In this document: piece by piece, positions 1-64,000 of the stretch
Layout: every line of letters begins with the position of its first letter
Position numbering within the stretch: position 1 is the first letter of the stretch
Assembly: GCF_018406645.1 (NCBI RefSeq)
Contig: NZ_AP024546.1
Coordinates: forward strand, 2,728,001 to 2,792,000
Length of the DNA: 64,000 bases
Reading direction: 5' to 3'
Origin: Lysobacter helvus
GTDB lineage: Bacteria; Pseudomonadota; Gammaproteobacteria; Xanthomonadales; Xanthomonadaceae
Notes under the pieces: generated by a model
The model's input: only the letters and a program-made list of their open reading frames with translations
The model's database searches: none
What the model was told of the DNA's origin: nothing
Translations under genes and position numbers: made by a program

Positions 1-246
1 AAGAACCATGGCTTCTACATGGACATGCTGCGCTACGGCGACGGCGACACGCAGCCCGGCGCCCGCCTGGTCGGTGCGTGGTATGCGCGCAACCTCGCGA
101 TCTGCGCGCGGCTGCTGCAGGCGCTGCCGGAAGGCGGGCGCGCGGTGGTGTTCTTCGGCGAAGGGCACGCGTATCTGTTGCGCCAGTGCATCGTGGAAAC
201 GCCGGGCGTCGAGCTGGTCGAGGCGAACGATTACTTGCCGAAGTAG
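1..246 (+). CDS. C-terminal end of a DUF5694-like protein (5' truncated by window edge)
   Basis: The frame is open from base 1 and stops at 244-246, so only the last 81 residues are present. They include a hydrophobic strand running into a 'GEGHAYLLRQ' block and end in 'VEANDYLP'. From memory this resembles the C-terminus of DUF5694 proteins, a family related to TraB/GumN-type proteins; the function is not established. The upstream part is outside the window, so the start and the catalytic region cannot be judged. Confidence 0.6.
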   Translation, partial: KNHGFYMDMLRYGDGDTQPGARLVGAWYARNLAICARLLQALPEGGRAVVFFGEGHAYLLRQCIVETPGVELVEANDYLPK

Positions 247-311
247 GTCGCCCGAGCGACCGGGCGATCGGCGCGGTAATGTGTCGGCCAGTCAACGCAA
301 GGACGCAAGCG

Positions 312-395
312 ATGCGACCCGCCCAGAAACAGGTTGCGGCAATGGCCCTTCTCGTGGTCTGCCTCGTCAACGCATGGAGCGCAGGGGCACTGTGA
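312..395 (+). CDS. Possible 27-residue leader peptide
   Basis: A 27-codon frame begins with two positively charged residues (MRPAQK), followed by a hydrophobic run (VAAMALLVVCLV) and AWSAGAL. It looks like an isolated signal or transmembrane segment. Its TGA overlaps the GTG start of the next gene (GTGA at 392-395), which suggests translational coupling. It could equally be a decayed N-terminus or a chance frame. No function is assigned. Confidence 0.25.
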   Translation: MRPAQKQVAAMALLVVCLVNAWSAGAL

Positions 396-724
396 CGAAA
401 GAAGAGTTCGTGCTGTTGCTCGCCTGGCTGCTGGGGCCGCCGATGCTCGTTGGCTCGTTCTTCCTTGTTTGGGCCCTGCGTCGCGGTGGTCGCCGGGCGC
501 TGGGGCGCGAGGTCCTTGCGTGGTTCCTGTTGCTGGCGCTGTCGGCGCTCTTCGCCTTCGGGATGGTCGTCGTGGAGCTAGGTTCGCTGGGGTACTACCT
601 CCGCGCTCGCGACGCCCCGTTCTTGTGGGCGCCCTTCGCGTTCCTCGCCGTCGCGCTGGCGCTTCCCGTTGCGGTGTGGTGGGGACGTCGTGCGCCCCCT
701 TCGACTCTGCCTAGGCCGCATTGA
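392..724 (+). CDS. Small membrane protein, three predicted TM segments
   Basis: A 110-residue protein starts at a GTG preceded by AGGGG five bases upstream; an in-frame ATG at 374 has no comparable ribosome-binding site. It has three hydrophobic segments at about residues 5-27, 37-60 and 75-97, separated by arginine-rich turns, as in an inner-membrane protein. It overlaps the preceding short frame by GTGA and overlaps the 3' end of the convergent GST gene by 14 bases. No family is recognised. Confidence 0.65.
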   Translation: MTKEEFVLLLAWLLGPPMLVGSFFLVWALRRGGRRALGREVLAWFLLLALSALFAFGMVVVELGSLGYYLRARDAPFLWAPFAFLAVALALPVAVWWGRRAPPSTLPRPH

Positions 725-1349
725 TCGCCAACTGCGCCGCAAACGCCCGCTGGTACGCCGGCCGCGCTTCCCCGCGCGCGACATACGCCGCCAGGGTCGG
801 GAATTCGTCCAGCAACCCGGACGGCCGCACGCGCAGCAGCACCGACACCATCATCAGGTCGCCGGCGCTGAACGCACCGTCGAGCCACTCGGATTCGCCG
901 AGGCGCGCCGACAACCGGCGCAAGCGTTCGCGGATCCGATCCTGCACCAGCGGCAGCCGGTCCTTCGCCCACGGCTTGTCGCCTTCCTGGAACTTTGCGA
1001 TCGACAGCTCGAGGATCGGCGGTTCGATCGTGTTGACCGCGGCGAACATCCAGGTGATGGCGCGCGCCCGCGCGTTGGCGTCGGCCGGCAACAGGCCCGC
1101 GTGCTGTTCGGCGAGATGAAAAACGATCGAACCCGTTTCGAACAGCGCAAGGTCGCCGTCCTCGAACGTGGGAATCTGGCCGAAGGGATGCACGCGCAGG
1201 TGCGCGGGTTCCTTCATCGCCTGGAACGACACCAGCCGCACGTCGTAGGGCTGACCGGTTTCTTCGAGCGCCCAGCGCACGCGCGTGTCGCGCGCGAGGC
1301 CCTTGCCGCCGTCGGGCGAGCGTTCGAAGGCGGTGATGGTGATGGTCAT
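711..1349 (-). CDS. Glutathione S-transferase family protein
   Basis: A 212-residue protein of normal GST length. The N-terminal half has the thioredoxin-like order: a charged residue run after 'AFERSPDGG', a 'RVRWALEE' helix, the cis-proline strand ('HPFGQIPTFEDGD') and the glutathione gamma-glutamyl contact region 'LFETGSIVFHLAE'. The C-terminal half (about residues 90-205) is helical, with 'AGDLMMVSVLLR' at the usual alpha6 N-capping position. The start follows AGGAG nine bases upstream. It probably conjugates or reduces electrophiles in the cytoplasm; the substrate is unknown. Confidence 0.9.
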   Translation of the reverse strand: MTITITAFERSPDGGKGLARDTRVRWALEETGQPYDVRLVSFQAMKEPAHLRVHPFGQIPTFEDGDLALFETGSIVFHLAEQHAGLLPADANARARAITWMFAAVNTIEPPILELSIAKFQEGDKPWAKDRLPLVQDRIRERLRRLSARLGESEWLDGAFSAGDLMMVSVLLRVRPSGLLDEFPTLAAYVARGEARPAYQRAFAAQLAINAA

Positions 1350-1416
1350 CGTGGCGCGCTCCTGGGGGTTCCATCCATGACGACGAATGACGAAGGCCGG
1401 AATCGACACGGTCCGG

Positions 1417-1611
1417 TCATTTCTCCTTGCGCAGGGCCACGACCAGGGCAAACACCGCGGCCCCGATGGAAAAGGGCTGCGCGTCGAGGAAATTGGCGGC
1501 TGACCACGTGGGCAACCCGGTGTAGCGCGGGTTCCTCACCATGCAGGCGAACAGCGCCGCGCAGTAGAAAACGAACACGCCGAAAAGCACCCAGCCCCAT
1601 TCCTTCCGCAT
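1417..1611 (-). CDS. Small membrane protein, two predicted TM segments
   Basis: A 64-residue protein starting MRKEWGW. It has a hydrophobic segment at residues 5-22 (VLFGVFVFYCAALFACM), a loop with 'NPRYTGLPTWSAANFLDAQPF' character, and a second hydrophobic segment (SIGAAVFALVVAL) ending RKEK. A longer in-frame start at 1650 exists, but GGGAT upstream of 1611 makes the shorter one more likely. It lies between and co-directional with the GST and FAD dehydrogenase genes. No family is recognised. Confidence 0.6.
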   Translation of the reverse strand: MRKEWGWVLFGVFVFYCAALFACMVRNPRYTGLPTWSAANFLDAQPFSIGAAVFALVVALRKEK

Positions 1612-1655
1612 CGTTCGATCCCGTCCAGGGAAAGCCGGATGATAGGTCACGCCCT

Positions 1656-3332
1656 CTACGCAGCAGGCGCGGCTCGGGACACGATATCCAGCGCCACCGC
1701 CTCCGCCGTGCGAATGCCATCCACGCCGGCCGACAGGATGCCGCCCGCGTAACCCGCGCCTTCGCCCGCCGGGAACAACCCGCGCGTATTCAAGCTGTGC
1801 CCGTCCTCGCCGCGCGTCACGCGCACCGGGGACGACGTGCGGGTCTCGACGCCGGTCAGCACTGCATCCTGCATCGCGAACCCGCGGATCTGCCTGTCGA
1901 ACGCCGGCAGCGCTTCGCGGATCGCCGCGATCGCGTACTCGGGCAGCGAGGGCGCAAGATCCCCCAACCGCACGCCGGGCTTGTACGAAGGCAGCACGCC
2001 TCCGAATTCACGCGACGCCCGGCCTTTCAGGAAGTCGCCCACCAGTTGCCCCGGCGCTTCGTACTCGCCGCCGCCCAGTTCGAACGCACGCGCTTCCCAA
2101 TGCCGCTGCAATTCGATGCCGGCCAGCGGGCCAACGCCGTACGGCGCGAAGTCCTCCGGCGTGATGCCGCACACGATCGCCGCGTTCGCGTTGCGCTCGT
2201 TGCGCGAGTACTGGCTCATGCCGTTGGTGACCACGCGCCCGGGCTCGCTGGCCGCGGCGACCACGGTGCCGCCGGGGCACATGCAGAAGCTGTACACCGA
2301 GCGCCCGTTGCGGCAGTGGTGCACGAGCTTGTAATCGGCCGCGCCGAGCAGCGGATGCCCGGCCTGCGGGCCGAAGCGCGCGTTGTCGATCAGCGATTGG
2401 GGATGTTCGATGCGGAACCCGATCGAGAACGGCTTGGCTTCGACGAACACGCCGCGCGCATGCAGCATCGCGAACGTGTCGCGCGCACTGTGGCCGAGCG
2501 CAAGCACCACGTGGTCGGCGCGCAGTTGTTCGCCGCTCTCCAGCGTCACGCCGCGCACGTGGCGCGTGCCTTCGCGATCGGTGTCGACCAGCAGGTCGTC
2601 GACACGCTGGCTGAAGCGGATCTCGCCGCCCAGCGATTCGATCGTCGCGCGCATCTGCTCCACCATCGACACCAGGCGGAACGTGCCGATGTGCGGCTTG
2701 CTGACGTACGCGATTTCCTCCGGTGCACCGGCCTTGACGAATTCGTCGATCACCTTGCGCCCGTAATGCTTCGGGTCGCTGATCTGGCTCCACAGCTTGC
2801 CGTCGGAGAACGTGCCCGCGCCGCCTTCGCCGAACTGCACGTTCGATTCGGGATTGAGCACTTTCTGGCGCCACAGGCCCCAGGTGTCCTTCGTGCGTTC
2901 GCGCACGGCCTTGCCGCGTTCGAGCACGATGGGCCGGAAGCCCATCTGCGCGAGCACCAGCGCGGCGAACAACCCGCACGGGCCCATGCCGATCACGAGC
3001 GGGCGCAAGGGCAGGGACGTCGGCGCGCGCGCCACGAACTTGTAGACCGTGTCCGGCGTGCGCATCACCTTGCCGCCGTCGTGGCTGTACGCGTAGCCGT
3101 CGTCCTCGTCGTCCAGTTGCAGGCGCTGCAGGATGTCGGCTTCGCGCGGCGTGTCCACGTCGACCGAATAGATCAGCACGATCGCGCCGCGCCGGCGCGC
3201 GTCGTAGCTGCGCTTGGCGACGGTGAAGCCGGTGAGTTCGTCGGCGGCGATGCCCAGCCGGGCCAGGATCGCCTCGCGCAGCGCCGCCTCGGGGTGGTCC
3301 AGCGGCAGCTTGAGGTCGGTGAGTCGCAGCAT
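1656..3332 (-). CDS. NAD(P)/FAD-dependent oxidoreductase (COG2509-type dehydrogenase)
   Basis: A 558-residue protein. After an N-terminal alpha/beta domain of about 95 residues, the dinucleotide-binding strand 'VIGMGPCGLFAALVLAQMG' (GxGxxG-like) leads to an acidic-ended strand 'PIVLERG'. Then come 'ESNVQFGEGGAGTFSDGKL', a hallmark of this uncharacterised FAD dehydrogenase group, and a C-terminal FAD-contact region 'GLFPAGEGAGYAGGILSAGVDG'. An in-frame ATG nine bases further upstream (3341) is possible. It is divergent from the quinone oxidoreductase gene with a ~70-bp shared promoter region. The physiological substrate is unknown. Confidence 0.9.
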   Translation of the reverse strand: MLRLTDLKLPLDHPEAALREAILARLGIAADELTGFTVAKRSYDARRRGAIVLIYSVDVDTPREADILQRLQLDDEDDGYAYSHDGGKVMRTPDTVYKFVARAPTSLPLRPLVIGMGPCGLFAALVLAQMGFRPIVLERGKAVRERTKDTWGLWRQKVLNPESNVQFGEGGAGTFSDGKLWSQISDPKHYGRKVIDEFVKAGAPEEIAYVSKPHIGTFRLVSMVEQMRATIESLGGEIRFSQRVDDLLVDTDREGTRHVRGVTLESGEQLRADHVVLALGHSARDTFAMLHARGVFVEAKPFSIGFRIEHPQSLIDNARFGPQAGHPLLGAADYKLVHHCRNGRSVYSFCMCPGGTVVAAASEPGRVVTNGMSQYSRNERNANAAIVCGITPEDFAPYGVGPLAGIELQRHWEARAFELGGGEYEAPGQLVGDFLKGRASREFGGVLPSYKPGVRLGDLAPSLPEYAIAAIREALPAFDRQIRGFAMQDAVLTGVETRTSSPVRVTRGEDGHSLNTRGLFPAGEGAGYAGGILSAGVDGIRTAEAVALDIVSRAAPAA

Positions 3333-3402
3333 GGGGGACATTCGATGGCGCGGAAGCGTGGCGGGCATTTTAGGCGGCGCGAACCCGATAACATCCTCAC
3401 CC

Positions 3403-4371
3403 ATGCATGCACTGACCTTTTCACGCTTCGGCGGGCCCGACGTCCTGGAATGGACCGACCTGCCGGATCCCCGGCCCGCCCCCGGCGTGGCCGTGGTGCG
3501 CACGCAGGCGATCGGGCTCAACTTCGCCGATATCTACCGCCGCCAGGGCCGCTACCACCTGGCCGGGTCGCCGCCGTGGATCGCCGGGTACGAGGCCGCG
3601 GGGGAGATCGTGGCGCTCGATCCGCGGGACGCGGGTGGCGCCTTCGCCGTGGGCCAGCGCGTCGCGTTCGCCGACAGTGCGTTCGCCAACGCGGAACAAG
3701 TGGCGGTGCCGCTGGATCGCCTGATCGTGCTCCCCGATGACATCGACGCCGACACCGCGGCCGCGTTGTTGCTGCAAGGCCTCACCGCGCAGTTCCTGCT
3801 CGAGGACAGCCATGCCGTGCAGGCGGGCGAGACCTTGCTGGTGCATGCGGGCGGTGGTGGCGTCGGGCAGTTGCTGGTGCAGCTGGCGACCGCGAAGGGT
3901 GCGCAGGTGATCGCGCTCGCCTCGTCGGAAGACAAGCGGCGTTCGGCGCTCGCGGCAGGTGCACGAGATGCGCTGGCCTCCGGCGACGGCTGGGTCGCGC
4001 GCGTGCGTGCGGTGGCACCCGAGGGCGTCGACGTCGTGTACGACTCGATCGGTCGCACGCTCGGCGACAGCCTGGCCCTGGCGCGCATCGGCGGCACGGT
4101 GGTGTTCTACGGCATGGCGGCGGGCGATCCGGATCCGGTGGACCCGCGCGTGCTCATGGACCGCTCGCTGACGCTCGTGGGCGGCGACTTGTGGAACGTG
4201 CTGACCACCGCGCAGGTCCGCCAGCAACGCGCCGATCGCCTGTTCGCCGCGGTGCGCGCCGGGCACCTGCGCGTGGCCGTCGCCGCACGCGTGCCGCTGC
4301 GCGATGGTGCGCAGGCGCATGCGATCCTCGAAGGGCGGGGCAGTGCGGGAAAGGTCTTGCTCATTCCGTAG
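3403..4371 (+). CDS. Quinone oxidoreductase (MDR superfamily, zinc-independent)
   Basis: A 322-residue medium-chain dehydrogenase/reductase of the NADPH:quinone reductase type. It shows the GroES-like N-terminus with 'IGLNFADIYRRQGRY', the substrate-domain motif 'PWIAGYEAAGEI', and the nucleotide-binding 'VHAGGGGVGQLLVQLA'. The catalytic and structural zinc cysteines of alcohol dehydrogenases are absent, as expected of this subgroup. It is divergent from the FAD dehydrogenase. It likely reduces quinones or other activated carbonyls with NADPH. Confidence 0.9.
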   Translation: MHALTFSRFGGPDVLEWTDLPDPRPAPGVAVVRTQAIGLNFADIYRRQGRYHLAGSPPWIAGYEAAGEIVALDPRDAGGAFAVGQRVAFADSAFANAEQVAVPLDRLIVLPDDIDADTAAALLLQGLTAQFLLEDSHAVQAGETLLVHAGGGGVGQLLVQLATAKGAQVIALASSEDKRRSALAAGARDALASGDGWVARVRAVAPEGVDVVYDSIGRTLGDSLALARIGGTVVFYGMAAGDPDPVDPRVLMDRSLTLVGGDLWNVLTTAQVRQQRADRLFAAVRAGHLRVAVAARVPLRDGAQAHAILEGRGSAGKVLLIP

Positions 4372-4419
4372 TCGCCGCTCGAAACCTCCTCCACCCTTGA
4401 ATGGAAGCCCCCATTTCCC

Positions 4420-4983
4420 ATGGCTCGCGCGCTCAATAAGAACCGGATGCTGTTCTCGCGCATCCTGATGATCACCGCCATCGCGTTGATGCTGTTCACC
4501 CGCTCGCACTGGCCCAACGACAGCGCGCTGCACGAAACCTTCGACACGCTGGGCTACGTGCTCATCGTGTTCTGCGGCATGGGGCGGCTGTACACCACCG
4601 CGTTCCTCGGCGGGTTGAAGAACGAAACCCTCGTCACCTACGGCCCGTTCTCCGTGGTGCGCAATCCGCTGTACGTGTTTTCCTGGCTGGGGTTCACCGG
4701 GTTTGCGATCTTCTCCAACAATCTGTGGGTAATGGTGCTGGTGCCGGTCGGGTTCTGTTTCGTCTACCACTTCCTCGTGAAGCGCGAAGAAGCCTTCCTG
4801 CAGGAGAAGTTCGGCCAGGCCTTCACCGATTACGTCGCGCGCGTGCCGCGCTTCCTCCCCCGGTTCTCGAACTTCAACCAGCCCGACGAAATCACCGTCG
4901 TGCCGCGCTTCCTGCTGCGCGGCCTGCTCGACAACGTCTGGTGGTTCATCATTCCGCTGATCCTCGAAATGACGGAGTTCTGA
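4420..4983 (+). CDS. Isoprenylcysteine carboxyl methyltransferase-like membrane protein
   Basis: A 187-residue integral membrane protein with about four to five hydrophobic segments. The segment 'TYGPFSVVRNPLYVFSWLG', followed later by 'REEAFLQEKFGQAFTDY', matches the S-adenosylmethionine-binding layout of the ICMT/phospholipid methyltransferase superfamily ('GPY..vRHP.Y' then 'EE..L...FG..Y..Y'). It is a probable inner-membrane methyltransferase of unknown acceptor. Bacterial members are not known to act on isoprenylcysteine, so the family name should not be taken as a function. Confidence 0.85.
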   Translation: MARALNKNRMLFSRILMITAIALMLFTRSHWPNDSALHETFDTLGYVLIVFCGMGRLYTTAFLGGLKNETLVTYGPFSVVRNPLYVFSWLGFTGFAIFSNNLWVMVLVPVGFCFVYHFLVKREEAFLQEKFGQAFTDYVARVPRFLPRFSNFNQPDEITVVPRFLLRGLLDNVWWFIIPLILEMTEF

Positions 4984-5089
4984 ACCGCCGCGCGGCGCGG
5001 GACCGGCCTGCGGGTGCTTCCGGCCCGCGGCGGCGGCCCGTTTGCGCCGCGGGTTGCGTTCCCCTCCTTGACCCCCGTCGGATCCCCCC

Positions 5090-6844
5090 ATGCTGACCCT
5101 CCGCCAGCTGCGCAAACGCAAGGTCGCGCAATGGGTGCTGGGGTACACGGCGGTCGCATGGGCCTTGCTGCAGGCCGTGGGCCTGCTGGCCGGCACCTAC
5201 GGGTGGTCGGCCGTACCGATGCGCGTGGGCGTGGCGCTGGCGGTGCTCGGCTTCTTCCTCACGCTGGTCATCGCGTGGTTCCAGGGCGAGCGCGGGCAAC
5301 AGAAGGTCACGCGGCTGGAAGTCGCACTCATCGCGCTCGTCGTGCTGGTGGGCGGTGCGTGGTTGTGGCAGACGGTGCGCTCCACGTCCGACCAGGCGAC
5401 CGGCGTCGCCACCGCGGGCGCGGACAGCGGCATCCCCACGATCGAAAAGGATCCGTCGATCGCCGTGCTGCCGCTGGAGAACCTGAGCGCCGACAAGGAG
5501 CAGCAGTACTTCTCCGACGGTATCTCCGAAGAACTGCTCAACGTGCTGAACAAGGTGCCGGAGATGCGCGTGATCGCGCGCACGTCGAGCTTCGCGTTCA
5601 AGGGCCAGGATTTGCCGGTGCCGGAGATCGCGCGCCGCCTGCACGTCGCCTCGATCCTGCAGGGCAGCGTGCGCAAGGCGGGCAACCGCGTGCGCATCGC
5701 GGTGCAACTGGTGCGCGCCACCGACGGCGCGCAACTGTGGGCGGAAAACTACGACCGCACGCTCGACGACATCTTCCAGGTGCAGGACGAGATCGCCGCG
5801 TCCGTCGTCGAGCAACTGAAGATCAAGTTGCTGAAGGCGCCCACCGTCACGCCCGTGGATCCGCGCGTGTACGCCCTGGTGCTGCAGGCGCAGGCGCTGC
5901 TGGACCAGCAGAGCAAGGAAGGACGTGCGCAGGCGTTGCTGGTGTTCAAGCAGGCGCTGGCGATCGCGCCGAACGAAGCGCGCGCGTGGGCCGGCCTCGG
6001 GCGCGTGTACATCAACCAGTCCATCTACAGCGAGCTGCCGCAGGCCGACGCGGCGAAGCTGGCGCGCGAAGCGCTGGACAAGGCGCTGAAGATCGATCCG
6101 CGCAACGTCATCGCGATCACGGGCCTGGCGCGCCTGGCCGCGGATTTCGACTTCGATGCGCAGGCGGCCGCCGACTACAACAAGCGCGCGTTGCAGATCG
6201 AACCGAACAACCTGGTCGCCATCAACACGCTCGGCATCCTGCTCAGCAACGTGGGGCGCTTCGAAGACGCGCTGCCGCTGTACGACTACCGCGTCGCCCA
6301 CGATCCGGCCAACCCGACGGCGTACAACAACCGCGGCATCACCCGGTACTACGCGCGGCAATGGGATGCGGCGATCGACGATTTCCGTACCGCGTTGCGG
6401 CTGAGTCCGGCGTTCGTCGGCGCGCGCAACGGCATCGCCGTCTCGCTGCTGGTGGGGAAGGGCGATGCGGCCGGCGCGCTGCGCGAGATCGCCGGCGAAC
6501 CCGATGAAGCCTCGCGCCTGCAGGTGCGGGCGCTGGCGTTCCATGCACTGGGGCGCACGCGCGAATCCAACGCGGCGCTGCAGGGACTCATCCGCACGTA
6601 CGGCGACCAGCAACCCACGCTGGTCGCGCTGGCCTACAGCTATCGCGTGGACCGCGATGCCGCGTTCCACTGGCTGGACATCGCCGCGCAGAGCCGCGAT
6701 CCGGCCGCCACCTCGGTGGCGTTCGACGTGCTGACCGACTCGCTGCGCGACGACCCGCGCTGGCTGCCGTTCCTGCGCAAGATCGGGTACGCGCCGGAGC
6801 AATTGGCGACGATCCGGATCGACGTGCCCAGGCCGGGGACCTGA
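5090..6844 (+). CDS. TolB-like domain / TPR-repeat membrane protein
   Basis: A 584-residue protein. Three N-terminal hydrophobic segments lie near residues 14-36, 44-63 and 78-94. A TolB-like N-terminal domain begins at about residue 124 ('IAVLPLENLSADKEQQYFSDGISEELL') and runs to about 250, including 'ILQGSVRKAGNRVRIAVQLV' and 'GAQLWAENYDR'. Tetratricopeptide repeats fill about residues 265-560. Relatives are often fused to adenylate-cyclase or winged-helix domains; here only a membrane anchor is present. It is a likely protein-interaction or signalling scaffold facing the periplasm; its partners are unknown. Confidence 0.85.
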   Translation: MLTLRQLRKRKVAQWVLGYTAVAWALLQAVGLLAGTYGWSAVPMRVGVALAVLGFFLTLVIAWFQGERGQQKVTRLEVALIALVVLVGGAWLWQTVRSTSDQATGVATAGADSGIPTIEKDPSIAVLPLENLSADKEQQYFSDGISEELLNVLNKVPEMRVIARTSSFAFKGQDLPVPEIARRLHVASILQGSVRKAGNRVRIAVQLVRATDGAQLWAENYDRTLDDIFQVQDEIAASVVEQLKIKLLKAPTVTPVDPRVYALVLQAQALLDQQSKEGRAQALLVFKQALAIAPNEARAWAGLGRVYINQSIYSELPQADAAKLAREALDKALKIDPRNVIAITGLARLAADFDFDAQAAADYNKRALQIEPNNLVAINTLGILLSNVGRFEDALPLYDYRVAHDPANPTAYNNRGITRYYARQWDAAIDDFRTALRLSPAFVGARNGIAVSLLVGKGDAAGALREIAGEPDEASRLQVRALAFHALGRTRESNAALQGLIRTYGDQQPTLVALAYSYRVDRDAAFHWLDIAAQSRDPAATSVAFDVLTDSLRDDPRWLPFLRKIGYAPEQLATIRIDVPRPGT

Positions 6845-6850
6845 CGGGAC

Positions 6851-6902
6851 GGGTTACGCCACCCATCCGGGGGAGTCGCCCCGCGGGATTCCTGCGTTCT
6901 CC
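6851..6902 (+). repeat. Leader repeat, copy 1, upstream of first secreted paralogue
   Basis: This segment shares 'CACCCAT.CGGGGGAGTCGCC' and a final GCGTTCTC with 7430-7482. Here the hairpin is imperfect because the right arm (CCCCGCGGGAT) differs. It ends about 25 bases before the first paralogue's ATG. Confidence 0.6.
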
Positions 6903-6927
6903 CAGTTGATAAGCAACGGAGAACACC

Positions 6928-7407
6928 ATGCACATCAAGCGCACGCCATGCCTGCTCGGGCTGGCCTTCGTCGCCACGGCGGCCCTTGCCGCCCATCCGC
7001 AGTTCCTGCGCGCGCCCAGCGCGCAACTCGGGTCGCCCAAGGTCATCGTGAAATGGACCGAGATCGGACTCGGCAGTACCGACAGCGTCAACTACACGGC
7101 CAGCGCCACGGCCGGGGCCCGCTTCCAGTGCGTCAACCGCGGCAACAACTGCCCGGCGGCCTCGAACAAGGAAGACGTGCTGGCCGACATCAACGTGGGC
7201 GGCACCTTCGCCGTCGACAAGAACGGGAAGATCATCGGATCGCTGGTGATTCCTGCGCCGCCCAGCACGCTGCAGTGCCCGGGCAACCAGGTGGTGGGCA
7301 TCGTCTCGGTCGCATTCACCAACATCCGGCTGACGGACCTGACCAATGGCGTGTCGTCGCCGACCAATCCCTCGGCGTTGACCTACAGCGGGCCGGAGTG
7401 CCCCTGA
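6928..7407 (+). CDS. Secreted protein of unknown function, paralogue 1
   Basis: A 159-residue protein with a signal peptide (MHIKR, then 'LLGLAFVATAALA', likely cleaved after AALA). The mature part has four cysteines (FQC, NCP, LQC and a terminal ECP), compatible with two disulfides. It ends in a conserved block with 'TNIRLTDLTNGVSSPTNPSAL' character. A second, clearly homologous gene follows in tandem, and both are preceded by the same leader sequence. No domain is recognised. Confidence 0.85.
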   Translation: MHIKRTPCLLGLAFVATAALAAHPQFLRAPSAQLGSPKVIVKWTEIGLGSTDSVNYTASATAGARFQCVNRGNNCPAASNKEDVLADINVGGTFAVDKNGKIIGSLVIPAPPSTLQCPGNQVVGIVSVAFTNIRLTDLTNGVSSPTNPSALTYSGPECP

Positions 7408-7429
7408 TCGCCCTTCGCCCATCCGGGTC

Positions 7430-7482
7430 GGGTTAACCCCACCCATTCGGGGGAGTCGCCTCCCCCGAATCCGGCGTTCTCT
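7430..7482 (+). repeat. Leader repeat, copy 2, upstream of second secreted paralogue
   Basis: This is the second copy of the leader at 6851-6902. In this copy the core forms a perfect 11-bp stem with a four-base TCGC loop (7445-7470). It ends 27 bases before the paralogue's ATG. It could act as a leader RNA structure, an attenuator, a terminator of the first gene, or a protein-binding site. There is no T-tract after it, so simple intrinsic termination is less likely. Confidence 0.65.
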
Positions 7483-7509
7483 GTGTTTGTCACCCACGGA
7501 GAGGACGCC

Positions 7510-7995
7510 ATGCAGATCAAACGCAAGCACTGGTGGCTGCTCGGCCTGGTGGCCGTCGCCACCGCCGCGCTGGCCGCGCACCCGCATTACCTGCGCGCCC
7601 CGAGTGCGCAGCTCGGCTCGCCGAAGGTCATCGTGAACTGGGCGGAAGTGGGGCTCGGCAATACCGGCAGCGGCGTGACCTACATCGCCAGCGCGACGGC
7701 CGGCGCGAAGTTCCAGTGCGTCAAGACCGGCCACGTCTGCCCGAAACCGGGGGCGAAGGAAGAAGTGCTGCAGGACGTCCACGTCAGCGGCACCTTCAGC
7801 GTCGACAAGAACGGGAAGATCAGCGACACCCTGGTCATTCCCGCGCCACGGAGCACGCTGGTCTGCCCGCACTACCAGCACGTGGTGATCGCGTCCGTCG
7901 TCTTCACGAACATCACGTTGACGGACGTGACCAACGGCGTGTCGTCGCCGGCGAATCCCTCGGCGCTGTCGTACAACGGGCCCGAGTGTCCGTGA
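7510..7995 (+). CDS. Secreted protein of unknown function, paralogue 2
   Basis: A 161-residue homologue of the preceding gene, with the same signal peptide ending AALAAHP, the shared 'RAPSAQLGSPKVIVNW' block, the same four cysteine positions and the same 'GPECP' C-terminus. An upstream in-frame start (7483) is rejected because GGAG sits 12 bases before this ATG. The middle of the protein (residues 55-110) has diverged more than the ends. A strong terminator follows at 8012-8035. Confidence 0.85.
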   Translation: MQIKRKHWWLLGLVAVATAALAAHPHYLRAPSAQLGSPKVIVNWAEVGLGNTGSGVTYIASATAGAKFQCVKTGHVCPKPGAKEEVLQDVHVSGTFSVDKNGKISDTLVIPAPRSTLVCPHYQHVVIASVVFTNITLTDVTNGVSSPANPSALSYNGPECP

Positions 7996-8011
7996 TGCGG
8001 TGACGATGGAA

Positions 8012-8035
8012 AAACCCCGCCGGATGGCGGGGTTT
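8012..8035. terminator. Rho-independent terminator, bidirectional
   Basis: A ten-base perfect stem (AAACCCCGCC / GGCGGGGTTT) closes a GGAT loop, with T-rich sequence on the right and A-rich sequence on the left. It can serve the paralogue gene on the plus strand and the higA remnant on the minus strand. Confidence 0.9.
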
Positions 8036-8037
8036 CT

Positions 8038-8252
8038 TCAAGCTGCTTCAGCGTGATAGGGCTCGATCCTGTCGAGCGTCTTGCCCAGCGCATCGCGCGC
8101 CATGGCCATGTCGGAATCGATCTGCAAGCCGATCCAGAAGCCATCGGTCATGCCGAAGAACTTCGACAGGCGCAGGCCGTATCCGCCGTGATTGCCCGTT
8201 CGCCCGCGAGGATCGCGCTGATGCGCGACTGCGGCACGTCGATCGCCGACAT
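8038..8252 (-). pseudogene. higA: HigA-type antitoxin remnant (frameshifted, 5' end missing)
   Basis: Read from 8252 on the minus strand it gives 'IDVPQSRISAILAGERAITADTA', the diagnostic recognition-helix region of HigA/VapI antitoxins. One missing base then shifts the frame; restoring it gives 'LRLSKFFGMTDGFWIGLQID' and a normal C-terminus ending AEAA. The first helices of the HTH are absent, and no HigB toxin lies beside it. The stop codon abuts the bidirectional terminator. It is therefore a decayed antitoxin fragment. Confidence 0.8.
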
Positions 8253-8313
8253 TGCGGACGGCTGGCTTCGATGCCAGAGTCGGGTGCGCGATGCATGGGG
8301 CAGGGGAACGTGG

Positions 8314-8583
8314 ATGGGCGTTGAGTGGCTCGGCGGCGTGTGGTCCCTGTTCGGATTGTTCGTGCTCGCGCTGCTCATCCTGTGCCTCATCGTGCAGGTG
8401 GCCACCCGCTACGTGCTGGCGACGCTGGTGCTCGCTTCGCTGTGCAGCCTGGCCGCGGCGGCAAACGCGCTGGGTTTCGATCCGCCCAGCGATTTCCTGA
8501 TGACGTTCCTCGGCACGTTTTTCTTCTTCGCGACCGGGATCGGGTTGTTGGCGCTGATCGTCCGGCTGGTTCGCGGCAAGTAG
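8314..8583 (+). CDS. Small membrane protein, three predicted TM segments
   Basis: An 89-residue protein starting MGVEWLGGVW, with AGGGGAA upstream of the ATG. Hydrophobic segments lie at about residues 5-30, 32-50 and 62-85, and the C-terminus is basic (VRLVRGK). It stands alone between the higA remnant and the pseudouridine synthase, 11 bases before the latter, so the two may be cotranscribed. The family is unknown. Confidence 0.65.
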   Translation: MGVEWLGGVWSLFGLFVLALLILCLIVQVATRYVLATLVLASLCSLAAAANALGFDPPSDFLMTFLGTFFFFATGIGLLALIVRLVRGK

Positions 8584-8594
8584 ACTGCGCTGCC

Positions 8595-9521
8595 ATGCGC
8601 ACGCGCCCCCCCAGCATCGATGGGCTGGCTGCCAGCACGCTGCAGTTGCCGCCGGGCGCGTGGACGTGCGTGCTGGATTGCCTGTGCGAACGATTCCCGG
8701 CGATCCCGCGCGCGCAATGGATCGAACGCATGGCGCGCGGGCGGGTCGTGGACAACGCCGGCCATCGGGTGACGCCGGAGACGCCGTATCGCGTCGGGCT
8801 CGAGGTCCATTACTACCGCGAGGTCCCGGACGAAGCGCCCATCCCGTTCGAGGAAGTCGTGCTGCATGTCGACGCCGACTTGCTGGTGGCGGACAAACCG
8901 CATTTCCTGCCGGTCGCGCCGACGGGCGCGCACGTGCATGAAACCTTGCTCGGGCGACTGGTTCGGCGCACGGGGAACGACGCGTTGGTGCCGCTGCACC
9001 GCATCGATCGCGAGACCGCCGGCCTGGTGTTGTTCTCGACCAATCCGGACACGCGGGCGCATTACCAGGCGCTGTTCCGCGAACGACGGGTCACGAAGGC
9101 GTACGAAGCGATTGCGCCCGCGTTGCCGGATGTCGAATTCCCCTGCCTCCGTGCCAGCCGGATCGTCGCCGGCGAACCGTTCCATCGCATGCAGGAAGTC
9201 GCAGGCGCGGCGAACAGCGAAACCCGCATCGAAGTGATTTCGCGCGGCGCCGGACGCTGGCGTTATGCGCTCACGCCGATCACCGGCCGCAAGCATCAAT
9301 TGCGCGTGCACATGGCGGCGATGGGGGCGCCGATCGAAAAAGACAGCATTTACCCGTCGGTGGTGCGTCGTGCGGCGGGCGATTACACCGCGCCGTTGCA
9401 ACTCCTGGCCAAGCGACTGGTGTTCGTGGATCCGATCAGCGGGGAAGAACGCCGCTATTCGAGCCGCATGCTGCTGCAGTCAACGCACGACAATCGAACG
9501 GATCCATTGCGCCGCGATTGA
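8595..9521 (+). CDS. RluA-family RNA pseudouridine synthase
   Basis: A 308-residue protein with the catalytic motif 'PLHRIDRETAGLVLF' (residues 133-147; Asp138 is the expected nucleophile). The N-terminal part is S4-like (about residues 20-75), and the RluA-class C-terminal motifs 'YEAI' and 'GRKHQLRVHMAAMG' are present. It isomerises uridine in rRNA or tRNA; the target position cannot be told from sequence alone. The 3' end overlaps a convergent membrane-protein gene by 42 bases. Confidence 0.92.
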   Translation: MRTRPPSIDGLAASTLQLPPGAWTCVLDCLCERFPAIPRAQWIERMARGRVVDNAGHRVTPETPYRVGLEVHYYREVPDEAPIPFEEVVLHVDADLLVADKPHFLPVAPTGAHVHETLLGRLVRRTGNDALVPLHRIDRETAGLVLFSTNPDTRAHYQALFRERRVTKAYEAIAPALPDVEFPCLRASRIVAGEPFHRMQEVAGAANSETRIEVISRGAGRWRYALTPITGRKHQLRVHMAAMGAPIEKDSIYPSVVRRAAGDYTAPLQLLAKRLVFVDPISGEERRYSSRMLLQSTHDNRTDPLRRD

Positions 9522-9818
9522 TAAAAGCGGGAGCGCGGCCCAGCCCCACGCAAGCAGGTGAAGCCACCGGGCGCCGCGCCAGCGACGAAAGAGCGCGACG
9601 GCCGCGAGCGCGAACAGGATCGTGCCCGGGGCGAAGTAAACGAGCGCGGCCATGGATTCGAGCGCGCCCGAGTCCACGTTGCGACCGTATCGGCGGACTG
9701 CATCGGCCGCAGCGACGCGGGAAGCATTCAGCAGCAATGCGCCCATGCAGGTGAAGACGATCGCCGCCGCCGTGTCGATCCAGGCGCGAGTGCGTTTCGG
9801 CTGCTGCACGATCTGCAT
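9480..9818 (-). CDS. Small membrane protein, three predicted TM segments
   Basis: A 112-residue protein starting MQIVQQPKRTR with AGGA upstream. Hydrophobic segments lie at about residues 14-35, 55-75 and 85-105, and the C-terminus is RSIVVR. It is convergent with and overlaps the end of the pseudouridine synthase gene. A longer open frame extends to 9911, but that part is not protein-like. No family is recognised. Confidence 0.65.
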   Translation of the reverse strand: MQIVQQPKRTRAWIDTAAAIVFTCMGALLLNASRVAAADAVRRYGRNVDSGALESMAALVYFAPGTILFALAAVALFRRWRGARWLHLLAWGWAALPLLSIAAQWIRSIVVR

Positions 9819-10009
9819 GGACGTCCTGCCGTTGGGCCGGAGATTGCCGGTTGCGGCCCACATTACGGAAGCTGCATGCGGGGGACAAGGCGGCAGCAAA
9901 GCGCTCTGCATCCCGGCAATCAGCAGGCATTCGCTGTTGCCTGCGCCGAGGATTGCCTACCATGCGCGCAGGAGTTCCCACGTGCGCTGGATGGAATCAG
10001 AGGAAATCC

Positions 10010-10369
10010 ATGGGTCGCTTCGTCGAAGTGGATCGCCATCGGAAGCTCGTCGAAGTCTCGTTCTTCGGCGAGGTGACCTATCGCGAGCGCATCGAAACCA
10101 TGCAGTACATTTTCCCGCCGATGCTCAAGCACCGCTTGCGGCGCTTGTTGCTGGACTTCTCCGGCGCGCGGCCCGGCGCACCGGATGGCACCCGCGAAGA
10201 ACTGATGGAGAAGATCCTGTCGGCGCCGGCGCTGGTGGGCGCGCGGGTTGCGTTCGTCAATTCGCTCGATGTCCATGGGTTGCCGGGCGGGCCCGTGCCT
10301 GCATTCGAAACGCGGCGCTTCGACAACCGCGATGACGCGGAGGCGTGGTTGCTGGCGGTGGATCCCTAG
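10010..10369 (+). CDS. SpoIIAA/STAS-like protein
   Basis: A 119-residue protein with AGAGGAAA just before the ATG. Strands and helices alternate ('LVEVSFFGEVTYRERIETM', 'RRLLLDFSGARPG', 'GARVAFVNSL', then a C-terminal 'DDAEAWLLA'), which is the layout of SpoIIAA-like (STAS-related) single-domain proteins. A second protein of this type is at 41793-42164. These proteins may bind nonpolar ligands or act in partner switching; the role here is unknown. Confidence 0.7.
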   Translation: MGRFVEVDRHRKLVEVSFFGEVTYRERIETMQYIFPPMLKHRLRRLLLDFSGARPGAPDGTREELMEKILSAPALVGARVAFVNSLDVHGLPGGPVPAFETRRFDNRDDAEAWLLAVDP

Positions 10370-10384
10370 CGTCGAGCGTCCCGC

Positions 10385-10744
10385 TCATTCGTACCAGGGC
10401 GCGACCGTTGCGCCGAACACCGTTGCCGTCGCGCAAGCCACGATCAGGATCCACAGGGACGCGCGCGCATTGGATGCATTCGACGGGCCCGGCATGAACA
10501 CCTTCGCGTAGAGCAGCAGCACGGAAAGACAGGCCGCGAGCGGCGGGTAGAGGATCGACGCAAATCCGACCTGCGCAGGCCGGTTGAAGCACAGCAGGCC
10601 GATGACCAGCAGGACCGCAGGCGCGACCGGCAGCAGCACATCGGCAGGCGCCAATCGTCCGACGCGTCGCTGGCGAAGCAATGCGGGAATCGAGAGGACT
10701 TCAGCGGCCAACAACGTCAGCACCAGCAGGAGCGATGGGTACAT
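10385..10744 (-). CDS. Membrane protein, four predicted TM segments
   Basis: A 119-residue protein: MYPSLLLVLTLLAAEVLSIP, a basic turn (RQRRVGR), then hydrophobic segments near residues 35-52, 60-83 and 96-115. It is convergent with the SpoIIAA-like gene, whose stop lies 15 bases away. No motif points to a function. Confidence 0.65.
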   Translation of the reverse strand: MYPSLLLVLTLLAAEVLSIPALLRQRRVGRLAPADVLLPVAPAVLLVIGLLCFNRPAQVGFASILYPPLAACLSVLLLYAKVFMPGPSNASNARASLWILIVACATATVFGATVAPWYE

Positions 10745-10866
10745 GGTGGGTCCGGCCCGTCAGTTGGCCTGAGCTTAGCAATGGCCCGGACGTTCGCCCG
10801 CCCGCATCGGCCCAGCAACACTTTTCGCCATGCGATAGTGCGCGGCACACGGAAGGGGAACGGGGC

Positions 10867-11316
10867 ATGCGCAGGCAACACCCATGGGCCTATCTGGCGG
10901 CGGCCATCGCCGCGGCCCTGCCGCCAGTCCTCGGGGTAGGGCTCCTCAGTCTTCCCGCGCGGAACGGCACGGCGGCCGCCAGCGGAGTGATCGTCGTGGG
11001 CATCGTCGCGTTGGTGCTCGCGTTCGCGTACCTCCTGCCCATCGCGGTCCTGCTGCGGCGACTGCTGCTGTTTCGCGCCGTGATCATGGGCGTCGTGGGC
11101 TTCGTTCCGCTCGCCGCGGCGGCCGCGTGCTTCGTGATCGGCGTTACGCAACGCATGCCGGACGGAAGCGAGGTGTCGGTCCCCGTATGGGCCCTGATGC
11201 CCGGCGTGGCGTTCTACGGGGCACTCGGCGCCGCGAGTGGCGTGGTGTTCCATTTCGTGTTCCGCCGCATCGCGGGGAACGAGCCCCTGGCGCCGGGCTC
11301 CGCCATCGACGCCTGA
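10867..11316 (+). CDS. Membrane protein, four predicted TM segments
   Basis: A 149-residue protein with GGGGAACGGGG before the ATG. The N-terminus is basic (MRRQ), followed by hydrophobic segments at about residues 7-28, 37-60, 70-92 and 105-130. It is divergent from the gene at 10385-10744. No conserved motif is recognised. Confidence 0.65.
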   Translation: MRRQHPWAYLAAAIAAALPPVLGVGLLSLPARNGTAAASGVIVVGIVALVLAFAYLLPIAVLLRRLLLFRAVIMGVVGFVPLAAAAACFVIGVTQRMPDGSEVSVPVWALMPGVAFYGALGAASGVVFHFVFRRIAGNEPLAPGSAIDA

Positions 11317-11322
11317 GGGCGC

Positions 11323-11529
11323 TCAGCGCGCCTGGGTCATCAGCACGGATCGCAGGTTGCGCAGGCGCAACATCCCGTGTGGCGTGAGGAAGGCGATCCC
11401 GTCGGCCTGGACCACGACCAACCCGACAAGCCGAAGCGCGTCCAGTTCCGCCACGGCGAGCGCAAACCCGCGTTCAACGGACTCCAGGGCGGTCATGCAG
11501 GTTTTGTCGTCGCAGGCGGAAACCGCCAT
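11323..11529 (-). CDS. Small hypothetical protein, possible winged-helix fragment
   Basis: A 68-residue protein; an internal ATG at 11496 would give 57 residues. The tail 'LRLVGLVVVQADGIAFLTPHGMLRLR' looks like the final helix and wing of a winged-helix fold ('GLV.....G..LT..G...L'). It is convergent with the membrane gene at 10867. The ribosome-binding site is weak. It could be a truncated regulator. Confidence 0.45.
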   Translation of the reverse strand: MAVSACDDKTCMTALESVERGFALAVAELDALRLVGLVVVQADGIAFLTPHGMLRLRNLRSVLMTQAR

Positions 11530-11636
11530 GGCAGTGCTCGCGGTCCGCTATGTGCGGTAACGCACACAAGCTAGCACCTATTCGGTGACGCGGGGCGCAC
11601 ACGCGTCTGAATGGCCCAGGTGCAGGACTGGCGACG

Positions 11637-12371
11637 CTAATCGGCGAGCGTGGACCACGGCATGTTCGAAAGCAGGCGCTCGTATTCCTGTTTCACCGCC
11701 CGATAGCATTCGCAACTGCGCAGCTCCAGGGCCTGGCGATCGAGGATGCGGATGCGGCCCCGCGCGTACTGGATCACGCCGGCCTGCTGCAGGCGTCCCG
11801 CGGCTTCGGTGACGCCTTCGCGCCGGACGCCCAGCCGCGCCGCGATGGTTTCCTGCGTCACGGCCAGGTGGTCGGACTGCATGCGATCCATGTACAGCAA
11901 CAGCCAGCGGCACAACTGCTTCTCGACGTTGTGGTAGCGGTTGCACACGGCGTTCTGCGCCATCTGCGCCAGCAGCACCTGCGTGTAGCGCAGGATGAGG
12001 ATCTGGAATTCCTCGCCGCGATTGAACTCGCGGATGACGACATCCGCCTTGAGGCAGAGCGCCTGCCCACCCATCTGCACGACCGCGTGCGCCGGCGTGC
12101 TGTGGCTGTCGACGACCAGCGCCGCGCCCACGACGCCTTCGTTGCCGACCATGCCGACTTCGGTGGTATCGCCACTTTCGAGCGAATACAGCAGCGAAAT
12201 GACGCCGGTGCGCGGAAAGTACATGTGGTTCTGCGCCGCGCCGGCCTCGTACAGCACCTTGCCCACGGGGAGTTCCTGCAGTTGCAGGTGGGGTGCCAGG
12301 CGTGCGCAAACCCCGGCTGGCAGCTTGTCCAGCAGGCCGTTGTGGGCTTTCCTTGGCACTGAAGTGCTCAT
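11637..12371 (-). CDS. Crp/Fnr-family transcriptional regulator
   Basis: A 244-residue protein: a cyclic-nucleotide-binding-like beta-roll (about residues 15-130, 'LPVGKVLYEAGAAQNHMYFPRTGVISLL'), a long dimer helix, and a C-terminal HTH ('LAVTQETIAARLGVRREGVTEAAGRLQQAG', about residues 175-205). The N-terminal cysteines of oxygen-sensing Fnr are absent, so it is probably not an iron-sulfur sensor. A 20-base palindrome lies 55-74 bases before the ATG and may be its own operator. The signal and regulon are unknown. Confidence 0.9.
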   Translation of the reverse strand: MSTSVPRKAHNGLLDKLPAGVCARLAPHLQLQELPVGKVLYEAGAAQNHMYFPRTGVISLLYSLESGDTTEVGMVGNEGVVGAALVVDSHSTPAHAVVQMGGQALCLKADVVIREFNRGEEFQILILRYTQVLLAQMAQNAVCNRYHNVEKQLCRWLLLYMDRMQSDHLAVTQETIAARLGVRREGVTEAAGRLQQAGVIQYARGRIRILDRQALELRSCECYRAVKQEYERLLSNMPWSTLAD

Positions 12372-12425
12372 GCTCGAACGCGTCCCCCGCAAAACGGGAG
12401 ATTGTCGGTTGCAAGCAGCAGGACG

Positions 12426-12445
12426 TATGTACGGAACCGTACATA
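12426..12445. promoter_or_regulatory. Inverted-repeat operator upstream of the Crp/Fnr gene
   Basis: TATGTACGG and CCGTACATA form perfect nine-base arms around a central AA. The site lies in the leader of the Crp/Fnr-type gene and has the size and symmetry of a site for a dimeric HTH regulator. Autoregulation is inferred, not shown. Confidence 0.6.
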
Positions 12446-12586
12446 GGAGGGTCGCGGCGGACCTTTGCGCGCTTTGGCACATCGGAAGAACGCGCCGGAT
12501 GGGTGCAGGTCGACAACCTGTCAACGCCACGGTGCGCGCTCCGTCAGCCCATTACAAGGAGCACGCTTGCTATCTGCCCATCCCGT

Positions 12587-12844
12587 TCATCGACCCGCAA
12601 CCCCGCCTGCCAGGACGTGATGTGCTTCGGGCGATCGGGCGTCGATGCACGTTTGCCATGCGGCACGGACGCGCGATGTGACCTCCGGCCACCGTGCGCC
12701 GGCCCGGTCGTCCGAGGCATCCCACGCGATGGCGGCGTAGTCGTTGACGACGTCCCAGGCCACGCCGCGAAAGCACTGCTCGAGCGTTGCAGCGAAGGAC
12801 TGGATCTCCGTTTCCAACGCACCAGGCACATGTTGCGGCTGCAT
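12587..12844 (-). CDS. Small hypothetical protein
   Basis: An 85-residue frame with ordinary protein composition: 'IQSFAATLEQCFRGVAWDVVNDYAAIAWDASDD' followed by 'VTSRVRAAWQTC'. It has an amphipathic, tryptophan-rich helical character, with no signal peptide or membrane segment. It stands alone upstream of the Crp/Fnr regulator on the same strand. No family is recognised, and it may be a fragment. Confidence 0.45.
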   Translation of the reverse strand: MQPQHVPGALETEIQSFAATLEQCFRGVAWDVVNDYAAIAWDASDDRAGARWPEVTSRVRAAWQTCIDARSPEAHHVLAGGVAGR

Positions 12845-12975
12845 GACGTGCTGCCTCGAGGGATCGGTGCGAGCGGGTGTGCACTATGGGCTTGTTCGGC
12901 CCGGCGTGCGGGCGCGCGGTGGAGTTTCAGACGGGAGGTGTCGCTATCCCGCTGTCCAATCGATTCCTGACGCGC

Positions 12976-13236
12976 TCACGAGTAGTTGCGTCGCGCGGGC
13001 CACCACCGTCCGGTGATCGCAACGGCGAACAAATAAAGCGCGAGCACGCCAAGGGCAAGATCCGTCACCGTCGGCGACACGGCATGGGTCTGGAAGTAGT
13101 ACCCATTGATGGCGCGGGCGATTTCGTAATCGACGACACCGGTCACCAGGATTGCGAGCGCCAGGAACGCCACGATCCATCGCCCGAGCGGACGAACCTG
13201 CTTGCGTGCATCGCTGCGGTCCGCGACATCCGTCAT
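12976..13236 (-). CDS. Small membrane protein, two TM segments, coupled to YgjP-like gene
   Basis: An 86-residue protein starting MTDVADRSDARKQ, with hydrophobic segments at about residues 20-37 (WIVAFLALAILVTGVV) and 55-72 (LALGVLALYLFAVAI), ending ARRNYS. Its ATG overlaps the TGA of the upstream metallopeptidase gene (ATGA), so the two are an operon with translational coupling. Unknown family. Confidence 0.7.
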   Translation of the reverse strand: MTDVADRSDARKQVRPLGRWIVAFLALAILVTGVVDYEIARAINGYYFQTHAVSPTVTDLALGVLALYLFAVAITGRWWPARRNYS

Positions 13237-13775
13237 GCCTCGTTCTCCCGGTGCGCATCCTGGCGCAGTGCGCGTGCTTCCGCGTCCTCCAGTTCCAGGT
13301 GCGTCAACCACAACCGCAGGTCGAACTCGAGCTGGTGGTAGTCCGGCGCCATGTGCGTGCACAGCTGGTAGAAGGCCTTGTCGTGCTCGGCTTCCTTCAG
13401 GTGCGCGAGTTCGTGCACCACGATCATCTTCAGGAACTCGGCGGGCGCGTCGCGGAACACCGTGGCGATGCGCAGTTCGCGGCTGGACTTGAGCTTCGCA
13501 CCCTGCACGCGGGAAATCGTGGTGTGCGTGCCGAGCGCGTGCTTCATCACCTGCAGCTTGCTGTCGTAGACCACTTTCCCCAGCGGCACGGCCTTGCGCA
13601 AGTGCCGGTCCTTGAGTGCCTGGACGTAGTCGTACAACTGGCGGTCGTTGCGCACGTCGTGGGGCTCGGGATACCGCTCGGCCAGGCGCTTGCCGAGGCG
13701 GCCCTGCGCGATGAGCTCCTGCACCTGCGCCTGCAGGTGGGGCGGGTAACCGACGAGGTACTTCAAGGGTTGCAT
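13233..13775 (-). CDS. YgjP-like (DUF45) metallopeptidase domain protein
   Basis: A 180-residue protein containing 'MIVVHELAHLKEAEHDKAFY' (zinc-binding HELAH plus a downstream Glu/His region), typical of the YgjP/WLM-like group of predicted zincin peptidases. The domain occupies roughly residues 75-160. It is cytoplasmic, as there is no signal peptide. It starts the two-gene operon with the small membrane protein. Peptidase activity is inferred from the motif. Confidence 0.88.
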   Translation of the reverse strand: MQPLKYLVGYPPHLQAQVQELIAQGRLGKRLAERYPEPHDVRNDRQLYDYVQALKDRHLRKAVPLGKVVYDSKLQVMKHALGTHTTISRVQGAKLKSSRELRIATVFRDAPAEFLKMIVVHELAHLKEAEHDKAFYQLCTHMAPDYHQLEFDLRLWLTHLELEDAEARALRQDAHRENEA

Positions 13776-13850
13776 CCGCGGGTAGGACGAAGCCGGGCAG
13801 GGGGTCGGTCGCTATGATGGCGCCAGAACCCCCGGATACGAAGCATCGAC

Positions 13851-14402
13851 ATGGCGAAGGGCAATCCGCTCCAGGAACAGCTGCTCAAGGCGGGCCTGGT
13901 CAAGAAGTCCAAGGTGGCTGAGGTGGCGCGCGAGCAGCACGTGGCCAAGCACGCCAAGGCGAGCAGCGCGCCCGGCGAGATCCAGCGGGACGCAGAGCGG
14001 GCGCGGGCCGAAAAGGTCGAGCGCGACCGCGCGCTGGCCGCCGAGCGCAAGGCCCGGGCCCGCACCGCGGAACTGCGCGCGCAGGCGCGGCAGATCATCG
14101 AAGACAAGAAGGTGCCGCGGGCGGGGGAAAGCGAATACCGGTTCACCGCCGATGGTGCGATTCGCACGCTGCTGGTCAACGACGACTTGCGGCAGAAGTT
14201 GTCGAGCGGGGTGCTGGTGATCGCGCGGCTCGGGGAGCGTTACGAATTGTTGCCGCGCGTGGCGGGCGACAAGGTGCGCGAGCGCGATGCCAGCATGATC
14301 GTGGTGGATCACGGGCAGGCGGCGGATGCGGTGTCGATTGCCGCGGACGGCGATGACGCGTATTACGCACAGTTTCAGGTGCCCGACGATCTGGTCTGGT
14401 GA
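13851..14402 (+). CDS. DUF2058 protein
   Basis: A 183-residue protein starting MAKGNPLQEQLLKAGLVKKSK, the conserved N-terminus of DUF2058. A long charged coiled-coil segment follows (about residues 45-90), then a C-terminal beta-rich domain with 'SEYRFTADGAIRTLLVNDDL'. The family is common in gammaproteobacteria as a nucleoid- or RNA-associated-looking basic protein, but its role is undefined. It is divergent from the YgjP operon. Confidence 0.88.
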   Translation: MAKGNPLQEQLLKAGLVKKSKVAEVAREQHVAKHAKASSAPGEIQRDAERARAEKVERDRALAAERKARARTAELRAQARQIIEDKKVPRAGESEYRFTADGAIRTLLVNDDLRQKLSSGVLVIARLGERYELLPRVAGDKVRERDASMIVVDHGQAADAVSIAADGDDAYYAQFQVPDDLVW

Positions 14403-14434
14403 ACCGTGGCGCGCTTGAGGGGAGTGCTCGCACG

Positions 14435-14893
14435 ATGCTGCCGTCTGTTTGTGAACCGTTCTTCCGCAGCCTGACGTTCCGCCTCCTCGCGGGCGTCGGG
14501 TTCGGTTGGCTTGCCGCGGCGCTCGCGCCGGTCGCGTGCGTCATCGCGGCCGTGGCGTATCGCGCGCCGGATTTCCCCGCACAGGACTGGCGGATCATCC
14601 TCGCGATGGCCTTCGTCTTCGCAGGGGGTTACGTAGCGCTCGTGGGCGTGCCGATCGCGTTGGCGCTGCGCGCCAATGGATGGCTTCGCGCGTTGCCTAT
14701 GTTCGCCGTCGGCTTCCTGGTGGGCGCTGGGCCGATTGGGGTGGGGACATTCCCTTCGATTGTCGACGACGCGTCGCCGAACGCGTGGGCAGAGTGGTGG
14801 CAGGGCACGCTGCAGTTCGGGTTGCTGGGTGCGGTGTCCGCGATGGCGTTCTACGGAACGTTCCGGGTCATCAATCCGGAGCGGACGCGGTGA
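14435..14893 (+). CDS. Membrane protein, four predicted TM segments
   Basis: A 152-residue protein starting MLPSVCEPFFRS with GGGGAG about 10 bases upstream; a GTG at 14399 overlapping the DUF2058 stop would give 164 residues. Hydrophobic segments lie near residues 15-40, 50-72, 80-98 and 122-140. Its stop overlaps the GTG of the next gene (GTGA). It is the first of a three-gene overlapping run to 15698. Confidence 0.65.
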   Translation: MLPSVCEPFFRSLTFRLLAGVGFGWLAAALAPVACVIAAVAYRAPDFPAQDWRIILAMAFVFAGGYVALVGVPIALALRANGWLRALPMFAVGFLVGAGPIGVGTFPSIVDDASPNAWAEWWQGTLQFGLLGAVSAMAFYGTFRVINPERTR

Positions 14894-15318
14894 CGCGCTC
14901 GACCCCTGCTGCGACGTCGCAGCCATGGGTGCACGACCCCGTCCGCCTCCTCCTCGGGGTCGGTGCCGTGCTGTTCTGGCTCGCTGCGTCCATCCCGTTG
15001 GCCGTGTTGGGACTCGTCGCGCCGCTGCCGGGTGCGGTCGGGGTTTTCCTGTTCTTCGTGCCGCAGTACCTGTTCGGCTTCGCGTTGGTCGTGCGCCCGG
15101 TCGAGTCCGGTTTTGCGCGCCTGTTTCCGGAGGGCACGGCGGTACTCGCGTGCGTTGCCCTCTGGCTGGCCGTCGCGATCGGGCATGCCGTGCTCACGCG
15201 TCGATGGACGCTGACGAACGCCTTCCTTGCGGCGCTCGCGTCCGTCGTCGGGTGTGCGGTGATCGTGCATCTCGCGTTTGCGGCCTTCGGCTACGCGGTG
15301 CAACTGGACGGACTCTGA
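14890..15318 (+). CDS. Membrane protein, four predicted TM segments
   Basis: A 142-residue protein from a GTG start overlapping the previous stop. Hydrophobic segments lie at about residues 20-40, 45-65, 78-95 and 110-135. Its TGA shares a base with the ATG of the following lipoprotein-like gene (TGATG), so the three genes are translationally coupled. No function is recognised. Confidence 0.65.
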   Translation: MTRSTPAATSQPWVHDPVRLLLGVGAVLFWLAASIPLAVLGLVAPLPGAVGVFLFFVPQYLFGFALVVRPVESGFARLFPEGTAVLACVALWLAVAIGHAVLTRRWTLTNAFLAALASVVGCAVIVHLAFAAFGYAVQLDGL

Positions 15319-15698
15319 TGCGCACCGGCATCCCGTTGTCGTTGTCGTTGTCGCTGTGCACGCTCCTGGCGGTGTCCTGTTCCGGTGGTGGCGCGCACGA
15401 AGCGCAGGCGTTGGTCGAGGCGGCCGAAGCGTCGGTGCAATACGCCGTGCGGGACAAGGTGGACCTGCGCACCTATCAGCTCAAATCGGTGCACGAATTC
15501 GGCAACGGCAATTCGGACCTCTGGGTCTATGGCGTCCCCAGGTTTCCGTACGAACTCGCAGTCGCGCAACGCTTGAAAGGGAAGCGGTACTGGCAGGCCT
15601 GTTACACGCACAGGAATCCGGAAATGGCGGCGGCCATGTATTGCTACTTCCTGGACAGGCAGGACTTGACGCTCCTGGCGATCTACCGGGTCAAGTAG
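15318..15698 (+). CDS. Probable lipoprotein
   Basis: A 126-residue protein with N-terminal 'MRTGIPLSLSLSLCTLLAVSC', a signal peptide with a slightly atypical lipobox (AVSC) followed by SGGG. The mature part is rich in aromatic residues ('SDLWVYGVPRFPYEL', 'YWQACYTHRNP') and has two further cysteines. It is the last of three coupled genes and overlaps the convergent gene by 16 bases. The family is unknown. Confidence 0.65.
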   Translation: MRTGIPLSLSLSLCTLLAVSCSGGGAHEAQALVEAAEASVQYAVRDKVDLRTYQLKSVHEFGNGNSDLWVYGVPRFPYELAVAQRLKGKRYWQACYTHRNPEMAAAMYCYFLDRQDLTLLAIYRVK

Positions 15699-16366
15699 GG
15701 GCGCTCCTGCGCCTGGCCATCGCGCCGCACCAGGTACGTCACGAACATCACGCCTTTGTCGTCGCCGCCGACCGCCGTGTGCTGGTCGACGAAGGCGTCG
15801 CGAACCGACGGATCGCGCTGCACTTCGTACACCAGGCGTTGCCAGTCCGCGTCGGGGGCGTCGCTGTTGAATCCGCCCGTCGCGAGCATCCGGCACAGCG
15901 TGCGCGTGCAATGCGGCGCGGAGGCGTGCAGCGCGGTGAACCGCGCGCCGTGTCGGCGAAGGGCGTCTTCGAGCCGGCGTTCGGTGGCCTCCGACCATTC
16001 GGCATCCGGGGCTTCCTTGACGACGAGGAGTTCGTAATCGCGCTGGTCTGCGTTGTGCTGTGCGCCGGAATCGACGAAGGCTTGCAGGCGGCGCTCGTCT
16101 TCCGACGTCAGCGGTTTGAGGCCGGCCTGTGCGGTGGGGAGTGGGGCGTGCGGCGCCTCCGCCGACGCGCTGGGCGACCCGGATGCAGCCGTATTCGAGG
16201 AGCCTGCCTCGGAGGGTTTCTCCTGCGCTCCAGCCTGCGCTGCGATGGGCGCCTCCCCGTGCGGAGCAGTCGCTGTCGGCGATGAAGTGCGCGCGGGCCA
16301 GAACATCCACGCCCCGACCCCGATGGCAACGACCAGCAACGTCCCTGCGACCTTTCCCCGGGTCAT
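15683..16366 (-). CDS. Membrane-anchored periplasmic protein
   Basis: A 227-residue protein with one N-terminal TM anchor (residues 5-22), a low-complexity Ala/Ser/Pro linker (about 25-80), and a C-terminal domain of about 140 residues with two cysteines ('HCTRTLCRML'), probably disulfide-bonded. The C-terminal block 'VRDAFVDQHTAVGGDDKGVMFVTYLVR' is well-formed alpha/beta. It faces the periplasm by topology. No named domain is recognised. Confidence 0.7.
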   Translation of the reverse strand: MTRGKVAGTLLVVAIGVGAWMFWPARTSSPTATAPHGEAPIAAQAGAQEKPSEAGSSNTAASGSPSASAEAPHAPLPTAQAGLKPLTSEDERRLQAFVDSGAQHNADQRDYELLVVKEAPDAEWSEATERRLEDALRRHGARFTALHASAPHCTRTLCRMLATGGFNSDAPDADWQRLVYEVQRDPSVRDAFVDQHTAVGGDDKGVMFVTYLVRRDGQAQERPYLTR

Positions 16367-16500
16367 GCGCCTTCCTTGTTGGGTTGCCAGGAATCCGATG
16401 GTAATCGAGCCTCCGCGCCTGGCCGAAAACCCGGCCGGCCCTGACGGCGTCCCGACACCTTGTCGGAAATACTGCGCTCCCGCGCAACGCCCGCAGCGAC

Positions 16501-17025
16501 ATGCCCAAGTCCGCCACCCTGTTGCTCATCCGCCACGCGGAGAAATCCGGCGATCCCGACGACACCGGGTTGACGCCCGCGGGCGAAGCGCGGGCGCAGG
16601 CTTATGCCGTCTTCTTCCAGCGCATGATGTCCGGAACGTCGCGGCTGCCGCCCCCTGCGTTCCTCATCGCCGCCGCCATCGCGCCCGACAGCCATCGCGC
16701 GCACAGCACGCTCGAACCGCTGGCAGTCGCGCTCGGCATCGAGATCGACGCGCGCGTCGCCGACGGCGATTACCCGACGCTGGCCAGGCGATTGCTCGAG
16801 GATGCGCGTTACGACGGCGCCACGACGCTGGTCTGCTGGACGCACAAGAAGATCCTCGGCCTGGCGAAGGCACTGGGCGCGCCGGATTCGCTGCTGCCGA
16901 AGCAGTGGCCGGATGACACCTTCGGCTGGATGCTGCGGCTGGAGTACGACGCCGCGGGCACGCTGGCGGATGCGACGTTGGCGAGCCAGCGGTTGATGTT
17001 CGGGGATTGCGGGGATGAGCCGTAA
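16501..17025 (+). CDS. Histidine phosphatase family protein
   Basis: A 174-residue protein opening with 'ATLLLIRHAEKSGDPDDTGLT', the RHG/RHAE signature whose histidine is phosphorylated during catalysis. 'DSHRAHSTLEP' and the second histidine in 'TLVCWTHKKI' complete the branch-2 active-site pattern. There is no signal peptide, so it is cytoplasmic. The substrate is unknown. Confidence 0.85.
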   Translation: MPKSATLLLIRHAEKSGDPDDTGLTPAGEARAQAYAVFFQRMMSGTSRLPPPAFLIAAAIAPDSHRAHSTLEPLAVALGIEIDARVADGDYPTLARRLLEDARYDGATTLVCWTHKKILGLAKALGAPDSLLPKQWPDDTFGWMLRLEYDAAGTLADATLASQRLMFGDCGDEP

Positions 17026-17151
17026 GCGGTGTCCAATCGCCTTCGTGCCAACACGCGAGATTGTTCCGCCTGCCTTGACGTTCGCCGCCGATATCCATTG
17101 CCCCGCGCGGGTTGCCACCATCGCGACCCCTTCGTCGGAAATGGAGATCCA

Positions 17152-17967
17152 ATGCACACCAAACTTCTGTCCGCCTGCATCGCCGGGCTGATCCTGCATG
17201 GCCACGCGGCCGCGCGCGATATCAAGACACTGGATGTCGACGGCGAAGTGGTCGTGTCCAATGCCGGCACCGTGGACTCCCATGCAATCCACACACCCTT
17301 GCCGGACGAGATGCACGCGGTCATCAACAAGGCGGTGGCGAGCTGGAAGTTCGAACCGTCGTCGGCGCCGGCCCCGACGCGCAGCAAGATGCGGGTCACG
17401 CTGTCGGCCACGCCGGACGCGGCCCAGCATGTCGTCAAGGTCGAAGACGTCGTGTTCCGCGACGTCGTCGCGGATGCGAGCCGTGCCGCGCCGCGCACCC
17501 CGGCGGAAGTCGAGACCCTCGTGCGGCCGAAGATGCCCGGCTTCCCCGTCGATGGCGTGGTGAACGTCGCCATGCGCGTGGCGCCGGACGGTCGTGTCCT
17601 GGCGGCCGAAGCCATGCAGTGCAGCGTGCACGCGAGCGGCGGCATCGGGCGCGACAAGGCGCGCGCGTGCCGGATCCTGGAGACGCATGGCGTCAATGCC
17701 GTCAAGCAATGGGTGTTGGCGCCGCAGGACCGCACGAGCGAATGGACGGCGATGGTGCCGCTGCATTTCGCCGGCGTGAACAAGACCATCGACGCCACGC
17801 CGGGCCAGTGGCGCAAGGAGTACCGGACCGCGTATCGCGCGCCGGACTGGCATCCGCCAGAGGAGGGGATGCTCCGCCTCGGCGCCGTGGATGCGAGGGG
17901 GAAGTCGGTGATGCCGATCGAGTCGGAACTGCGGATGTTGCACGGGGCGTTGGAGCACACGCTTTAG
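17152..17967 (+). CDS. Secreted protein with TonB-C-like features
   Basis: A 271-residue protein with signal peptide MHTKLLSACIAGLILHGHA and GGAGATCC before the ATG. The segments 'INKAVASWKFEPSSAPAP' and 'NAVKQWVLAPQDR' resemble the helix and strand of TonB-family C-terminal domains seen in many Xanthomonadaceae periplasmic proteins. No proline-rich linker or TM anchor is present, so it is not a classical energy transducer. The assignment is tentative. Confidence 0.7.
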   Translation: MHTKLLSACIAGLILHGHAAARDIKTLDVDGEVVVSNAGTVDSHAIHTPLPDEMHAVINKAVASWKFEPSSAPAPTRSKMRVTLSATPDAAQHVVKVEDVVFRDVVADASRAAPRTPAEVETLVRPKMPGFPVDGVVNVAMRVAPDGRVLAAEAMQCSVHASGGIGRDKARACRILETHGVNAVKQWVLAPQDRTSEWTAMVPLHFAGVNKTIDATPGQWRKEYRTAYRAPDWHPPEEGMLRLGAVDARGKSVMPIESELRMLHGALEHTL

Positions 17968-17982
17968 GAAACGAAGGGGCGG

Positions 17983-18010
17983 GGCGCCTTGGTCTTCGGG
18001 TCAAGGCGCC
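17983..18010. terminator. Stem-loop between convergent genes
   Basis: GGCGCCTTG and CAAGGCGCC form a nine-base stem around a ten-base loop, overlapping the stop of the minus-strand gene. There is no T-tract, so it could act as a terminator or as a 3'-end stabiliser for both convergent transcripts. Confidence 0.5.
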
Positions 18011-18399
18011 TCGTCCGACGTAACCAAATCGGGCCGTACGAGGTTGCGGCGCTTCGACGCCAACCAGAAGAACATCGCCAAGGCGTAGAGATTGACACCA
18101 ATCACGGCGCTCCCGCCCGCGGCAACTGAGAGATGGAAGCCGAGCGTGAAGGACCATTGGAATGCGGGCGATGTGACCTGGAGGATTTGCACCGTATAGA
18201 ACACGCAGCCCAGTGTGATTGCCCAGCGCTGCGATCTCAGTAGGCCAACGCCGGCAACAATCCCGAGCAAAGCAAGCGACAAATTTGGCACGAGGAAGCC
18301 TAGGGACAGGTCATAGGCGGACGCAATCCAGCAAGCCCACGCCGTTCCGAGGCCGCCGTGCAACAACAAGATGCTGGCGATGGCCCGTTGATGTTTCAT
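18001..18399 (-). CDS. Membrane protein at the end of the Rhs operon (candidate immunity protein)
   Basis: A 132-residue protein with about four hydrophobic segments (residues 8-27, 32-52, 60-80 and 92-115) and a charged C-terminus. Its ATG overlaps the previous gene's TGA (ATGA), so it is the third coupled gene of the Rhs operon. Base composition is visibly lower in GC than the surrounding genome. Position and composition suggest an immunity protein for the Rhs tip or co-acquired cargo; no family supports this directly. Confidence 0.65.
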   Translation of the reverse strand: MKHQRAIASILLLHGGLGTAWACWIASAYDLSLGFLVPNLSLALLGIVAGVGLLRSQRWAITLGCVFYTVQILQVTSPAFQWSFTLGFHLSVAAGGSAVIGVNLYALAMFFWLASKRRNLVRPDLVTSDEAP

Positions 18400-18881
18400 G
18401 TCTTGGCGCTTCCCGAATCAATTTCCGACTTGCACTGCGCAGTCGGTGAATCATCCCGCAAATAGACGCCGAGAGAGATCGTCGTTTGCCCACTGCCGCG
18501 GTCCTCGGCATGAAATGTGAGTTGCCATCCATTGCGGCAGTAGTTTGCTTCGTAGACCCCCCATCTGAGCTTGCGCCGATCGGTAAGAAGCCAGCCTTGC
18601 TGCTTCGCCGTAATCAGGAAATCCGCCGTCAATCGCTCCGCGCGTTGTGACGACACGAACTTCTGCCTGATGCCGACTGGGCCGCCGTGATTGACCTGGG
18701 TGCTGGTCCCGACAGGACGCATTTCTGGTGGCACGATCAGATCGCGTTGCACTCGCCGAGCGTTTTCCAGGGCGTCTTGGTTTGCACGATTGATTGCCCA
18801 CTGGGCGAAGGTCGACAACGCTACTGCAGTTGCAAAGAGGGCAAGAGTTCCAAAAGCGAAATTCAGGTGCTGGCGCTTCAT
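18396..18881 (-). CDS. Single-TM anchored protein coupled to Rhs (candidate immunity protein)
   Basis: A 161-residue protein: MKRQHLNFA, one TM segment (about residues 8-26), then a soluble domain with 'SQRAERLTADFLITAKQQGWLL' and two cysteines. Its ATG shares a base with the Rhs stop (TGATG). An ATG nine bases upstream is possible. Topology puts the domain in the periplasm. The gene has low GC like the Rhs tip. Location immediately after an Rhs C-terminus is where cognate immunity genes are normally found. Confidence 0.7.
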   Translation of the reverse strand: MKRQHLNFAFGTLALFATAVALSTFAQWAINRANQDALENARRVQRDLIVPPEMRPVGTSTQVNHGGPVGIRQKFVSSQRAERLTADFLITAKQQGWLLTDRRKLRWGVYEANYCRNGWQLTFHAEDRGSGQTTISLGVYLRDDSPTAQCKSEIDSGSAKT

Positions 18882-21800
18882 CACCACCATCCACCAAAGA
18901 TCTTTCCGGCGCTCCCGGAGTACGAGTGTTCGGTCATGATGCCCGGCGTGCCGAATCCAACATTGGTCGCCGATCCAGCGTCGTTCCACGATCGACTCAC
19001 TTCGATCCCGAATGCGGTGCCGACGGTTGTGACTCTGCCCATGATGAACTTGTCAACATCGTCGCCGTCTGGACAGCCGTCGAGGAAGCCTGCGGTGAGA
19101 GAAGCGCCGCCGCCCTTGAACCAACGTGCAGGGTTGTGCGAGTTGACCAACCCTCCACCACCAGAGAAGAGCGTCCCATTCTTCGTCACGGTGTAGTGCA
19201 GAACAGTGACGCCGAGGTTGATCTGGAGTGTGAAATAGTCCGGCAGTCTCCTGATTCCGCCTTCCCACAGAGTGCGAGATCCTCCGTTGTTGAAGGATCC
19301 CACTCCCTCCAGTCCCAATGGGTCGATGTATGAAGCCGGGTTGGCGTTCGCATAGCCAAACGTATTTATTCCTCCTGCCAAGCCGATAGGATCTATTTGC
19401 AAATACCGACCACTCCGCTGCTCATAGTCGCGATTGACGTTATGAAACAGCCCCGATTCCGCATCCCAGTATTGCCCCGGGAATCCAATGTTCAATCCGC
19501 CAAAGGTGTCGAACTGCACGAACCGCTTGAACGCATAGTTGCTCGCGCGCCACACCGTGGCCTTCGCCGCATTCGTCACGACCTCCGGCCGTCCCAGATG
19601 GTCGTTATGCACCGCATGCAACTGGTTGTTGCGCACCAGGCCGATCAGTTCGTTGCCTAGCCAGATGTAATTCGTCCATTTGCCATCCTCACCGACCTCC
19701 GCAAGCAATCGATGCCCCTCGCTGACGAACCGTCGCCCGCCAGTCGCAGCCGACCACTTCCCGACACGTTGGTCGAGGGCATTGATCTCGTATCGGGTTT
19801 CGACGCCGGCGCGGGTATGCGCCGCAATCCGGTTGAACGTGTCGTAGGCGAGCGCGTGCATGACGCCATCGCTGCCGGAATACGCGGTGGTGTTGCCGAC
19901 GGCGTTGGTCATCCAGGTGTCGTTGAAATGTCCGCTGCGCGCGCGCAGGCGGTTGCTGGCGGGATCGACGTCGTACGTGGTCGGCGTGCCGCTGTCGTGA
20001 TGGCCAATGCGATTGCCCACGGTGTCGTACGCGTAGCCGGACGCGTAGCCGGAGCCGCTGATCGCTGTCAGCCGATCCAGCGCGTCGTAGCCGTAGTCCT
20101 GTGTCAGGTTGGCGTCCAGGCCGTTGGTGATGCGCGTGATTTGGTCGATCGCGTTGTGCTGGTACGTCAGGCTCTGCTTGACGCTGGCCGCGTCCTTCGC
20201 GCTGATCGCGGTGACGCGGCCGTCGAGGTCGTACGTGTAGCTGCGCGTGATGCCATTGCCATAGGTCCAGCCGGTGGCGGCGCCAAAGGGTTGGTACTGG
20301 ATGCCCGTGGCGACCGGAACTTCGCCGGCGCCGAAGCTCGCGTAAACCCCGGTCAGTGCGCCATTCGCGTAGACATGGCGGACCTTCATCCCACTCGGAT
20401 ACTCGATGCCGGTGACGCGGCCCATGCCGTCGACGGCGTACCCGGTCTGGTCCAGCGCGCCGTACACGGACTCGCGTTTGGACAATGGGTCGCCCAAGGG
20501 CGTGTAGGCGTAGTGCGCCGAGTTGGTGCTGATCCACGCGTCGCCTTGCCTGGCTGCAACATCCGTCCCGCACAGGCGTCCCTTGCCGCCGTCGCACCAG
20601 TCATAGGAGTACGTGCGCCCGCGCTGGGCGTTCCCGGTCCATGTCGGCCGGCCCGCCCCGTCGTAGACATGGAGCAGGACGGTGCCGTCGGCGCGTGTCA
20701 GTTGCGTGCGCAAACCCGCGTCGTTGTACTGCATCGTCGTGGTGCCGCTGTCCGGGCTGTATTGCGCCCACAGTTGCCCGAAGCCGTCGTACACGTACGC
20801 GGTGGCATTGCCGCGCGGATCGATCACGCGCGTGAGGCGGTCGCCGGCGTCATGCGTGAACAGCGTGCGGGCGCCGGCGGCGTCGATATGCTCGACGACT
20901 CGGCCCAGGGCGTCGTAGCGATTCGTCGTGGTGCGGCCCGCGGCGTCGGTGACGGTGGTCGGTTGGCCGACGTCGTCATACGTCGTGACGACGCGCTGGC
21001 CGGCGTTGCCATGCGCGACACGCACGCGGCCGAGTTCGTCGTACTCGGTGGCGGCGCTGCGCGTGATGGCGTCGACGCCCGCGATGCGCCGCCCGCTCTG
21101 CGCGAGGACCACCTGGCTGTTGGCGTTGTACGTGAAGCGCTGGAAATCGATGTCGGGCGGCGGGGCGGGCTGGACGACAATGGACGCAGTCGGCGTCTGC
21201 GCCCCGAACCACGCGACCCCGTCGCGCACCATGCGCCATTGGAACGCATACGTGCCGGGCGTCGATGGCGCGGTGATCGGGTACACGAAATGCACGGTGC
21301 TGCCGGGCGAGACCGATCCCGGGACGGCGACACGATGCAACCCCCACGTCATGTTGTCGCCGGGGTTCTGCGATCCGAGCCGATCGTTCTTTGCTGGCGC
21401 CCACGCGGCATTGCCCGTGTTCCTGACCTGCACGGTGACGTTGGTGGTCGTGCCCGCGATCATCGTGGCCGGCACCTGCTGCGAGACGACTACCGCGTCC
21501 AGGATCACGTGCGGCACGCCGAAGTGGCCGGAGTTCGCAAGCAAGGCATTGGGCGCCCCGTTGAGGGCGATGCCGTGGACAAAGATGGCCTTCCCGCCAT
21601 GCGCCTGGCGGAAGTCCTCGAACAGCGGGATGGCATAGCGATGCCACGTGCCGCTGGTGCCACAGGATTGCGAGACAGCGGCTTCGCTGTAGAGATTGGC
21701 CTTCACCGCGACCACGAACTGGCCGATGCCCGCCGGCCCGCCGATGTACAGGTGCACGTCCATCGACGCATTGATGCCGGGCGTGCACGCCCATCCGTGC

Positions 21801-23932
21801 AGTTCGGCGTTGGCGCCCGTCATCCACACGCCGTCGATGGTGCCCTGGACCGCGGCCACGCCGGGCCGGTCTTCGTAGTCGCACTTGTGGCAGGCGTACG
21901 CGCGGAACGGGGGCGGCTCGTGGAAGTAGCCTTCGCCGGGATCGCCTTCTTCGAGGAACGACGCGCCGTCTCCCAGCGAAAACACGCCCACGGCCATCGG
22001 CGCGGGCGCCGCCTTTTCGCGCGTCACTTCGACGAGGCGGCTGACACCGTCGTACGCGTATACCGTGCGCACGCCATCCGGCGTGGTGAGCGAGGCGAGG
22101 TTGCCGCGGTTGTCCCACGCCTGCGTGGTGGTGGCGGCGATGCCGTTGACCCAGCGCGTCAGGGTCAGCAGGCGACCGCGCGCATCGTAGGTGCGATCGA
22201 TGATGCCGCCGTTGGGGTTGGTTTCGCGGCCGGGCTGTCCGAGGACGTTGTGGTTGGCGTAGGTGGTCGCGTGGCCCAGCTCGTTGGCGATGCTCACCAC
22301 GTTGCCGAACGCATCCGCCTTGGTCACCACGGCATCGCCCGTCCCCGGGAGCGGGCCATCCACCGTCACCGAGGCCACCATGCCGTCGGGATGGAACGTG
22401 TAGCGGTACTCCGTGGCGCGCATCTGGCCCGTCACGCCGTGCGGGCTCAGGTTCGTCGTTGCGATGCGATCGAGCAGGCCATCGTTGCGATAGCTGTAAT
22501 CCAGCTGCACGACGCCGGTGACCGACTGTCGCGTGGTGCGGCCGTTGGCATCCCACGCATACGTCGTCTCGCGTGCGTCGGGTGTGCCCGCGGCTTCGAC
22601 CTTGCGCAACAACAGCCCGGAAGGCGCGTGGTCGAAGTCGATGAGGTTGCCCGCGAAATCCGCCACCAGGTCCTCGTGTCCGTTTTCGTCATACGTCACT
22701 TCGCGATAGGCCGCCGGACACGAGGCCGACGCATGCCCCGTCGCGGACTGCAGCTTGCCGGTCTTGTAGATCGACGTGGTGCGCTTGCCGAGCGGATTGG
22801 TGTGCTCCACGCGCAACGTGCCATCGGCCTGGTCCGTGTATGCGAACGTGTGCCGGTCGGCGCCGCCCGCGTGTTCGGTCAACGTTGCGCGACCATTGGC
22901 GTCGTACGCGAACGTGGAATAGCGCACGCCATTGAGACTCTTGCCCAGCAGCATCGCGTCGCGCAGCGGATAGTGGTACGTGATCGTGGTGCCGGGGGTG
23001 CCCGGCTGCACCACGGACTGCAAGCGCTCATATGCGTCGTACGCGTAGGTGAACGCATTGCCGCCCGGATCCACCACGCGCGTCATCTGCGGCCCGATGG
23101 GCGTGTCGGTCCAGGTGAACTGGATCGCGCGACCGGACGTGTGCGTCACGCGCTCCAGCAACGGTGTCCAATGCATGGCGTGCGTGCGGTACTGGAATGC
23201 CAGGCCGACGCCGCGCGGGTTCTTCTGGCTGGTGATGCGTCGGTGCGCGCCATAGGTCTCGACGGTGTTGTCCGGCGCGTACAGGACGTGGCCGCCTGCG
23301 CCGTCTGCGACGATGCGGCTGCGACCGTCAGGCCGGTCTTCCCACCACGCCACCGAGGGCGTCGTCCGGTACACGTAGCGCAACTGCGCACCGCTGGGGC
23401 GATGCGCAACGATGGACTGTCCGTCGGCATGCACTTCGAGCCGCAGGTCGAAATTGGTGAGCCACCGGCTACCGAAGATGAAGCCGGCGGAGGCGTGCTG
23501 GTTCCAGGTGCGGGTGAGGTGCAGCGGCATCTCGCCCGCGCTGGTGAAGTCGGTTTCGGCCTCGATCTTGTTGCCCGTGGACGGGAAGATCGGATTGCCT
23601 TTCGCTTCGCCGCAGGAATCGGCAGGCGCACCGCCATTGCCTTCCGTGCCGTGGCCGCCGATGTCGGCCGCGTCGGGCGCGAGCGTCGAGGTCTGCCGGT
23701 TGAGCAGCTCCCACAAGTAACGATTGAAGCCGTCCGGGTAGAGCGGGGTGGGCGGGATGCCGACGACGGTGACGCGATCGATGACCGGCGTAGGGGGCGG
23801 CGGCGGGGTGACCTGCACGCACACCTGCTGCCCATCCTTGTCGGTCTTGCACTCCGTGCCCGACTTGAGCGCGTGCGCGATACCGGGCGCCAGCAGGACT
23901 GCGGCGGCCAAACTCCAGCGGGCGAGCGCCAT
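18881..23932 (-). CDS. Secreted Rhs/YD-repeat protein with Ig-like insert and variable C-terminal tip
   Basis: A 1683-residue protein. A signal peptide (residues 1-21) and a proline-rich linker lead to a DUF6531-like start at about 110-150 ('GNPIFPSTGNKIEAETDF'). YD repeats follow to about 645, then a non-YD insert (about 645-925) with a CHKC pair, a 'GWACTPGINASMDVHLYIGG' domain and an NBR1-type Ig-like domain ('TVQVRNTGNAAWAP'). YD repeats resume to about 1500, followed by the Rhs core end 'GRYLQIDPIGLAGGINTFGY...DPLGL' (about 1505-1541). The last ~140 residues form a distinct tip with lower GC and no recognised toxin motif. Rhs shells usually encapsulate a C-terminal toxin. There is no PAAR domain and no type VI context here, so Sec export is likely. 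Confidence 0.9.
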   Translation of the reverse strand: MALARWSLAAAVLLAPGIAHALKSGTECKTDKDGQQVCVQVTPPPPPTPVIDRVTVVGIPPTPLYPDGFNRYLWELLNRQTSTLAPDAADIGGHGTEGNGGAPADSCGEAKGNPIFPSTGNKIEAETDFTSAGEMPLHLTRTWNQHASAGFIFGSRWLTNFDLRLEVHADGQSIVAHRPSGAQLRYVYRTTPSVAWWEDRPDGRSRIVADGAGGHVLYAPDNTVETYGAHRRITSQKNPRGVGLAFQYRTHAMHWTPLLERVTHTSGRAIQFTWTDTPIGPQMTRVVDPGGNAFTYAYDAYERLQSVVQPGTPGTTITYHYPLRDAMLLGKSLNGVRYSTFAYDANGRATLTEHAGGADRHTFAYTDQADGTLRVEHTNPLGKRTTSIYKTGKLQSATGHASASCPAAYREVTYDENGHEDLVADFAGNLIDFDHAPSGLLLRKVEAAGTPDARETTYAWDANGRTTRQSVTGVVQLDYSYRNDGLLDRIATTNLSPHGVTGQMRATEYRYTFHPDGMVASVTVDGPLPGTGDAVVTKADAFGNVVSIANELGHATTYANHNVLGQPGRETNPNGGIIDRTYDARGRLLTLTRWVNGIAATTTQAWDNRGNLASLTTPDGVRTVYAYDGVSRLVEVTREKAAPAPMAVGVFSLGDGASFLEEGDPGEGYFHEPPPFRAYACHKCDYEDRPGVAAVQGTIDGVWMTGANAELHGWACTPGINASMDVHLYIGGPAGIGQFVVAVKANLYSEAAVSQSCGTSGTWHRYAIPLFEDFRQAHGGKAIFVHGIALNGAPNALLANSGHFGVPHVILDAVVVSQQVPATMIAGTTTNVTVQVRNTGNAAWAPAKNDRLGSQNPGDNMTWGLHRVAVPGSVSPGSTVHFVYPITAPSTPGTYAFQWRMVRDGVAWFGAQTPTASIVVQPAPPPDIDFQRFTYNANSQVVLAQSGRRIAGVDAITRSAATEYDELGRVRVAHGNAGQRVVTTYDDVGQPTTVTDAAGRTTTNRYDALGRVVEHIDAAGARTLFTHDAGDRLTRVIDPRGNATAYVYDGFGQLWAQYSPDSGTTTMQYNDAGLRTQLTRADGTVLLHVYDGAGRPTWTGNAQRGRTYSYDWCDGGKGRLCGTDVAARQGDAWISTNSAHYAYTPLGDPLSKRESVYGALDQTGYAVDGMGRVTGIEYPSGMKVRHVYANGALTGVYASFGAGEVPVATGIQYQPFGAATGWTYGNGITRSYTYDLDGRVTAISAKDAASVKQSLTYQHNAIDQITRITNGLDANLTQDYGYDALDRLTAISGSGYASGYAYDTVGNRIGHHDSGTPTTYDVDPASNRLRARSGHFNDTWMTNAVGNTTAYSGSDGVMHALAYDTFNRIAAHTRAGVETRYEINALDQRVGKWSAATGGRRFVSEGHRLLAEVGEDGKWTNYIWLGNELIGLVRNNQLHAVHNDHLGRPEVVTNAAKATVWRASNYAFKRFVQFDTFGGLNIGFPGQYWDAESGLFHNVNRDYEQRSGRYLQIDPIGLAGGINTFGYANANPASYIDPLGLEGVGSFNNGGSRTLWEGGIRRLPDYFTLQINLGVTVLHYTVTKNGTLFSGGGGLVNSHNPARWFKGGGASLTAGFLDGCPDGDDVDKFIMGRVTTVGTAFGIEVSRSWNDAGSATNVGFGTPGIMTEHSYSGSAGKIFGGWW

Positions 23933-24112
23933 GCGCCATCTCCAGGTTGAATGGAGGTAGCGTCGTGTTCCCGTGCGGGACGAAGATAGTCAGCGGCGTC
24001 TGCGATCTGGACGGAAACCGCTCCCGTCTATTGCGGGCATCTGGCCAGCCTTCACGCATTCCCAACGGCGCTCGATTACGGTGCCGCTGCATGGGGGCCA
24101 TGGAGCGCGGGA

Positions 24113-24685
24113 ATGATGACGGGTCGTCTCTTCGCAGCAACGTGCTTGCTGTTGGCCTTCGGCGCGTGCCGCGCTGAAGGATCCCTTGTCAAATCGGAAT
24201 CCGAAGGCGCGTGGCTTTCAAAAAGCGAGACCTCGGATTCGTGGCACTTCCTGTACTACGGCGCCGACGGCCGTGGTGCGGCGGCGTTCTACGACCGGTC
24301 CCGTGGGTCGGGATTTTGCTTCCGGCACGCTGCCGAAACAAATGGCGTCATGTCGGCAAACCTGACGGGATCGCAGTTCCACCGCGCCACTGTTTTCTTC
24401 GGCGGCTTCAAGTTGTCCGACGGAACGCCGGGACTGCTGACCGGCACCATCTTCCTGTTCTCACAGGAAGGGACGCAGGAGAAACTGTTCAACACGATGT
24501 TCCTGCGGTTGTATCCAGTCGCCGACGCCAGCCAACTCCCGTCGCCGGCGAAACAATTGATGGTGCGATGCGGGCTCAGCGCTTCCCGCCCGCCTGCACG
24601 CGCGGAAAAAAGCGCAGCACGAACGACAGGTACACCAGCCACAACGCGAACCACGCCGCCGCGACCACCAGCAATCGGATCGTGA
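24113..24685 (+). CDS. Probable lipoprotein
   Basis: A 190-residue frame with signal peptide 'MMTGRLFAATCLLLAFGAC', a lipobox AFGAC. The mature domain to about residue 155 is well formed ('DSWHFLYYGADGRGAAAFYDR', 'ATVFFGGFKLSDG'). The last ~35 residues are antisense to the convergent membrane-protein gene and are Pro/Thr-rich, so an original stop near 24580 may have been lost. Unknown family. Confidence 0.65.
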   Translation: MMTGRLFAATCLLLAFGACRAEGSLVKSESEGAWLSKSETSDSWHFLYYGADGRGAAAFYDRSRGSGFCFRHAAETNGVMSANLTGSQFHRATVFFGGFKLSDGTPGLLTGTIFLFSQEGTQEKLFNTMFLRLYPVADASQLPSPAKQLMVRCGLSASRPPARAEKSAARTTGTPATTRTTPPRPPAIGS

Positions 24686-25004
24686 AGAGGATCAGGCTCG
24701 GCGTCAGGAACAACAGGATGCAGCCGAGCAGCCAGGCGCGATCGCCGCGGCGCGCGTACCGGGCGCGTTCCGCATCCTCGATGCGGCCGCCCAGCGAGGC
24801 GGCGTAGTAGTAGAAGGACGAGAACGCGAACGAGAACGTCGCCACGCCCATCACGATCAGGCTGATCTGGTACGACCACGCGTCGATCTGTCCGCTCGCG
24901 AACTTCGGATACAGGAAGAACAGCAGGAACGTGAAGATCGCGATGCTGGACGCCGCGAGCTGGTACGACCGGTTGACGTTGGCGGCGGCAAGTTCGTCGG
25001 TCAT
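24576..25004 (-). CDS. Membrane protein, four predicted TM segments
   Basis: A 142-residue protein starting MTDELAAANVNRSYQLAAS, with GGAG ten bases upstream. Hydrophobic segments lie near residues 16-33, 45-70, 90-105 and 108-130, with a charged loop 'RIEDAERARYARRGDR' in between. It ends in basic residues (GGKR). No family is recognised. It overlaps the preceding lipoprotein gene tail-to-tail by 110 bases. Confidence 0.7.
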   Translation of the reverse strand: MTDELAAANVNRSYQLAASSIAIFTFLLFFLYPKFASGQIDAWSYQISLIVMGVATFSFAFSSFYYYAASLGGRIEDAERARYARRGDRAWLLGCILLFLTPSLILFTIRLLVVAAAWFALWLVYLSFVLRFFPRVQAGGKR

Positions 25005-25119
25005 GGGGTGTCGCTCCTTTGCATCGACGGGAATCGCAGGGCCGCGGAGGCCGCGCGCAAAGGAGGTTACTCCCCTGCATAATCGAACCCTTGACGGCAG
25101 TGGGGACTCCCGGAAGGCC

Positions 25120-25362
25120 ATGTCCACGAGCGAGCGGGACAACTGGGGAAGCTGGTGCAAGTTCCTGCTGGGGAGCGTCATGGCGTCGACCGGCGCCGCC
25201 AACCTTTATCGCTACTTCGCAACGGGTCGTGTCCATCATCATCCTTCGCGCCTGGTCCCCCTGGACCTTGCCGGGCCGGACGCAGCGCTGTACTACAGCC
25301 TGTATTGCCTGGCAGGCGCGTTCCTGCTGGCGGCCGGGATCCGCGGCCTGACGGCGAAGTGA
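25120..25362 (+). CDS. Small membrane protein
   Basis: An 80-residue protein starting MSTSERDNWGSWCKF, with hydrophobic segments at about residues 15-30 and 58-75 and a histidine-rich turn (RVHHHP) between them. It lies 37 bases before the DoxX-like gene on the same strand and is probably cotranscribed with it. Confidence 0.6.
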   Translation: MSTSERDNWGSWCKFLLGSVMASTGAANLYRYFATGRVHHHPSRLVPLDLAGPDAALYYSLYCLAGAFLLAAGIRGLTAK

Positions 25363-25399
25363 GCAAGTGAGCGCATTGACTGCAGCCCCGGGGGAAACG

Positions 25400-25837
25400 A
25401 TGAAGCCGAACATCCAGCTTGTCCGCCGTGGCCACGTCGCCATCGACCTCGTAAAGCTGGTCGTCTGCGCGATCATCTTCACCCACGGCATCCACCGGTA
25501 TCTCTACGGCGAGATCGCGCCCCTCGGCGACGCGCTCGCATCGTTCGGCTTCCCGTTTCCGCAGGCGCAGGCGCAGCTCGTCAACCTGGCCGAAACCGCG
25601 GGCGTCGCGCTGATCGCGTTGGGGGTTTTCGTCCGCACGCTGTGCGCCGTGCTCATCGTCATCTTCGCCACCGGGATCGCGCTGATCCATTGGCAGCTCG
25701 GCTTCTTCATCATCGGACCGGGCGAGGGCGGATGGGAATTCAGCGCGTTGCTGATCGCCTGCTTCACCGCGGTGGCGCTGGACTATTGGCCGAGTCGCGA
25801 TGGCGCAATGCATGTCGAAGCTTCGCAACGCCGGTGA
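25400..25837 (+). CDS. DoxX-family membrane protein
   Basis: A 145-residue protein with four TM segments. It shows the DoxX pattern: 'VRRGHVAIDLVKLVVCAIIFTHGIHR', then a loop 'GDALASFGFPFPQ', then 'VNLAETAGVALIALGVF' and 'GWEFSALLIACFTAVAL'. GGGGGAAA precedes the ATG; a start at 25367 is possible but less supported. DoxX proteins are linked to quinone or thiol redox balance; the specific role is unknown. Confidence 0.8.
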   Translation: MKPNIQLVRRGHVAIDLVKLVVCAIIFTHGIHRYLYGEIAPLGDALASFGFPFPQAQAQLVNLAETAGVALIALGVFVRTLCAVLIVIFATGIALIHWQLGFFIIGPGEGGWEFSALLIACFTAVALDYWPSRDGAMHVEASQRR

Positions 25838-25878
25838 CATGCGCGCTTCGTTGAGGCTCCCGGATCAGTCGATCGCAG

Positions 25879-26469
25879 CTACCCCAGCAACCCCACCACC
25901 CCGGTCGCCACGTCATACATCGCAGGCACCACTTTCAACGAACCATTCTTCACCCGCGAACTCACCACCGTGGACGCATGCGTCAGCGTGCTCACCTGGT
26001 TGAGGACGTGTCTCCGCGTAACGTCGTCCACTTCGGCGCCCGGGCCGCCGCAATCGTCGATCGCCGGCAGGATCCCGGCGAACAACGCGCTGATCTGGCC
26101 CGGCACTTCGTCGTTGCGGATGGCCGCCTTGATCGCGCCGCAGTTCGTGTGGCCCATGACGATGATCGCTTTCACGCCCAGCACGGCGACGGCGTATTCG
26201 AGGCTGGCGATGACTTCGGTCGACGCGGTGTTGCCCGCGATGCGCGTGACGAACACGCGGCCGATGTGTTCGTCCAGCACCAGCCCCACGGGCACGCGCG
26301 AATCGGCGCAGGCGAGGATCGCGACGAACGGGCGCTGGTCGTACGCCGTCTGCGCGTGCAGCACGTCCAGTTCATCGCGGGAGACCGACGCCAGGCCTTC
26401 GACGAAACGGCGGTTGCCGGCCAGGGCCAGCGCGATGGCGGCGTCGGGGGTGTCGGGCAGGGGTTCCAT
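25879..26469 (-). CDS. Beta-class carbonic anhydrase
   Basis: A 196-residue protein with the beta-carbonic anhydrase zinc set: Cys54 and Asp56-x-Arg58 in 'ACADSRVP', and His107 and Cys110 in 'VMGHTNCGAI'. The length is normal for the bacterial family, with no signal peptide. It catalyses CO2 hydration in the cytoplasm. It lies tail-to-tail with the DoxX-like gene and directly downstream of phoD on the same strand (38-base gap). Confidence 0.93.
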   Translation of the reverse strand: MEPLPDTPDAAIALALAGNRRFVEGLASVSRDELDVLHAQTAYDQRPFVAILACADSRVPVGLVLDEHIGRVFVTRIAGNTASTEVIASLEYAVAVLGVKAIIVMGHTNCGAIKAAIRNDEVPGQISALFAGILPAIDDCGGPGAEVDDVTRRHVLNQVSTLTHASTVVSSRVKNGSLKVVPAMYDVATGVVGLLG

Positions 26470-26507
26470 CCTTCAAGCAACGCACGGGTGGCGGCGCACC
26501 CGGACAT

Positions 26508-28583
26508 TCACACCGACAGGCCCGCGTCGCCCTCCACGACGCTCTGCCGCATCTGCGGCCGTTCACCCGCCTGCCAGAGTGCGATTTCATGGCGCACGCG
26601 ATACCGCAGCGGCCCGCCATCCGTGCCGGGGCTGCGCGCGATGGGCCGCGGGATGCAGACGAATTCGGTGACCATCGTGGTGGCGTCGACGCGCACCGTC
26701 GAGTAACCGTGCCCGCCCATGTCGACGAAGGCCAGATGCGGCGCCATGTCGGGATTGCGCACCGCGTAAGCCTTCGTCCGATCGCCGCGCTTCGCGTATT
26801 CCAGCGCGGAACGCACACCATGCCGCAGCAGCAGGTTGATCGTCGCCTGCGACGGGCCGCCGCCCGGGCTGGCGAGGTACAACGGCCGCAAGGGATCGTC
26901 TTGCTTCACGTTGTGTTCGTTGGCCTCCACCGTGCCCGGCGCGGAGATCGAACCGGTGACGAACGTGACGCCCACCGGTTCGAACGCCGCAGGCGGCAAC
27001 GCCTTCGCGGCATAGCCGGCCCAGAAACTGTGGCGATCGCCGGACACGATGGCGAACCCGGTGATGCCGGCGTCGCGCACGGTGTCGAAGATTTCGGCGC
27101 GCTCGTGGTACGTGGCGCCCCAGTCGCCGGTGGCCATGACCGCGAAATCCTCGTTGGGCCACTTCGCCAGCGTGGGCGGCAGGTGCTGCGGGTCCACGCG
27201 CCAGTCGGGCGTGCCCAGCGAATTGCCCCAGATCTTCCACGTGCCTTGCGCACTGCGCAGGCGTTCGAGGAACCAGGTCTTCTGCTTCGCGCCCAGCATC
27301 GTCTGCGCGGCTTCCTTCGCGCGGTAATTCGGGATGTGCTTGTCGCCGAACGACAGCGTGGCCGGCGGGTGGCCGTCGGCATAGTCGCGGCCGCCGTCGA
27401 GTTGCCGTGCCAGCGTCTCGGGGACGAAGCCCAGCGTGTCGCCTTCGAACAGCGGATTGATCTCGTCGCGCGAACCCGGATCGCGCGAACGGAAGCTGCG
27501 TTGGTCGGTGAGCAGCAAGTCGATGTGCCGCCCCCAGCGCAAGGCGCGATACGCGATGAGGCTGTCGATCGCGGCGAGGTTGTTGGGTTCCTGCCCCAGG
27601 CCGTCGTCGTCGAAGGTGGTGACCGGGGCATCGACCACGTGCGGCGCAGCGAACGTATCCAGCGACGCGCCCGGCGGCGACACGCGCGCCGGCTGGTATT
27701 CGAACCACGCCTGGTTGGCGGCCACCTTCAGCGTCTGCGCAGGCTCCAGGCCCGCGCCGAATTCCTGGATCGACTGCCAGCCCTGCCACGAGAATTCGTG
27801 GTTGTCCCACATCGCCACGAACGGAAACCGCGCACGTGCATCCTGGATGTCGGGATCCTGCAAGTACGCGTGGTAGAGCGCGCGGTAGTCGTCGAGCGAG
27901 CCGGGCACCGTGAAGCGGTTCTTCGCCACCGCCTTGCCGTGTTCGAACGTGATCGGGAACGTGATGACGCGATCGTAGCGATGGCCGTTCTTCACCTGCG
28001 ACGGGACCTGCACGACCTCGTAGATGAAGTCGCCCAGGTGCAGCACGAAGCCGATGCGCTCGCCGGGTGCCGCGCGTTCGTCTTCGAAGATCATCTTGCG
28101 ATAGGCGTTCTGCGCGCCTTCGCAGATGTTCTGGCAACTGACGAAGGCGAAGCGCGCGGGCCGCGCATCGTCGTGCGCCGGCGACGTGAGCGTGCGACCG
28201 ATGCGGCTGCCGTTGCCCTCCTCGTCCACGAAGCGGTACCAGTATTCGCGGGCCGGTTGCAGGTCGGCGACCAGCACGCGGCTGGTCCAGTCGGACGCGG
28301 CCTGCACGCGCGCCGACGCCGTCGCGACCACGCGCGTGAACGCGGGATCCTCCGCCACTTCGACGAGCAGCGTGGCGCCGTCGCGCCCGTCCGTATACGG
28401 GCGTCGCGTCCAGAGCAGGGCGCTGTTGAAGTCGGGGTCGCCGGAGGCCACGCCTTGCGGATACAGGTCGCGCCGTTCGCGCCAGCCACTCGACGACGGC
28501 TGCACGGACGCGCAGCCCCAGGCGAGGGTGGCGCCCAACGCGGCGGAGAGTTTCAGGAACTGGCGGCGATCCATGGTCGGCAT
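26508..28583 (-). CDS. phoD: Alkaline phosphatase D, Tat-exported
   Basis: A 691-residue protein. The N-terminus has a twin-arginine signal (DRRQFLKLSAALGATLAWGCA), and the cysteine after WG could also be lipidated. An N-terminal Fn3-like PhoD domain is followed by the catalytic domain with metal-ligand motifs 'FVSCQN', 'LGDFIYE', 'MWDNHEF' and 'VSGDRH'. AGAGG lies just before the chosen ATG. PhoD is a periplasmic calcium/iron phosphodiesterase-monoesterase that releases phosphate. It is divergent from the HIT pseudogene across 124 bases. Confidence 0.93.
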   Translation of the reverse strand: MPTMDRRQFLKLSAALGATLAWGCASVQPSSSGWRERRDLYPQGVASGDPDFNSALLWTRRPYTDGRDGATLLVEVAEDPAFTRVVATASARVQAASDWTSRVLVADLQPAREYWYRFVDEEGNGSRIGRTLTSPAHDDARPARFAFVSCQNICEGAQNAYRKMIFEDERAAPGERIGFVLHLGDFIYEVVQVPSQVKNGHRYDRVITFPITFEHGKAVAKNRFTVPGSLDDYRALYHAYLQDPDIQDARARFPFVAMWDNHEFSWQGWQSIQEFGAGLEPAQTLKVAANQAWFEYQPARVSPPGASLDTFAAPHVVDAPVTTFDDDGLGQEPNNLAAIDSLIAYRALRWGRHIDLLLTDQRSFRSRDPGSRDEINPLFEGDTLGFVPETLARQLDGGRDYADGHPPATLSFGDKHIPNYRAKEAAQTMLGAKQKTWFLERLRSAQGTWKIWGNSLGTPDWRVDPQHLPPTLAKWPNEDFAVMATGDWGATYHERAEIFDTVRDAGITGFAIVSGDRHSFWAGYAAKALPPAAFEPVGVTFVTGSISAPGTVEANEHNVKQDDPLRPLYLASPGGGPSQATINLLLRHGVRSALEYAKRGDRTKAYAVRNPDMAPHLAFVDMGGHGYSTVRVDATTMVTEFVCIPRPIARSPGTDGGPLRYRVRHEIALWQAGERPQMRQSVVEGDAGLSV

Positions 28584-28707
28584 TCGGGCCTCTGCAGCAC
28601 GGCGCGCGGATCGCGGCGTCGCCACGCTAGACCTGATCCCCGGCGCGGGAGCCTGCCGGAAGTCACCCGTGCGAAACTCGGCCGTTCCAACGGATCGGCG
28701 CAGCGCA

Positions 28708-29216
28708 ATGATCGAGCTTCCCGTCAGGGACCCGTGCGACCTGTGTGAAACGGCAAGCCGCGAAGATCGCTGGGCGATCATCGAGGAAAGCGAACACACG
28801 CTCACCCTGATCAATCCGTGGCAGTTCGAAGTCGGACAGTGCTGCGTCATCACGCGGCGGCATGTCGCGTTGTCGATCTTTCGCCCGAGGAATGCGCGGC
28901 CATCCTGGTCCAGGCGCAGCGCGTGGCGCAGGCGTTGGTCAGGGCTTACCACCCGCTCGGGATCCTGACGTTCCAGAACAACGGGGTGTACAGCGGACAG
29001 GAAACGCCGCACTTCCATTTCCATGTCGTGCCGCGGCAGGCGGGGAGCGATTGGGGGATCGGGCCGCCGCAGCTGGCGACCTTCGATGGGGCGGGGCGGC
29101 TACGCGGGACGGTGCATGATGCGGGCGGGGATGCGCAGCGGCGGGAACGTGTGCGGGCATCGGCAAGCCAGCTGGCGGAGACCGTGGCGTTGATTCGTTC
29201 GAAACTGCCGGAGTAG
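28708..29216 (+). pseudogene. HIT-family hydrolase, frameshifted
   Basis: The first frame gives 'MIELPVRDPCDLCE' to 'CCVITRRHVA'; after about 28870 the continuation 'VVDLSPEECAAILVQAQRVA' is in another frame, consistent with loss of one base in an alanine codon. The downstream part keeps the histidine triad 'HFHFHVVPR'. Rejoined it would be about 170 residues, normal for HIT nucleotide hydrolases. It is either genuinely broken or a consensus error. Confidence 0.8.
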
Positions 29217-29222
29217 GGGCGC

Positions 29223-29477
29223 ATGGCATTCCAAATCCTGTTCATCACCGAAGGCGACGCCATCCATCCTGCTGCCGAGATCCAGTTCGATCATCAACGG
29301 CTCTGCATCGTGCGTTTTTCGCCCGCGGGCGCGCCGGAGCTCGAATTCGTCCAGGACCTTTACGTCGGGGGGGACGTAGCGATGATTTTCCCGTTCGAGG
29401 AATTCATGGACACGCTTCGCATTGCATTGGACGACCTGGTTGCGTGGCGGCAGAACCTGGAGGAATTGGATCGATGA
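29223..29477 (+). CDS. Small hypothetical protein
   Basis: An 84-residue acidic protein: 'MAFQILFITEGDAIHPAAEI', a strand 'LCIVRFSPAGAPELEFV', and a C-terminal helix 'FMDTLRIALDDLVAWRQNLEEL'. There is no signal peptide. The stop overlaps the next start (ATGA at 29474-29477). It is probably cytoplasmic; the family is unknown. Confidence 0.6.
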   Translation: MAFQILFITEGDAIHPAAEIQFDHQRLCIVRFSPAGAPELEFVQDLYVGGDVAMIFPFEEFMDTLRIALDDLVAWRQNLEELDR

Positions 29478-29726
29478 TCAGGACTATCGGCAAGCCGCGT
29501 AGCTGGTGGCTATTCGCCGGTTCCTGCGCGACTGCACTCCTGCTGGGGTGGCTTGTGCCTCGGGCTTTACTTCGCCGGGGTGCATGCTGCGGGGCAGATC
29601 GGCTTCTGTATCGTCGTGGCTTGCGGGGTAGTCGCCGCCGTCTCGTGCATCCGCTACTTTGCAGGCCAGATCTCAGGACGTTACAGCGACCTGAGCGGCA
29701 AGCGCTGGACGGAATTGCCGTGGTAG
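29474..29726 (+). pseudogene. Small membrane protein, frameshifted
   Basis: It opens 'MIRTIGKPRSWWLFAGSCATALLLGWL', then near 29555 the reading continues one frame over as 'CLGLYFAGVHAAGQIGFCIV' through a second TM segment, ending 'SGKRWTELPW'. One extra base explains the shift. Rejoined it is about 83 residues with two TM segments. The ATG overlaps the previous stop. Confidence 0.65.
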
Positions 29727-29760
29727 CGATCGCCGCACCCCACTCACTTCCGGTCACGCC

Positions 29761-29991
29761 ATGTCATACCCAACGCTTGAAGACCCCGCGTTCGATCGTG
29801 CGATCACCTTGCGGGACGCCTATCGGATCATGGAGCGATTCGCGAGCGCTTACCTGGCGCGCGGCGACACCTTGGTCTCCGACTTCCTGTACGCCTATGC
29901 AGGGGAATGCATCGGCGGCGGAGTGACGGATCCAGTCGCCATCGGCGATTTCCTCGACGCTGCAGATCAGACGTTGAACCCGAAGGAATGA
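29761..29991 (+). CDS. Small hypothetical protein
   Basis: A 76-residue protein, helical and acidic: 'AFDRAITLRDAYRIMERFASAYLARG' followed by 'VSDFLYAYAGECIGGG' and an Asp-rich end. There is no signal or TM segment. The length and charge resemble small immunity-like proteins, but nothing else supports that. Confidence 0.6.
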   Translation: MSYPTLEDPAFDRAITLRDAYRIMERFASAYLARGDTLVSDFLYAYAGECIGGGVTDPVAIGDFLDAADQTLNPKE

Positions 29992-29995
29992 GATC

Positions 29996-30628
29996 GTGTT
30001 GAACTGGGGCAGGATCGCAAAGTACGCCGTCGTGTTGTTCGTCGTGCAGTGCGTGATCGGACTCATCGTGGGCTTTTTCACGCCCGAGTTGTCGGGCAGC
30101 GTTCGCATGCACTGGCTCGGCACACACGGGCCTACGATCCTCGTGCTCCTGGAATGGCTCGTGCTGGTCTGCGCCCTGCTGGTGGGCACGGGCATCGGAC
30201 GGAAGTTCCTGTGCCTGGCGCTCGCGTGTGTCGCGATGGGCGGTTGCACGTCTGTTCGCCCGGATGGCACGGCGCTGACGGGCTCGGCCGGCTTTGCCTG
30301 CGACATCGATGATGGCCCGGCCACGCTCGCCCACCTGCAAGCCAACGGTGCCGGCGTGACGTGGATCTTCAACGTCCATGGCCAGTCCCCCGATGGGCTG
30401 GATGGCGAGTATCCGATCAACGCCAGCGGACGACGTGGGTCGGCAAGCCTGCGAATATGCAACGACGCCATGGACTGCACGGCAGCGGTCGAAGGCACTG
30501 TCGTCGTCACCAGGCAGCATCGACGCCGGTTGGAGGGTTGGTTGGCGTACCGTTTGCCATCGCAGGCATCACAGCGTCGAGCGTTCGTGGCGGACATCGA
30601 CATGGCGGATCGTGCAACCTGCCCATAG
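29996..30628 (+). CDS. Apparent fusion of a membrane-protein N-terminus with a lipoprotein
   Basis: A 210-residue frame from GTG with AAGGA upstream. Residues 1-75 form two TM segments typical of a small membrane protein. Residues 76-88 then read as a second signal peptide with lipobox ('LCLALACVAMGGC') followed by a secreted domain with three further cysteines. A signal peptide in the middle of a protein suggests that two adjacent genes were joined by a deletion or lost a start/stop boundary. Confidence 0.6.
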   Translation: MLNWGRIAKYAVVLFVVQCVIGLIVGFFTPELSGSVRMHWLGTHGPTILVLLEWLVLVCALLVGTGIGRKFLCLALACVAMGGCTSVRPDGTALTGSAGFACDIDDGPATLAHLQANGAGVTWIFNVHGQSPDGLDGEYPINASGRRGSASLRICNDAMDCTAAVEGTVVVTRQHRRRLEGWLAYRLPSQASQRRAFVADIDMADRATCP

Positions 30629-30652
30629 CCGGCAGGCGCATGGAGGACCGGG

Positions 30653-31201
30653 ATGAAGATCCGATGGATCATGTTGGCCGCCCTCGGGATTGCCATGCAT
30701 CCCGACGATGCCCGCGCCGCGAATGCAGATCCTTGCGACAGCGCAGCCGGCATGGCCGCGGAAGCCGCGCTTGAATTGAAAGAGGCCCGGTTGAACGCCG
30801 GTGCATTCGTCGGAACGTTTGAAATCGAAAACGCCAGCAAGACGAGTTCGATTTCGGTCGGGCTGGTCAGCGAGTCGGGCGGCGAGTTTGCCTTCAGGCC
30901 CGACTTCTCCATCGAGTCCCTCGACTTGTCCGGCCAATGGCGGCGGTTGATCGACCTGCCTGGCAGCTATCGGACGGGGCCGGCGATGCGCGTCTTGCCG
31001 CCCGGAGGAAAGCAGCAATTCAAGGCGATCCTGATGACGGCCGAAACGGCACGCCTGGATGCCCGTGAATTCAGATTGTTGTTGCGCACTTACAACCCGC
31101 GCCTTTGCGTCAGGTCGGTGCCTTTCCATGGCCTGCCGCCGAAGCCGCCCGTGCAGCGGCCGGAGCCGACACGACTGGTGGCCAGGCCCGGGGTTCCATA
31201 A
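30653..31201 (+). CDS. Secreted protein of unknown function
   Basis: A 182-residue protein with a signal peptide (MKIRWIMLAALGIAM, cleavage near DARA) and GGAGGA upstream. The mature region is beta-rich ('AFVGTFEIENASKTSSISVGL', 'FAFRPDFSIESLDLSGQWR') and may be an immunoglobulin-like fold; the tail is Pro/Arg-rich. It follows the fusion gene after 24 bases. Confidence 0.65.
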   Translation: MKIRWIMLAALGIAMHPDDARAANADPCDSAAGMAAEAALELKEARLNAGAFVGTFEIENASKTSSISVGLVSESGGEFAFRPDFSIESLDLSGQWRRLIDLPGSYRTGPAMRVLPPGGKQQFKAILMTAETARLDAREFRLLLRTYNPRLCVRSVPFHGLPPKPPVQRPEPTRLVARPGVP

Positions 31202-31234
31202 ACTCGCACCGTCCAACGATCGAGCCAGGCCCAC

Positions 31235-31582
31235 ATGGGGACGATCTTGAGCTTGATGGAACGCCTCGCCCAGCGCGCAACCCCCGGGCGCATGCCCGTG
31301 GCCGTCACGCCTTTCGGGTTTACCGTCGGGTCCATCTTCGTGGCCTGGCAGCGGGTTTCCGCGATCGCGGCCTGCATGGTGGATCGCACGACCGCGGACG
31401 CGGTGTCCCTCGAGTTCGCATTCGACGACCAGACCCTTGCGGTCAGCGAACTGCAGCCCGGATTCGATCTGCTGGAGGCCGCGATGGTGGCGTGCTTCCC
31501 GACCACTGCCGACTGGCGCCAGCGTGTCCTGCACGCGCCGTGCGATCCCTTCCGCGCGCTGCTTTTCAAGCGAGCGCCCTGA
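31235..31582 (+). CDS. Hypothetical protein
   Basis: A 115-residue protein with alternating strands and helices ('VAVTPFGFTVGSIFVAWQRVSAIAA', 'SLEFAFDDQTLAVSELQPGFDLLEAAM'), ending in 'FRALLFKRAP'. There is no signal peptide. The pattern of a short beta-sheet domain followed by 'PGFDLLEAAM' occurs in single-domain cytoplasmic proteins next to effectors, but no family can be named. Confidence 0.6.
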   Translation: MGTILSLMERLAQRATPGRMPVAVTPFGFTVGSIFVAWQRVSAIAACMVDRTTADAVSLEFAFDDQTLAVSELQPGFDLLEAAMVACFPTTADWRQRVLHAPCDPFRALLFKRAP

Positions 31583-31641
31583 TGCGGGATTTCAGGAACG
31601 GCCTCCGTCGCGTCACTGGTCCCGAACCCACGGAGGCAGCC

Positions 31642-32037
31642 ATGCAGCGCATTGTCATTTCCGTACTCCTCGCGGGCCTGCCACTGCTGTGCCATGCGCA
31701 GCAACCGCGCGTGTCCGAGCCCACGCGCGTGCAAAGCCCGGACACGGCCCCCTTCGACGCGCTCCATCGCACGACCGATCCGCGCAGCCCGCAGGCATTC
31801 GCATTCCTCCGTGCGTACGGAACGCCTTCGGCGCAGCAGGTGGCCGCGCACGGGTGGCCGGTGGCGGCGTCCTTGCCCGAGGGACTTGCGCGGCACAAGC
31901 TCGGCAGCCGGGGCGCGATCGAGGATCAGCCCTACGTGCTGCTCGTCGACGCAGACCACAAGCGCATGTACCTGCTGCGACAGGATCGGCAGGGCGCCGT
32001 CGTGTATGGGCCCATCCAGTATCCGCGCGGCATCTGA
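31642..32037 (+). CDS. Secreted protein of unknown function
   Basis: A 131-residue protein with signal peptide 'MQRIVISVLLAGLPLLCHA' (cleaved before QQP) and CGGAGG upstream. The C-terminal half 'PYVLLVDADHKRMYLLRQDRQGAVVYGP' resembles short secreted proteins of Lysobacter relatives. No catalytic motif is visible. Confidence 0.65.
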   Translation: MQRIVISVLLAGLPLLCHAQQPRVSEPTRVQSPDTAPFDALHRTTDPRSPQAFAFLRAYGTPSAQQVAAHGWPVAASLPEGLARHKLGSRGAIEDQPYVLLVDADHKRMYLLRQDRQGAVVYGPIQYPRGI

Positions 32038-32050
32038 GTCCCGCGACGCC

Positions 32051-32455
32051 ATGCCGCAACCCGCCGATGCCGTCCTCTCGGTCATGCTCGCCGTGCCGGA
32101 CGCGGCAGCCGCCACCGCGTGGTATCGCAGCGCATTGGGTGCGGAAGAACTGTGGAATCTCGGTTCGGTCGTGGGCCTGGTGATCGCGGGCGCACCGGTG
32201 TTCCTCGGCGAGCCCGCCAACAATGGTTGGGACTTTCCTGCGCGACTCGGGATGCCCTCGGTGCGCATCGAAGTCTTCTGCGACGATCCGGATGCGTTCC
32301 TGTCCCGTGCGGTCGCCGCCGGCGCCGTCGGCCGCACATATCCGACGCGCTTGCACGACATGCCGTGGGGCCCGCATCGCCAGGGCAGTTTCGTCGATCC
32401 GTTCGGGCACCTGTGGTTCGTGGGGGATCGTTCGCCGTTGAAGCAATCAACATGA
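32051..32455 (+). CDS. VOC (glyoxalase/bleomycin-resistance) family protein
   Basis: A 134-residue protein made of one glyoxalase-type betaalphabetabetabeta pair: 'AVLSVMLAVPDAAAATAWYR', 'GAPVFLGEPAN', 'IEVFCDDPDAFLSRAVAAGA', and the C-terminal metal-ligand strand 'GSFVDPFGHLWFVGDR'. The length and motif order are typical of VOC proteins. The substrate is unknown. Its stop overlaps the next start (ATGA). Confidence 0.85.
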   Translation: MPQPADAVLSVMLAVPDAAAATAWYRSALGAEELWNLGSVVGLVIAGAPVFLGEPANNGWDFPARLGMPSVRIEVFCDDPDAFLSRAVAAGAVGRTYPTRLHDMPWGPHRQGSFVDPFGHLWFVGDRSPLKQST

Positions 32456-33033
32456 GCGACGCACCGGACGATCCCGCCGCACGCCGCCTCGACCTGGCAG
32501 CCAAGCGCGACGCCTTGTTCGCGCAGCAAGCCGAGCGCGCGGCGCAGCAGCGGCATGCGGAAGAAGCGGCGGAATTCCACCGTTATCACGGCGCCGCGCT
32601 GGAAGCGGCGGGCGTGCGGCATGCGTTGCACTGGAACACCGAGGCCGCGCGCGGGCCGCTCACGACGTATCCGATCGGATTCGCCAGCATCCGCTGGGAT
32701 TTCGTGCCGCATGCCGTCCGCCAACAGGGCGAGAGTCCGGCGCGCCTCAAGGAACTGCTCGAGGAAGCCTTGCGCGCCCTGGACGTGGCGCCCACGACGA
32801 CGGTGATCGTGGACTGGTGCGTCTCGCGGCGCCCGCGCGTCGCGCTGTCCGCGGCCGATGCGTGCGCGCATGCGATCGCGTTGATGGCGTGCGCGTCCGA
32901 CACGTGGGTGTATGCGCAGGGGGCGACGTGGGTGGTGGAGATCCACCACGACGGGTGGGTGACGTATGCCGACCGCCCGGGATTGCCGGAACATGCGGGT
33001 GACGGATGGCGGGACGAACGGACCGGACGCTGA
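32452..33033 (+). CDS. Hypothetical protein coupled to the VOC gene
   Basis: A 193-residue protein. A charged N-terminal helix ('LAAKRDALFAQQAERAAQQRHAEEAAEF') is followed by a globular part containing 'TTVIVDWCVSRRPRVALSAADA' and 'YAQGATWVVEIHHDGWVTYAD'. It has no signal peptide. Coupling to the VOC gene by ATGA suggests a shared function. Confidence 0.65.
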   Translation: MSDAPDDPAARRLDLAAKRDALFAQQAERAAQQRHAEEAAEFHRYHGAALEAAGVRHALHWNTEAARGPLTTYPIGFASIRWDFVPHAVRQQGESPARLKELLEEALRALDVAPTTTVIVDWCVSRRPRVALSAADACAHAIALMACASDTWVYAQGATWVVEIHHDGWVTYADRPGLPEHAGDGWRDERTGR

Positions 33034-33079
33034 GGTTGGGCGGAACGCAATCCACCCCCGCATGCGGCATGCTGTCGCC

Positions 33080-33688
33080 ATGGACGCCAAACCCTTCGCG
33101 CCCGCCTGCGAGCGCAACCGTGATCCGATCCTCGCGGTGCTGCGCACGCAGTTTGCCGATCGCCGCAACGTGCTCGAAGTGGGCAGCGGCACCGGGCAGC
33201 ACGCGGTGTACTTCGCGGCCGCGATGCCGTGGCTGCGCTGGCAGTGCGCCGACCTGCCATCCCAACTCCCCGGCATCCGGCAATGGCTGGACGAAGCCGA
33301 TCTTCCCAACACACCGCCGCCGCTCGCGCTCGACGTCAGCGGGCGATGGCCGGCCGGGCCTTATGACGCAGTGTTCAGCGCGAACATCCTGCACATCGTC
33401 GGCTGGCCCGGGGTGGAGGCGTTCTTCGCCGGCGTCGGGCGCGTGCTCGAAGCGGACGGCATGCTCGTCGTGTACGGGCCCTTCAACGAAGGCGGCACGT
33501 ACACCAGCGAAAGCAACCGCGATTTCGATGCGTGGCTGAAAGCGCGCGATCCGCGTTCCGGCATCCGCGATCTCGAAGCGGTGCAGGAGCTTGCGGCGCA
33601 GGTTGGCTTGCATGCCGTCGACAACGTGGCGATGCCGGCGAACAACCGTTGCCTCGTGTGGCGGCGGCAGGCGCGGGCAGCACGATGA
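33080..33688 (+). CDS. DUF938 class I SAM-dependent methyltransferase
   Basis: A 202-residue protein. 'PFAPACERNRDPILAVLR' and 'NVLEVGSGTGQHAVYFAAAMP' give the DUF938 signature with the SAM-binding GxGxG motif, followed by 'DAVFSANILHIVGWPGVEAFF', 'LVVYGPFNEGGTYTSESN' and 'SGIRDLEAVQELA', all characteristic of the family. Methyltransferase activity is inferred. The stop overlaps the next start (ATGA). Confidence 0.9.
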   Translation: MDAKPFAPACERNRDPILAVLRTQFADRRNVLEVGSGTGQHAVYFAAAMPWLRWQCADLPSQLPGIRQWLDEADLPNTPPPLALDVSGRWPAGPYDAVFSANILHIVGWPGVEAFFAGVGRVLEADGMLVVYGPFNEGGTYTSESNRDFDAWLKARDPRSGIRDLEAVQELAAQVGLHAVDNVAMPANNRCLVWRRQARAAR

Positions 33689-34083
33689 CGCGATCCATCT
33701 ACGCCGTAGCGCGCGTGCCCGCGCTGATTCGATATGGCATCGCCGCGATCGTCGCGGGTTTCATGGTGTTCGCGGGCGTCGCGTTGGCGGGGGCAGGGCA
33801 CGGCTGGGTCGCTGGCGGCTTCGGATGTTTTGCCCTTGCGCCGATCTGCTTTGTCGCGTGGGCCAATGCGGTGGGTGCGCGTCCGTCTCGTCCAAGGGCG
33901 GTGGCAACCGCGGGCCTGGCGCTGGTCGCCTGCATCGTCGTGGCCGTCGCCACGTCCTTCGAAGGCTTCGCACGCTTCGTCCACCATTGGTCCGCGGTCG
34001 GCATCGGCGGAATCCTCGTTGCAGGATTTGCTTATCTCAATGCGTTGCTTGTGTCTGCGGTAACGATCAAGCGTGCAGGGTGA
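33685..34083 (+). CDS. Membrane protein, four predicted TM segments
   Basis: A 132-residue protein coupled to the DUF938 gene by ATGA. Hydrophobic segments lie near residues 13-32, 38-57, 70-90 and 102-125, with a short basic turn (RPSRPRA) between the second and third. No motif identifies a function. Confidence 0.65.
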   Translation: MTRSIYAVARVPALIRYGIAAIVAGFMVFAGVALAGAGHGWVAGGFGCFALAPICFVAWANAVGARPSRPRAVATAGLALVACIVVAVATSFEGFARFVHHWSAVGIGGILVAGFAYLNALLVSAVTIKRAG

Positions 34084-34100
34084 TTGGATACACTCCGCCC

Positions 34101-34313
34101 ATGCGCGCAAAGGACCTGCCTCGTCGTGTCCATTGGCTCGGAAGGGGCCTGTTGCTGGTTTCCGCCGCGGGCGTCGCCTACACCGCGGTAGCGGCGTACA
34201 CGCCCCATCCCGATGCCACGTTCTGGCTGCTCGCGGCGTTGTCGGTCCTGCTCCTCGTCGTGGCGCTGTTCGGCCCGGCGCGCCTTCGAAACCTTCTGAT
34301 CGGCATCGCCTGA
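34101..34313 (+). CDS. Small membrane protein, two predicted TM segments
   Basis: A 70-residue protein: basic start (MRAKDLPRRVHWLGR), TM segments at about 15-32 and 41-58, and a 'GPARLRNLLIGIA' tail. It lies 17 bases after the preceding membrane-protein gene and is probably in the same transcript. Confidence 0.6.
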   Translation: MRAKDLPRRVHWLGRGLLLVSAAGVAYTAVAAYTPHPDATFWLLAALSVLLLVVALFGPARLRNLLIGIA

Positions 34314-34318
34314 GCGCG

Positions 34319-34759
34319 ATGCCCGCGGTGCAACGCCCCATGCAGACATTCCATTGGCTCGAGAAGTTCGACTTCGACGGACACGCGCTCGTCGTCCAGG
34401 TTGCGCAACTCGTGCGCGGCGAACCCGACGGCGCCATCGGACATCCCCTCGAAGTCACGCCGGACTCCGCCCGTTACCGCGTGCATTTCCCGGTCGTCGG
34501 GGCGTTCAAGACCGTGCCGGAATTGTTCAGTGAGGTGTCGGAGACCGCGAACAAGGTGGATGTATTCCTTTTCCACGAACCGGACAGCGCCTACGCGGCC
34601 GAAATGCAGCATGCGATGGCACTGGCAAGCGACATTCCGAGCGGCGGCGTGCAGCACTACGTGGTCCATGCCGAAAACGTCGTCACGCATGTGCTGGCGG
34701 CAAGCGCACCGCAGGTGTCGCGCGTTCCGATGGATCCTGACCCGCGGGCAGGGGCGTAG
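34319..34759 (+). CDS. Hypothetical protein
   Basis: A 146-residue protein; an internal ATG at 34340 is an alternative start. It is a soluble alpha/beta protein: 'LEKFDFDGHALVVQVAQLVRGEP' opens, followed by 'GAFKTVPELFSEVSETANKVD' and 'GVQHYVVHAENVVTHVLA'. There is no signal peptide. The family is unknown. Confidence 0.6.
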   Translation: MPAVQRPMQTFHWLEKFDFDGHALVVQVAQLVRGEPDGAIGHPLEVTPDSARYRVHFPVVGAFKTVPELFSEVSETANKVDVFLFHEPDSAYAAEMQHAMALASDIPSGGVQHYVVHAENVVTHVLAASAPQVSRVPMDPDPRAGA

Positions 34760-34765
34760 CGGCGC

Positions 34766-35056
34766 ATGGCATTCGCTCGCGTGGTCGCGGTGCTCGCGCT
34801 GGTGTGTGCCGTGTTGTCGGTCGCACTCCGTGCGCGCGTGATCAACGTGCTCAAGGCGGCGGGCCTCCACGAACACTTCGGTTCGCCCAGGACGCTGTCG
34901 CATGGCGACTTCCTGCACTACCGCGTCGTGGGCATCAGCTGGAAGCAACCGATCACGCCACACAAGCTGCTGTTTCGATCCTTCGTCGCGTTCGCGATCC
35001 TCCTGGACCTCTGCTGCGTGGTCATCGGTTTGTGGCTGGCGTTCGGCAGGCGTTGA
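34766..35056 (+). CDS. Membrane protein, two to three TM segments
   Basis: A 96-residue protein: 'MAFARVVAVLALVCAVLSVAL', a soluble middle 'HEHFGSPRTLSHGDFLHYRV', and a C-terminal segment 'AFAILLDLCCVVIGLWLAFG'. It follows the gene at 34319 after six bases, so coexpression is likely. Confidence 0.6.
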   Translation: MAFARVVAVLALVCAVLSVALRARVINVLKAAGLHEHFGSPRTLSHGDFLHYRVVGISWKQPITPHKLLFRSFVAFAILLDLCCVVIGLWLAFGRR

Positions 35057-35211
35057 AGCCGCGGGACGCCTTCGCCACGCGCCGATGTTCGTTTTCGTTC
35101 ACCGAGAGAGCGGCGTTCTCATGGGCGCCGACCGACCGTCGGATTCCTGGCCGACGCCGAATGGGGCGTGCGTAGTCTAGGGCGGCATCGGCGCATCCAG
35201 GAGCGTCGCAC

Positions 35212-36756
35212 GTGCGCGCGCGAACGGCATCGAAGCGAACGCTCCGCTGGGGCGCCGTGGTCCTGGCGGCCGTGCTGGCGTGCGTGCCGGTCGCGGCGTT
35301 GGCGCAATGCGCACCTCGCTACCTGGACATCAACAACGCCATCGAAAAGGGCGCGATGCCCGACCTGCGTGGGTGCACGTGGGAAGAAGGGCAGCGGTTC
35401 GTGTCCCGCATGCAGGGCGAGGCGTCGCGCGTGGATGGGAACTCTGCGCTTGCGGTGGGCGTTGTCTACGACCAGTCGCCGGTCGCCGGCACGCAAGTGA
35501 CGCCGGGGATGGGCGTTGCGCTCAGTGTTTCGACGGGGCCACCGCCGCCGCCACCTCCGCCACCGCCACCGCCACCGCCACCGCCGGAAGGCACCGACGT
35601 GTCCGTCGTCGCGCAGGCCGGCGGCAATGGCGTCGCCGTCGGCACGCCGGACACGTTCGAATTCGTGGTCGCGAATTCGGGACCGTCCCGCGCCGTCGTG
35701 ACGATCGTGTTCCGCGGGACGAATTTCCTGTTCGATGCTGCGAGCAGGAATGCGTGCCCCGGCAACGACCATTCCACCACCTGCCGCGTCACGCTCGACA
35801 ACGGCAGGAAGACGGTGTTCGGGATCGTGGGAACGCCCGAAGGCGAGGGCGACTATCGCGTGTCCGCATCGCTCCGCGTCGAAAACGTGTCCGACTCGAA
35901 TCCGGACAACAACGCGTCCGATGCGGCGCCACGTCGCACGCCCGAACAATCGACCGAGGGACCGGTCGCCGCGACGACGACAACTCCAACAAACGGCCCG
36001 GTGGCCGCCACGACGACTGGGCCAGCAAGCGGTCCCGCAGCCGCTACGACGACGGGTCCGCCAATAGACAACGCGTCGATCGGCCCGCGTCCGATTGTCG
36101 AAGACGTCTCCGACATCGTGGTCACCGTCGACTCGCTCGATGATCGGTGGGTGCTCCGCAAGAACCTGCATTTCCAGGTCAACCTCTGGAATCGCGGCAC
36201 GCGTGCAATTCGCAACGTCGTGCTACGGCTTGGAGCGCGCCACAACCTGGGCGGCCATGCGTGGTCCGACGCGCGTTGCACGGACGATCGATGCACGATC
36301 CCTGTGTTGCAGGCCGGCCAGACGGAAATGTTGACGGGCGAGTTCACGACGCCCTTTGAAGGCGAAGCGCGTGCCACCTTCCTCGTGACCTGGCGCGTCG
36401 GCCGCGAGACGCACAGCAGGGCAGCGCAGCTCGCAGGCATGGTCGGCCGACCGGGATGGCCACCATGGGTCTGGATCCCGATCTGCGTGGGGGGCGTGCT
36501 GACGTTGGCGTGGATCGCCAAAGTCGTCCCGTGGCCGCCGAACCCACCGGCCCCCCCTGGCGTCGGACCAACACCGAAGCCAGCGCCGCCGACCGCGCCG
36601 ACGGTCCGCGTCACTCCCATCGACGCACACATCGTCGACGCCGCCCCGACCTCCGGCATCCCGCTCACCGCACCACCGCTGCGCATCCACGTCGTCGTCG
36701 CGTTCGGCGATGCCCGCGTGCACGGCAATCTCCCCGTCTCGAAGAAGGAGCCATGA
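35212..36756 (+). CDS. Secreted/anchored protein with PASTA-like domain, polyproline stretch and CARDB/DUF11-like repeats
   Basis: A 514-residue protein from GTG with AGGAG upstream. After a signal peptide (about 1-32), residues 49-108 resemble a PASTA domain ('MPDLRGCTWEEG' to 'YDQSPVAGTQVTPGMGVALSVS'). A run of more than a dozen prolines (110-126) leads to a conserved-repeat (CARDB/DUF11-like) Ig fold, a Thr/Pro-rich repeat (three 'GP.AATTTGP'-type units near 245-275), and a second beta domain. A C-terminal TM segment (about 418-438) and a proline-rich tail follow. The next gene overlaps by ATGA. A surface or periplasmic scaffold is likely. Confidence 0.75.
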   Translation: MRARTASKRTLRWGAVVLAAVLACVPVAALAQCAPRYLDINNAIEKGAMPDLRGCTWEEGQRFVSRMQGEASRVDGNSALAVGVVYDQSPVAGTQVTPGMGVALSVSTGPPPPPPPPPPPPPPPPEGTDVSVVAQAGGNGVAVGTPDTFEFVVANSGPSRAVVTIVFRGTNFLFDAASRNACPGNDHSTTCRVTLDNGRKTVFGIVGTPEGEGDYRVSASLRVENVSDSNPDNNASDAAPRRTPEQSTEGPVAATTTTPTNGPVAATTTGPASGPAAATTTGPPIDNASIGPRPIVEDVSDIVVTVDSLDDRWVLRKNLHFQVNLWNRGTRAIRNVVLRLGARHNLGGHAWSDARCTDDRCTIPVLQAGQTEMLTGEFTTPFEGEARATFLVTWRVGRETHSRAAQLAGMVGRPGWPPWVWIPICVGGVLTLAWIAKVVPWPPNPPAPPGVGPTPKPAPPTAPTVRVTPIDAHIVDAAPTSGIPLTAPPLRIHVVVAFGDARVHGNLPVSKKEP

Positions 36757-37352
36757 CCATGGCAGCCGACAACGACCATCAGCGCGTGCGCGATCTGCTT
36801 CCTGCGGCGTACGACGACTTCGAGGGTGCGGTGCGCAAGCGGCTCGAGGAGGAGCCCGATTTCCGGGATCGTGGCTTCGGCGATTTCGTGTGGCGCACGG
36901 TCGGCGACAAGGCGCTGGCGGCCGTGCACGACACGCTCGATTTCAACGTGTTCGGCGTGTTCGCGCGCGCGTGGGCGAAGGCGAACGAGATCAGGCAGCA
37001 TGCCGAGGCGAGCCTGGCGACGCCGGGCGAACCGGTGTACCTGCGCCTGGGCGAGCACACCGCCACGGCGACATTGCAGCCGACCATCGAAGTCATCGTC
37101 GATCCGTTCGGGAAAACGCGCATCCCGCTGGACCTGGACTTGTCGGCCGTCTTCGAAACCGCCGAGCTCACGTTGCGCAACGGCGCAATCACCGAGATCG
37201 GCGCGGGCAGGTGCAAGGTGACGGCGTTGCTGAAGCTGGGTGGCAAGAAGCTGCACGATCCGGAAGCGTCGCCGCCACTCACGCTGGGACGGCGACTGAA
37301 GCTCGAGCACCCGCTGCAGGTCGTGGAGCCGATGGCGCCGGGGGAGACCTGA
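36753..37352 (+). CDS. Soluble protein coupled to the PASTA-like envelope protein
   Basis: A 199-residue protein with AAGAAGGAG before the ATG, which overlaps the previous stop. The N-terminal helix-rich half ('RVRDLLPAAYDDFEGAVRKRLEEE') is followed by a beta-rich half ('EPVYLRLGEHTATATLQPTIEVIVDPFG', 'RIPLDLDLSAVFETAEL'). The second half may be a lipid- or ligand-binding sheet. It has no signal peptide, so it may act on the cytoplasmic tail of its partner. The family is unknown. Confidence 0.65.
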   Translation: MTMAADNDHQRVRDLLPAAYDDFEGAVRKRLEEEPDFRDRGFGDFVWRTVGDKALAAVHDTLDFNVFGVFARAWAKANEIRQHAEASLATPGEPVYLRLGEHTATATLQPTIEVIVDPFGKTRIPLDLDLSAVFETAELTLRNGAITEIGAGRCKVTALLKLGGKKLHDPEASPPLTLGRRLKLEHPLQVVEPMAPGET

Positions 37353-37363
37353 GCCGCGGAGCC

Positions 37364-38752
37364 CTATCGCTCCACCGCACCGATATCCGCGCGCCCGCCC
37401 ACCACGCGCGGGAAGCCTTCGCCACGCTGGTCGACGTCGAAGCCCGCCACGTTGTTGCCGCGGTTGATCGCGGGGCTGCCGGACAGCGGCCGATGCGTCA
37501 GCGTGCGCCCGCCGTTGTCGGCGAGCGGGCCGAGCATCGCGTCGGTGTTGCGGATCGTGTCGGCGGGCAAGGTGACGAAGATCGAATTCTGGACCAGGTT
37601 GTCGCTGCCGAGGATCACCGTCGGCGGCGGCCGCGGGAACGGACCGGAATTCGTGTCCTGCCCGGTGACGTCCCGGCTGATGCCGCCCAGGCACGTATTG
37701 CCCGCGAGGATCGAACTCTCCACGTGGAATTCGCCGTACAGGGTGAGCACGCCCGGGAAACAGTTGGTGTCGAATCCGGTCGTGGTGACGTTGGCGGTGA
37801 TCGTGCTGTTGACGATGGTCCCGGGGCCGATGATCTGGCCCAGGCCGATGAACGGTGCGGCGTTGCCCGAGATCGTCGAGTTCTCGATGGACGTGTTGGG
37901 CGAGAGGTTGAACCCGCCGATCGAGTTGACCGCGGTGTTGCCGGAAATCGTCGAGTAGGCGATGCGCGACGGCGTGCCTGTGCCGTGGTTGAAGACATCC
38001 ATCGCGCCGGACGAGACCCGCGCGTGATTGTCGGAGATGCTCGAGTAGGTGATGTCGACGCTGCCGAGGGCGCGGAGCCCGCCGCCGGACGCCGCCACGT
38101 TCCGGAACACGCGCGAGCGGTGCATGCGCAGGTCGCCGCCCACGAGGTCGGCGGTGCCGGGCACGATGGTGCCGAGCGTCAAGCCGCCGCCGCCCGAGGA
38201 CCGGCCCTTGGCGCCGTTGTCGTACACCGCGCTGTAGAACAGGGTGATGTTGCCCGCGGCGTAGATGCCGCCGCCCAGCGCGTCCAGGCGTGCGTATGCG
38301 CCGCAGTGCCGCACGTGGATGTCGTTGCCGTCGAAGTTGCCGGCCGTGAAGATGCAGCCCCCGTTCGCCATCTCGGCGCGGTGCTGGCCTTGTTCGATCG
38401 TCAGCCCGCGCAAGTGCAGCGTGCCGGTGCCGTCGTGCCGGAACACCGAGCTGCTGTAGTTGCCGCTCACTGCGAACCGCGCGTAGCCAGGGCCGCGCAC
38501 GGTCAGGCTGGCCTGCGGGATCATGATCGCGCCGGTGGTCAGCACGATGCGGTGGCAGGCGAGGGGACGCAGGTCGATGGTGTCGCCGCTGGTGGCCGAG
38601 GTGACCGCCGCCCGGAGGCTGCCGGCGCCACTGTCGTTGCAGTTCGTCGGCGTGAGCGTCGCGGCCCGGGCTTCCGGTGCGATGCCGAGTGCGCCCAACG
38701 TTCCGAGCAGCAGGCACGCTCCGATCGTGGTCACGGGGATCGAACGCGACAT
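37364..38752 (-). CDS. Right-handed beta-helix protein, choice-of-anchor Q type, copy 1
   Basis: A 462-residue protein with a signal peptide (cut near EARAAT), then the opening block 'TNCNDSGAGSLRAAVTSATSGDTIDLR'. Repeated parallel beta-helix coils with 'STISGN', 'GGGI' and 'STITAN' turns fill about residues 100-360. The C-terminus ends 'FDVDQRGEGFPRVVGGRADIGA'. Two homologues lie at 40422-41774 and 57803-59101. Extracellular polysaccharide- or surface-associated roles are known for related folds; no catalytic site is visible. Confidence 0.85.
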   Translation of the reverse strand: MSRSIPVTTIGACLLLGTLGALGIAPEARAATLTPTNCNDSGAGSLRAAVTSATSGDTIDLRPLACHRIVLTTGAIMIPQASLTVRGPGYARFAVSGNYSSSVFRHDGTGTLHLRGLTIEQGQHRAEMANGGCIFTAGNFDGNDIHVRHCGAYARLDALGGGIYAAGNITLFYSAVYDNGAKGRSSGGGGLTLGTIVPGTADLVGGDLRMHRSRVFRNVAASGGGLRALGSVDITYSSISDNHARVSSGAMDVFNHGTGTPSRIAYSTISGNTAVNSIGGFNLSPNTSIENSTISGNAAPFIGLGQIIGPGTIVNSTITANVTTTGFDTNCFPGVLTLYGEFHVESSILAGNTCLGGISRDVTGQDTNSGPFPRPPPTVILGSDNLVQNSIFVTLPADTIRNTDAMLGPLADNGGRTLTHRPLSGSPAINRGNNVAGFDVDQRGEGFPRVVGGRADIGAVER

Positions 38753-38895
38753 GGCACAACTCCGCGCATGGGGAGCGCGACGATGGAACCGGTGCCGTGG
38801 AGGCGGTGTGCAATTCGGGTGAATGGGATCGTGGCTCCTGCATCGTGCAAACTCAGCGATACGCCGCCTCCACTGACGCGGCATCGGAAGCCACC

Positions 38896-39363
38896 ATGAA
38901 GCGCCCGACCCAAGCGTTCCTGCTGATGACGGCCATGCTCGCCGTCGCGTCCGATGTTTTCGCTCGGGACGACGACGCCTTGGTGGAAATGTTCCATGAG
39001 ATCGCTGGTCCGGCGACAAAGACGTGGTCGCTGCGACTGGAGCCCGACGGCGACGTCGTCGAGCATCGTGGCGACTTGTCGCGGCGGCGGGAGCGCATTC
39101 GCTGCAGGCTCAGCCCGGTCGAGGCGGATCGTGTCGTGGCCTCGGCGCGACAGTGGCTGGATCCGGTGCCAACGCGGGTCAGAACCAGTGGTCCGCTCCA
39201 ATTCGACGGCCCGTACAAGACCTTGTCGGTCCGACAGGGTGCGGACCTGCGGATGTCCTGGTGGGACGCACCTGCGAAGACGAACCTCAACGCGGATGAG
39301 CAAGCGTTCGTGCGTGCGTGGAACGCGGTCGAGGCGTTGCTCGATTGCCGCGGCAGGAAGTGA
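38896..39363 (+). CDS. Secreted protein of unknown function
   Basis: A 155-residue protein with signal peptide 'MKRPTQAFLLMTAMLAVASDVFA' and GGAAG upstream. The mature domain contains 'WSLRLEPDGDVVEHRGDLSRRR' and a C-terminal 'LNADEQAFVRAWNAVEALLDC'. It is divergent from the beta-helix gene at 37364. The family is unknown. Confidence 0.65.
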   Translation: MKRPTQAFLLMTAMLAVASDVFARDDDALVEMFHEIAGPATKTWSLRLEPDGDVVEHRGDLSRRRERIRCRLSPVEADRVVASARQWLDPVPTRVRTSGPLQFDGPYKTLSVRQGADLRMSWWDAPAKTNLNADEQAFVRAWNAVEALLDCRGRK

Positions 39364-39364
39364 A

Positions 39365-39844
39365 ATGTTGGAGGCCGCTCGACTTTTTCGTTGGCTTCCG
39401 GTTGCATACCGCGGTCGAGACTTCATGAGGCAGTCGATGGAATCCTGGGCGTCGGTTCTCGTTGGTGGGCGTGTCGACGCCGTCGAGCAATGGGAAGACC
39501 GCTCATGGGTCGTAACGCTCTCCAACGGATATCGCGTGCGCATCGAATCGCTATGGCGCCTGCTCTCGTCCGGGACGCTCGTGCTCACCAATCGCGATGA
39601 CGGGCAGCACTTCGGCCGTACTGCGCCGGTCAACGCCGCGTGCGAACTCGCCAGCAAGTTGCGCGGCTGCACGTTGACGGATGTGCAGGTCACTGCGGGA
39701 ACCGCAGACCTCGCGCTGCGGTTCGATGGCTATACGCTGCAGGCGATCGCGGAGTCGAGTGGCTACGAGGCCTGGCAAGTGGAATCGCCGACGGGCACCC
39801 TGGCCGTGGGCCAGGGCGGCGGCAACGTCGTGGTCTGGGACTGA
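39365..39844 (+). CDS. DUF6188-like protein
   Basis: A 159-residue protein; AGGAAG precedes this ATG, but an ATG at 39425 would give 139 residues and better matches the family's start. 'GGRVDAVEQWEDRSWVVTLSN', 'ESLWRLLSSGTLVLTNRDDGQ' and 'ELASKLRGCTLTDVQV' read as one DUF6188-like domain, judged from memory. It lies two bases after the preceding gene. Cytoplasmic, role unknown. Confidence 0.6.
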   Translation: MLEAARLFRWLPVAYRGRDFMRQSMESWASVLVGGRVDAVEQWEDRSWVVTLSNGYRVRIESLWRLLSSGTLVLTNRDDGQHFGRTAPVNAACELASKLRGCTLTDVQVTAGTADLALRFDGYTLQAIAESSGYEAWQVESPTGTLAVGQGGGNVVVWD

Positions 39845-39856
39845 TGGGGAGCGCAC

Positions 39857-40339
39857 GTGTTTGAAGGAAAGGGCGGGTGGTGCGCGTCGTTGATCATGGC
39901 GGCATTGGTCTCCGGGTGCATGGCGTCGAGCCATCGCGTCGCGCCGGGGCAAGTCGGTGTCGAGGTCGAAGCGCCGGACGTGCCATGCGATGCGGGCCAT
40001 CGCGACATTGCGGTCAAGGTCCACGTGCGCAACGACAGCCGCGGCACCCTGCGGTTCTGGATCAGGCACGTCGCCGGCGCACCCGATGCGCTGAGTTGGT
40101 TGTCATACGCCGTGCTGGACAGCGCCGGCAACGCCGCAGCGCAACATGGCGCGGGTGCGCATGGTCCGTTGCCGCAACCCACGTTGACGATGGCGCCCGG
40201 CAATCGCACGGTGCTCTCCGCCACGCTGTACGACATCGGCGAGGCCGAGTACGCGCGGCGTTTCCGTCTCCGCGTCGAGGACCAGGACGAGCATTCCTGG
40301 ACCACTGCGGCTTTCAGGCCGTGCGTGCAACCCGAGTGA
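39857..40339 (+). CDS. Lipoprotein of unknown function
   Basis: A 160-residue protein from GTG. A signal peptide with canonical lipobox (ALVSGC, residues 16-21) precedes a beta-sandwich-like domain ('IAVKVHVRNDSRGTLRFWIRHV', 'YARRFRLRVEDQDEHSWTTA'). It is probably an outer-membrane lipoprotein. It follows the DUF6188-like gene after 12 bases. Confidence 0.7.
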   Translation: MFEGKGGWCASLIMAALVSGCMASSHRVAPGQVGVEVEAPDVPCDAGHRDIAVKVHVRNDSRGTLRFWIRHVAGAPDALSWLSYAVLDSAGNAAAQHGAGAHGPLPQPTLTMAPGNRTVLSATLYDIGEAEYARRFRLRVEDQDEHSWTTAAFRPCVQPE

Positions 40340-40421
40340 CACCCCGAGGCCGATCACGACAACACGCCATTGACACGCCCGGGAGGACAGTCCGCATCCC
40401 CGTGCCGCAAGAGGTGGCGCG

Positions 40422-41774
40422 ATGCAGACCAAGCTCATCCAGTTCGCCGCCGCCGCCGGGTTGTTGTTCGCCGCGTCGGGCGCCCATGCGCAGACGTTCA
40501 CCGTCACCAACTGCAACGACACCGGGGCGGGCAGCCTGCGGGCCGTGGCGGAGTCGGCACCCGATGGCGCGGTGGTCGCGATGGATGCGTTGCCATGCAA
40601 TCGCATCGTGCTTCGCACCGGACCGATCCGCTTGCGACAGCCGGTCCTGCAGATCCAGGGCCCCGGCCTCGACAAGCTCACGGTGAGCGGCGATGGCCGC
40701 AGCCAGGTCTTCGTCCACGCGCCGCCGGCCGATGCCGCATTCACTTCGCTCGCGTTGCGCCGCTTCACCGTGTCGTGGGGCCGCGCGCTCGACGGCGAGG
40801 CGTTCGGCGGCTGCATTTCCACCACCGGCGGCGTGTCCCTGCAGGACATGCAGGTCCACCACTGCCTCGCGCGCGATAGCCGCAGTGGCGGCGATGCCGG
40901 CTACGGCGGCGCGGTGTACGGCGGCGCCGGCGTCGTGCTCACCCATTCGATCGTGCATACCAATCGCGCCGACGGTGGCGACGGCGGTGGCGTGTATTCC
41001 GGCGGCCCCATCAGCGTCAACAACAGTCGCGTCTCGAACAACCAGGCCTCGGGTAACGGCGGTGGCTTCGTCGCGCTCGAAGGCGCGCACGTGGAGCTGA
41101 GCAACGTCACCAGCAACGTCGCCGGCGGCGTCGGCGGCGGCATGTGGGTGGACGGCACGGGCCAGACGGACCGGCTCATCACGATCATGTTCTCGACCAT
41201 CGCGCGCAATCGCGCGCACACGGCGGCGGGCGCGTACTTCTCCGCCGCCAATTCCACGCGCCTCATCGAGAGCACCGTCTCGGGCAACGTCGCCGACGAA
41301 AGCCAGGGCGGCGTGGTGTTCGACGCGGGTTACATGACCCAGGAAGTCATCAACAGCACGATCACCGCCAACCGCGCGCTCGCGCCCGGCGCGGCCGGAT
41401 GCCTGGGCAGCGGCGCGTCGGTGCGCATGCGCTTGCGCCTGAACAGTTCGATCGTCTCGGCCAATACCTGCGCCGGGATGCCGGACGACCTGGCGAGCGT
41501 GGACGATCCCGGCGCGACCGGCGCGCTGGGCAACAACAACCTGCTCGGCGCGATCAACCTCGTGTTCACCGGCAACGGCACCGTGCGCACCAACAGCCCG
41601 CGGCTCGGTGCGCTGGCGTTCAACGGCGGCGTGACGGAAACGCACCTGCCCCTGGCCGACAGCCCGGTCATCGACAAGGGCAACAACAGCCCGGGATTCG
41701 CGACCGACCAACGCCGGCGCAACTTCGTCCGGGTGAAAGGCGCGGCGGCGGACATCGGGGCCGTGGAGCGGTGA
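40422..41774 (+). CDS. Right-handed beta-helix protein, choice-of-anchor Q type, copy 2
   Basis: A 450-residue protein. Its signal peptide (cut near SGAHAQ) and opening block 'VTNCNDTGAGSLRAVAESAPDG' match the copies at 37364 and 57803. Beta-helix coils carry 'STVSGN', 'STITAN' and glycine-rich 'GGGVYSGG' turns, and the C-terminus ends 'FVRVKGAAADIGA'. It is plus-strand, unlike its two homologues. The SpoIIAA-like gene follows after 18 bases. Exported; the ligand is unknown. Confidence 0.85.
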   Translation: MQTKLIQFAAAAGLLFAASGAHAQTFTVTNCNDTGAGSLRAVAESAPDGAVVAMDALPCNRIVLRTGPIRLRQPVLQIQGPGLDKLTVSGDGRSQVFVHAPPADAAFTSLALRRFTVSWGRALDGEAFGGCISTTGGVSLQDMQVHHCLARDSRSGGDAGYGGAVYGGAGVVLTHSIVHTNRADGGDGGGVYSGGPISVNNSRVSNNQASGNGGGFVALEGAHVELSNVTSNVAGGVGGGMWVDGTGQTDRLITIMFSTIARNRAHTAAGAYFSAANSTRLIESTVSGNVADESQGGVVFDAGYMTQEVINSTITANRALAPGAAGCLGSGASVRMRLRLNSSIVSANTCAGMPDDLASVDDPGATGALGNNNLLGAINLVFTGNGTVRTNSPRLGALAFNGGVTETHLPLADSPVIDKGNNSPGFATDQRRRNFVRVKGAAADIGAVER

Positions 41775-41792
41775 CGATCCGGAGCGAGCCCC

Positions 41793-42164
41793 ATGCAGCA
41801 TGACGTCACCGCACTGGGGCCGGACATCGTGGTCGTGCGCTACTTCGGTCGGCTCACGATCAAGGAACGTTGCCAGACCCTGGTGCGCGCAGGGCGTGCC
41901 TTCCACCCCGACGCGAGTCCGAAGAAGTTGCTGGTCGACTACTCCTACGCGACGCCCGCCGTGGAAAACGCGGACGCCGGCATCGACTTCATGAGCCGGG
42001 TCATTGCCGCGCCCGACGTCGACGATGGCCTGCTCGCGATCACCGGCACGCTGTCCGCCGACTTCCTCAACCCGGTGCTCGGGGCGTGCGCGACGAAAGG
42101 GCTGACGTGCCGGGTGTTCTCCGACTACGACCTGGCGCTGGATTGGCTTCGGCGCGCGCCATGA
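41793..42164 (+). CDS. SpoIIAA/STAS-like protein, second copy
   Basis: A 123-residue protein with 'IVVVRYFGRLTIKERCQTLVR', 'SPKKLLVDYSYATPA', 'DDGLLAITGTL' and a terminal 'SDYDLALDWLRR'. The strand/helix order matches the protein at 10010-10369 despite low identity. There is no signal peptide. It likely binds a small hydrophobic ligand or partner protein. It lies just downstream of a beta-helix gene. Confidence 0.7.
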   Translation: MQHDVTALGPDIVVVRYFGRLTIKERCQTLVRAGRAFHPDASPKKLLVDYSYATPAVENADAGIDFMSRVIAAPDVDDGLLAITGTLSADFLNPVLGACATKGLTCRVFSDYDLALDWLRRAP

Positions 42165-42238
42165 GCGCATTTGCAGACCTCTGGATCCCACCCAATAATC
42201 CGGCGCACCGTTGACCGAATCCGCAAGGAGTGCAACGC

Positions 42239-42784
42239 ATGACGCCGGAGACGTTCATCGCGGAGTGCCGCGACTGCATCGCATCGGGCGGCGGACCTGC
42301 GGACATCGCAGCGCTGGTCCGCGCCGCCCTGGTGTCGCAGCGCGACGATCCTGCGTGGCAAGGGCGCGACGAATTCCTGTATCGGTCCGCGGCGCTGCTG
42401 ATCGTCAACGTCACGCTCCCGCCGCACGGGGCGACGCCGGTGCACGACCACGGCATGTGGGCCGTGGTCGGTGTGTCCAGCGGTTGCGAGCTCGATCGCT
42501 TCTACGTGCGCGGGCGCGATGGCGGACTGGACGTCGTTGAAGACATCACCGTCCCCGCCGGCACCGCCATCGCAATGGACGCCGATGCCATCCATGCCAT
42601 CTTCAATCCGTTGCCGATCGAAATGCGCGGCATCCACGTCTGCGGCGGCGACATGGTGAGCGCGCCGCGCAACATGTGGCACCCGCAGACAGGCGACATG
42701 CTGCCGTACGACGGCAAGGTGTTCGAGGAATGGTGCGAAGCCCTCACCCGTGCGGCGAGGCCTGCCCAGGCACCGGCCTGTTGA
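42239..42784 (+). CDS. Cysteine dioxygenase-like cupin protein
   Basis: A 181-residue protein with AAGGAG eight bases before the ATG. The cupin motif 'PPHGATPVHDHGMWAVVGVSSG' supplies the two metal histidines (HDH), and a later 'DADAIHAIFNPLP' supplies the third. The layout follows the cysteine dioxygenase/PCO group of iron thiol dioxygenases; cysteine specificity is not shown. It lies 49 bases upstream of the LOV regulator and may be its target or partner. Confidence 0.75.
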   Translation: MTPETFIAECRDCIASGGGPADIAALVRAALVSQRDDPAWQGRDEFLYRSAALLIVNVTLPPHGATPVHDHGMWAVVGVSSGCELDRFYVRGRDGGLDVVEDITVPAGTAIAMDADAIHAIFNPLPIEMRGIHVCGGDMVSAPRNMWHPQTGDMLPYDGKVFEEWCEALTRAARPAQAPAC

Positions 42785-42833
42785 ACCCGCCCGTCCCGTG
42801 GCAGAAAATCCGCCGGAAGCGCGGCGAGCGACC

Positions 42834-43478
42834 ATGGCGACGACTCCTTCCATCGCGGACGAGCAGGGCCTCGCCTTCGAGCGCGCGTTGATCGCGTCGA
42901 TCCACCTCTCGCCGATCGCGACGATCCTCACCGACCCGCGGCTGCCCGACAACGCGATCATTGCGGTGAACCGCGCGTTCTGCGCGTTGACCGGCTACGA
43001 AGCGCACGAGGTCATCGGCCGCAACTGCCGGTTCCTGGCGGGCGATGCCGGGGAATCGCCCGGCCGCATGGCGTTGCGACAGGCCGTGGCGGAAGCGCGC
43101 CCGGTGCTCGTGGAAGTGCGCAATGTCAAAAAGGACGGCACGCCGTTCCGCAACGCGGTGATGATCGCGCCCGTGCTGCTTCCCAATGGCGACGTCGGGT
43201 ATTTCCTCGGGTCGCAGATGGACGTGGGTAGCGCGCGTGTTCCCGCGCAGACCGCGGATGACGCGACGCGGAAGGTGCGCGCCCTGACGCGCCGCCAGCG
43301 CGACGTGCTGCTGGGCATGCTGGCAGGCAAGCTCAACAAGCAGATCGGCGCGGACCTCGGCATCGACGAAAAGACCGTCAAGATGCATCGCGCCGCGCTG
43401 TTGAAGCGCCTGGGGGTGCGGACGACCGCGGATGCGATTCGCCTCGGGATCGAGGCAGGGATGTTCGGGCTCCCGTAG
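42834..43478 (+). CDS. LOV-domain blue-light receptor with LuxR-type HTH
   Basis: A 214-residue protein. A LOV/PAS domain (about residues 20-135) carries the photoadduct cysteine motif 'GRNCRFLAGDAGESPGRMAL', the flavin-contact 'VNRAFCALTGYEAHEVIG', and the switch glutamine in 'GYFLGSQMDV'. A LuxR/GerE HTH (about residues 150-205, 'LTRRQRDVLLGMLAGKLNKQIG') follows. This order matches the LOV-HTH activator EL222 of Erythrobacter. It is a light-regulated transcription factor by family knowledge. Target genes are unknown; the adjacent cupin gene is a candidate. Confidence 0.9.
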   Translation: MATTPSIADEQGLAFERALIASIHLSPIATILTDPRLPDNAIIAVNRAFCALTGYEAHEVIGRNCRFLAGDAGESPGRMALRQAVAEARPVLVEVRNVKKDGTPFRNAVMIAPVLLPNGDVGYFLGSQMDVGSARVPAQTADDATRKVRALTRRQRDVLLGMLAGKLNKQIGADLGIDEKTVKMHRAALLKRLGVRTTADAIRLGIEAGMFGLP

Positions 43479-43550
43479 GGGGCCGCGCGGGGTCCTACCT
43501 GCTTTGGTCTGTATTGCGGGTCTGCGGGCGCGTTCCATCACTTCGGGTCG

Positions 43551-43880
43551 ATGTGCCGCGCGCCACGCTTCCGGTCCGTGGATCTGTCCGATTTCAGGTG
43601 GCACGCCGTGGGGCCCGAGTCCGGGTGCAGTGACCTGCACCTGCGCCGGGGCGGTGCGCGCGGCGAACTGTTTGGCCTGGTCTGCAAAGGGAGCGGGGCG
43701 GACTACCTCGCGATCGTCGGGCTGCAACCGGGGGCGGACGTGGCGCGGATCCGGTGTGCGTCGGAGCTCGACGCCATCGATGCGGTGGAGGGGTGGTTGG
43801 TGCAGTGGCAAGCCGAGTCGATGGGCGAGGACGCCTCGGCTTTGGAATCCGGGGATGAGGTGGCTCGATCGGTTGGATGA
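43551..43880 (+). CDS. Hypothetical protein
   Basis: A 109-residue soluble protein: 'VDLSDFRWHAVGPESGCSDLHLRRGGARG' and 'YLAIVGLQPGADVARIRCASELDAID' followed by an acidic C-terminus. There is no signal peptide or TM segment. No family is recognised. Confidence 0.55.
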   Translation: MCRAPRFRSVDLSDFRWHAVGPESGCSDLHLRRGGARGELFGLVCKGSGADYLAIVGLQPGADVARIRCASELDAIDAVEGWLVQWQAESMGEDASALESGDEVARSVG

Positions 43881-43965
43881 CGGTGCACCGCACTGCTCGG
43901 GCGGCGCCTATGCTGTGCCGGCGTCGCGATCGATCCGGCATTCCATGGCGGCAGGGAAGGGGGCA

Positions 43966-44184
43966 ATGATGCGGAAGGACTGGTCGGTGGCCGGCTGGGT
44001 GATGGCGGTCGCGGGGCTGCTGTTGGTCGTGATCTTCCGGCAAGCCTGGATCTCTGCCCATCGGAGTGGTTACCCGATCTTCTCCGTCGCGTCCTGGGAA
44101 CACATGAAGTGGTGGCTGTTGGTTGCGGCCGTCATGCTCATTGGCGCGTTGGTTTCGATGTTCGCCGATGGTGGATCCGAATGA
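43966..44184 (+). CDS. Small membrane protein, two predicted TM segments
   Basis: A 72-residue protein (MMRKDWSVAGWVMAVAGLLLVV) with TM segments at about residues 8-24 and 48-67 and a soluble loop 'SAHRSGYPIFSVASWEHMKWW'. AGGGAAGGGGG precedes the ATG. The stop overlaps the next gene's ATG (ATGA). Confidence 0.6.
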   Translation: MMRKDWSVAGWVMAVAGLLLVVIFRQAWISAHRSGYPIFSVASWEHMKWWLLVAAVMLIGALVSMFADGGSE

Positions 44185-44708
44185 AGGTCTTCCCGGGAAC
44201 ACGCATGAAACGCAAACACGCGCTCGCGTCCTGGACCCTGTGCCTGGCCATGGGCGCGGCGCATGCAGGCCAAGTGCAAGTTGCTCCCACAGGGCGCACG
44301 GTGCTGGCGGAACGGTTGAACGGCCATCGCGTCGAGGTGGTCATCCAGGTGCATCGTGTCGACGTCGGCGTCAACGCGACCAAGCGGTTGCCGAGGTCCG
44401 TGAGCTGCACGTACAGCAGGTTTCCCTGCAGTGTCCTGGACGAAGTCGCGCTCAAGGTCGACGGAAGGGACGTGGTCGTTCCCAGGTCGGCGTTCGTCGA
44501 CCTGGGAGACGTCGACAAGGCGACGCTGGCGACCGCCGGCAACCAGTTCGTCCTCGTCCTGGAGGGCGGCGACGCGTCGGAGGCGTACATCGCCAAGGTT
44601 CGCTTCGGCCAATCGCGCGTGGCGGAACGTGCGGTCTATTCGGCGATGGAAACCGACGCACCGCTCGAGCGCACCCGGTATTTCGAGGTCGACTCCGATG
44701 ACAAGTGA
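44181..44708 (+). CDS. Secreted protein of unknown function
   Basis: A 175-residue protein; an internal ATG at 44205 (MKRKHALASW) would give a more typical signal peptide. The signal core 'LASWTLCLAMGAAHA' is cut before GQVQ. The mature part is beta-rich with a CTYSRFPC cysteine pair. It is coupled to the preceding membrane gene by ATGA. The family is unknown. Confidence 0.65.
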   Translation: MKVFPGTRMKRKHALASWTLCLAMGAAHAGQVQVAPTGRTVLAERLNGHRVEVVIQVHRVDVGVNATKRLPRSVSCTYSRFPCSVLDEVALKVDGRDVVVPRSAFVDLGDVDKATLATAGNQFVLVLEGGDASEAYIAKVRFGQSRVAERAVYSAMETDAPLERTRYFEVDSDDK

Positions 44709-44741
44709 GCGCTTCGGCCGATCGCTGGCAGTGGTCATCGG

Positions 44742-44769
44742 TGGCTGCTTTCGACCCGCAGCGGACGTT
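44742..44769 (+). repeat. B-type boundary palindrome (first copy)
   Basis: TGGCTGCTTT.CGACCCG.CAGCGGACGTT, a slightly diverged B variant. It lies between the genes at 44181 and 44820 and starts the repeat-bearing region. Confidence 0.75.
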
Positions 44770-44819
44770 CGCATGCGCTGCTAGGCTTGGCCAACCGGTC
44801 CACTGCATGGTTGGGCAAG

Positions 44820-45119
44820 ATGACGACAGAACGCGCGGCGGGGCTTCCATCGATCGTCCTCTACGCCTTGCCGCCGCTGTCCTTGCTCACGTTGTATGGC
44901 GCGGTCGTGTCCAGCAGCACCGTTCTTGCGCCGCTGCTCGGCGCCCTCTGCGCAATGTCAATGTTCGCTGAGCTGATCGTTTTTCCTGCCTGTCTTTTTG
45001 CGTTCGTCCGCTATCCGCACTTGCGGTCATGGCCCCAGGCGGCCGGTTTGGCGCTGATCGGCGCGCACCTTCTTTCGACGGTTTTGCCCTTGTTTGTTTT
45101 GATGAGTGCTGGCGTCTAG
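44820..45119 (+). CDS. Membrane protein, three predicted TM segments
   Basis: A 99-residue protein starting MTTERAAGLPSIVLYALPPL, with hydrophobic stretches at about 10-28, 32-60 and 75-95. The first B-type repeat lies 50 bases upstream. No family is recognised. Confidence 0.6.
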   Translation: MTTERAAGLPSIVLYALPPLSLLTLYGAVVSSSTVLAPLLGALCAMSMFAELIVFPACLFAFVRYPHLRSWPQAAGLALIGAHLLSTVLPLFVLMSAGV

Positions 45120-45220
45120 CGCAAGCATCACGACAGTCGGACATGCATCACGACCACGATCCTGCCGTCGCGAATTGGTAGTCTGACGGCGCATCCACAT
45201 CTAGACCGTCAGCCGCCGCA

Positions 45221-45679
45221 ATGGAAAACGTCGTCACCCCCTGTGCCTTTTGCGGGACGCCGATTGCGGTGGGCTTCTGGCGCTACCTGCCCAGCAAGCC
45301 CCCAGTGGACATCCATTGCCCGAAGTGCGGCGGTCGAAACAACATCAACCGTGGATCCATCGGGCTTGCCGTTGCGACGCTCTTGTTCTTCACCTTCCTC
45401 GGCGTTGCACTGGCCAGGACAATCCAAGGCGCGGAATGGGGCGTGCTGGCCGTGCCCATCGCCTTCGCCGTGGGGGTGTGGCCCGCTGCCTTCCTTGGGT
45501 CACGCAGGCCTGGCCTGGTCAAGTACGCGCGGTGGTGGATCCGGCCAACGCCCACTTTGTCCGACGCGGACCGTGCGTTGATGGACCAGCTCGGCGTGAC
45601 GTACAACGGGGAATACTTCATCGTCGGCGAGATGCACTTCGACCATCTGGGCGACGCGGTTGCCTTTGCTCGATCCTGA
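45221..45679 (+). CDS. Zinc-ribbon membrane protein
   Basis: A 152-residue protein. The N-terminus has two cysteine pairs ('CAFCGTP' and 'HCPKCGGRNN') forming a zinc ribbon, then two TM segments (about 48-68 and 73-93) and a soluble C-terminal part with 'LMDQLGVTYNGEYFIVGEMHF'. The next gene also has a CxxCGGR pair. Role unknown. Confidence 0.7.
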   Translation: MENVVTPCAFCGTPIAVGFWRYLPSKPPVDIHCPKCGGRNNINRGSIGLAVATLLFFTFLGVALARTIQGAEWGVLAVPIAFAVGVWPAAFLGSRRPGLVKYARWWIRPTPTLSDADRALMDQLGVTYNGEYFIVGEMHFDHLGDAVAFARS

Positions 45680-45717
45680 GCGTCAGAGCTGACACCGGCA
45701 TTGCGAGATTCTTGCGA

Positions 45718-45999
45718 ATGGACCCCGCAGATCCAATCGAGTGGCGGCAATACCGGCAAATGCGCCTGTTCTATTGGGCTGCATTTTCCGCAGCCGTGGC
45801 GTTCGTCGTGTTCGGCAGCGACGACAAGGCGCTCATCGCGCTGGTGGTCCTGGCCGTCCTCTCCATGGGCGTCGCCTTCTGGCCCTGTCCGCGATGCGGC
45901 GGACGGGTCGGCTACATTGGCCTGGGGCCTTTCATGATGCTCTGGCCTTTCGGCGGTTGGTGCACGACCTGTAGTCGCAAGTTGTTCGGGCGGAAGTAG
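45718..45999 (+). CDS. Small membrane protein with zinc-ribbon motif
   Basis: A 93-residue protein: 'MDPADPIEWRQYRQMRLFYW', TM segments at about 17-35 and 39-55, then a CxxC ribbon ('CPRCGGRVGYIGLGP') and a second pair (CTTCSRKL). The order is the reverse of its neighbour at 45221, with TM first and ribbon last. The two may be co-regulated. Confidence 0.65.
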   Translation: MDPADPIEWRQYRQMRLFYWAAFSAAVAFVVFGSDDKALIALVVLAVLSMGVAFWPCPRCGGRVGYIGLGPFMMLWPFGGWCTTCSRKLFGRK

Positions 46000-46035
46000 C
46001 GCGCTCGATTCGCGGACACGCGGCCGCACCGCACG

Positions 46036-46389
46036 TCACGCGTGCACCAGCGCCTCCGGTTCCGGCAACGCCTCGGAAGCCGGGTCGAAGTCTATGATGG
46101 CCTTCAACTGGTCGCTCTTCGGGCAGAAGTGCGGATAGACCTTCCGCACCTGCCAGTTCGCGGCATCCCACGCGTAGGTGTACCGCGGGCACCGGGTGCC
46201 GCCGTACACGTCGCAGGACACCAGCCAATCCCCCTGGTCCTCGGGGCCGAATGGATCGGCCGGCATGGCGCGGCCCACGATCGTCCCCGTGCTGTCCACG
46301 AGGTCCTGGAACACTTGATTGCGCACGAACAGGATCCGTACGCGGCAGCCAACGTAAAGCACTCCGCCCCCTGCAAAGAACACGTCCAT
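46036..46389 (-). CDS. Hypothetical protein
   Basis: A 117-residue protein from ATG with AAGG upstream; a TTG at 46428 would add 13 residues. It contains 'MDVFFAGGGVLYVGCRVRILFVRN' and a cysteine-containing segment 'DWLVSCDVYGGTRCPRYTYAWD'. No signal or TM segment is clear. It is minus-strand, with a B-type repeat beyond its 5' end. Confidence 0.55.
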   Translation of the reverse strand: MDVFFAGGGVLYVGCRVRILFVRNQVFQDLVDSTGTIVGRAMPADPFGPEDQGDWLVSCDVYGGTRCPRYTYAWDAANWQVRKVYPHFCPKSDQLKAIIDFDPASEALPEPEALVHA

Positions 46390-46475
46390 CCCCGGGTGCC
46401 TTATGGCCGATTCCGCGAGGGGGTTCAATGACGCGCTGCACAGAAAGCAGAGCGGATCGGGTTCGCGGGATCGAG

Positions 46476-46503
46476 TGACTGCTTTCGACCCAAAGCGGAC
46501 ATT
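46476..46503 (+). repeat. B-type boundary palindrome
   Basis: TGACTGCTTT.CGACCC.AAAGCGGACATT, a near-consensus B variant in the divergent gap between the minus gene at 46036 and the plus gene at 46579. Confidence 0.85.
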
Positions 46504-46578
46504 CGGTCTGCCGGTCGCGCCGAATGACCAGCTGCGTTAGCCTGCGCGCTCGGCGCGAATCAAACCACGAGCAATGAC

Positions 46579-46749
46579 ATGGGGAACGCGCTTTCCGTAA
46601 TCGTTGGCATCGCAATCCTGATCACGTTCTTGGTCCTGGTCGCCTACGTCACATGGTTGTTCGCGGTTCGACTTCGAAACAAGGAACCCGCGGCAAAGTC
46701 GTTCCTCCGGTGGCTAAGGGACCTCTTTGATCTCGCGCTGGGCCTTTAG
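46579..46749 (+). CDS. 56-residue single-TM protein
   Basis: MGNALSVIVGIAILITFLVL begins a TM segment (about residues 5-29), followed by a basic/amphipathic tail 'RLRNKEPAAKSFLRWLRDLF'. It is flanked by a B-type repeat upstream and an A-type repeat downstream. No family is recognised. Confidence 0.5.
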   Translation: MGNALSVIVGIAILITFLVLVAYVTWLFAVRLRNKEPAAKSFLRWLRDLFDLALGL

Positions 46750-46781
46750 TCGCCCTGGCAGCCGAATAGACGCCGCGCGCG

Positions 46782-46810
46782 ATGTCCGCTCCTGGCCGGA
46801 AGCGGACATT
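46782..46810 (+). repeat. A-type boundary palindrome
   Basis: ATGTCCGCTC.CTGGCCGG.AAGCGGACATT in the convergent gap between the plus gene at 46579 and the minus aspartyl protease gene. Confidence 0.85.
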
Positions 46811-46855
46811 CCCCATTCCCCCGATCGCTGCCTCAGGCCGATAACGAACCGCCAC

Positions 46856-47704
46856 TCACCGCGTCGGCCGAATCCACAGGCGATCGTCCGCAAGATCGAA
46901 ACTGAGCTTCCAACGCACGAGCACCGGCATGCCGATGACGCCGTCGAGGATCATGTCCTTGACGAAGGCGCGCGTGTCGAGCGCGGGGGTATTGGCCACC
47001 ATCAACCGGAACGGCTGGAGTTCCTGGTTGGCCGGCTCCGCGCCGGCGGCTTTGGCCACGCGATCGCGAACGAGCACCGGTGGTCCGCCACCGCTGTCCA
47101 GGGCCATCCACAGTTCGCCCTGCGTCGTCTGTATCGGCACCATGACCCCGAGGGCCGCACCGCCGGCCTGGCGCGCACGTCGCATGGGCGTCGGCTTGGC
47201 GTTTTTCGTTTCCGCGGCCAGCGTGTCGGGCGATTCGATGACGAGCGTGCCGTTGCCCAGGTCGAGCGAGAACTGCATGCCGTCGAAGGCATCCAGTGCC
47301 AGCGATCCATCGGCCTGCGGTGCGCCCTTGAACAACAGGGGCTGGAGGTCGATCACGCCGGCCGCCACCGGCTTCAACGCCGTGCCGTCGGGCAGGGTGA
47401 AGCGCACGTTCTCGCACCGCGGCAAGTCCAGGCGCTGGCCATCCAGGCGGAAGCCGGTGAGCGCCGCCCAGGGCGTGCACCCGATCTTCTTCGCGAACGC
47501 CGGCGACAGCAGGCTGACGCCCCCGCCGGTGTCGAGGGTGAACACGCCTTCGTGGCCGTTGACCTTCAGCCGCACCGACCGGAGCCGGCCGCCGAAATCG
47601 CCGAGTTCGATGGGTTTGGGCGTGGGCATGGGAACAACCTGGGGCGCGGGCACATCGGCGGCGGCGGTGAGCAGCACGGCGGACAGCAACGGAGTCAGCA
47701 TCAC
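46856..47704 (-). CDS. Retropepsin-like aspartyl protease, secreted
   Basis: A 282-residue protein with a signal peptide (MMLTPLLSAVLLTAAADVPA). An aspartyl-protease motif 'GVFTLDTGGGVSLLSPAFA' (about residues 53-72) and a second 'LWMALDSGGGPPVLV' (about 197-211) form the two DTG/DSG-type sites of a pepsin-like fold, as in other bacterial retropepsin-like proteins. Periplasmic. The substrate is unknown. Confidence 0.8.
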   Translation of the reverse strand: MMLTPLLSAVLLTAAADVPAPQVVPMPTPKPIELGDFGGRLRSVRLKVNGHEGVFTLDTGGGVSLLSPAFAKKIGCTPWAALTGFRLDGQRLDLPRCENVRFTLPDGTALKPVAAGVIDLQPLLFKGAPQADGSLALDAFDGMQFSLDLGNGTLVIESPDTLAAETKNAKPTPMRRARQAGGAALGVMVPIQTTQGELWMALDSGGGPPVLVRDRVAKAAGAEPANQELQPFRLMVANTPALDTRAFVKDMILDGVIGMPVLVRWKLSFDLADDRLWIRPTR

Positions 47705-47821
47705 GGGGTCCTGTCGGGGGAGGGCGCGGGTTTCGCGTGCTGGTGTTTTATCTAACTACACCACCTTGGGGCACCTGCCGGAAGTCACCATCGTCCAACC
47801 GCCCGCCGCTAGAGTGGAGCG

Positions 47822-48269
47822 ATGGGGAGTTTCCTGGACCGGATCTGGATCGTCCTGGGCATGTCGCTCGACGTGCCGTTATCCCTGTGGCCGGTGAGTC
47901 TTGCCCTGGTCGCCGCCGCGAGCTGGTCCATCTGGTCGTTGCGCAAGACCCGACGATGGGCGTCGCGCAAGGTCGTCCTGACATCGGCGCTTTCGGCGCT
48001 CGTGTTCATCGCCTTTCCCGTCTATGCGGCGGCGTTCTGGCCAGAGCATCCGCACAGCGCGTTCGCGATGCAGGAAGCGTCCGGCCGCTGGATGGCCCGC
48101 CACGATCCTCGCGTGGCTCTGGTGGGGCTACATGGCGTGCATGCTGCTCGTGCCGGTGTTTGCCAGGCACGACCGCCTCCCGCTGGCAGGCCTGTCCGCC
48201 TTCATGCTTTGGGTGAACTTCGGGGTTGCTTTCGTTTGCATCCTTGCGGTCGCGGGCATGGGGCTTTAG
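47822..48269 (+). pseudogene. Membrane protein, frameshifted
   Basis: The first frame gives 'MGSFLDRIWIVLGMSLDVPL' to 'QEASGRWMARH' with two TM segments; one inserted base near 48110 moves the reading to 'ILAWLWWGYMACMLLVPVFA', which supplies two more. The end is 'CILAVAGMGL'. Rejoined it is about 148 residues with four TM segments. It may be decayed or a consensus error. Confidence 0.7.
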
Positions 48270-48316
48270 TCATGCGCATTCGAAGCACACCGTTCAACGC
48301 CGCAAGCGAGCCTGCA

Positions 48317-48712
48317 ATGAACAACGAAAACCTGGACTGCATCCGCGCCTATCTCGCCGATCTCGCCGCCGGCACGACGGGCGAGCGACTGGCCGCGTAT
48401 TTCACCGCCGACGTCGTGCAGATCGAGTATCCCAATCGCCTCAACCCCAACGGCGGTCGAAGCGATCTCGCCACCCTGTTGTCGCGCGCCGAACAGGGCC
48501 AGCGCGTGCTCCGGCAACAGTCCTACCAGGTCACGTCCGAGATGGCGCAGGGCGATCGCGTCGCCGTGGAAGCATTGTGGACGGGCGTGCTGGCGGTGCC
48601 GCTCGGCAGCCTGGCGCCCGGTGCGGAAATGAAAGCCCACTTCGCGATGTTCTTCGAACTCGAGCACGGCAAGATCCGCGTGCAGCGCAACTATGACTGT
48701 TTCCAGCCGTAG
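48317..48712 (+). CDS. NTF2/SnoaL-like protein
   Basis: A 131-residue protein: 'CIRAYLADLAAGTTGERLAAYF' then 'DVVQIEYPNRLNPNGGRSDL', with 'AVEALWTGVLAVPLGSL' and the final 'AHFAMFFELEHGKIRVQRNYDCF'. This strand-helix pattern and length are typical of nuclear transport factor 2-like cone folds. An ATG at 48272 is an alternative start. Function unknown. Confidence 0.75.
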   Translation: MNNENLDCIRAYLADLAAGTTGERLAAYFTADVVQIEYPNRLNPNGGRSDLATLLSRAEQGQRVLRQQSYQVTSEMAQGDRVAVEALWTGVLAVPLGSLAPGAEMKAHFAMFFELEHGKIRVQRNYDCFQP

Positions 48713-48740
48713 CAGGCGGTTGCAAGAGAGGCAATTCGTC

Positions 48741-49229
48741 ATGGGAAACATGGAAGCCAAGCGAAATGCAAATCGACGTGGCGCATTGCGCGCTGCACAC
48801 TATTTTTGCGCGGCCACGACGCTGTTGCTTGCAGCCCAAGCGCAGGCGCAGGCGCTGATCGTCGAAGCGCGTGATCTCGATGCTGCGTGTCCATGGGACA
48901 GTGCTTCGCGGTGCGCAAGAATCGTTTTACACGCTGGCGATGGCGGCAGCACCTTCAACGCCTCGTCGGACGAGGCAGGTGTTCTTGTTTACGGGCGCGA
49001 TCTGCAACTGCAGGTGTGGAAGAACGGGCAATGGACTGCATTCGCCCCGATCCTGGGGACATTCGAGGCGCCCGATGCAAGCGTGTTGCTTCGCGAGGGC
49101 GCGACGTGGGTGAATTACGTCGATGTCACTACGGCGCTGGACGTCGCTGGCCAGACCAAGTATCGCGTGGAGGTCAAGGATGCTTCTGGCGCCGCTTACG
49201 TGTCTCCGACGTTTGCCTTGACCAAGTAA
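48741..49229 (+). CDS. Secreted protein of unknown function
   Basis: A 162-residue protein with AGAGG before the ATG. A basic n-region (KRNANRRGALRAAHYF) and signal core end near QAQAQA. The mature domain is beta-rich ('VLVYGRDLQLQVWKNGQWTAF', 'TKYRVEVKDASGAAYVSPTF') and looks like one Ig-like or jelly-roll unit. Confidence 0.65.
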   Translation: MGNMEAKRNANRRGALRAAHYFCAATTLLLAAQAQAQALIVEARDLDAACPWDSASRCARIVLHAGDGGSTFNASSDEAGVLVYGRDLQLQVWKNGQWTAFAPILGTFEAPDASVLLREGATWVNYVDVTTALDVAGQTKYRVEVKDASGAAYVSPTFALTK

Positions 49230-49242
49230 GGCATCGAGCGCC

Positions 49243-49695
49243 ATGAAGACGTTGACGATCGCCTGTTGCCTCTTCCTCCTTGCCGGCGTGGTGCACGCGG
49301 ACGGCTTGCCAAAGGCGGGGCGCTATGTCGGCAAGGTGCTCGTGTTCGATTTGACGGACGATCAGAAGCACGAGATCGCGCACTTCAGGACGTGCCACCT
49401 TGCGCGATTCAAGACAATGAACCCGTACACGCCTTACGTGTTCCAGCTCACGCCAGGGCAACGCAAGGGGCTCGTGCGGGACGTGGGCTTCGCGCCGACG
49501 TATTTCGAAGTCGAAGAAACGTACCGCGGTTTCAACGAAGCCGGCCCGCACTGGAACGTGGCCTTGCGCTTCTCGCACGACCAGATCGAGGTACCGCTGG
49601 ACTTGTTGCTTCCCGATGCGGAGGCAAGGAAAGCGGTCGATGCGCAAGGGTGGAAGACAACGAATCCGTGCTTCCCGAAGGTCGGGGAGCATTAG
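49243..49695 (+). CDS. Secreted protein of unknown function
   Basis: A 150-residue protein with signal peptide 'MKTLTIACCLFLLAGVVHA'. The mature part contains 'GKVLVFDLTDDQKHEIAHFRTC' and 'WNVALRFSHDQIEVPLDLLL', and a terminal cysteine near the end (NPCFPK) may pair with the first. It lies 13 bases after the previous secreted-protein gene, in a probable two-gene unit. Confidence 0.65.
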   Translation: MKTLTIACCLFLLAGVVHADGLPKAGRYVGKVLVFDLTDDQKHEIAHFRTCHLARFKTMNPYTPYVFQLTPGQRKGLVRDVGFAPTYFEVEETYRGFNEAGPHWNVALRFSHDQIEVPLDLLLPDAEARKAVDAQGWKTTNPCFPKVGEH

Positions 49696-49713
49696 TTGCC
49701 ATCGGTCATCGCA

Positions 49714-49740
49714 TGACCGCTTTCGACCCAAAGCGCACAT
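49714..49740 (+). repeat. B-type boundary palindrome
   Basis: TGACCGCTTT.CGACCC.AAAGCGCACAT, close to the B consensus. It lies downstream of the gene at 49243 and 62 bases before the gene at 49802. Confidence 0.85.
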
Positions 49741-49801
49741 GAAGCGGTAGCCTCCTCGGCGAACTTCCCTGACAACCCCCAGACCCCGGCACGCACTCCC
49801 G

Positions 49802-50314
49802 ATGACCCGAGCCTTCGTTGCCACCGCAGTCTTGATGCTTGCGCTCGCTCCTTCCCGAGCCGCATCCGTACCGCCTGTCCCGCTTCCATCAGAGGCGGCG
49901 ACAAACAGCGCAGCCGCGTGCGCCACGCCCAGGACCATGGCGGCAGTGCGACCGTCGGGGAAAAGCTACGAACTTGTATTGACCGTGGAAAACCCGGGTG
50001 CCGAACCTCTGGCGCTCGTGGATTACTACTTTTTCGAAAACATGCTGGACCTTCGCGCCGTTCCGTCGGGAGAGTCGAACGGGTTGGCGCTCATCGTGCC
50101 TCTCCTGAGCCCAGGCCCACGCCCGCTCATTGTTGCGCCCTTCGCAAAGATCGAAAGAACGTATCAACTTTCCGCCAGCTTTCCAGCGTTGGAGAAGACG
50201 CTCGAGAGCAAGGATGTTCTTGTCTCCTGGCAATTGACGTTGGCAGGAGAAAAAGTGTGTTTTTCCCAGAAGCTCGCAAGTTCTGCCTGGCTGCGGAAGC
50301 GAACAAAGTCGTAG
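49802..50314 (+). CDS. Secreted protein of unknown function
   Basis: A 170-residue protein with signal peptide 'MTRAFVATAVLMLALAPSRA'. The mature beta-rich part includes 'KSYELVLTVENPGAEPLALVDYY' and 'DVLVSWQLTLAGEKVCFSQKLA', suggesting an Ig-like sandwich with one disulfide. The B-type repeat precedes its start. Confidence 0.65.
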   Translation: MTRAFVATAVLMLALAPSRAASVPPVPLPSEAATNSAAACATPRTMAAVRPSGKSYELVLTVENPGAEPLALVDYYFFENMLDLRAVPSGESNGLALIVPLLSPGPRPLIVAPFAKIERTYQLSASFPALEKTLESKDVLVSWQLTLAGEKVCFSQKLASSAWLRKRTKS

Positions 50315-50369
50315 TCGAACGTCCGCTCCTGATAAATTGCGTGACCCGAACCGCTGTGGGCGTACAGCC

Positions 50370-50741
50370 ATGCTCCGATTCGCGCGGATTGCCCTTGCAT
50401 TGATGCTGGCCACGCTGGCTGGCTGCGGCGGGCAGGGGACACCTCCCAGCGACGCGCCCGACGCAGCCCACGTTCCGCCGCCGCCTGACGTTGGGGATAT
50501 TGCGCACTACAACGGTTGCAAGAGCCTACCGACGCGCGCGCTGTCGCCGTACGAAACGTGCTTGGTCGACAGGTTGAAGGCGGCAGCGTGCACGCCGGCC
50601 GCCGATTGCGTCCTCACCTGTTTGGCCAGTCCAGATGGCACCGAGGTTGGTGGCGGTTGTGATCACGTGTGTTTCGGCTACAACGTGCGTCACCAGTGGA
50701 AGGATCGTCCGAACGCCATGGACGAATGTCCGGGACGGTAA
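50370..50741 (+). CDS. Lipoprotein, cysteine-rich
   Basis: A 123-residue protein with signal peptide and lipobox 'ALMLATLAGC'. The mature domain has eight or more cysteines ('NGCKSLP', 'YETCLVDRLKAAACTPAADCVLTC'), pointing to several disulfides. The C-terminus is 'NAMDECPGR'. No family is recognised. Confidence 0.7.
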   Translation: MLRFARIALALMLATLAGCGGQGTPPSDAPDAAHVPPPPDVGDIAHYNGCKSLPTRALSPYETCLVDRLKAAACTPAADCVLTCLASPDGTEVGGGCDHVCFGYNVRHQWKDRPNAMDECPGR

Positions 50742-50754
50742 GGGCGGTGGTGCC

Positions 50755-50780
50755 GGCTATTGGCCGAAATCAGACACCCC
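50755..50780 (+). repeat. Degenerate A-type palindrome
   Basis: CCGGCTATTGGCCGAAATCA then GACACC keeps the A-type loop (TGGCCGAAA) but has lost much of both arms. It lies between the genes at 50370 and 50824. Confidence 0.4.
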
Positions 50781-50823
50781 GGTATCTTCTGGATACAGCG
50801 GCTGAACCAGGAACTTGCACCCC

Positions 50824-51180
50824 GTGGGCAACATCGTGAATTACGCGTTTCTTGCCTTCTTGGGCGTCATCGTCTGTGTCGTGTTGTATCGCCTGGTGCG
50901 TTATCGCAGCCTTGCTGGCGCGCGCTTCGGCGCCGCGACGGTTGCACTCGGCGAGGTTGCAGCCGCGGATTCCTTCCACATGCCCGTCCGGGTGCGGGTT
51001 CATTCGCTGGAGAGCGCCGTCCCGTATCGCGGCGTTGGCCTGGAGTTCGTTGCAAAGGCGCTGGGGCATATCCGGGTGATGCCTGTCACCCTGTCGAACG
51101 CGCAGGCCCTGCAACTGGCAAAGCTGCTGTCGGAGGCTGCCGGCGAGCGGCCTGGCAACTCGCTTCGCGAGTCGGATTGA
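50824..51180 (+). CDS. Membrane-anchored protein
   Basis: A 118-residue protein from GTG (VGNIVNYAFLAFLGV) with AGGAAC upstream. It has one N-terminal TM segment, then a soluble domain: 'VRVRVHSLESAVPYRGVGLEF' and 'VTLSNAQALQLAKLLSEAAG'. No domain is recognised. Confidence 0.6.
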   Translation: MGNIVNYAFLAFLGVIVCVVLYRLVRYRSLAGARFGAATVALGEVAAADSFHMPVRVRVHSLESAVPYRGVGLEFVAKALGHIRVMPVTLSNAQALQLAKLLSEAAGERPGNSLRESD

Positions 51181-51196
51181 TGCGGGCGTTGCGAAA

Positions 51197-51223
51197 GTCC
51201 GCGTCTGGCCGATAGCGGCCACT
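51197..51223 (+). repeat. A-type boundary palindrome
   Basis: GTCCGCGT.CTGGCCGA.TAGCGGCCACT, a diverged A variant in the convergent gap between the genes at 50824 and 51239. Confidence 0.65.
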
Positions 51224-51238
51224 CGTCGGGAAGCGCGA

Positions 51239-51534
51239 TCAGGGGCTCCGGAGGACTTGCGATGCGAGTGGTTGTGACCGCCCATCAGGCGAGGTCGCGG
51301 ACGGCGTGGCGAGCTGTTCCGTGACCTCAAGCCGACGGACGACAAGGTGGTCGATCTCGAGTCGCTTGATGCGTGCCCGGCCGATGACCAGGCGGCCGAT
51401 GACCAAAGCGCCGACGCCGCCGCGCCAAGGGCCATTGCGCCCAGCGTCATCCCGCCCAGCGCCAGGGCGCCCGTGGATTGCGCGCCGACCGCCTTTGCGG
51501 GGACGGCGCTGGCGCGCGTGTGTTCGCGTTTCAT
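51239..51534 (-). pseudogene. Repeat-rich small protein, frameshifted
   Basis: The first frame reads 'MKREHTRASAVPAK' then Gly/Ala-Leu repeats ('ALALGGMTLGAMALGAAA'). After one missing base the continuation is 'VGALVIGRLVIGRARIKRLE' then 'DHLVVRRLEV'. This alternating small/hydrophobic pattern is a recognisable small-protein type in Xanthomonadaceae. Rejoined length is about 98 residues. The function is unknown. Confidence 0.65.
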
Positions 51535-51639
51535 GGGTTTGAAGGTTGTCGGCGAGTGTCCTGGTCGAGGGGACGGCGCAGGCGACGCAAATCGGCCAGC
51601 ATTCCGTGAAGCGCGCCTCCGTAATTGCAGGGCCATGGG

Positions 51640-51666
51640 TGGCCGCGTTCGACCCAAAGCGGACAT
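51640..51666 (+). repeat. B-type boundary palindrome
   Basis: TGGCCGCGTT.CGACCC.AAAGCGGACAT in the divergent gap between the minus pseudogene and the plus gene at 51710. Confidence 0.8.
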
Positions 51667-51709
51667 ATGGGAGCATCTCCTGAATTCGGACTACCCCGGG
51701 GCAAGTTCC

Positions 51710-52075
51710 ATGGAAGATTTCGCAGTCATGGTTCTGTGGATTACGAGCTTGCTGCTCCCCGCGTTGATCTTCCTCGCGGCGGACCGTTTCAAATCGTTAC
51801 TGGCGACAGCAACAGTCGCGCTCATCGCAATCGGAATTGGATGGGCTTTCATGCTCGCTTATGCGGTGGCAGCGCAATGCATCACCGCTAACGGCCCAGC
51901 CCAAGTCAACGGCCCAGCCCAAGTCAACGGCGCAGCGCTCGCGTTCGCGGACGTCTTTGGCTGGGTTCTTCCCGCTGTTGTCGTAGTTGTCACCTGGCTG
52001 ACGTCGAGAGCGGTTTTGCGCGTTGCTGGTCGATCCTTGCCCGTCAGTTCGCGTGTCGGGGCTGACCAACCTTGA
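51710..52075 (+). CDS. Membrane protein with tandem 18-bp duplication
   Basis: A 121-residue protein: 'MEDFAVMVLWITSLLLPALIF', further TM segments near residues 33-56 and 76-97, and a basic tail. Between TM2 and TM3 an 18-base unit is duplicated in frame (GPAQVN twice, 51893-51928), a likely recent slippage product. The family is unknown. Confidence 0.6.
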   Translation: MEDFAVMVLWITSLLLPALIFLAADRFKSLLATATVALIAIGIGWAFMLAYAVAAQCITANGPAQVNGPAQVNGAALAFADVFGWVLPAVVVVVTWLTSRAVLRVAGRSLPVSSRVGADQP

Positions 52076-52217
52076 GGTCGCCAGGCATGGAAGCGAGTGA
52101 GCTATTGCGATATTCGCGACGCGGTAATCCGCCCTCTTGGCATGAGCGGAATAAGAAAAAGTCTTGCTCGCCGGGTCGGGGCTCGTGCAGAAGACAATGA
52201 TCCAATCCATGACGAAC

Positions 52218-52243
52218 ATCCGCTATTGGCCGAAGTCGACATC
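52218..52243 (+). repeat. Degenerate A-type palindrome
   Basis: CATCCGCTATTGGCCGAAGT then CGACATC keeps the A loop and the last half of an arm. It is the only recognisable feature in the 236-base gap before the metalloprotease gene. Confidence 0.45.
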
Positions 52244-52311
52244 CGACCGAGGTTGAGGCTGCTCATCCACGCCCGCTATCATCAATGTGGGGACATCGTC
52301 GGGGGCAGGAA

Positions 52312-54933
52312 ATGCAGGCTCGGAAAGCCGCGGGCGTGGCGCTCGCAGCAGGCGCTTGTGCGCTCGGACTCTGGTTCGCTTCGTCCACGCCGTACGCGGC
52401 GCGAAATGCGCAGGCCACACGCGTTGCCGCGCGCGACGCCCAAGGGACGCGCGTCGGACCGCCGACCATCGCCGTGGATGCACTGCCCGCGACGAACGCG
52501 CAACGCGGCATCCCGTTCGCATTGACACGCAGCGTGGCCGAAGCCGCGGTACGCGAAGGCGTACTGCGCATCGCCATCGCCGACCAACGCGGCTTCGACG
52601 TCGCGATCGAACGCGACACGCACGACGGTTTCGGCAACTGGCAGGTGATCGGGCGCGTGCAAACGCGCCTGGGCCCGCAGGCAATGGTGGCGACGTTCGG
52701 CAAACGTGCGGTATTTGCCGTGCTGCCCTTGCCTGATGGCCGCACGTTGGAAGTGACCACGGATCACGGCGCGACGACGATAGCCGAAGCCGGCGGGCTG
52801 GTGCCGGAAGGCATGCAGGGACTTGCGGCGAACAACGATGCTTTCGACGTCCGCGAGATCCCCGCGACCAAGGTGCACGATATCGCAACGACGGACGCCA
52901 GCACGCGGGTGCAATTGCCCACGTTGCGCACCGACGGGCTGCAGGCGCTCGCGGCGGAGGCGACCGGCGAGGTCACGATCAATGTGCTCGGCCTGTATGG
53001 CCCGGACTTGATCGCGCAACTCGGCGACGAAGAGAGTGCGCGCACCGAAGTCGCGCACATGCTCGCAGTCGCCAACCAGGCGCACGTCGACAGTGGCTCA
53101 CGGATTCGGCTGGCGTTGGCGGGCACGCTCGCGATCAGCAATCCCTACGACGCCAACACGACGGCGTTGTACGGCATCCAGAACACGAGCCACAACGTAG
53201 GCATGCCATTCCCGGTCGAAGCCGGACGCTGGATCGCATCGGCCGACCTGGTCTTTCTCGCGCGACCACGCGGGGCGGTCGATGCGACCTGCGGTGCTTC
53301 GTTCCGCATCGCCGAGTCGACGGGCCGCAACACGCTCAAGCGCGCCTTCGCCTTCGCCGTCGCCAATGTCGCGCCGTGCAGCCCGTATGCGTTGAGCCAC
53401 GAACTCGGCCACCTGCTGGGCAACGCGCACGATCGCGACACCGAGGGCTACGACAACCAGGATGTCGTCCGGCACGGCGTGCTGCCGTATGCATCGGGCT
53501 ATCGTCAGTTCGGGTCGCCCGCGTTCGCCACGGTCATGGCCGATCCCTCGGGCCTGCCCACCCTCAACGTCTTTTCGTCACCGTTCTCGTCCGCGTGCGG
53601 TGCGCCGTGCGGCATCGCAGACGAAGCCGACGAAGTGCGGTCGATGAATTCGATCGCCGCGGAAATCGCCGACTTCGCCGGCGCGCCCGACACGGTCACC
53701 TTTGGAAACGCCGCGGGTTTCGAGCCACTGGCCGGCGAGAACAGCCGCTGGATCGTCGCGTGGGCGAACTACAACGCCCCGATGTTCCCGCAGGGTTTCG
53801 CTGGCTTCGACGTCGCGGTCGTCGGCGGCACGGCGACACAGGGCGTGGATTACAAGCTCTCTTCCGCGTTCGTCAACGGCGGCGGCAACGCCGCGCAGGT
53901 CTTCGTCGAGGTCCTCCCGGACGAGATCGTCGAACCCGACGAAACAATCCTGCTGCGCATTACATCGCGGAATGGCTGGCCGATCGACAAGGACACTGCG
54001 ACGATTACGATCCTCGACGATGATCCACGTCCCGTGATCCGCGGCGCGGTGCGCTTCGACGGCGTGTCGAAGCCGAGCGGCCCGTTCAATCTCCAGGCCC
54101 GCGCGGGAAACGGCAATCACTTCGACGACGGCGGCATGGTGGTGCAGGTCGCCTCGCCTGACTATGCGTTCGCCTTCCCGGTGGTGCGCGGCACCTCGCC
54201 CTATCTCACCTTCGACAACACTTGCTGCAGCGCGCGTTACGCGGTGCCCGTGTGGCTGACCGATGTGCGCGGCGATCTCACGCGTGACGTCACCTTCCGC
54301 GCGGCGTATCACGTGCTCCTGCGCGGCATCGATTCGGGTAAGCAGTTCATCGATATCGGGCAGGGGCCGCCGGTTGAGTATTCCGGCGGGGGCTACATCG
54401 ATCGGATGGTGCCGGGCGGCGCGCGGGTCACGTTCTACGACCGGAACCAGCAAGGCACCGTCGCGGGCTTCTTCGACGACGTGCGGCAGAACATCGATGC
54501 CACGTTCGCCTACACGCCGACGACAAAGGTCCTGGTCTCGGCGCCGAAATCCGTGCGCGAAGGCGACGCCGGCGTGCGCCGAGTGCGCTTCGACCTGAAG
54601 GTGCTGACGACCATCCTCGCGCCGATCGAGTCGATCACGCTCGACTGGCGCACGCGTTCGGGCACGGCGACCGAGGGCAGGGACTTCGTGGCCGCATCGG
54701 GGACGCTGGTCATCCCTGCGGAGGCCATAGCGTCGTCGTATTACACAGACCCGAGGGCGGCGTCGTTGTACGTGGACATCCTCGGCGACACGTTGCCCGA
54801 ATCGGCGGAGTGGCTGGAACTCGAGCTCACGCCGGCCACCGAGGGCGTCGAAGCAGTGCCCGCGCGCACAAGACTTACCCTGCGAGACGACGACCATCGC
54901 ACATCGACGCCATTGCCGGCTGAGAAACTGTAA
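52312..54933 (+). CDS. Secreted zinc metalloprotease with Calx-beta domains
   Basis: An 873-residue protein with GCAGGA before the ATG and a signal/anchor at residues 5-24. The protease domain holds the reprolysin-type zinc motif 'SHELGHLLGNAHDRD' (about residues 361-375; HExxHxxGxxHD) preceded by 'YGIQNTSHNV'. One Calx-beta domain lies at about 463-565 ('VVGGTATQGVDYKLSSAFVN', 'VEPDETILLRITS') and a second at about 743-870 ('WRTRSGTATEGRDFVAASGT'). Calx-beta domains bind calcium and usually mediate surface adhesion. Extracellular protease; target unknown. Confidence 0.85.
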   Translation: MQARKAAGVALAAGACALGLWFASSTPYAARNAQATRVAARDAQGTRVGPPTIAVDALPATNAQRGIPFALTRSVAEAAVREGVLRIAIADQRGFDVAIERDTHDGFGNWQVIGRVQTRLGPQAMVATFGKRAVFAVLPLPDGRTLEVTTDHGATTIAEAGGLVPEGMQGLAANNDAFDVREIPATKVHDIATTDASTRVQLPTLRTDGLQALAAEATGEVTINVLGLYGPDLIAQLGDEESARTEVAHMLAVANQAHVDSGSRIRLALAGTLAISNPYDANTTALYGIQNTSHNVGMPFPVEAGRWIASADLVFLARPRGAVDATCGASFRIAESTGRNTLKRAFAFAVANVAPCSPYALSHELGHLLGNAHDRDTEGYDNQDVVRHGVLPYASGYRQFGSPAFATVMADPSGLPTLNVFSSPFSSACGAPCGIADEADEVRSMNSIAAEIADFAGAPDTVTFGNAAGFEPLAGENSRWIVAWANYNAPMFPQGFAGFDVAVVGGTATQGVDYKLSSAFVNGGGNAAQVFVEVLPDEIVEPDETILLRITSRNGWPIDKDTATITILDDDPRPVIRGAVRFDGVSKPSGPFNLQARAGNGNHFDDGGMVVQVASPDYAFAFPVVRGTSPYLTFDNTCCSARYAVPVWLTDVRGDLTRDVTFRAAYHVLLRGIDSGKQFIDIGQGPPVEYSGGGYIDRMVPGGARVTFYDRNQQGTVAGFFDDVRQNIDATFAYTPTTKVLVSAPKSVREGDAGVRRVRFDLKVLTTILAPIESITLDWRTRSGTATEGRDFVAASGTLVIPAEAIASSYYTDPRAASLYVDILGDTLPESAEWLELELTPATEGVEAVPARTRLTLRDDDHRTSTPLPAEKL

Positions 54934-54983
54934 CAGCGGGTTTTCGCAAGGCACGGTTGACGACCGGGGGTGTCCATTGTTGA

Positions 54984-55011
54984 TGTCCGGTTTCGATCCA
55001 AAGTGGACATT
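54984..55011 (+). repeat. B-type boundary palindrome
   Basis: TGTCCGGTTT.CGATCC.AAAGTGGACATT, a B variant with a GATCC loop. It lies between the metalloprotease and the gene at 55037, 26 bases before the ATG. Confidence 0.8.
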
Positions 55012-55036
55012 CCGCATTCGCGCTAGCTTATTGCCG

Positions 55037-55387
55037 ATGAACCCTCAAAACCTGTTCCACCTCGCCGCTGTCGGCGTGATTGCACTGCCGTGCATTGTCG
55101 CTGGGGCCACTGCGCTCCTTTCCAGGCCCAAGCGCTTACCGCTCAGGGTCATGAGCGCAATCTTCGCCGGCTGGGTCGTCGCCGTGTATTTCACGGAGTA
55201 TGCGTATAACCCCGCGGGCATCGCAGCGGGGATTGACGCGGGTGTCGATCCCGAGATGCGCTTCGACAACAACGCCCTCGCATCCGCCATCCTGCACGGT
55301 TGGATGTATCCCGCCATGGCAGTGGCGATGGTCTTGAGCGTCCGCGCGTTGATTCGCAAGGTACGGCCGCCCGCGCGTCGAGCCTGA
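55037..55387 (+). CDS. Membrane protein, three predicted TM segments
   Basis: A 116-residue protein (MNPQNLFHLAAVGVIALPCI), with hydrophobic stretches at about 6-25, 38-55 and 83-102, and a basic tail (RKVRPPARRA). A B-type repeat precedes it and an A+B pair follows. Unknown family. Confidence 0.6.
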   Translation: MNPQNLFHLAAVGVIALPCIVAGATALLSRPKRLPLRVMSAIFAGWVVAVYFTEYAYNPAGIAAGIDAGVDPEMRFDNNALASAILHGWMYPAMAVAMVLSVRALIRKVRPPARRA

Positions 55388-55414
55388 CGCTCGGTAAAGT
55401 GTTGACCATGGCGA

Positions 55415-55443
55415 GTGTCCGCTTCTGGCCGATAGCGGACACT
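55415..55443 (+). repeat. A-type boundary palindrome (A+B pair)
   Basis: GTGTCCGCTT.CTGGCCGA.TAGCGGACACT. Start-to-start distance to the B copy at 55474 is 59 bases. It lies after the gene at 55037. Confidence 0.9.
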
Positions 55444-55473
55444 CGGTCCCCCGGTAGATTCTTGGCCCCTGAG

Positions 55474-55501
55474 TGACCGCTTTCGACCCAAAGCGGACAT
55501 T
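55474..55501 (+). repeat. B-type boundary palindrome (A+B pair)
   Basis: TGACCGCTTT.CGACCC.AAAGCGGACATT, exact B consensus. It lies 48 bases before the gene at 55550. Confidence 0.9.
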
Positions 55502-55549
55502 GGCGCCCGGGTAGACTCCGCGTCCCGGTCAGTCAGAAGGTTGAAGGCG

Positions 55550-55885
55550 ATGCGTCATGAACTTACGGCCCGGAAGCACATCGGAAAAACGCTGCTGTGC
55601 GGCTACGTAATTTGTGCGATTTACCCACTCATCGTGGTCGGATATTCCAGCTTGGCGTTGGTGCCTCTTGGTGTATGTGTCGCAACGCTTGTCCTGCTGA
55701 AAAAGCCAACAAGTCGAAAGGCGCTGGCTGTTTCCGCCATCATTTCATTGAGTTGCGGATACGCCGTCAGAAAGCGTTCGTACGAAGGAACGGGAATGAC
55801 ACCGGGGGCATTTCTAGGACTTCTTTTGATCGGCGCGGTAGCTCTTGGTGTGACCTTCTACGTGTTCGAACAGGAGAGAGAGTAA
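55550..55885 (+). CDS. Membrane protein, three predicted TM segments
   Basis: A 111-residue protein (MRHELTARKHIGKTLLCGYV) with TM segments at about 14-32, 36-52, 60-75 (weak) and 87-105. AGAAGG lies upstream of the ATG. Base composition is lower in GC than the left part of the window. Unknown family. Confidence 0.6.
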   Translation: MRHELTARKHIGKTLLCGYVICAIYPLIVVGYSSLALVPLGVCVATLVLLKKPTSRKALAVSAIISLSCGYAVRKRSYEGTGMTPGAFLGLLLIGAVALGVTFYVFEQERE

Positions 55886-55936
55886 GCGCGGTGAGATTGG
55901 CACCTGCGCGAGCCGGTCTGCCTACCCGTTAAGGCG

Positions 55937-55965
55937 ATGTCCGCTTCTCGCCGAAAGCGGACACT
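55937..55965 (+). repeat. A-type boundary palindrome (A+B pair)
   Basis: ATGTCCGCTT.CTCGCCGA.AAGCGGACACT. Its B partner starts 60 bases later (55997). Confidence 0.9.
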
Positions 55966-55996
55966 TGAACCCCGGCCGGCAGGCTCCGCCCCTAGG

Positions 55997-56024
55997 TGAC
56001 CGCTTTCGACCCAAAGCGGACATT
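55997..56024 (+). repeat. B-type boundary palindrome (A+B pair)
   Basis: TGACCGCTTT.CGACCC.AAAGCGGACATT, exact B consensus, 60 bases before the gene at 56085. Confidence 0.9.
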
Positions 56025-56084
56025 CGACTAGCTCGCCGGCAGGTGCGCTTGCTGGGCAGGATCAGGTTCTCTACGCTCATACGC

Positions 56085-56303
56085 ATGGAAACGTTGCGCA
56101 AGCTTGCGATGTGGTCCGCACTGGTTGTCGGAGCAGGCATGGCCGCGCTCGGACTCTGGCAAGTGGGTCGCGTGACTTGGGCGTTGTCGAATCCGCCGCC
56201 GCTCGGGAGCGTGTTTGAGCCAGTAATTCCGTTGCTCATCGGCGTGATCGCTTCTCTTGCAGGCTTCGCCCTCGTTGCCGCGGGACGCGGCCTCAAACGC
56301 TAG
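56085..56303 (+). CDS. Small membrane protein, two predicted TM segments
   Basis: A 72-residue protein (METLRKLAMWSALVVGAGMA) with TM segments at about 6-24 and 45-66. It is preceded by an A+B pair and followed within 10 bases by an A repeat, the tightest repeat-gene packing in the array. No family is recognised. Confidence 0.55.
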   Translation: METLRKLAMWSALVVGAGMAALGLWQVGRVTWALSNPPPLGSVFEPVIPLLIGVIASLAGFALVAAGRGLKR

Positions 56304-56310
56304 CTGCGCA

Positions 56311-56339
56311 ATGTCCGCTCCTGGCCGAAAGCGGACATT
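56311..56339 (+). repeat. A-type boundary palindrome
   Basis: ATGTCCGCTC.CTGGCCGA.AAGCGGACATT, starting seven bases after the stop of the gene at 56085. No B copy follows before the next gene. Confidence 0.9.
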
Positions 56340-56383
56340 GGGAATTGGTACTCTGAGCCCTGGTTTCCGGCCTCCGGGGCATC

Positions 56384-56713
56384 ATGTTCAATCCCTTCGA
56401 GTTTCACGAACGCAACCTTGGCCGAGCCGGGTGGCTGATGGCGCTGGAGATTGTCGGTGGCGTTGCCCTCGGCTTGATCCTAGTCGGGCTCGGCTACGCC
56501 AGCGACCTTGCAATCATTGCAGTCTGGCTGTGCAACCTTTTCACCGCGTGGTTCATTGGCAAAGCAGCCGCGGCCCAGGGCAAGCGCCAATGGCTGTATG
56601 CCTTGCCTGCCGTAGCACCGCCAATCGCGATTTGGCTGATCTTCAAGCTTCACAGTGAGGACAGCATGCGTCGAATGTCCATGATGGAAGCGGATTCTCG
56701 CGTTAGCGAGTGA
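56384..56713 (+). CDS. Membrane protein whose stop codon is the start of a repeat
   Basis: A 109-residue protein with TM segments at about 17-36, 42-62 and 70-87, ending 'MMEADSRVSE'. Its TGA (56711-56713) is the first three bases of the next palindrome, so the repeat defines the C-terminus. Unknown family. Confidence 0.6.
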   Translation: MFNPFEFHERNLGRAGWLMALEIVGGVALGLILVGLGYASDLAIIAVWLCNLFTAWFIGKAAAAQGKRQWLYALPAVAPPIAIWLIFKLHSEDSMRRMSMMEADSRVSE

Positions 56714-56737
56714 CCGCTTCTGGCGACAGCGGACATT
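56711..56737 (+). repeat. Hybrid A/B boundary palindrome
   Basis: TGACCGCTT.CTGGCGAC.AGCGGACATT has a B-type left arm and an A-type loop. The initial TGA is the stop codon of the preceding gene. Confidence 0.8.
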
Positions 56738-56772
56738 CGAGGATGACCGGCCAATCAGCAGGGGGATCGCAC

Positions 56773-57303
56773 ATGAAGCTTGTCGTCGTCTTGCTTCTGG
56801 CCGTCGCTCTACCCGCGTGTTCCGACGCCTACAAAGACCTCGAGTCCGCTTTCGCAGTAGACAAGACCGCTTCAGCCCCACCGCTGGTGACAAGGTCCAT
56901 CACGATCACCAGCCAGACGCGACGAGGCGCCTCGTCCTATCGAGACCTCGTCACCATTCGTCCCACCGCTGACGCCATCGACCTGGAATTCGACATGCCC
57001 TTCATGAGGCCGCTCCGTATTCCCAAGGGCGAGATCGCCGGATGCAGCATGACCTGCTTCGGCATGTCGGATCAGTACGTGGATCTGCTGATCCCGAGGA
57101 CCGGCACCGATTTGATGATCCGTAGCAGCAAGACGCTGCTTGACTGGTGCTGGACCAATGAAAAGCCCATGATTTCCGGCAAGGCCCGGAGAGCCTGGCA
57201 ATACAGTCGCGTGCCGCTCCCGCCCGCAAGTCGCTACAACGCCCAGTTCGCTTCCAGAGCGCTGTTTGACAAGCAGACCCATCTGAGTTGCATGGGCTAT
57301 TAG
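56773..57303 (+). CDS. Lipoprotein of unknown function
   Basis: A 176-residue protein with signal peptide and lipobox 'LLLAVALPAC'. The mature part has a beta-rich middle ('RDLVTIRPTADAIDLEFDMP') and four further cysteines ('AGCSMTCFG', 'LDWCWTNE', 'LSCMGY'). It lies between the hybrid palindrome and a B-type repeat. Family unknown. Confidence 0.7.
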   Translation: MKLVVVLLLAVALPACSDAYKDLESAFAVDKTASAPPLVTRSITITSQTRRGASSYRDLVTIRPTADAIDLEFDMPFMRPLRIPKGEIAGCSMTCFGMSDQYVDLLIPRTGTDLMIRSSKTLLDWCWTNEKPMISGKARRAWQYSRVPLPPASRYNAQFASRALFDKQTHLSCMGY

Positions 57304-57315
57304 TGCGGTCTCACA

Positions 57316-57342
57316 GGTCCGCTTTCGACCCATAGCGGACAT
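57316..57342 (+). repeat. B-type boundary palindrome
   Basis: GGTCCGCTTT.CGACCC.ATAGCGGACAT between the lipoprotein gene and the gene at 57377. Confidence 0.85.
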
Positions 57343-57376
57343 CCGATCTCTGCCGCATTCGGCTTATGCTGCCGTA

Positions 57377-57691
57377 ATGCGCCCACCCCGTTCCCCGGAT
57401 CTAGTCGCCGACATCACCCTCGATCCGACGCTTGAACGTGGTCGGCGGAGTGGATGGCGGCCGAACAACGACTTCGGGTTGCTGCACGACTGTGACGCCC
57501 ACATCGAGTTCGCCGATGGAAGCGTGCAGCCGGGTGGAACTGGCCGTGCAGAATTGTGGTTGCTGACACCGGAATTGCAGGCCGGGCGACTGCGCGAAGG
57601 TTTTACCTTCACCTTGCGCGAAGGGTCACGGCTTGTCGCGGATGGGGTTGTCGTCCAGGTACTTCGTTCCGATCTCCACGTTGGCGCGTAG
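57377..57691 (+). CDS. Stand-alone EF-Tu domain-III-like protein
   Basis: A 104-residue protein whose pattern follows the C-terminal beta-barrel (domain III) of EF-Tu: 'ITLDPTLERGRRSGWRPN', a central 'HIEFADGSVQPGG', then 'LREGFTFTLREGSRLVADGV'. The 'F.LREG.R.V..G.V' ending is characteristic of EF-Tu. No GTPase domain is present. Role unknown; single-domain proteins of this kind are found in many proteobacteria. Confidence 0.75.
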   Translation: MRPPRSPDLVADITLDPTLERGRRSGWRPNNDFGLLHDCDAHIEFADGSVQPGGTGRAELWLLTPELQAGRLREGFTFTLREGSRLVADGVVVQVLRSDLHVGA

Positions 57692-57701
57692 ACCGACCTC
57701 A

Positions 57702-57729
57702 ACGTCCGCTTCTGGGCGATGGCAGGCAT
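57702..57729 (+). repeat. Degenerate A-type palindrome
   Basis: ACGTCCGCTT.CTGGGCGA.TGGCAGGCAT, an A variant with a damaged right arm. It lies in the convergent gap between the gene at 57377 and the beta-helix gene. Confidence 0.6.
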
Positions 57730-57802
57730 GCCGGCCGGTGGCGAAGGCTCGATCCCCCTGATCGTTGGTGCAACGCCACCCACGGCGTTGCACCAGGACG
57801 CC

Positions 57803-59101
57803 TCAGCGCTCGTAGGCGCCAATGTCGGGGGCACCGCCCACCACGCGCGGGAATCCCGCGCCGCGTTGGTCGAAGGCCCGTCCGAGCGTGTTGTTGCCCC
57901 CGTTGATCGCGGGGCTGGCCGCGCCGATCGCATGCGTGCGCGTCGGGCCGCCATTGTTCGCCAACGGCGCCAACAACGGATCGCCGCCGATCGTATCCGG
58001 CGGCACGGGCAGCACCGACGTGCCGATCAGGTTGTGCGACCCCGTGAGCGTCCAGCCGGGGAAGTCGAACCCGCCGACGTCGACGTCCGGCCCGCCGTCG
58101 CACGTGTTGCGCGAGACGATCGTGCTCTCCAGCCGCAGGTTGAGCGCACTCACCGCGCCCCAGCATTGCGAGCCGGTTTCGCGGTTGAACGCGATCGTGC
58201 TGTTGCGCACGTCCATGTCGCCCGAGACGGACGCGCCACTGTCGCTCGTCGCCGTGTTGCCGGAGATCGTGCTGTCGTGGATGGACCTGGTGCCGTCGCC
58301 ATACGCGCACAACGCACCACAGTTCCATCCGGCGTCGTTGCCGGCCATCGTCGACTTGTTCACCACCACGTTGCCGTGTGCCGTCACGCCGCCGCCGTCG
58401 TGCGTGGAGGTATTGCGCAACACCATCGAATACGACAGCGAGACATCCTCGCCATCCAGGCCGCCACCGGCATCCGCGGACATGTTGTCGTACACCTGGC
58501 TGCGATCCAGTGTCACGCTTCCGAACGCGCCGATGCCGCCGCCTGCGCCTTCGCCCAGCAGGCGATTGGCGAACACGCTCGACTCCGACAGCAGGACGTT
58601 CCCGACGGCGAAGACGCCGCCGCCCATGCCGGACGGCTCCAGCCCGCCCTGGGGCACCGCATCGCAGTGATGCACGCGCGACTGGCGCAGTTCCACGTTG
58701 CCCTGCGACGACACGCATCCACCGAGCGCACCGCCCGAGGTGAAGCGGCCGTAGGAGAGGGATACGCGCGTCAGCCGCAGCGTCCCGCCGCCCGTGTGGT
58801 TGAGCACGCGCGCGGTCGAATTGCCGCGGATCGTGTTCTGGAGGCGGTCGCGGCCCAGGAGGGTGATCGACGACTGGGGCAGCACGATCTGGCCGGAGGT
58901 GACATTGATGGGATTGCAGCCGAGCGCGCGCAGGTCGATCGTGTCGCCGCTGATCGCGATGGTCGCCGCGTTGCGCAGGCTGCCTGCGCCGGTGTTGTTG
59001 CAGTTGGTGACGGGGATGTTGGCCGCGCGCGCCTGCGGCGCATGGACCAGCGCGCCACCGGCCAGCAGCGCACTGAAGAGGAAAGCAGTGGGATTTCGCA
59101 T
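57803..59101 (-). CDS. Right-handed beta-helix protein, choice-of-anchor Q type, copy 3
   Basis: A 432-residue protein with GGAG upstream and a signal peptide cut near APQARAAN. The block 'VTNCNNTGAGSLRNAATIAI' opens the domain and 'FPRVVGGAPDIGA' ends it, as in copies 1 and 2. Coils with 'STISGN', 'STIAFN' and 'GGGV' turns fill the centre. It is minus-strand inside an otherwise mostly plus-strand array and is flanked by an A remnant on the left and a B repeat on the right. Confidence 0.85.
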   Translation of the reverse strand: MRNPTAFLFSALLAGGALVHAPQARAANIPVTNCNNTGAGSLRNAATIAISGDTIDLRALGCNPINVTSGQIVLPQSSITLLGRDRLQNTIRGNSTARVLNHTGGGTLRLTRVSLSYGRFTSGGALGGCVSSQGNVELRQSRVHHCDAVPQGGLEPSGMGGGVFAVGNVLLSESSVFANRLLGEGAGGGIGAFGSVTLDRSQVYDNMSADAGGGLDGEDVSLSYSMVLRNTSTHDGGGVTAHGNVVVNKSTMAGNDAGWNCGALCAYGDGTRSIHDSTISGNTATSDSGASVSGDMDVRNSTIAFNRETGSQCWGAVSALNLRLESTIVSRNTCDGGPDVDVGGFDFPGWTLTGSHNLIGTSVLPVPPDTIGGDPLLAPLANNGGPTRTHAIGAASPAINGGNNTLGRAFDQRGAGFPRVVGGAPDIGAYER

Positions 59102-59253
59102 CTCGCATGCTCCAGCGTTGGGGGTAATCCTCGCCAACGCGCTCCCTCCGCCACGCAGGTCAGCGTTGACCAGGATTCTCCTGTCGTCCGAAAGTCACGC
59201 ACGCCTGAATAGTTCATGTTGGTGCGGGGCAGCCGTGATGCATCGGGTCGCCA

Positions 59254-59281
59254 TGTCTGCTTTCGACCCAAAGCGGACATT
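59254..59281 (+). repeat. B-type boundary palindrome
   Basis: TGTCTGCTTT.CGACCC.AAAGCGGACATT in the divergent gap between the beta-helix gene and the gene at 59344. Confidence 0.9.
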
Positions 59282-59343
59282 CGCCTGCAATTGCACGATC
59301 CGGTAAAACGGTCGGGTAGGCGTGCGCGCCGCAGAGAGTCGTT

Positions 59344-59673
59344 ATGGAAACAGTCGAGGTACATCCGCTTTCGTTTTCGTCGGAGTCCTGGCCCTTCGCG
59401 GATCCGATCAATACGCTCGCCTATGCCTCCGGTCAGGTCCTCAACGGGAGCCCGATACTGCTCGTGTTCCATGATCACGACGGGGAATGGCAGTTCCTGA
59501 CTGGCGAGGATCGCGAGGAGTGCAAGATCATTTGCCTCGGTTGCGCATTTGAGCGGGATGCTGCCCTTGCAGGTCTTGCTGCCATGCCAATCGGCTGGAT
59601 GGCTTACAGGGCTTCAATAGACAAGAGTTGGCAGTGCGAGCCATACGAGGATAGCGACGGGGTTGAGGACTAA
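59344..59673 (+). CDS. Hypothetical protein
   Basis: A 109-residue soluble acidic protein: 'FADPINTLAYASGQVLNGSPIL', 'FLTGEDREECKIICLGCAFERD', and a tail 'SWQCEPYEDSDGVED'. The tight alpha/beta layout is similar to immunity-type or DUF2185-like domains, but I cannot confirm either. Flanked by a B repeat before it and an A+B pair after it. Confidence 0.6.
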   Translation: METVEVHPLSFSSESWPFADPINTLAYASGQVLNGSPILLVFHDHDGEWQFLTGEDREECKIICLGCAFERDAALAGLAAMPIGWMAYRASIDKSWQCEPYEDSDGVED

Positions 59674-59690
59674 CGGTTCGCGAGTATCGA

Positions 59691-59719
59691 ATGTCCGCTT
59701 CTGGCCGAAAGCGGACATT
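59691..59719 (+). repeat. A-type boundary palindrome (A+B pair)
   Basis: ATGTCCGCTT.CTGGCCGA.AAGCGGACATT, exact A consensus. The B partner starts 59 bases later. Confidence 0.92.
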
Positions 59720-59749
59720 CGGTCCTCCAATAGGTTCCTCGACCCTGAG

Positions 59750-59776
59750 TGACCGCTTTCGACCCACAGCGGACAT
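59750..59776 (+). repeat. B-type boundary palindrome (A+B pair)
   Basis: TGACCGCTTT.CGACCC.ACAGCGGACAT, 67 bases before the gene at 59844. Confidence 0.9.
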
Positions 59777-59843
59777 CCGGACCTGACTTGACGCTGCGCC
59801 TCAAGCGCTTGAACATCCCGTGGGCACGCAGGGGGTGTAACGG

Positions 59844-60566
59844 ATGCGCAAGGCTCTGACATTGACGATCGCGCTAATGTCGCTGGCCTTCGTCGCGCGC
59901 GCCTCAGTCGCGACCGACCCGATGCCAAACAAAGCCTGGCCAAGTACGGTTGACGAAGCTGTCGACCGACTACTGGGTGACATGCCTGCAGACGACGTGG
60001 ATTGGATGCGGCGAAACCCCAAAGAAGATGTCGTCGGCCACCTCTACATGGGATACGGCACGGGCGTCCGCAACGAGTTCGGCTTATGGGGCGACAACGA
60101 CGCCCTGCGCAAGTCTTGTGGCACCGATGATCCCGAAGGGTGTTCGGTCGTCATCATCGAGGCGATGTGGAACAAGGTCCAAGCACAGACCGATCCTGCT
60201 TTGCGCGCTGCGCTGCAGTGCCAATTCGCAACGGTGCATCGCGTCCGGATCGACACCAAGGGTTGGTACTTGCTCCGCCTCGGCGAAATGCTCGACGACA
60301 TGCAATCGCAGATCGATCGCCAGATGCCCGCGGCGGCTGCGCCGGGATGTCCCACGCAGTTGCGCATCGTGCCTGCGGGCAACCCCAACCGCCAATGTTT
60401 CGTGCGCGCAGAGTTCGAGACCGAGCAGCCGCTCGACACTGCGTTGATGTGGCTAGGATTCCGCAACGCGCTTACACCACGCCACGCGCCGCCTGATCTT
60501 GAGTTTGAGTTCAGCGAGTCGTGCGCGTGGCCAGAGCGGCCGACGCACTTCGCCCCTAAGCGTTAG
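59844..60566 (+). CDS. Secreted DUF6794 protein
   Basis: A 240-residue protein with signal peptide 'MRKALTLTIALMSLAFVARA'. The domain 'WPSTVDEAVDRLLGDMPADD' followed by 'DVVGHLYMGYGTGVRNEFGL' and 'VVIIEAMWNKVQ' (about residues 31-118) is the DUF6794 pattern, with its 'R.e.GLW..N..L...C' block. The remaining C-terminal part has three cysteines. Function unknown. Confidence 0.78.
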   Translation: MRKALTLTIALMSLAFVARASVATDPMPNKAWPSTVDEAVDRLLGDMPADDVDWMRRNPKEDVVGHLYMGYGTGVRNEFGLWGDNDALRKSCGTDDPEGCSVVIIEAMWNKVQAQTDPALRAALQCQFATVHRVRIDTKGWYLLRLGEMLDDMQSQIDRQMPAAAAPGCPTQLRIVPAGNPNRQCFVRAEFETEQPLDTALMWLGFRNALTPRHAPPDLEFEFSESCAWPERPTHFAPKR

Positions 60567-60613
60567 GCAGTCCACGCGCTGACGCTGTCACGACCAAATT
60601 GCTCAGTTGTTGA

Positions 60614-60642
60614 ATGCCCGCTTTTGGCCGAAAGCGGACCAT
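60614..60642 (+). repeat. A-type boundary palindrome
   Basis: ATGCCCGCTT.TTGGCCGA.AAGCGGACCAT between the DUF6794 gene and the gene at 60669. Confidence 0.85.
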
Positions 60643-60668
60643 CCTTCTAGCGCATGGGTTAAGCCGTC

Positions 60669-61004
60669 ATGGTCCTGTCCGATCTGCCGACAGAAATTCA
60701 GAACGCACTTGCTCCGCTGACGCCAGCGCTGGCTACGGCGCGCGTTTCGCCCGTCACGTGGGTGTACTCCGAGAAGGCCTTTGGCAGTTTCCTGATCACT
60801 TTTCGTAGCCCACGACACGAGTTCACGCTCACCCGTGACCGAGGTCAGTTCATCATCGGTGGCGCTGATCGAAAGTCCTTGGAGGAGGTAGATCTCTGGA
60901 GGGCATTTGCCACAGCCGAGGACCTGCTTCCGCATCTCTCTAGTTGGCTTGGTGAGTGTCCGCTTCTGGCCGATAGCGGACATTGGTCACCGGGTGACCG
61001 CTAA
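60669..61004 (+). CDS. Hypothetical protein reading through an A repeat
   Basis: A 111-residue protein: 'VLSDLPTEIQNALAPLTPAL', strands 'KAFGSFLITFRSPRHEFTLTRD' and 'GQFIIGGADRKSLEEVDLWRAF', then a tail that is the translated A repeat (GECPLLADSGHWS). The stop lies in the following B repeat. The natural C-terminus probably ended before 60955, and the repeat has replaced it. No family is recognised. Confidence 0.55.
   Translation: MVLSDLPTEIQNALAPLTPALATARVSPVTWVYSEKAFGSFLITFRSPRHEFTLTRDRGQFIIGGADRKSLEEVDLWRAFATAEDLLPHLSSWLGECPLLADSGHWSPGDR
60956..60984 (+). repeat. A-type boundary palindrome (A+B pair)
   Basis: GTGTCCGCTT.CTGGCCGA.TAGCGGACATT, inside the 3' end of the preceding reading frame. 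Its B partner starts 39 bases later, the short spacing class. Confidence 0.9.
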
Positions 61005-61021
61005 CGACCCAAAACGGACAA
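60995..61021 (+). repeat. B-type boundary palindrome (A+B pair)
   Basis: TGACCGCTAA.CGACCC.AAAACGGACAA, a diverged B variant that supplies the stop codon (TAA) of the preceding frame. Confidence 0.8.
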
Positions 61022-61087
61022 TCGGACGCCTGCGCGGGCCAGTTGTTTCGGCGATGATTGTGGCCATCTGCCCCCGGGGACAGGCAA

Positions 61088-61582
61088 ATGCGTAGATCTC
61101 AAAGGCTGATCCTGCTGGCGTCCCTGGCGTTGGCAGGATGTTTGGGCGAAGGCGCAGACATGCGTGTGCACCAGGACTTCAGTGCCGATTCCGGGGCTGC
61201 TGTGCAGAAGTATCGTGAAGTGTGGAGCGCGTACCAGCCGGAGGACATTTCCGACGACCGAATGTTCATCGCGTCCGAAATGATGAGGCACGACCTGGAT
61301 CGGCGTGAAGACTACTACCGCTTCATTGTTGCCCATGTTCGCAAAGAAGGCGGGGCCTATCGGACGTCCGCGCTTCGAGCGCTGGCGTATGCGACGGGTA
61401 CCGAGTCACTTGAGATTTTGTTTGAAGCATACGAAAGCCGCGAGGACATGGCCGCGCGGGAGGCGCTCCAGAGCATCAAGCTTCGCTATGAGTACGCAAA
61501 GGCCGTAGGGGATTCGAACGAGATGGCGTTTGTGAAGAAGCGATCTTCCGAGGCGATCAAGAGGCTGCATGCGCCGCAATAA
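61088..61582 (+). CDS. Lipoprotein with helical repeats
   Basis: A 164-residue protein with GGACAGG before the ATG and lipobox 'LASLALAGC'. The mature part is helical ('YRTSALRALAYATGTESLEI' and 'REDMAAREALQSIKLRYEYA'), like a short HEAT/TPR-type stack. Probably outer-membrane; role unknown. Confidence 0.68.
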   Translation: MRRSQRLILLASLALAGCLGEGADMRVHQDFSADSGAAVQKYREVWSAYQPEDISDDRMFIASEMMRHDLDRREDYYRFIVAHVRKEGGAYRTSALRALAYATGTESLEILFEAYESREDMAAREALQSIKLRYEYAKAVGDSNEMAFVKKRSSEAIKRLHAPQ

Positions 61583-61634
61583 CGTCGAAACGTGTTCGCG
61601 AAAGCGTTGGAATCTTCGGACGCAGCAGGTGCGC

Positions 61635-62021
61635 ATGACACAACTCGTACGCCGCGTGATTTACCTGGTCGCTGGGTTGGTTCCGGCATGTTGCGGCGCC
61701 CTGGTGGCTTCGGCGATGCGCGGGCCACTGCTCCTCGGCGCGCTTGCGGGTGCTTGCGGATTGCTCCTTGCATCGATGGATGTGTTCCCGGTCCGCAGGG
61801 CCACCTACTGGTGCATCGCAATCCTGCTGAGTGCCGGGCTTGCCGCAATGCTCCCTTTCTCGGTGAGCGTTGGATACGGGGACCTCGCAGACTTGGCATC
61901 GGGCATGCGTGGCTCGCCCACGGCAGCGCTCGTCCGGTCGTGGCTCCTCCTGGGGCCGCCCCTGTGTGCGGCGCATTTCCTTTGGGCGGCGAAACCGAAG
62001 TCGCTGCGCGGCTCGACGTGA
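61635..62021 (+). CDS. Membrane protein, four predicted TM segments
   Basis: A 128-residue protein (MTQLVRRVIYLVAGLVPACC) with TM segments at about 7-25, 30-50, 57-75 and 92-115. No repeat separates it from its neighbours on either side, unlike most of this region. Unknown family. Confidence 0.6.
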   Translation: MTQLVRRVIYLVAGLVPACCGALVASAMRGPLLLGALAGACGLLLASMDVFPVRRATYWCIAILLSAGLAAMLPFSVSVGYGDLADLASGMRGSPTAALVRSWLLLGPPLCAAHFLWAAKPKSLRGST

Positions 62022-62067
62022 TCCAAGCGGCCAAGATGGCGTGCGTGTCCTTGTGGAGGAGAGGCAA

Positions 62068-62397
62068 ATGACGGATTGGTCCGTACCAAATTGGGGGGAG
62101 CCTTGGGAGCCCGACATCGAGGTGCCATTGCTCCAGGCGTTGGCCGCCAAAGTCGCGGCCGCATGGCCGCACATAGAAGGCCGGCCCGATTTCTCCACGG
62201 TTGGCGCAGCCGTCGTCGAGTTCTTCTCAGGCCCCGTCTGCATAGCGCGAGCGTGCGTCAGCGCCCTTGACCCATCCGCACCGCTGTTCAGTTGTTATCT
62301 CGGCGCCCTGGAGGACGAGTTCCACGGCCACAACATCGAGGCGATCGCATCGCTCGTCGGGCACTACACAGACGCACTCCCGGATACCGAAATCTAG
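62068..62397 (+). CDS. Hypothetical protein
   Basis: A 109-residue protein with a strong GGAGGAGAGG before the ATG. 'PNWGEPWEPDIEVPLLQALAAK' leads into 'GAAVVEFFSGPVCIARACVSA' and a final 'GHNIEAIASLVGHYTDALP'. Soluble, acidic, no signal peptide. An A repeat starts five bases after the stop. Confidence 0.6.
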   Translation: MTDWSVPNWGEPWEPDIEVPLLQALAAKVAAAWPHIEGRPDFSTVGAAVVEFFSGPVCIARACVSALDPSAPLFSCYLGALEDEFHGHNIEAIASLVGHYTDALPDTEI

Positions 62398-62401
62398 CGG
62401 A

Positions 62402-62430
62402 ATGTGCGCTCATGGCCGATAGCAGACACC
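62402..62430 (+). repeat. A-type boundary palindrome (A+B pair)
   Basis: ATGTGCGCTC.ATGGCCGA.TAGCAGACACC, a diverged A variant. The B partner starts 59 bases later. Confidence 0.8.
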
Positions 62431-62460
62431 CGTCGGTACCTGCCCACCACGCGACAACAG

Positions 62461-62488
62461 TGTCTGCTTTCGATCCAAAGCGGACATT
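62461..62488 (+). repeat. B-type boundary palindrome (A+B pair)
   Basis: TGTCTGCTTT.CGATCC.AAAGCGGACATT, 81 bases before the gene at 62570. Confidence 0.9.
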
Positions 62489-62569
62489 CGGCCAGCGCGT
62501 GCCTTCCCACCTTGGGGCGGTTATAAGGCACCACTGGACCTTGGGTCAGTCGATTAGGCGGTACCCCCT

Positions 62570-62905
62570 TTGCGCAAGCTGATCACTCTTACCGTTGCGA
62601 CGACTCTCATTGGATGCGCGACACAGACACCAGTGTCGACACACTCCTCGTCTGCTCGCGTAGATGACGAGGGCGTAGTGACTTACTACGACCGGAATCA
62701 GGATGGCGCTATTGATTTCGAGTTCCACGATTTCGTGTGCTGCGATCGAAATTGGGCGCGGGTTGATACTGACTTCAACGGCCAATACGACTTGCTTGCC
62801 CGATGGGGCTACAGCTTGACTCGGACACCGATAGATAGTCCCGTCCCAAGGTCCGTTCCGTTTACGACGATTACGAAGGGAGAACCGCCAATATCCGGCT
62901 GGTAG
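62570..62905 (+). CDS. Lipoprotein with EF-hand-like loops
   Basis: A 111-residue protein from TTG with AGGCGG upstream; lipobox 'LTVATTLIGC'. Two acidic loops, 'YYDRNQDGAIDFEFHD' and 'RVDTDFNGQYDLLARW', follow the D-x-[DN]-x-[DN]-G spacing of calcium-binding dockerin/EF-hand loops. Probably a surface calcium-binding lipoprotein; partner unknown. Confidence 0.7.
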   Translation: MRKLITLTVATTLIGCATQTPVSTHSSSARVDDEGVVTYYDRNQDGAIDFEFHDFVCCDRNWARVDTDFNGQYDLLARWGYSLTRTPIDSPVPRSVPFTTITKGEPPISGW

Positions 62906-62921
62906 GCCTACGTGCAGACAA

Positions 62922-62949
62922 ATGTCCGCTTCTGGCCGAAAGCGGACAT
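62922..62949 (+). repeat. A-type boundary palindrome (A+B pair)
   Basis: ATGTCCGCTT.CTGGCCGA.AAGCGGACAT, exact A consensus. The B partner starts 38 bases later, the short spacing class. Confidence 0.92.
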
Positions 62950-62959
62950 GCCCGCCGAG

Positions 62960-62987
62960 TGACCGCTTTCGACCCAAAGCGGACATT
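62960..62987 (+). repeat. B-type boundary palindrome (A+B pair)
   Basis: TGACCGCTTT.CGACCC.AAAGCGGACATT, exact B consensus, 69 bases before the gene at 63057. Confidence 0.92.
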
Positions 62988-63056
62988 CGGTGCGCCCCAA
63001 GCGCCACGCTCGCCAGCGCCGAATTACACTTCGATGCCAGGACCGCAGGGGCGAAA

Positions 63057-63338
63057 ATGAAGGCGAGAGACGTTGTGCAGAATGCGCTAAGTCTGGCGCG
63101 CAGCCGCCTAGGCGAGTCGCCGCAGTACCCGATATACGAATCCTGCGTGGCTCAGTTGGAGTACCTGCTGTCCACCTTGGATGGAAGTATTCCGGTTGAC
63201 CGCCCCAAGCTTCGTACTTTCACCATCGGGCACTATGCGGTGCGGGAGCTTGAAGAATCGGATGAAGAGTTGTCGCGTGTGCTCAAGGAGGCGTATCTCA
63301 TCGCGTCCAAGTTGGCCGACGGCCTAAAGATTTCCTAG
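63057..63338 (+). CDS. Tsi6-like immunity protein
   Basis: A 93-residue helical protein: 'DVVQNALSLARSRLGESPQY', 'YESCVAQLEYLLSTLDG', 'IGHYAVRELEESDEELSRVL' and a final helix. This matches my recollection of the Tsi6 family, immunity proteins against Tse6-like type VI effectors. The family call is from pattern memory. No Tse6-like toxin or type VI gene is in the window, so it would be an orphan. Confidence 0.65.
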   Translation: MKARDVVQNALSLARSRLGESPQYPIYESCVAQLEYLLSTLDGSIPVDRPKLRTFTIGHYAVRELEESDEELSRVLKEAYLIASKLADGLKIS

Positions 63339-63361
63339 TTCGGCTCTATTGCGGCTTTGTG

Positions 63362-63391
63362 CATTTCCGCTGCTGGCCGACAGCGGACATT
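63362..63391 (+). repeat. A-type boundary palindrome
   Basis: CATTTCCGCTG.CTGGCCGA.CAGCGGACATT between the Tsi6-like gene and the zinc-ribbon pseudogene. Confidence 0.85.
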
Positions 63392-63410
63392 CGTTCTACG
63401 GAGGATTGAA

Positions 63411-63603
63411 GTGAACTCGCGATGCTACATCTGTAGCCGTCGACTCAACAACGCCGACGATCCGCTTTCCACTGATTGGGGATTGTTGGGGTTGCGTTGG
63501 ACCCATGGAAGACGGTTGGCCACAGTCAGCCGCGAAGGTCGCCGAAGAAATCGCTGCGGGGCTCCGGGAGCCGGACGGGAGGGCGAAACCACCGCCCCAG
63601 TGA
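63411..63603 (+). pseudogene. Small zinc-ribbon protein, frameshifted
   Basis: It starts at GTG with GGAGGATT upstream: 'NSRCYICSRRLNNADDPLST'. After a GGGG run near 63480, one missing base shifts the frame; restored, it continues 'DCWGCVGPMEDGWPQSAAKV'. The two cysteine pairs make a CxxC/CxxC ribbon. Rejoined length is about 64 residues. Frameshift in a homopolymer makes a consensus error plausible. Confidence 0.6.
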
Positions 63604-63624
63604 TGTCCGCTTGGAATTCAACTG

Positions 63625-63750
63625 ATGCTGCTCGACGATGAGTTGGAGCTGGCTGTCCACGGCACCTTTGGTTCCGTGCAGGAAATCAGCCGCGACGTTC
63701 TTGCTGCACTCGCCGAGCACTCTCAGACTGCAACCCCTTCGTCGACGTGA
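63625..63750 (+). CDS. 41-residue peptide gene
   Basis: 'MLLDDELELAVHGTFGSVQE' then 'ISRDVLAALAEHSQT'. The segment has the composition of a real amphipathic helix. It starts right after the zinc-ribbon pseudogene and is followed by an A repeat 26 bases later. May be a C-terminal fragment of a longer protein. Confidence 0.4.
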   Translation: MLLDDELELAVHGTFGSVQEISRDVLAALAEHSQTATPSST

Positions 63751-63775
63751 CGGAACTGAAGACGTCGGCGCCAGC

Positions 63776-63803
63776 ATGTCCGCTTCTGGCCGATAGCGGA
63801 CAT
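63776..63803 (+). repeat. A-type boundary palindrome (last copy)
   Basis: ATGTCCGCTT.CTGGCCGA.TAGCGGACAT. It is the last copy before the window edge, so the array may continue. Confidence 0.9.
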
Positions 63804-63903
63804 CGAGCCCAGTTATCGTGCGGGCAATCAGCGTGCAACGCGATGTTGGCGACCGCGCCCGCGTTGACTATGCTCGGGGTCGGGCACCAGGGGTGGGCAG
63901 ACG

Positions 63904-64000
63904 ATGATCAAGATTCCGCGCGGGCTCGCGTTCGCCGGCACGGCCATGCTCGTCGCGAGCGTCGTGCAGTGGTGCATCACGGCGGAGTCATCGCCGGCCC
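63904..64000 (+). CDS. Start of a membrane-anchored or secreted protein (3' truncated)
   Basis: The frame 'MIKIPRGLAFAGTAMLVASV' continues with 'QWCITAESSPA' to the window edge. A basic start and a hydrophobic core look like a signal peptide or anchor. Nothing more can be said without the next sequence. Confidence 0.55.
   Translation, partial: MIKIPRGLAFAGTAMLVASVVQWCITAESSPA

Follow-up and report, generated by a model that had tools for sequence, protein, structure and literature searches.

EL222 of Erythrobacter litoralis (structures 3p7n and 8a5r) is a standard optogenetic tool. According to two papers, blue light induces a cysteine-flavin adduct, the helix-turn-helix (HTH) is freed, and dimerisation and DNA binding follow; the protein has been put to use as an activator or as a repressor, depending on the position of its site (PMC4428443, PMC9614035). 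A third paper gives the consensus site as RGNCYWWRGNCY and the natural site known as peak B as ACCTAGACCAAAGCAGGTAGT (PMC10521638). The portions of the literature surveyed treat EL222 as a tool and do not state its natural control targets.

The window, a stretch of 64,000 nucleotides from Lysobacter helvus (contig NZ_AP024546.1), encodes a protein of this family and, beside its gene, a predicted EL222-type operator. The operator is the most useful result of the analysis.

A rare EL222-family regulator in Lysobacter helvus

The gene at 42834-43478 on the forward strand, from an ATG to a TAG codon, encodes an EL222-family LOV-LuxR one-component blue-light regulator of 214 amino acids, consisting of a LOV domain (about residues 22-132), a linker helix (about 138-149), and an HTH domain (about 150-210). 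Pfam identifies PAS_9 (E 2.9e-14) and GerE/LuxR (E 1.6e-15), while the top PDB match is EL222 (8a5r, E 2.5e-52; 3p7n, E 6.1e-52), with an alignment that is colinear through LOV, linker, and HTH and a pairwise identity of 47%. The adduct cysteine, Cys65, corresponds to C75 of EL222, and Asn97, Asn107, and Gln128 correspond to N107, N117, and Q138; none of the four varies among the alignable relatives. The recognition-helix residues E179, T181, K183, H185, and R186, which keep the E-x-T-x-K-x-H-R pattern of EL222, are invariant across 80 rows. These matches bear out the original prediction of a 214-residue LOV-LuxR protein with an adduct cysteine, a conserved glutamine, and a C-terminal LuxR HTH in the domain order of EL222. 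The AlphaFold model (mean pLDDT 90.9) retrieves EL222 as its top Foldseek matches, and its LOV/HTH arrangement differs from the docking in the EL222 crystal (rmsd 16.9, pTM 0.61).

The two proteins are alike in domain order, length, adduct cysteine, flavin-contacting Asn/Asn/Gln set, GRNCRFLAG motif, and recognition helix. They differ in the remaining sequence, in the gammaproteobacterial host and gene neighbours of the window protein, and at individual positions, including Y108 of EL222, which is Val in the window protein and Tyr in all 79 other aligned rows. Isoleucine also replaces V41, L52, and V121 of EL222, while A79 and E84 are retained as Ala and Glu. Among 82 family rows, Ile is the rule at position 52 (76 rows), common at position 121 (24), and rare at position 41 (4). 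AQTrip, an engineered, slow-reverting EL222, carries V41I, L52I, A79Q, and V121I. One source describes AQTrip as having Ala79Gln "among others" (PMC10300134), and another gives it a half-life of about 30 min (PMC8938947). The three isoleucines common to AQTrip and the window protein make dark recovery of interest, and it is possible that the window protein recovers more slowly than EL222.

On sequence grounds, the gene is a true but rare member of the EL222 family, and this assignment is firm. Among 297 genomes of the bacterial family, only the window's own contains a full-length match; other matches extend chiefly over the LOV domain or the HTH. In an order-level sample of 397 genomes, the gene was found in the window genome and three others, these three from one genus, in agreement with Dyella records identified by their names among the relatives. 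These relatives, the best 80 EL222-like loci (L048-L127, with up to 6 kb on either side), are mostly alphaproteobacterial, mainly from Sphingomonadales; the proteins from Sphingomonadales, Brevundimonas, and Dyella show 48-62% identity. Photochemical and HTH residues are kept across these loci, and several of the nearest share the operator motif with the window. In the tree, two rows of which (L066 and L121) are badly extracted sequences, the window protein is grouped with soil alphaproteobacteria; its branch is long (1.4), and support for the placement is weak (91/59). Horizontal gain of the gene is likely. None of the genus's four other genomes aligns collinearly with the DNA at 39.8-46 kb, so this region is variable.

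Recurrent neighbours in the 80 loci include ispH, lycopene cyclase, a photolyase-related protein, GTP cyclohydrolase I, and rhodopsin, none of which was seen beside the window LOV gene. An FAD oxidoreductase occurs in 28 of the loci, GTP cyclohydrolase I in 21, and the photolyase-related protein in 11, a photoprotection-like setting.

A candidate operator and the gene it precedes

The predicted operator, CTACCTGCTTTGGTCT, occupies 43495-43510 on the forward strand, 16 bases after the LOV stop codon. All 16 of its bases occur, consecutively and in reverse complement, in peak B, the natural site of E. litoralis. This match was first spotted by eye in the flank and tested afterwards: when 41.7-44.2 kb was dinucleotide-shuffled 1000 times, with both published sites (peak B and the C120 operator) and all offsets allowed for, the longest shared word was 11. 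The 16-mer has a single exact copy across the genome of 3.27 Mb, where the closest other places differ at 3 of 16 positions, and three-mismatch matches are rarer genome-wide than those of the reversed pattern. Peak B departs from the 5-bp consensus RGNCY in its second half. Neither exact nor one-mismatch copies of the published consensus were found in 41.5-43.9 kb, and a scan of the window with the 12-bp consensus gave 23 one-mismatch matches against 35 expected, none near the cupin or LOV genes. The regulon scan of the genome itself found no second strong operator site; relaxed motif matches are no commoner genome-wide than those of the reversed control, which gives no indication of a larger regulon.

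Downstream lies a small gene at 43551-43880 on the forward strand, restricted to the genus and proposed as the light-regulated target. It encodes 109 amino acids from ATG 43551 or about 100 from GTG 43578, and it looks like a real gene because two further members of the genus have homologues. The two best homologues begin with M-N-L-S, which aligns with V-D-L-S at the GTG, and on this alignment GTG 43578 is the more likely start. In the 16-nt frame of TACCTGCTTTRGNCYA, the operator lies 39 nt from the ATG and 66 nt from the GTG (40 and 67 in the 43495-43510 frame); no clear -10/-35 elements were seen 3' of it. The homologous loci contain no operator copy within 2 mismatches, and the two genomes that have these loci gave no full-length LOV-LuxR match. 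A single-sequence AlphaFold prediction of the 109-residue protein gave a model too poor to use (pLDDT 49).

Within the 80 loci, the operator motif pattern occurs exactly in L048, L101 (two copies), and L105 and with one mismatch in L054 and L059, compared with 0 exact and 0-1 one-mismatch copies for the reversed and eight shuffled patterns. The comparison with these controls is descriptive only, since the pattern was written after the sites had been seen; it is the match to peak B that serves as an independent test. Five of the six copies, including those in L054 and L059, lie 5' of ispH, an assignment tested in L048 (LytB, PF02401) and made by clustering elsewhere, and one lies 5' of a Pyrid_ox_like gene (PF16242). 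Read in the direction of the gene, the four exact copies are TACCTGCTTT or TACCTACTTT, and the start codon follows after 52-63 nt; the window operator has the same orientation toward its next gene and a similar spacing. Lycopene cyclase is nearby in L048 and L054. In the tree, L054, L059, and L101 fall within the weakly supported group of the window protein, with L048 and L105 just outside.

The consensus is not enriched 5' of the LOV gene in the 80 relatives. In Brevundimonas loci, the interval that separates the LOV gene from a rhodopsin gene contains a different site, TACGGCCTAAAGGCCGTA, which matches the consensus exactly. This site was observed in L081, L086, L091, L110, and L122 (one base off in the last), some 630 bases past the point where the LOV match begins, and its position before a bacteriorhodopsin-like gene suggests light-controlled rhodopsin expression.

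The cupin gene, the repeat-rich flank, and competing readings

As predicted originally, a cupin gene stands 49 bases 5' of the LOV gene. It runs from ATG 42239 to TGA 42784 on the forward strand and encodes 181 amino acids; the originally stated range, 42239-43478, thus extends from the first base of the cupin gene to the last of the LOV gene. The proposed metal histidines of the cysteine dioxygenase type are likewise present, as H68, H70, and H122 align with the ligands of these enzymes and form a three-histidine site. Thiol dioxygenases of this type are also defined by a Ser-His-Tyr triad. The S-x-H-x-Y of the dioxygenases 4qm8 and 6xb9 reads G-I-H-V-C in the window cupin, where the triad His (His132) is kept and Ser and Tyr become Gly130 and Cys134. 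Ser is absent from many cupin homologues too, while Tyr is found in all of them and Cys is unique to the window protein. With two of the three triad residues missing, the name thiol dioxygenase is unsupported, although the protein is a cupin by sequence and shares the HxH...H ligands; no Pfam or NCBIfam family was matched at E 0.01. At a cut-off of E 1e-15, homologues are scarce, occurring in 7 other genomes of the 398 in the phylum sample and in none of the plasmids, phages, and viral contigs searched, and the nearest found show 30-37% identity. Directly 5' of the cupin gene, 41793-42164 encodes a 123-residue protein of no recognised family. Each of the genus's four other genomes has distant homologues of it, with four copies in one of them (G102).

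Could the LOV protein control the cupin, as a sulfur-oxygenating enzyme, in the small light-response unit originally proposed? The two genes are adjacent and co-directional, and no close homologue of either was found elsewhere in the sample of 297 genomes of the bacterial family, which includes four others of the same genus. A cupin homologue is nevertheless found near the LOV gene in 0 of the 80 EL222-like loci, so the linkage is specific to the window genome as far as tested. No EL222 site with 0 or 1 mismatch occurs 5' of the cupin gene or in the 49-base gap, the operator lying instead 3' of the LOV gene, and together with the altered triad this leaves the proposal unlikely. The regulator is accordingly the well-supported half of the original interpretation, and the module with a sulfur-oxygenation enzyme the unsupported half. 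Some features nevertheless speak for a link between the genes: both are rare and co-directional, and a sigma-70-like match, TTTGCA-18-AATAAT, lies 5' of the cupin gene at 42170-42199 on the forward strand (1 found against 0.1 expected). This match is a possible promoter for both genes, which are therefore probably co-transcribed.

The alternatives for the operator itself concern its origin and its target. In one alternative, the LOV protein functions as a photoreceptor, while the 43495-43510 site is a decayed copy of the intergenic palindromic repeats that abound in this region and has no regulatory role; this origin of the site is improbable. At least 17 copies of one repeat type are present at 44.7-63.8 kb, and the repeat core on the other strand, GCTTTGGG, is close to the GCTTTGG of the 43495-43510 site; however, the longest peak B word elsewhere in the window, all repeat copies included, is 9, and the same operator is found 5' of ispH in relatives. 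Feedback from the 3' side, in which the target of the operator would be the LOV gene itself or a joint cupin-LOV transcript rather than the small gene, is equally doubtful. The closeness of the operator to the LOV stop codon and the exact consensus sites directly 3' of the LOV gene in Brevundimonas speak for it. Yet the next gene 3' of those sites is the rhodopsin gene, sites in near relatives precede other genes, and the orientation and spacing of the window operator suit the small gene downstream.

The repeat-rich flank at 44732-63808 contains two families of palindromic intergenic repeats of about 30 nt, TGACCGCTTTCGACCCAAAGCGGACATT and ATGTCCGCTTCTGGCCGAAAGCGGACATT, placed at many gene boundaries, the listed families having as many as 17 and 14 members. 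It is a run of short ORFs, mostly on the forward strand, in which G+C falls to 0.60-0.66. An integron cassette reading was rejected, as a strict pattern found no attC cores, and Rfam and tRNA scans found nothing. Related secreted-looking proteins are encoded at 37364-39019 (reverse strand), 40422-41774 (forward strand), and about 58484-58624; the first two share the motif NCNDxGAGSLRA. DNA repeats lie between the copies, and a further DNA match occurs in G000 at 2116653-2117976.

Proposed mechanism and meaning for the EL222 family

The favoured reading, which the sequence evidence makes probable, is that a patchily distributed EL222-family blue-light factor controls a promoter adjoining its own gene through 43495-43510. 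In the dark, the LOV domain would hold the HTH; under blue light, a Cys65-flavin adduct would form and lead to a dimer. This light-state dimer would bind 43495-43510 and raise or lower transcription of the small gene, from ATG 43551 or the likelier GTG 43578. The LOV gene itself would probably be transcribed with the cupin gene from the promoter-like 42170-42199, with the cupin as a passenger or in an unproven role.

A broader and more tentative proposal, which may well not hold, is that one old operator, TACCTGCTTTRGNCYA, is common to the EL222 family across Alpha- and Gammaproteobacteria. Through it, EL222-type proteins of sphingomonad relatives would switch stress genes as well as isoprenoid and carotenoid supply (ispH), and in the window genome an imported regulator and operator would have been rewired to a genus-specific small gene. 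The recurrence of the operator 5' of ispH and a pyridoxamine-oxidase-like gene makes these named candidate natural targets, and the Brevundimonas site before the rhodopsin gene provides a further one. The presence of the motif before other genes in near relatives hints at a natural role for the EL222 light switch.
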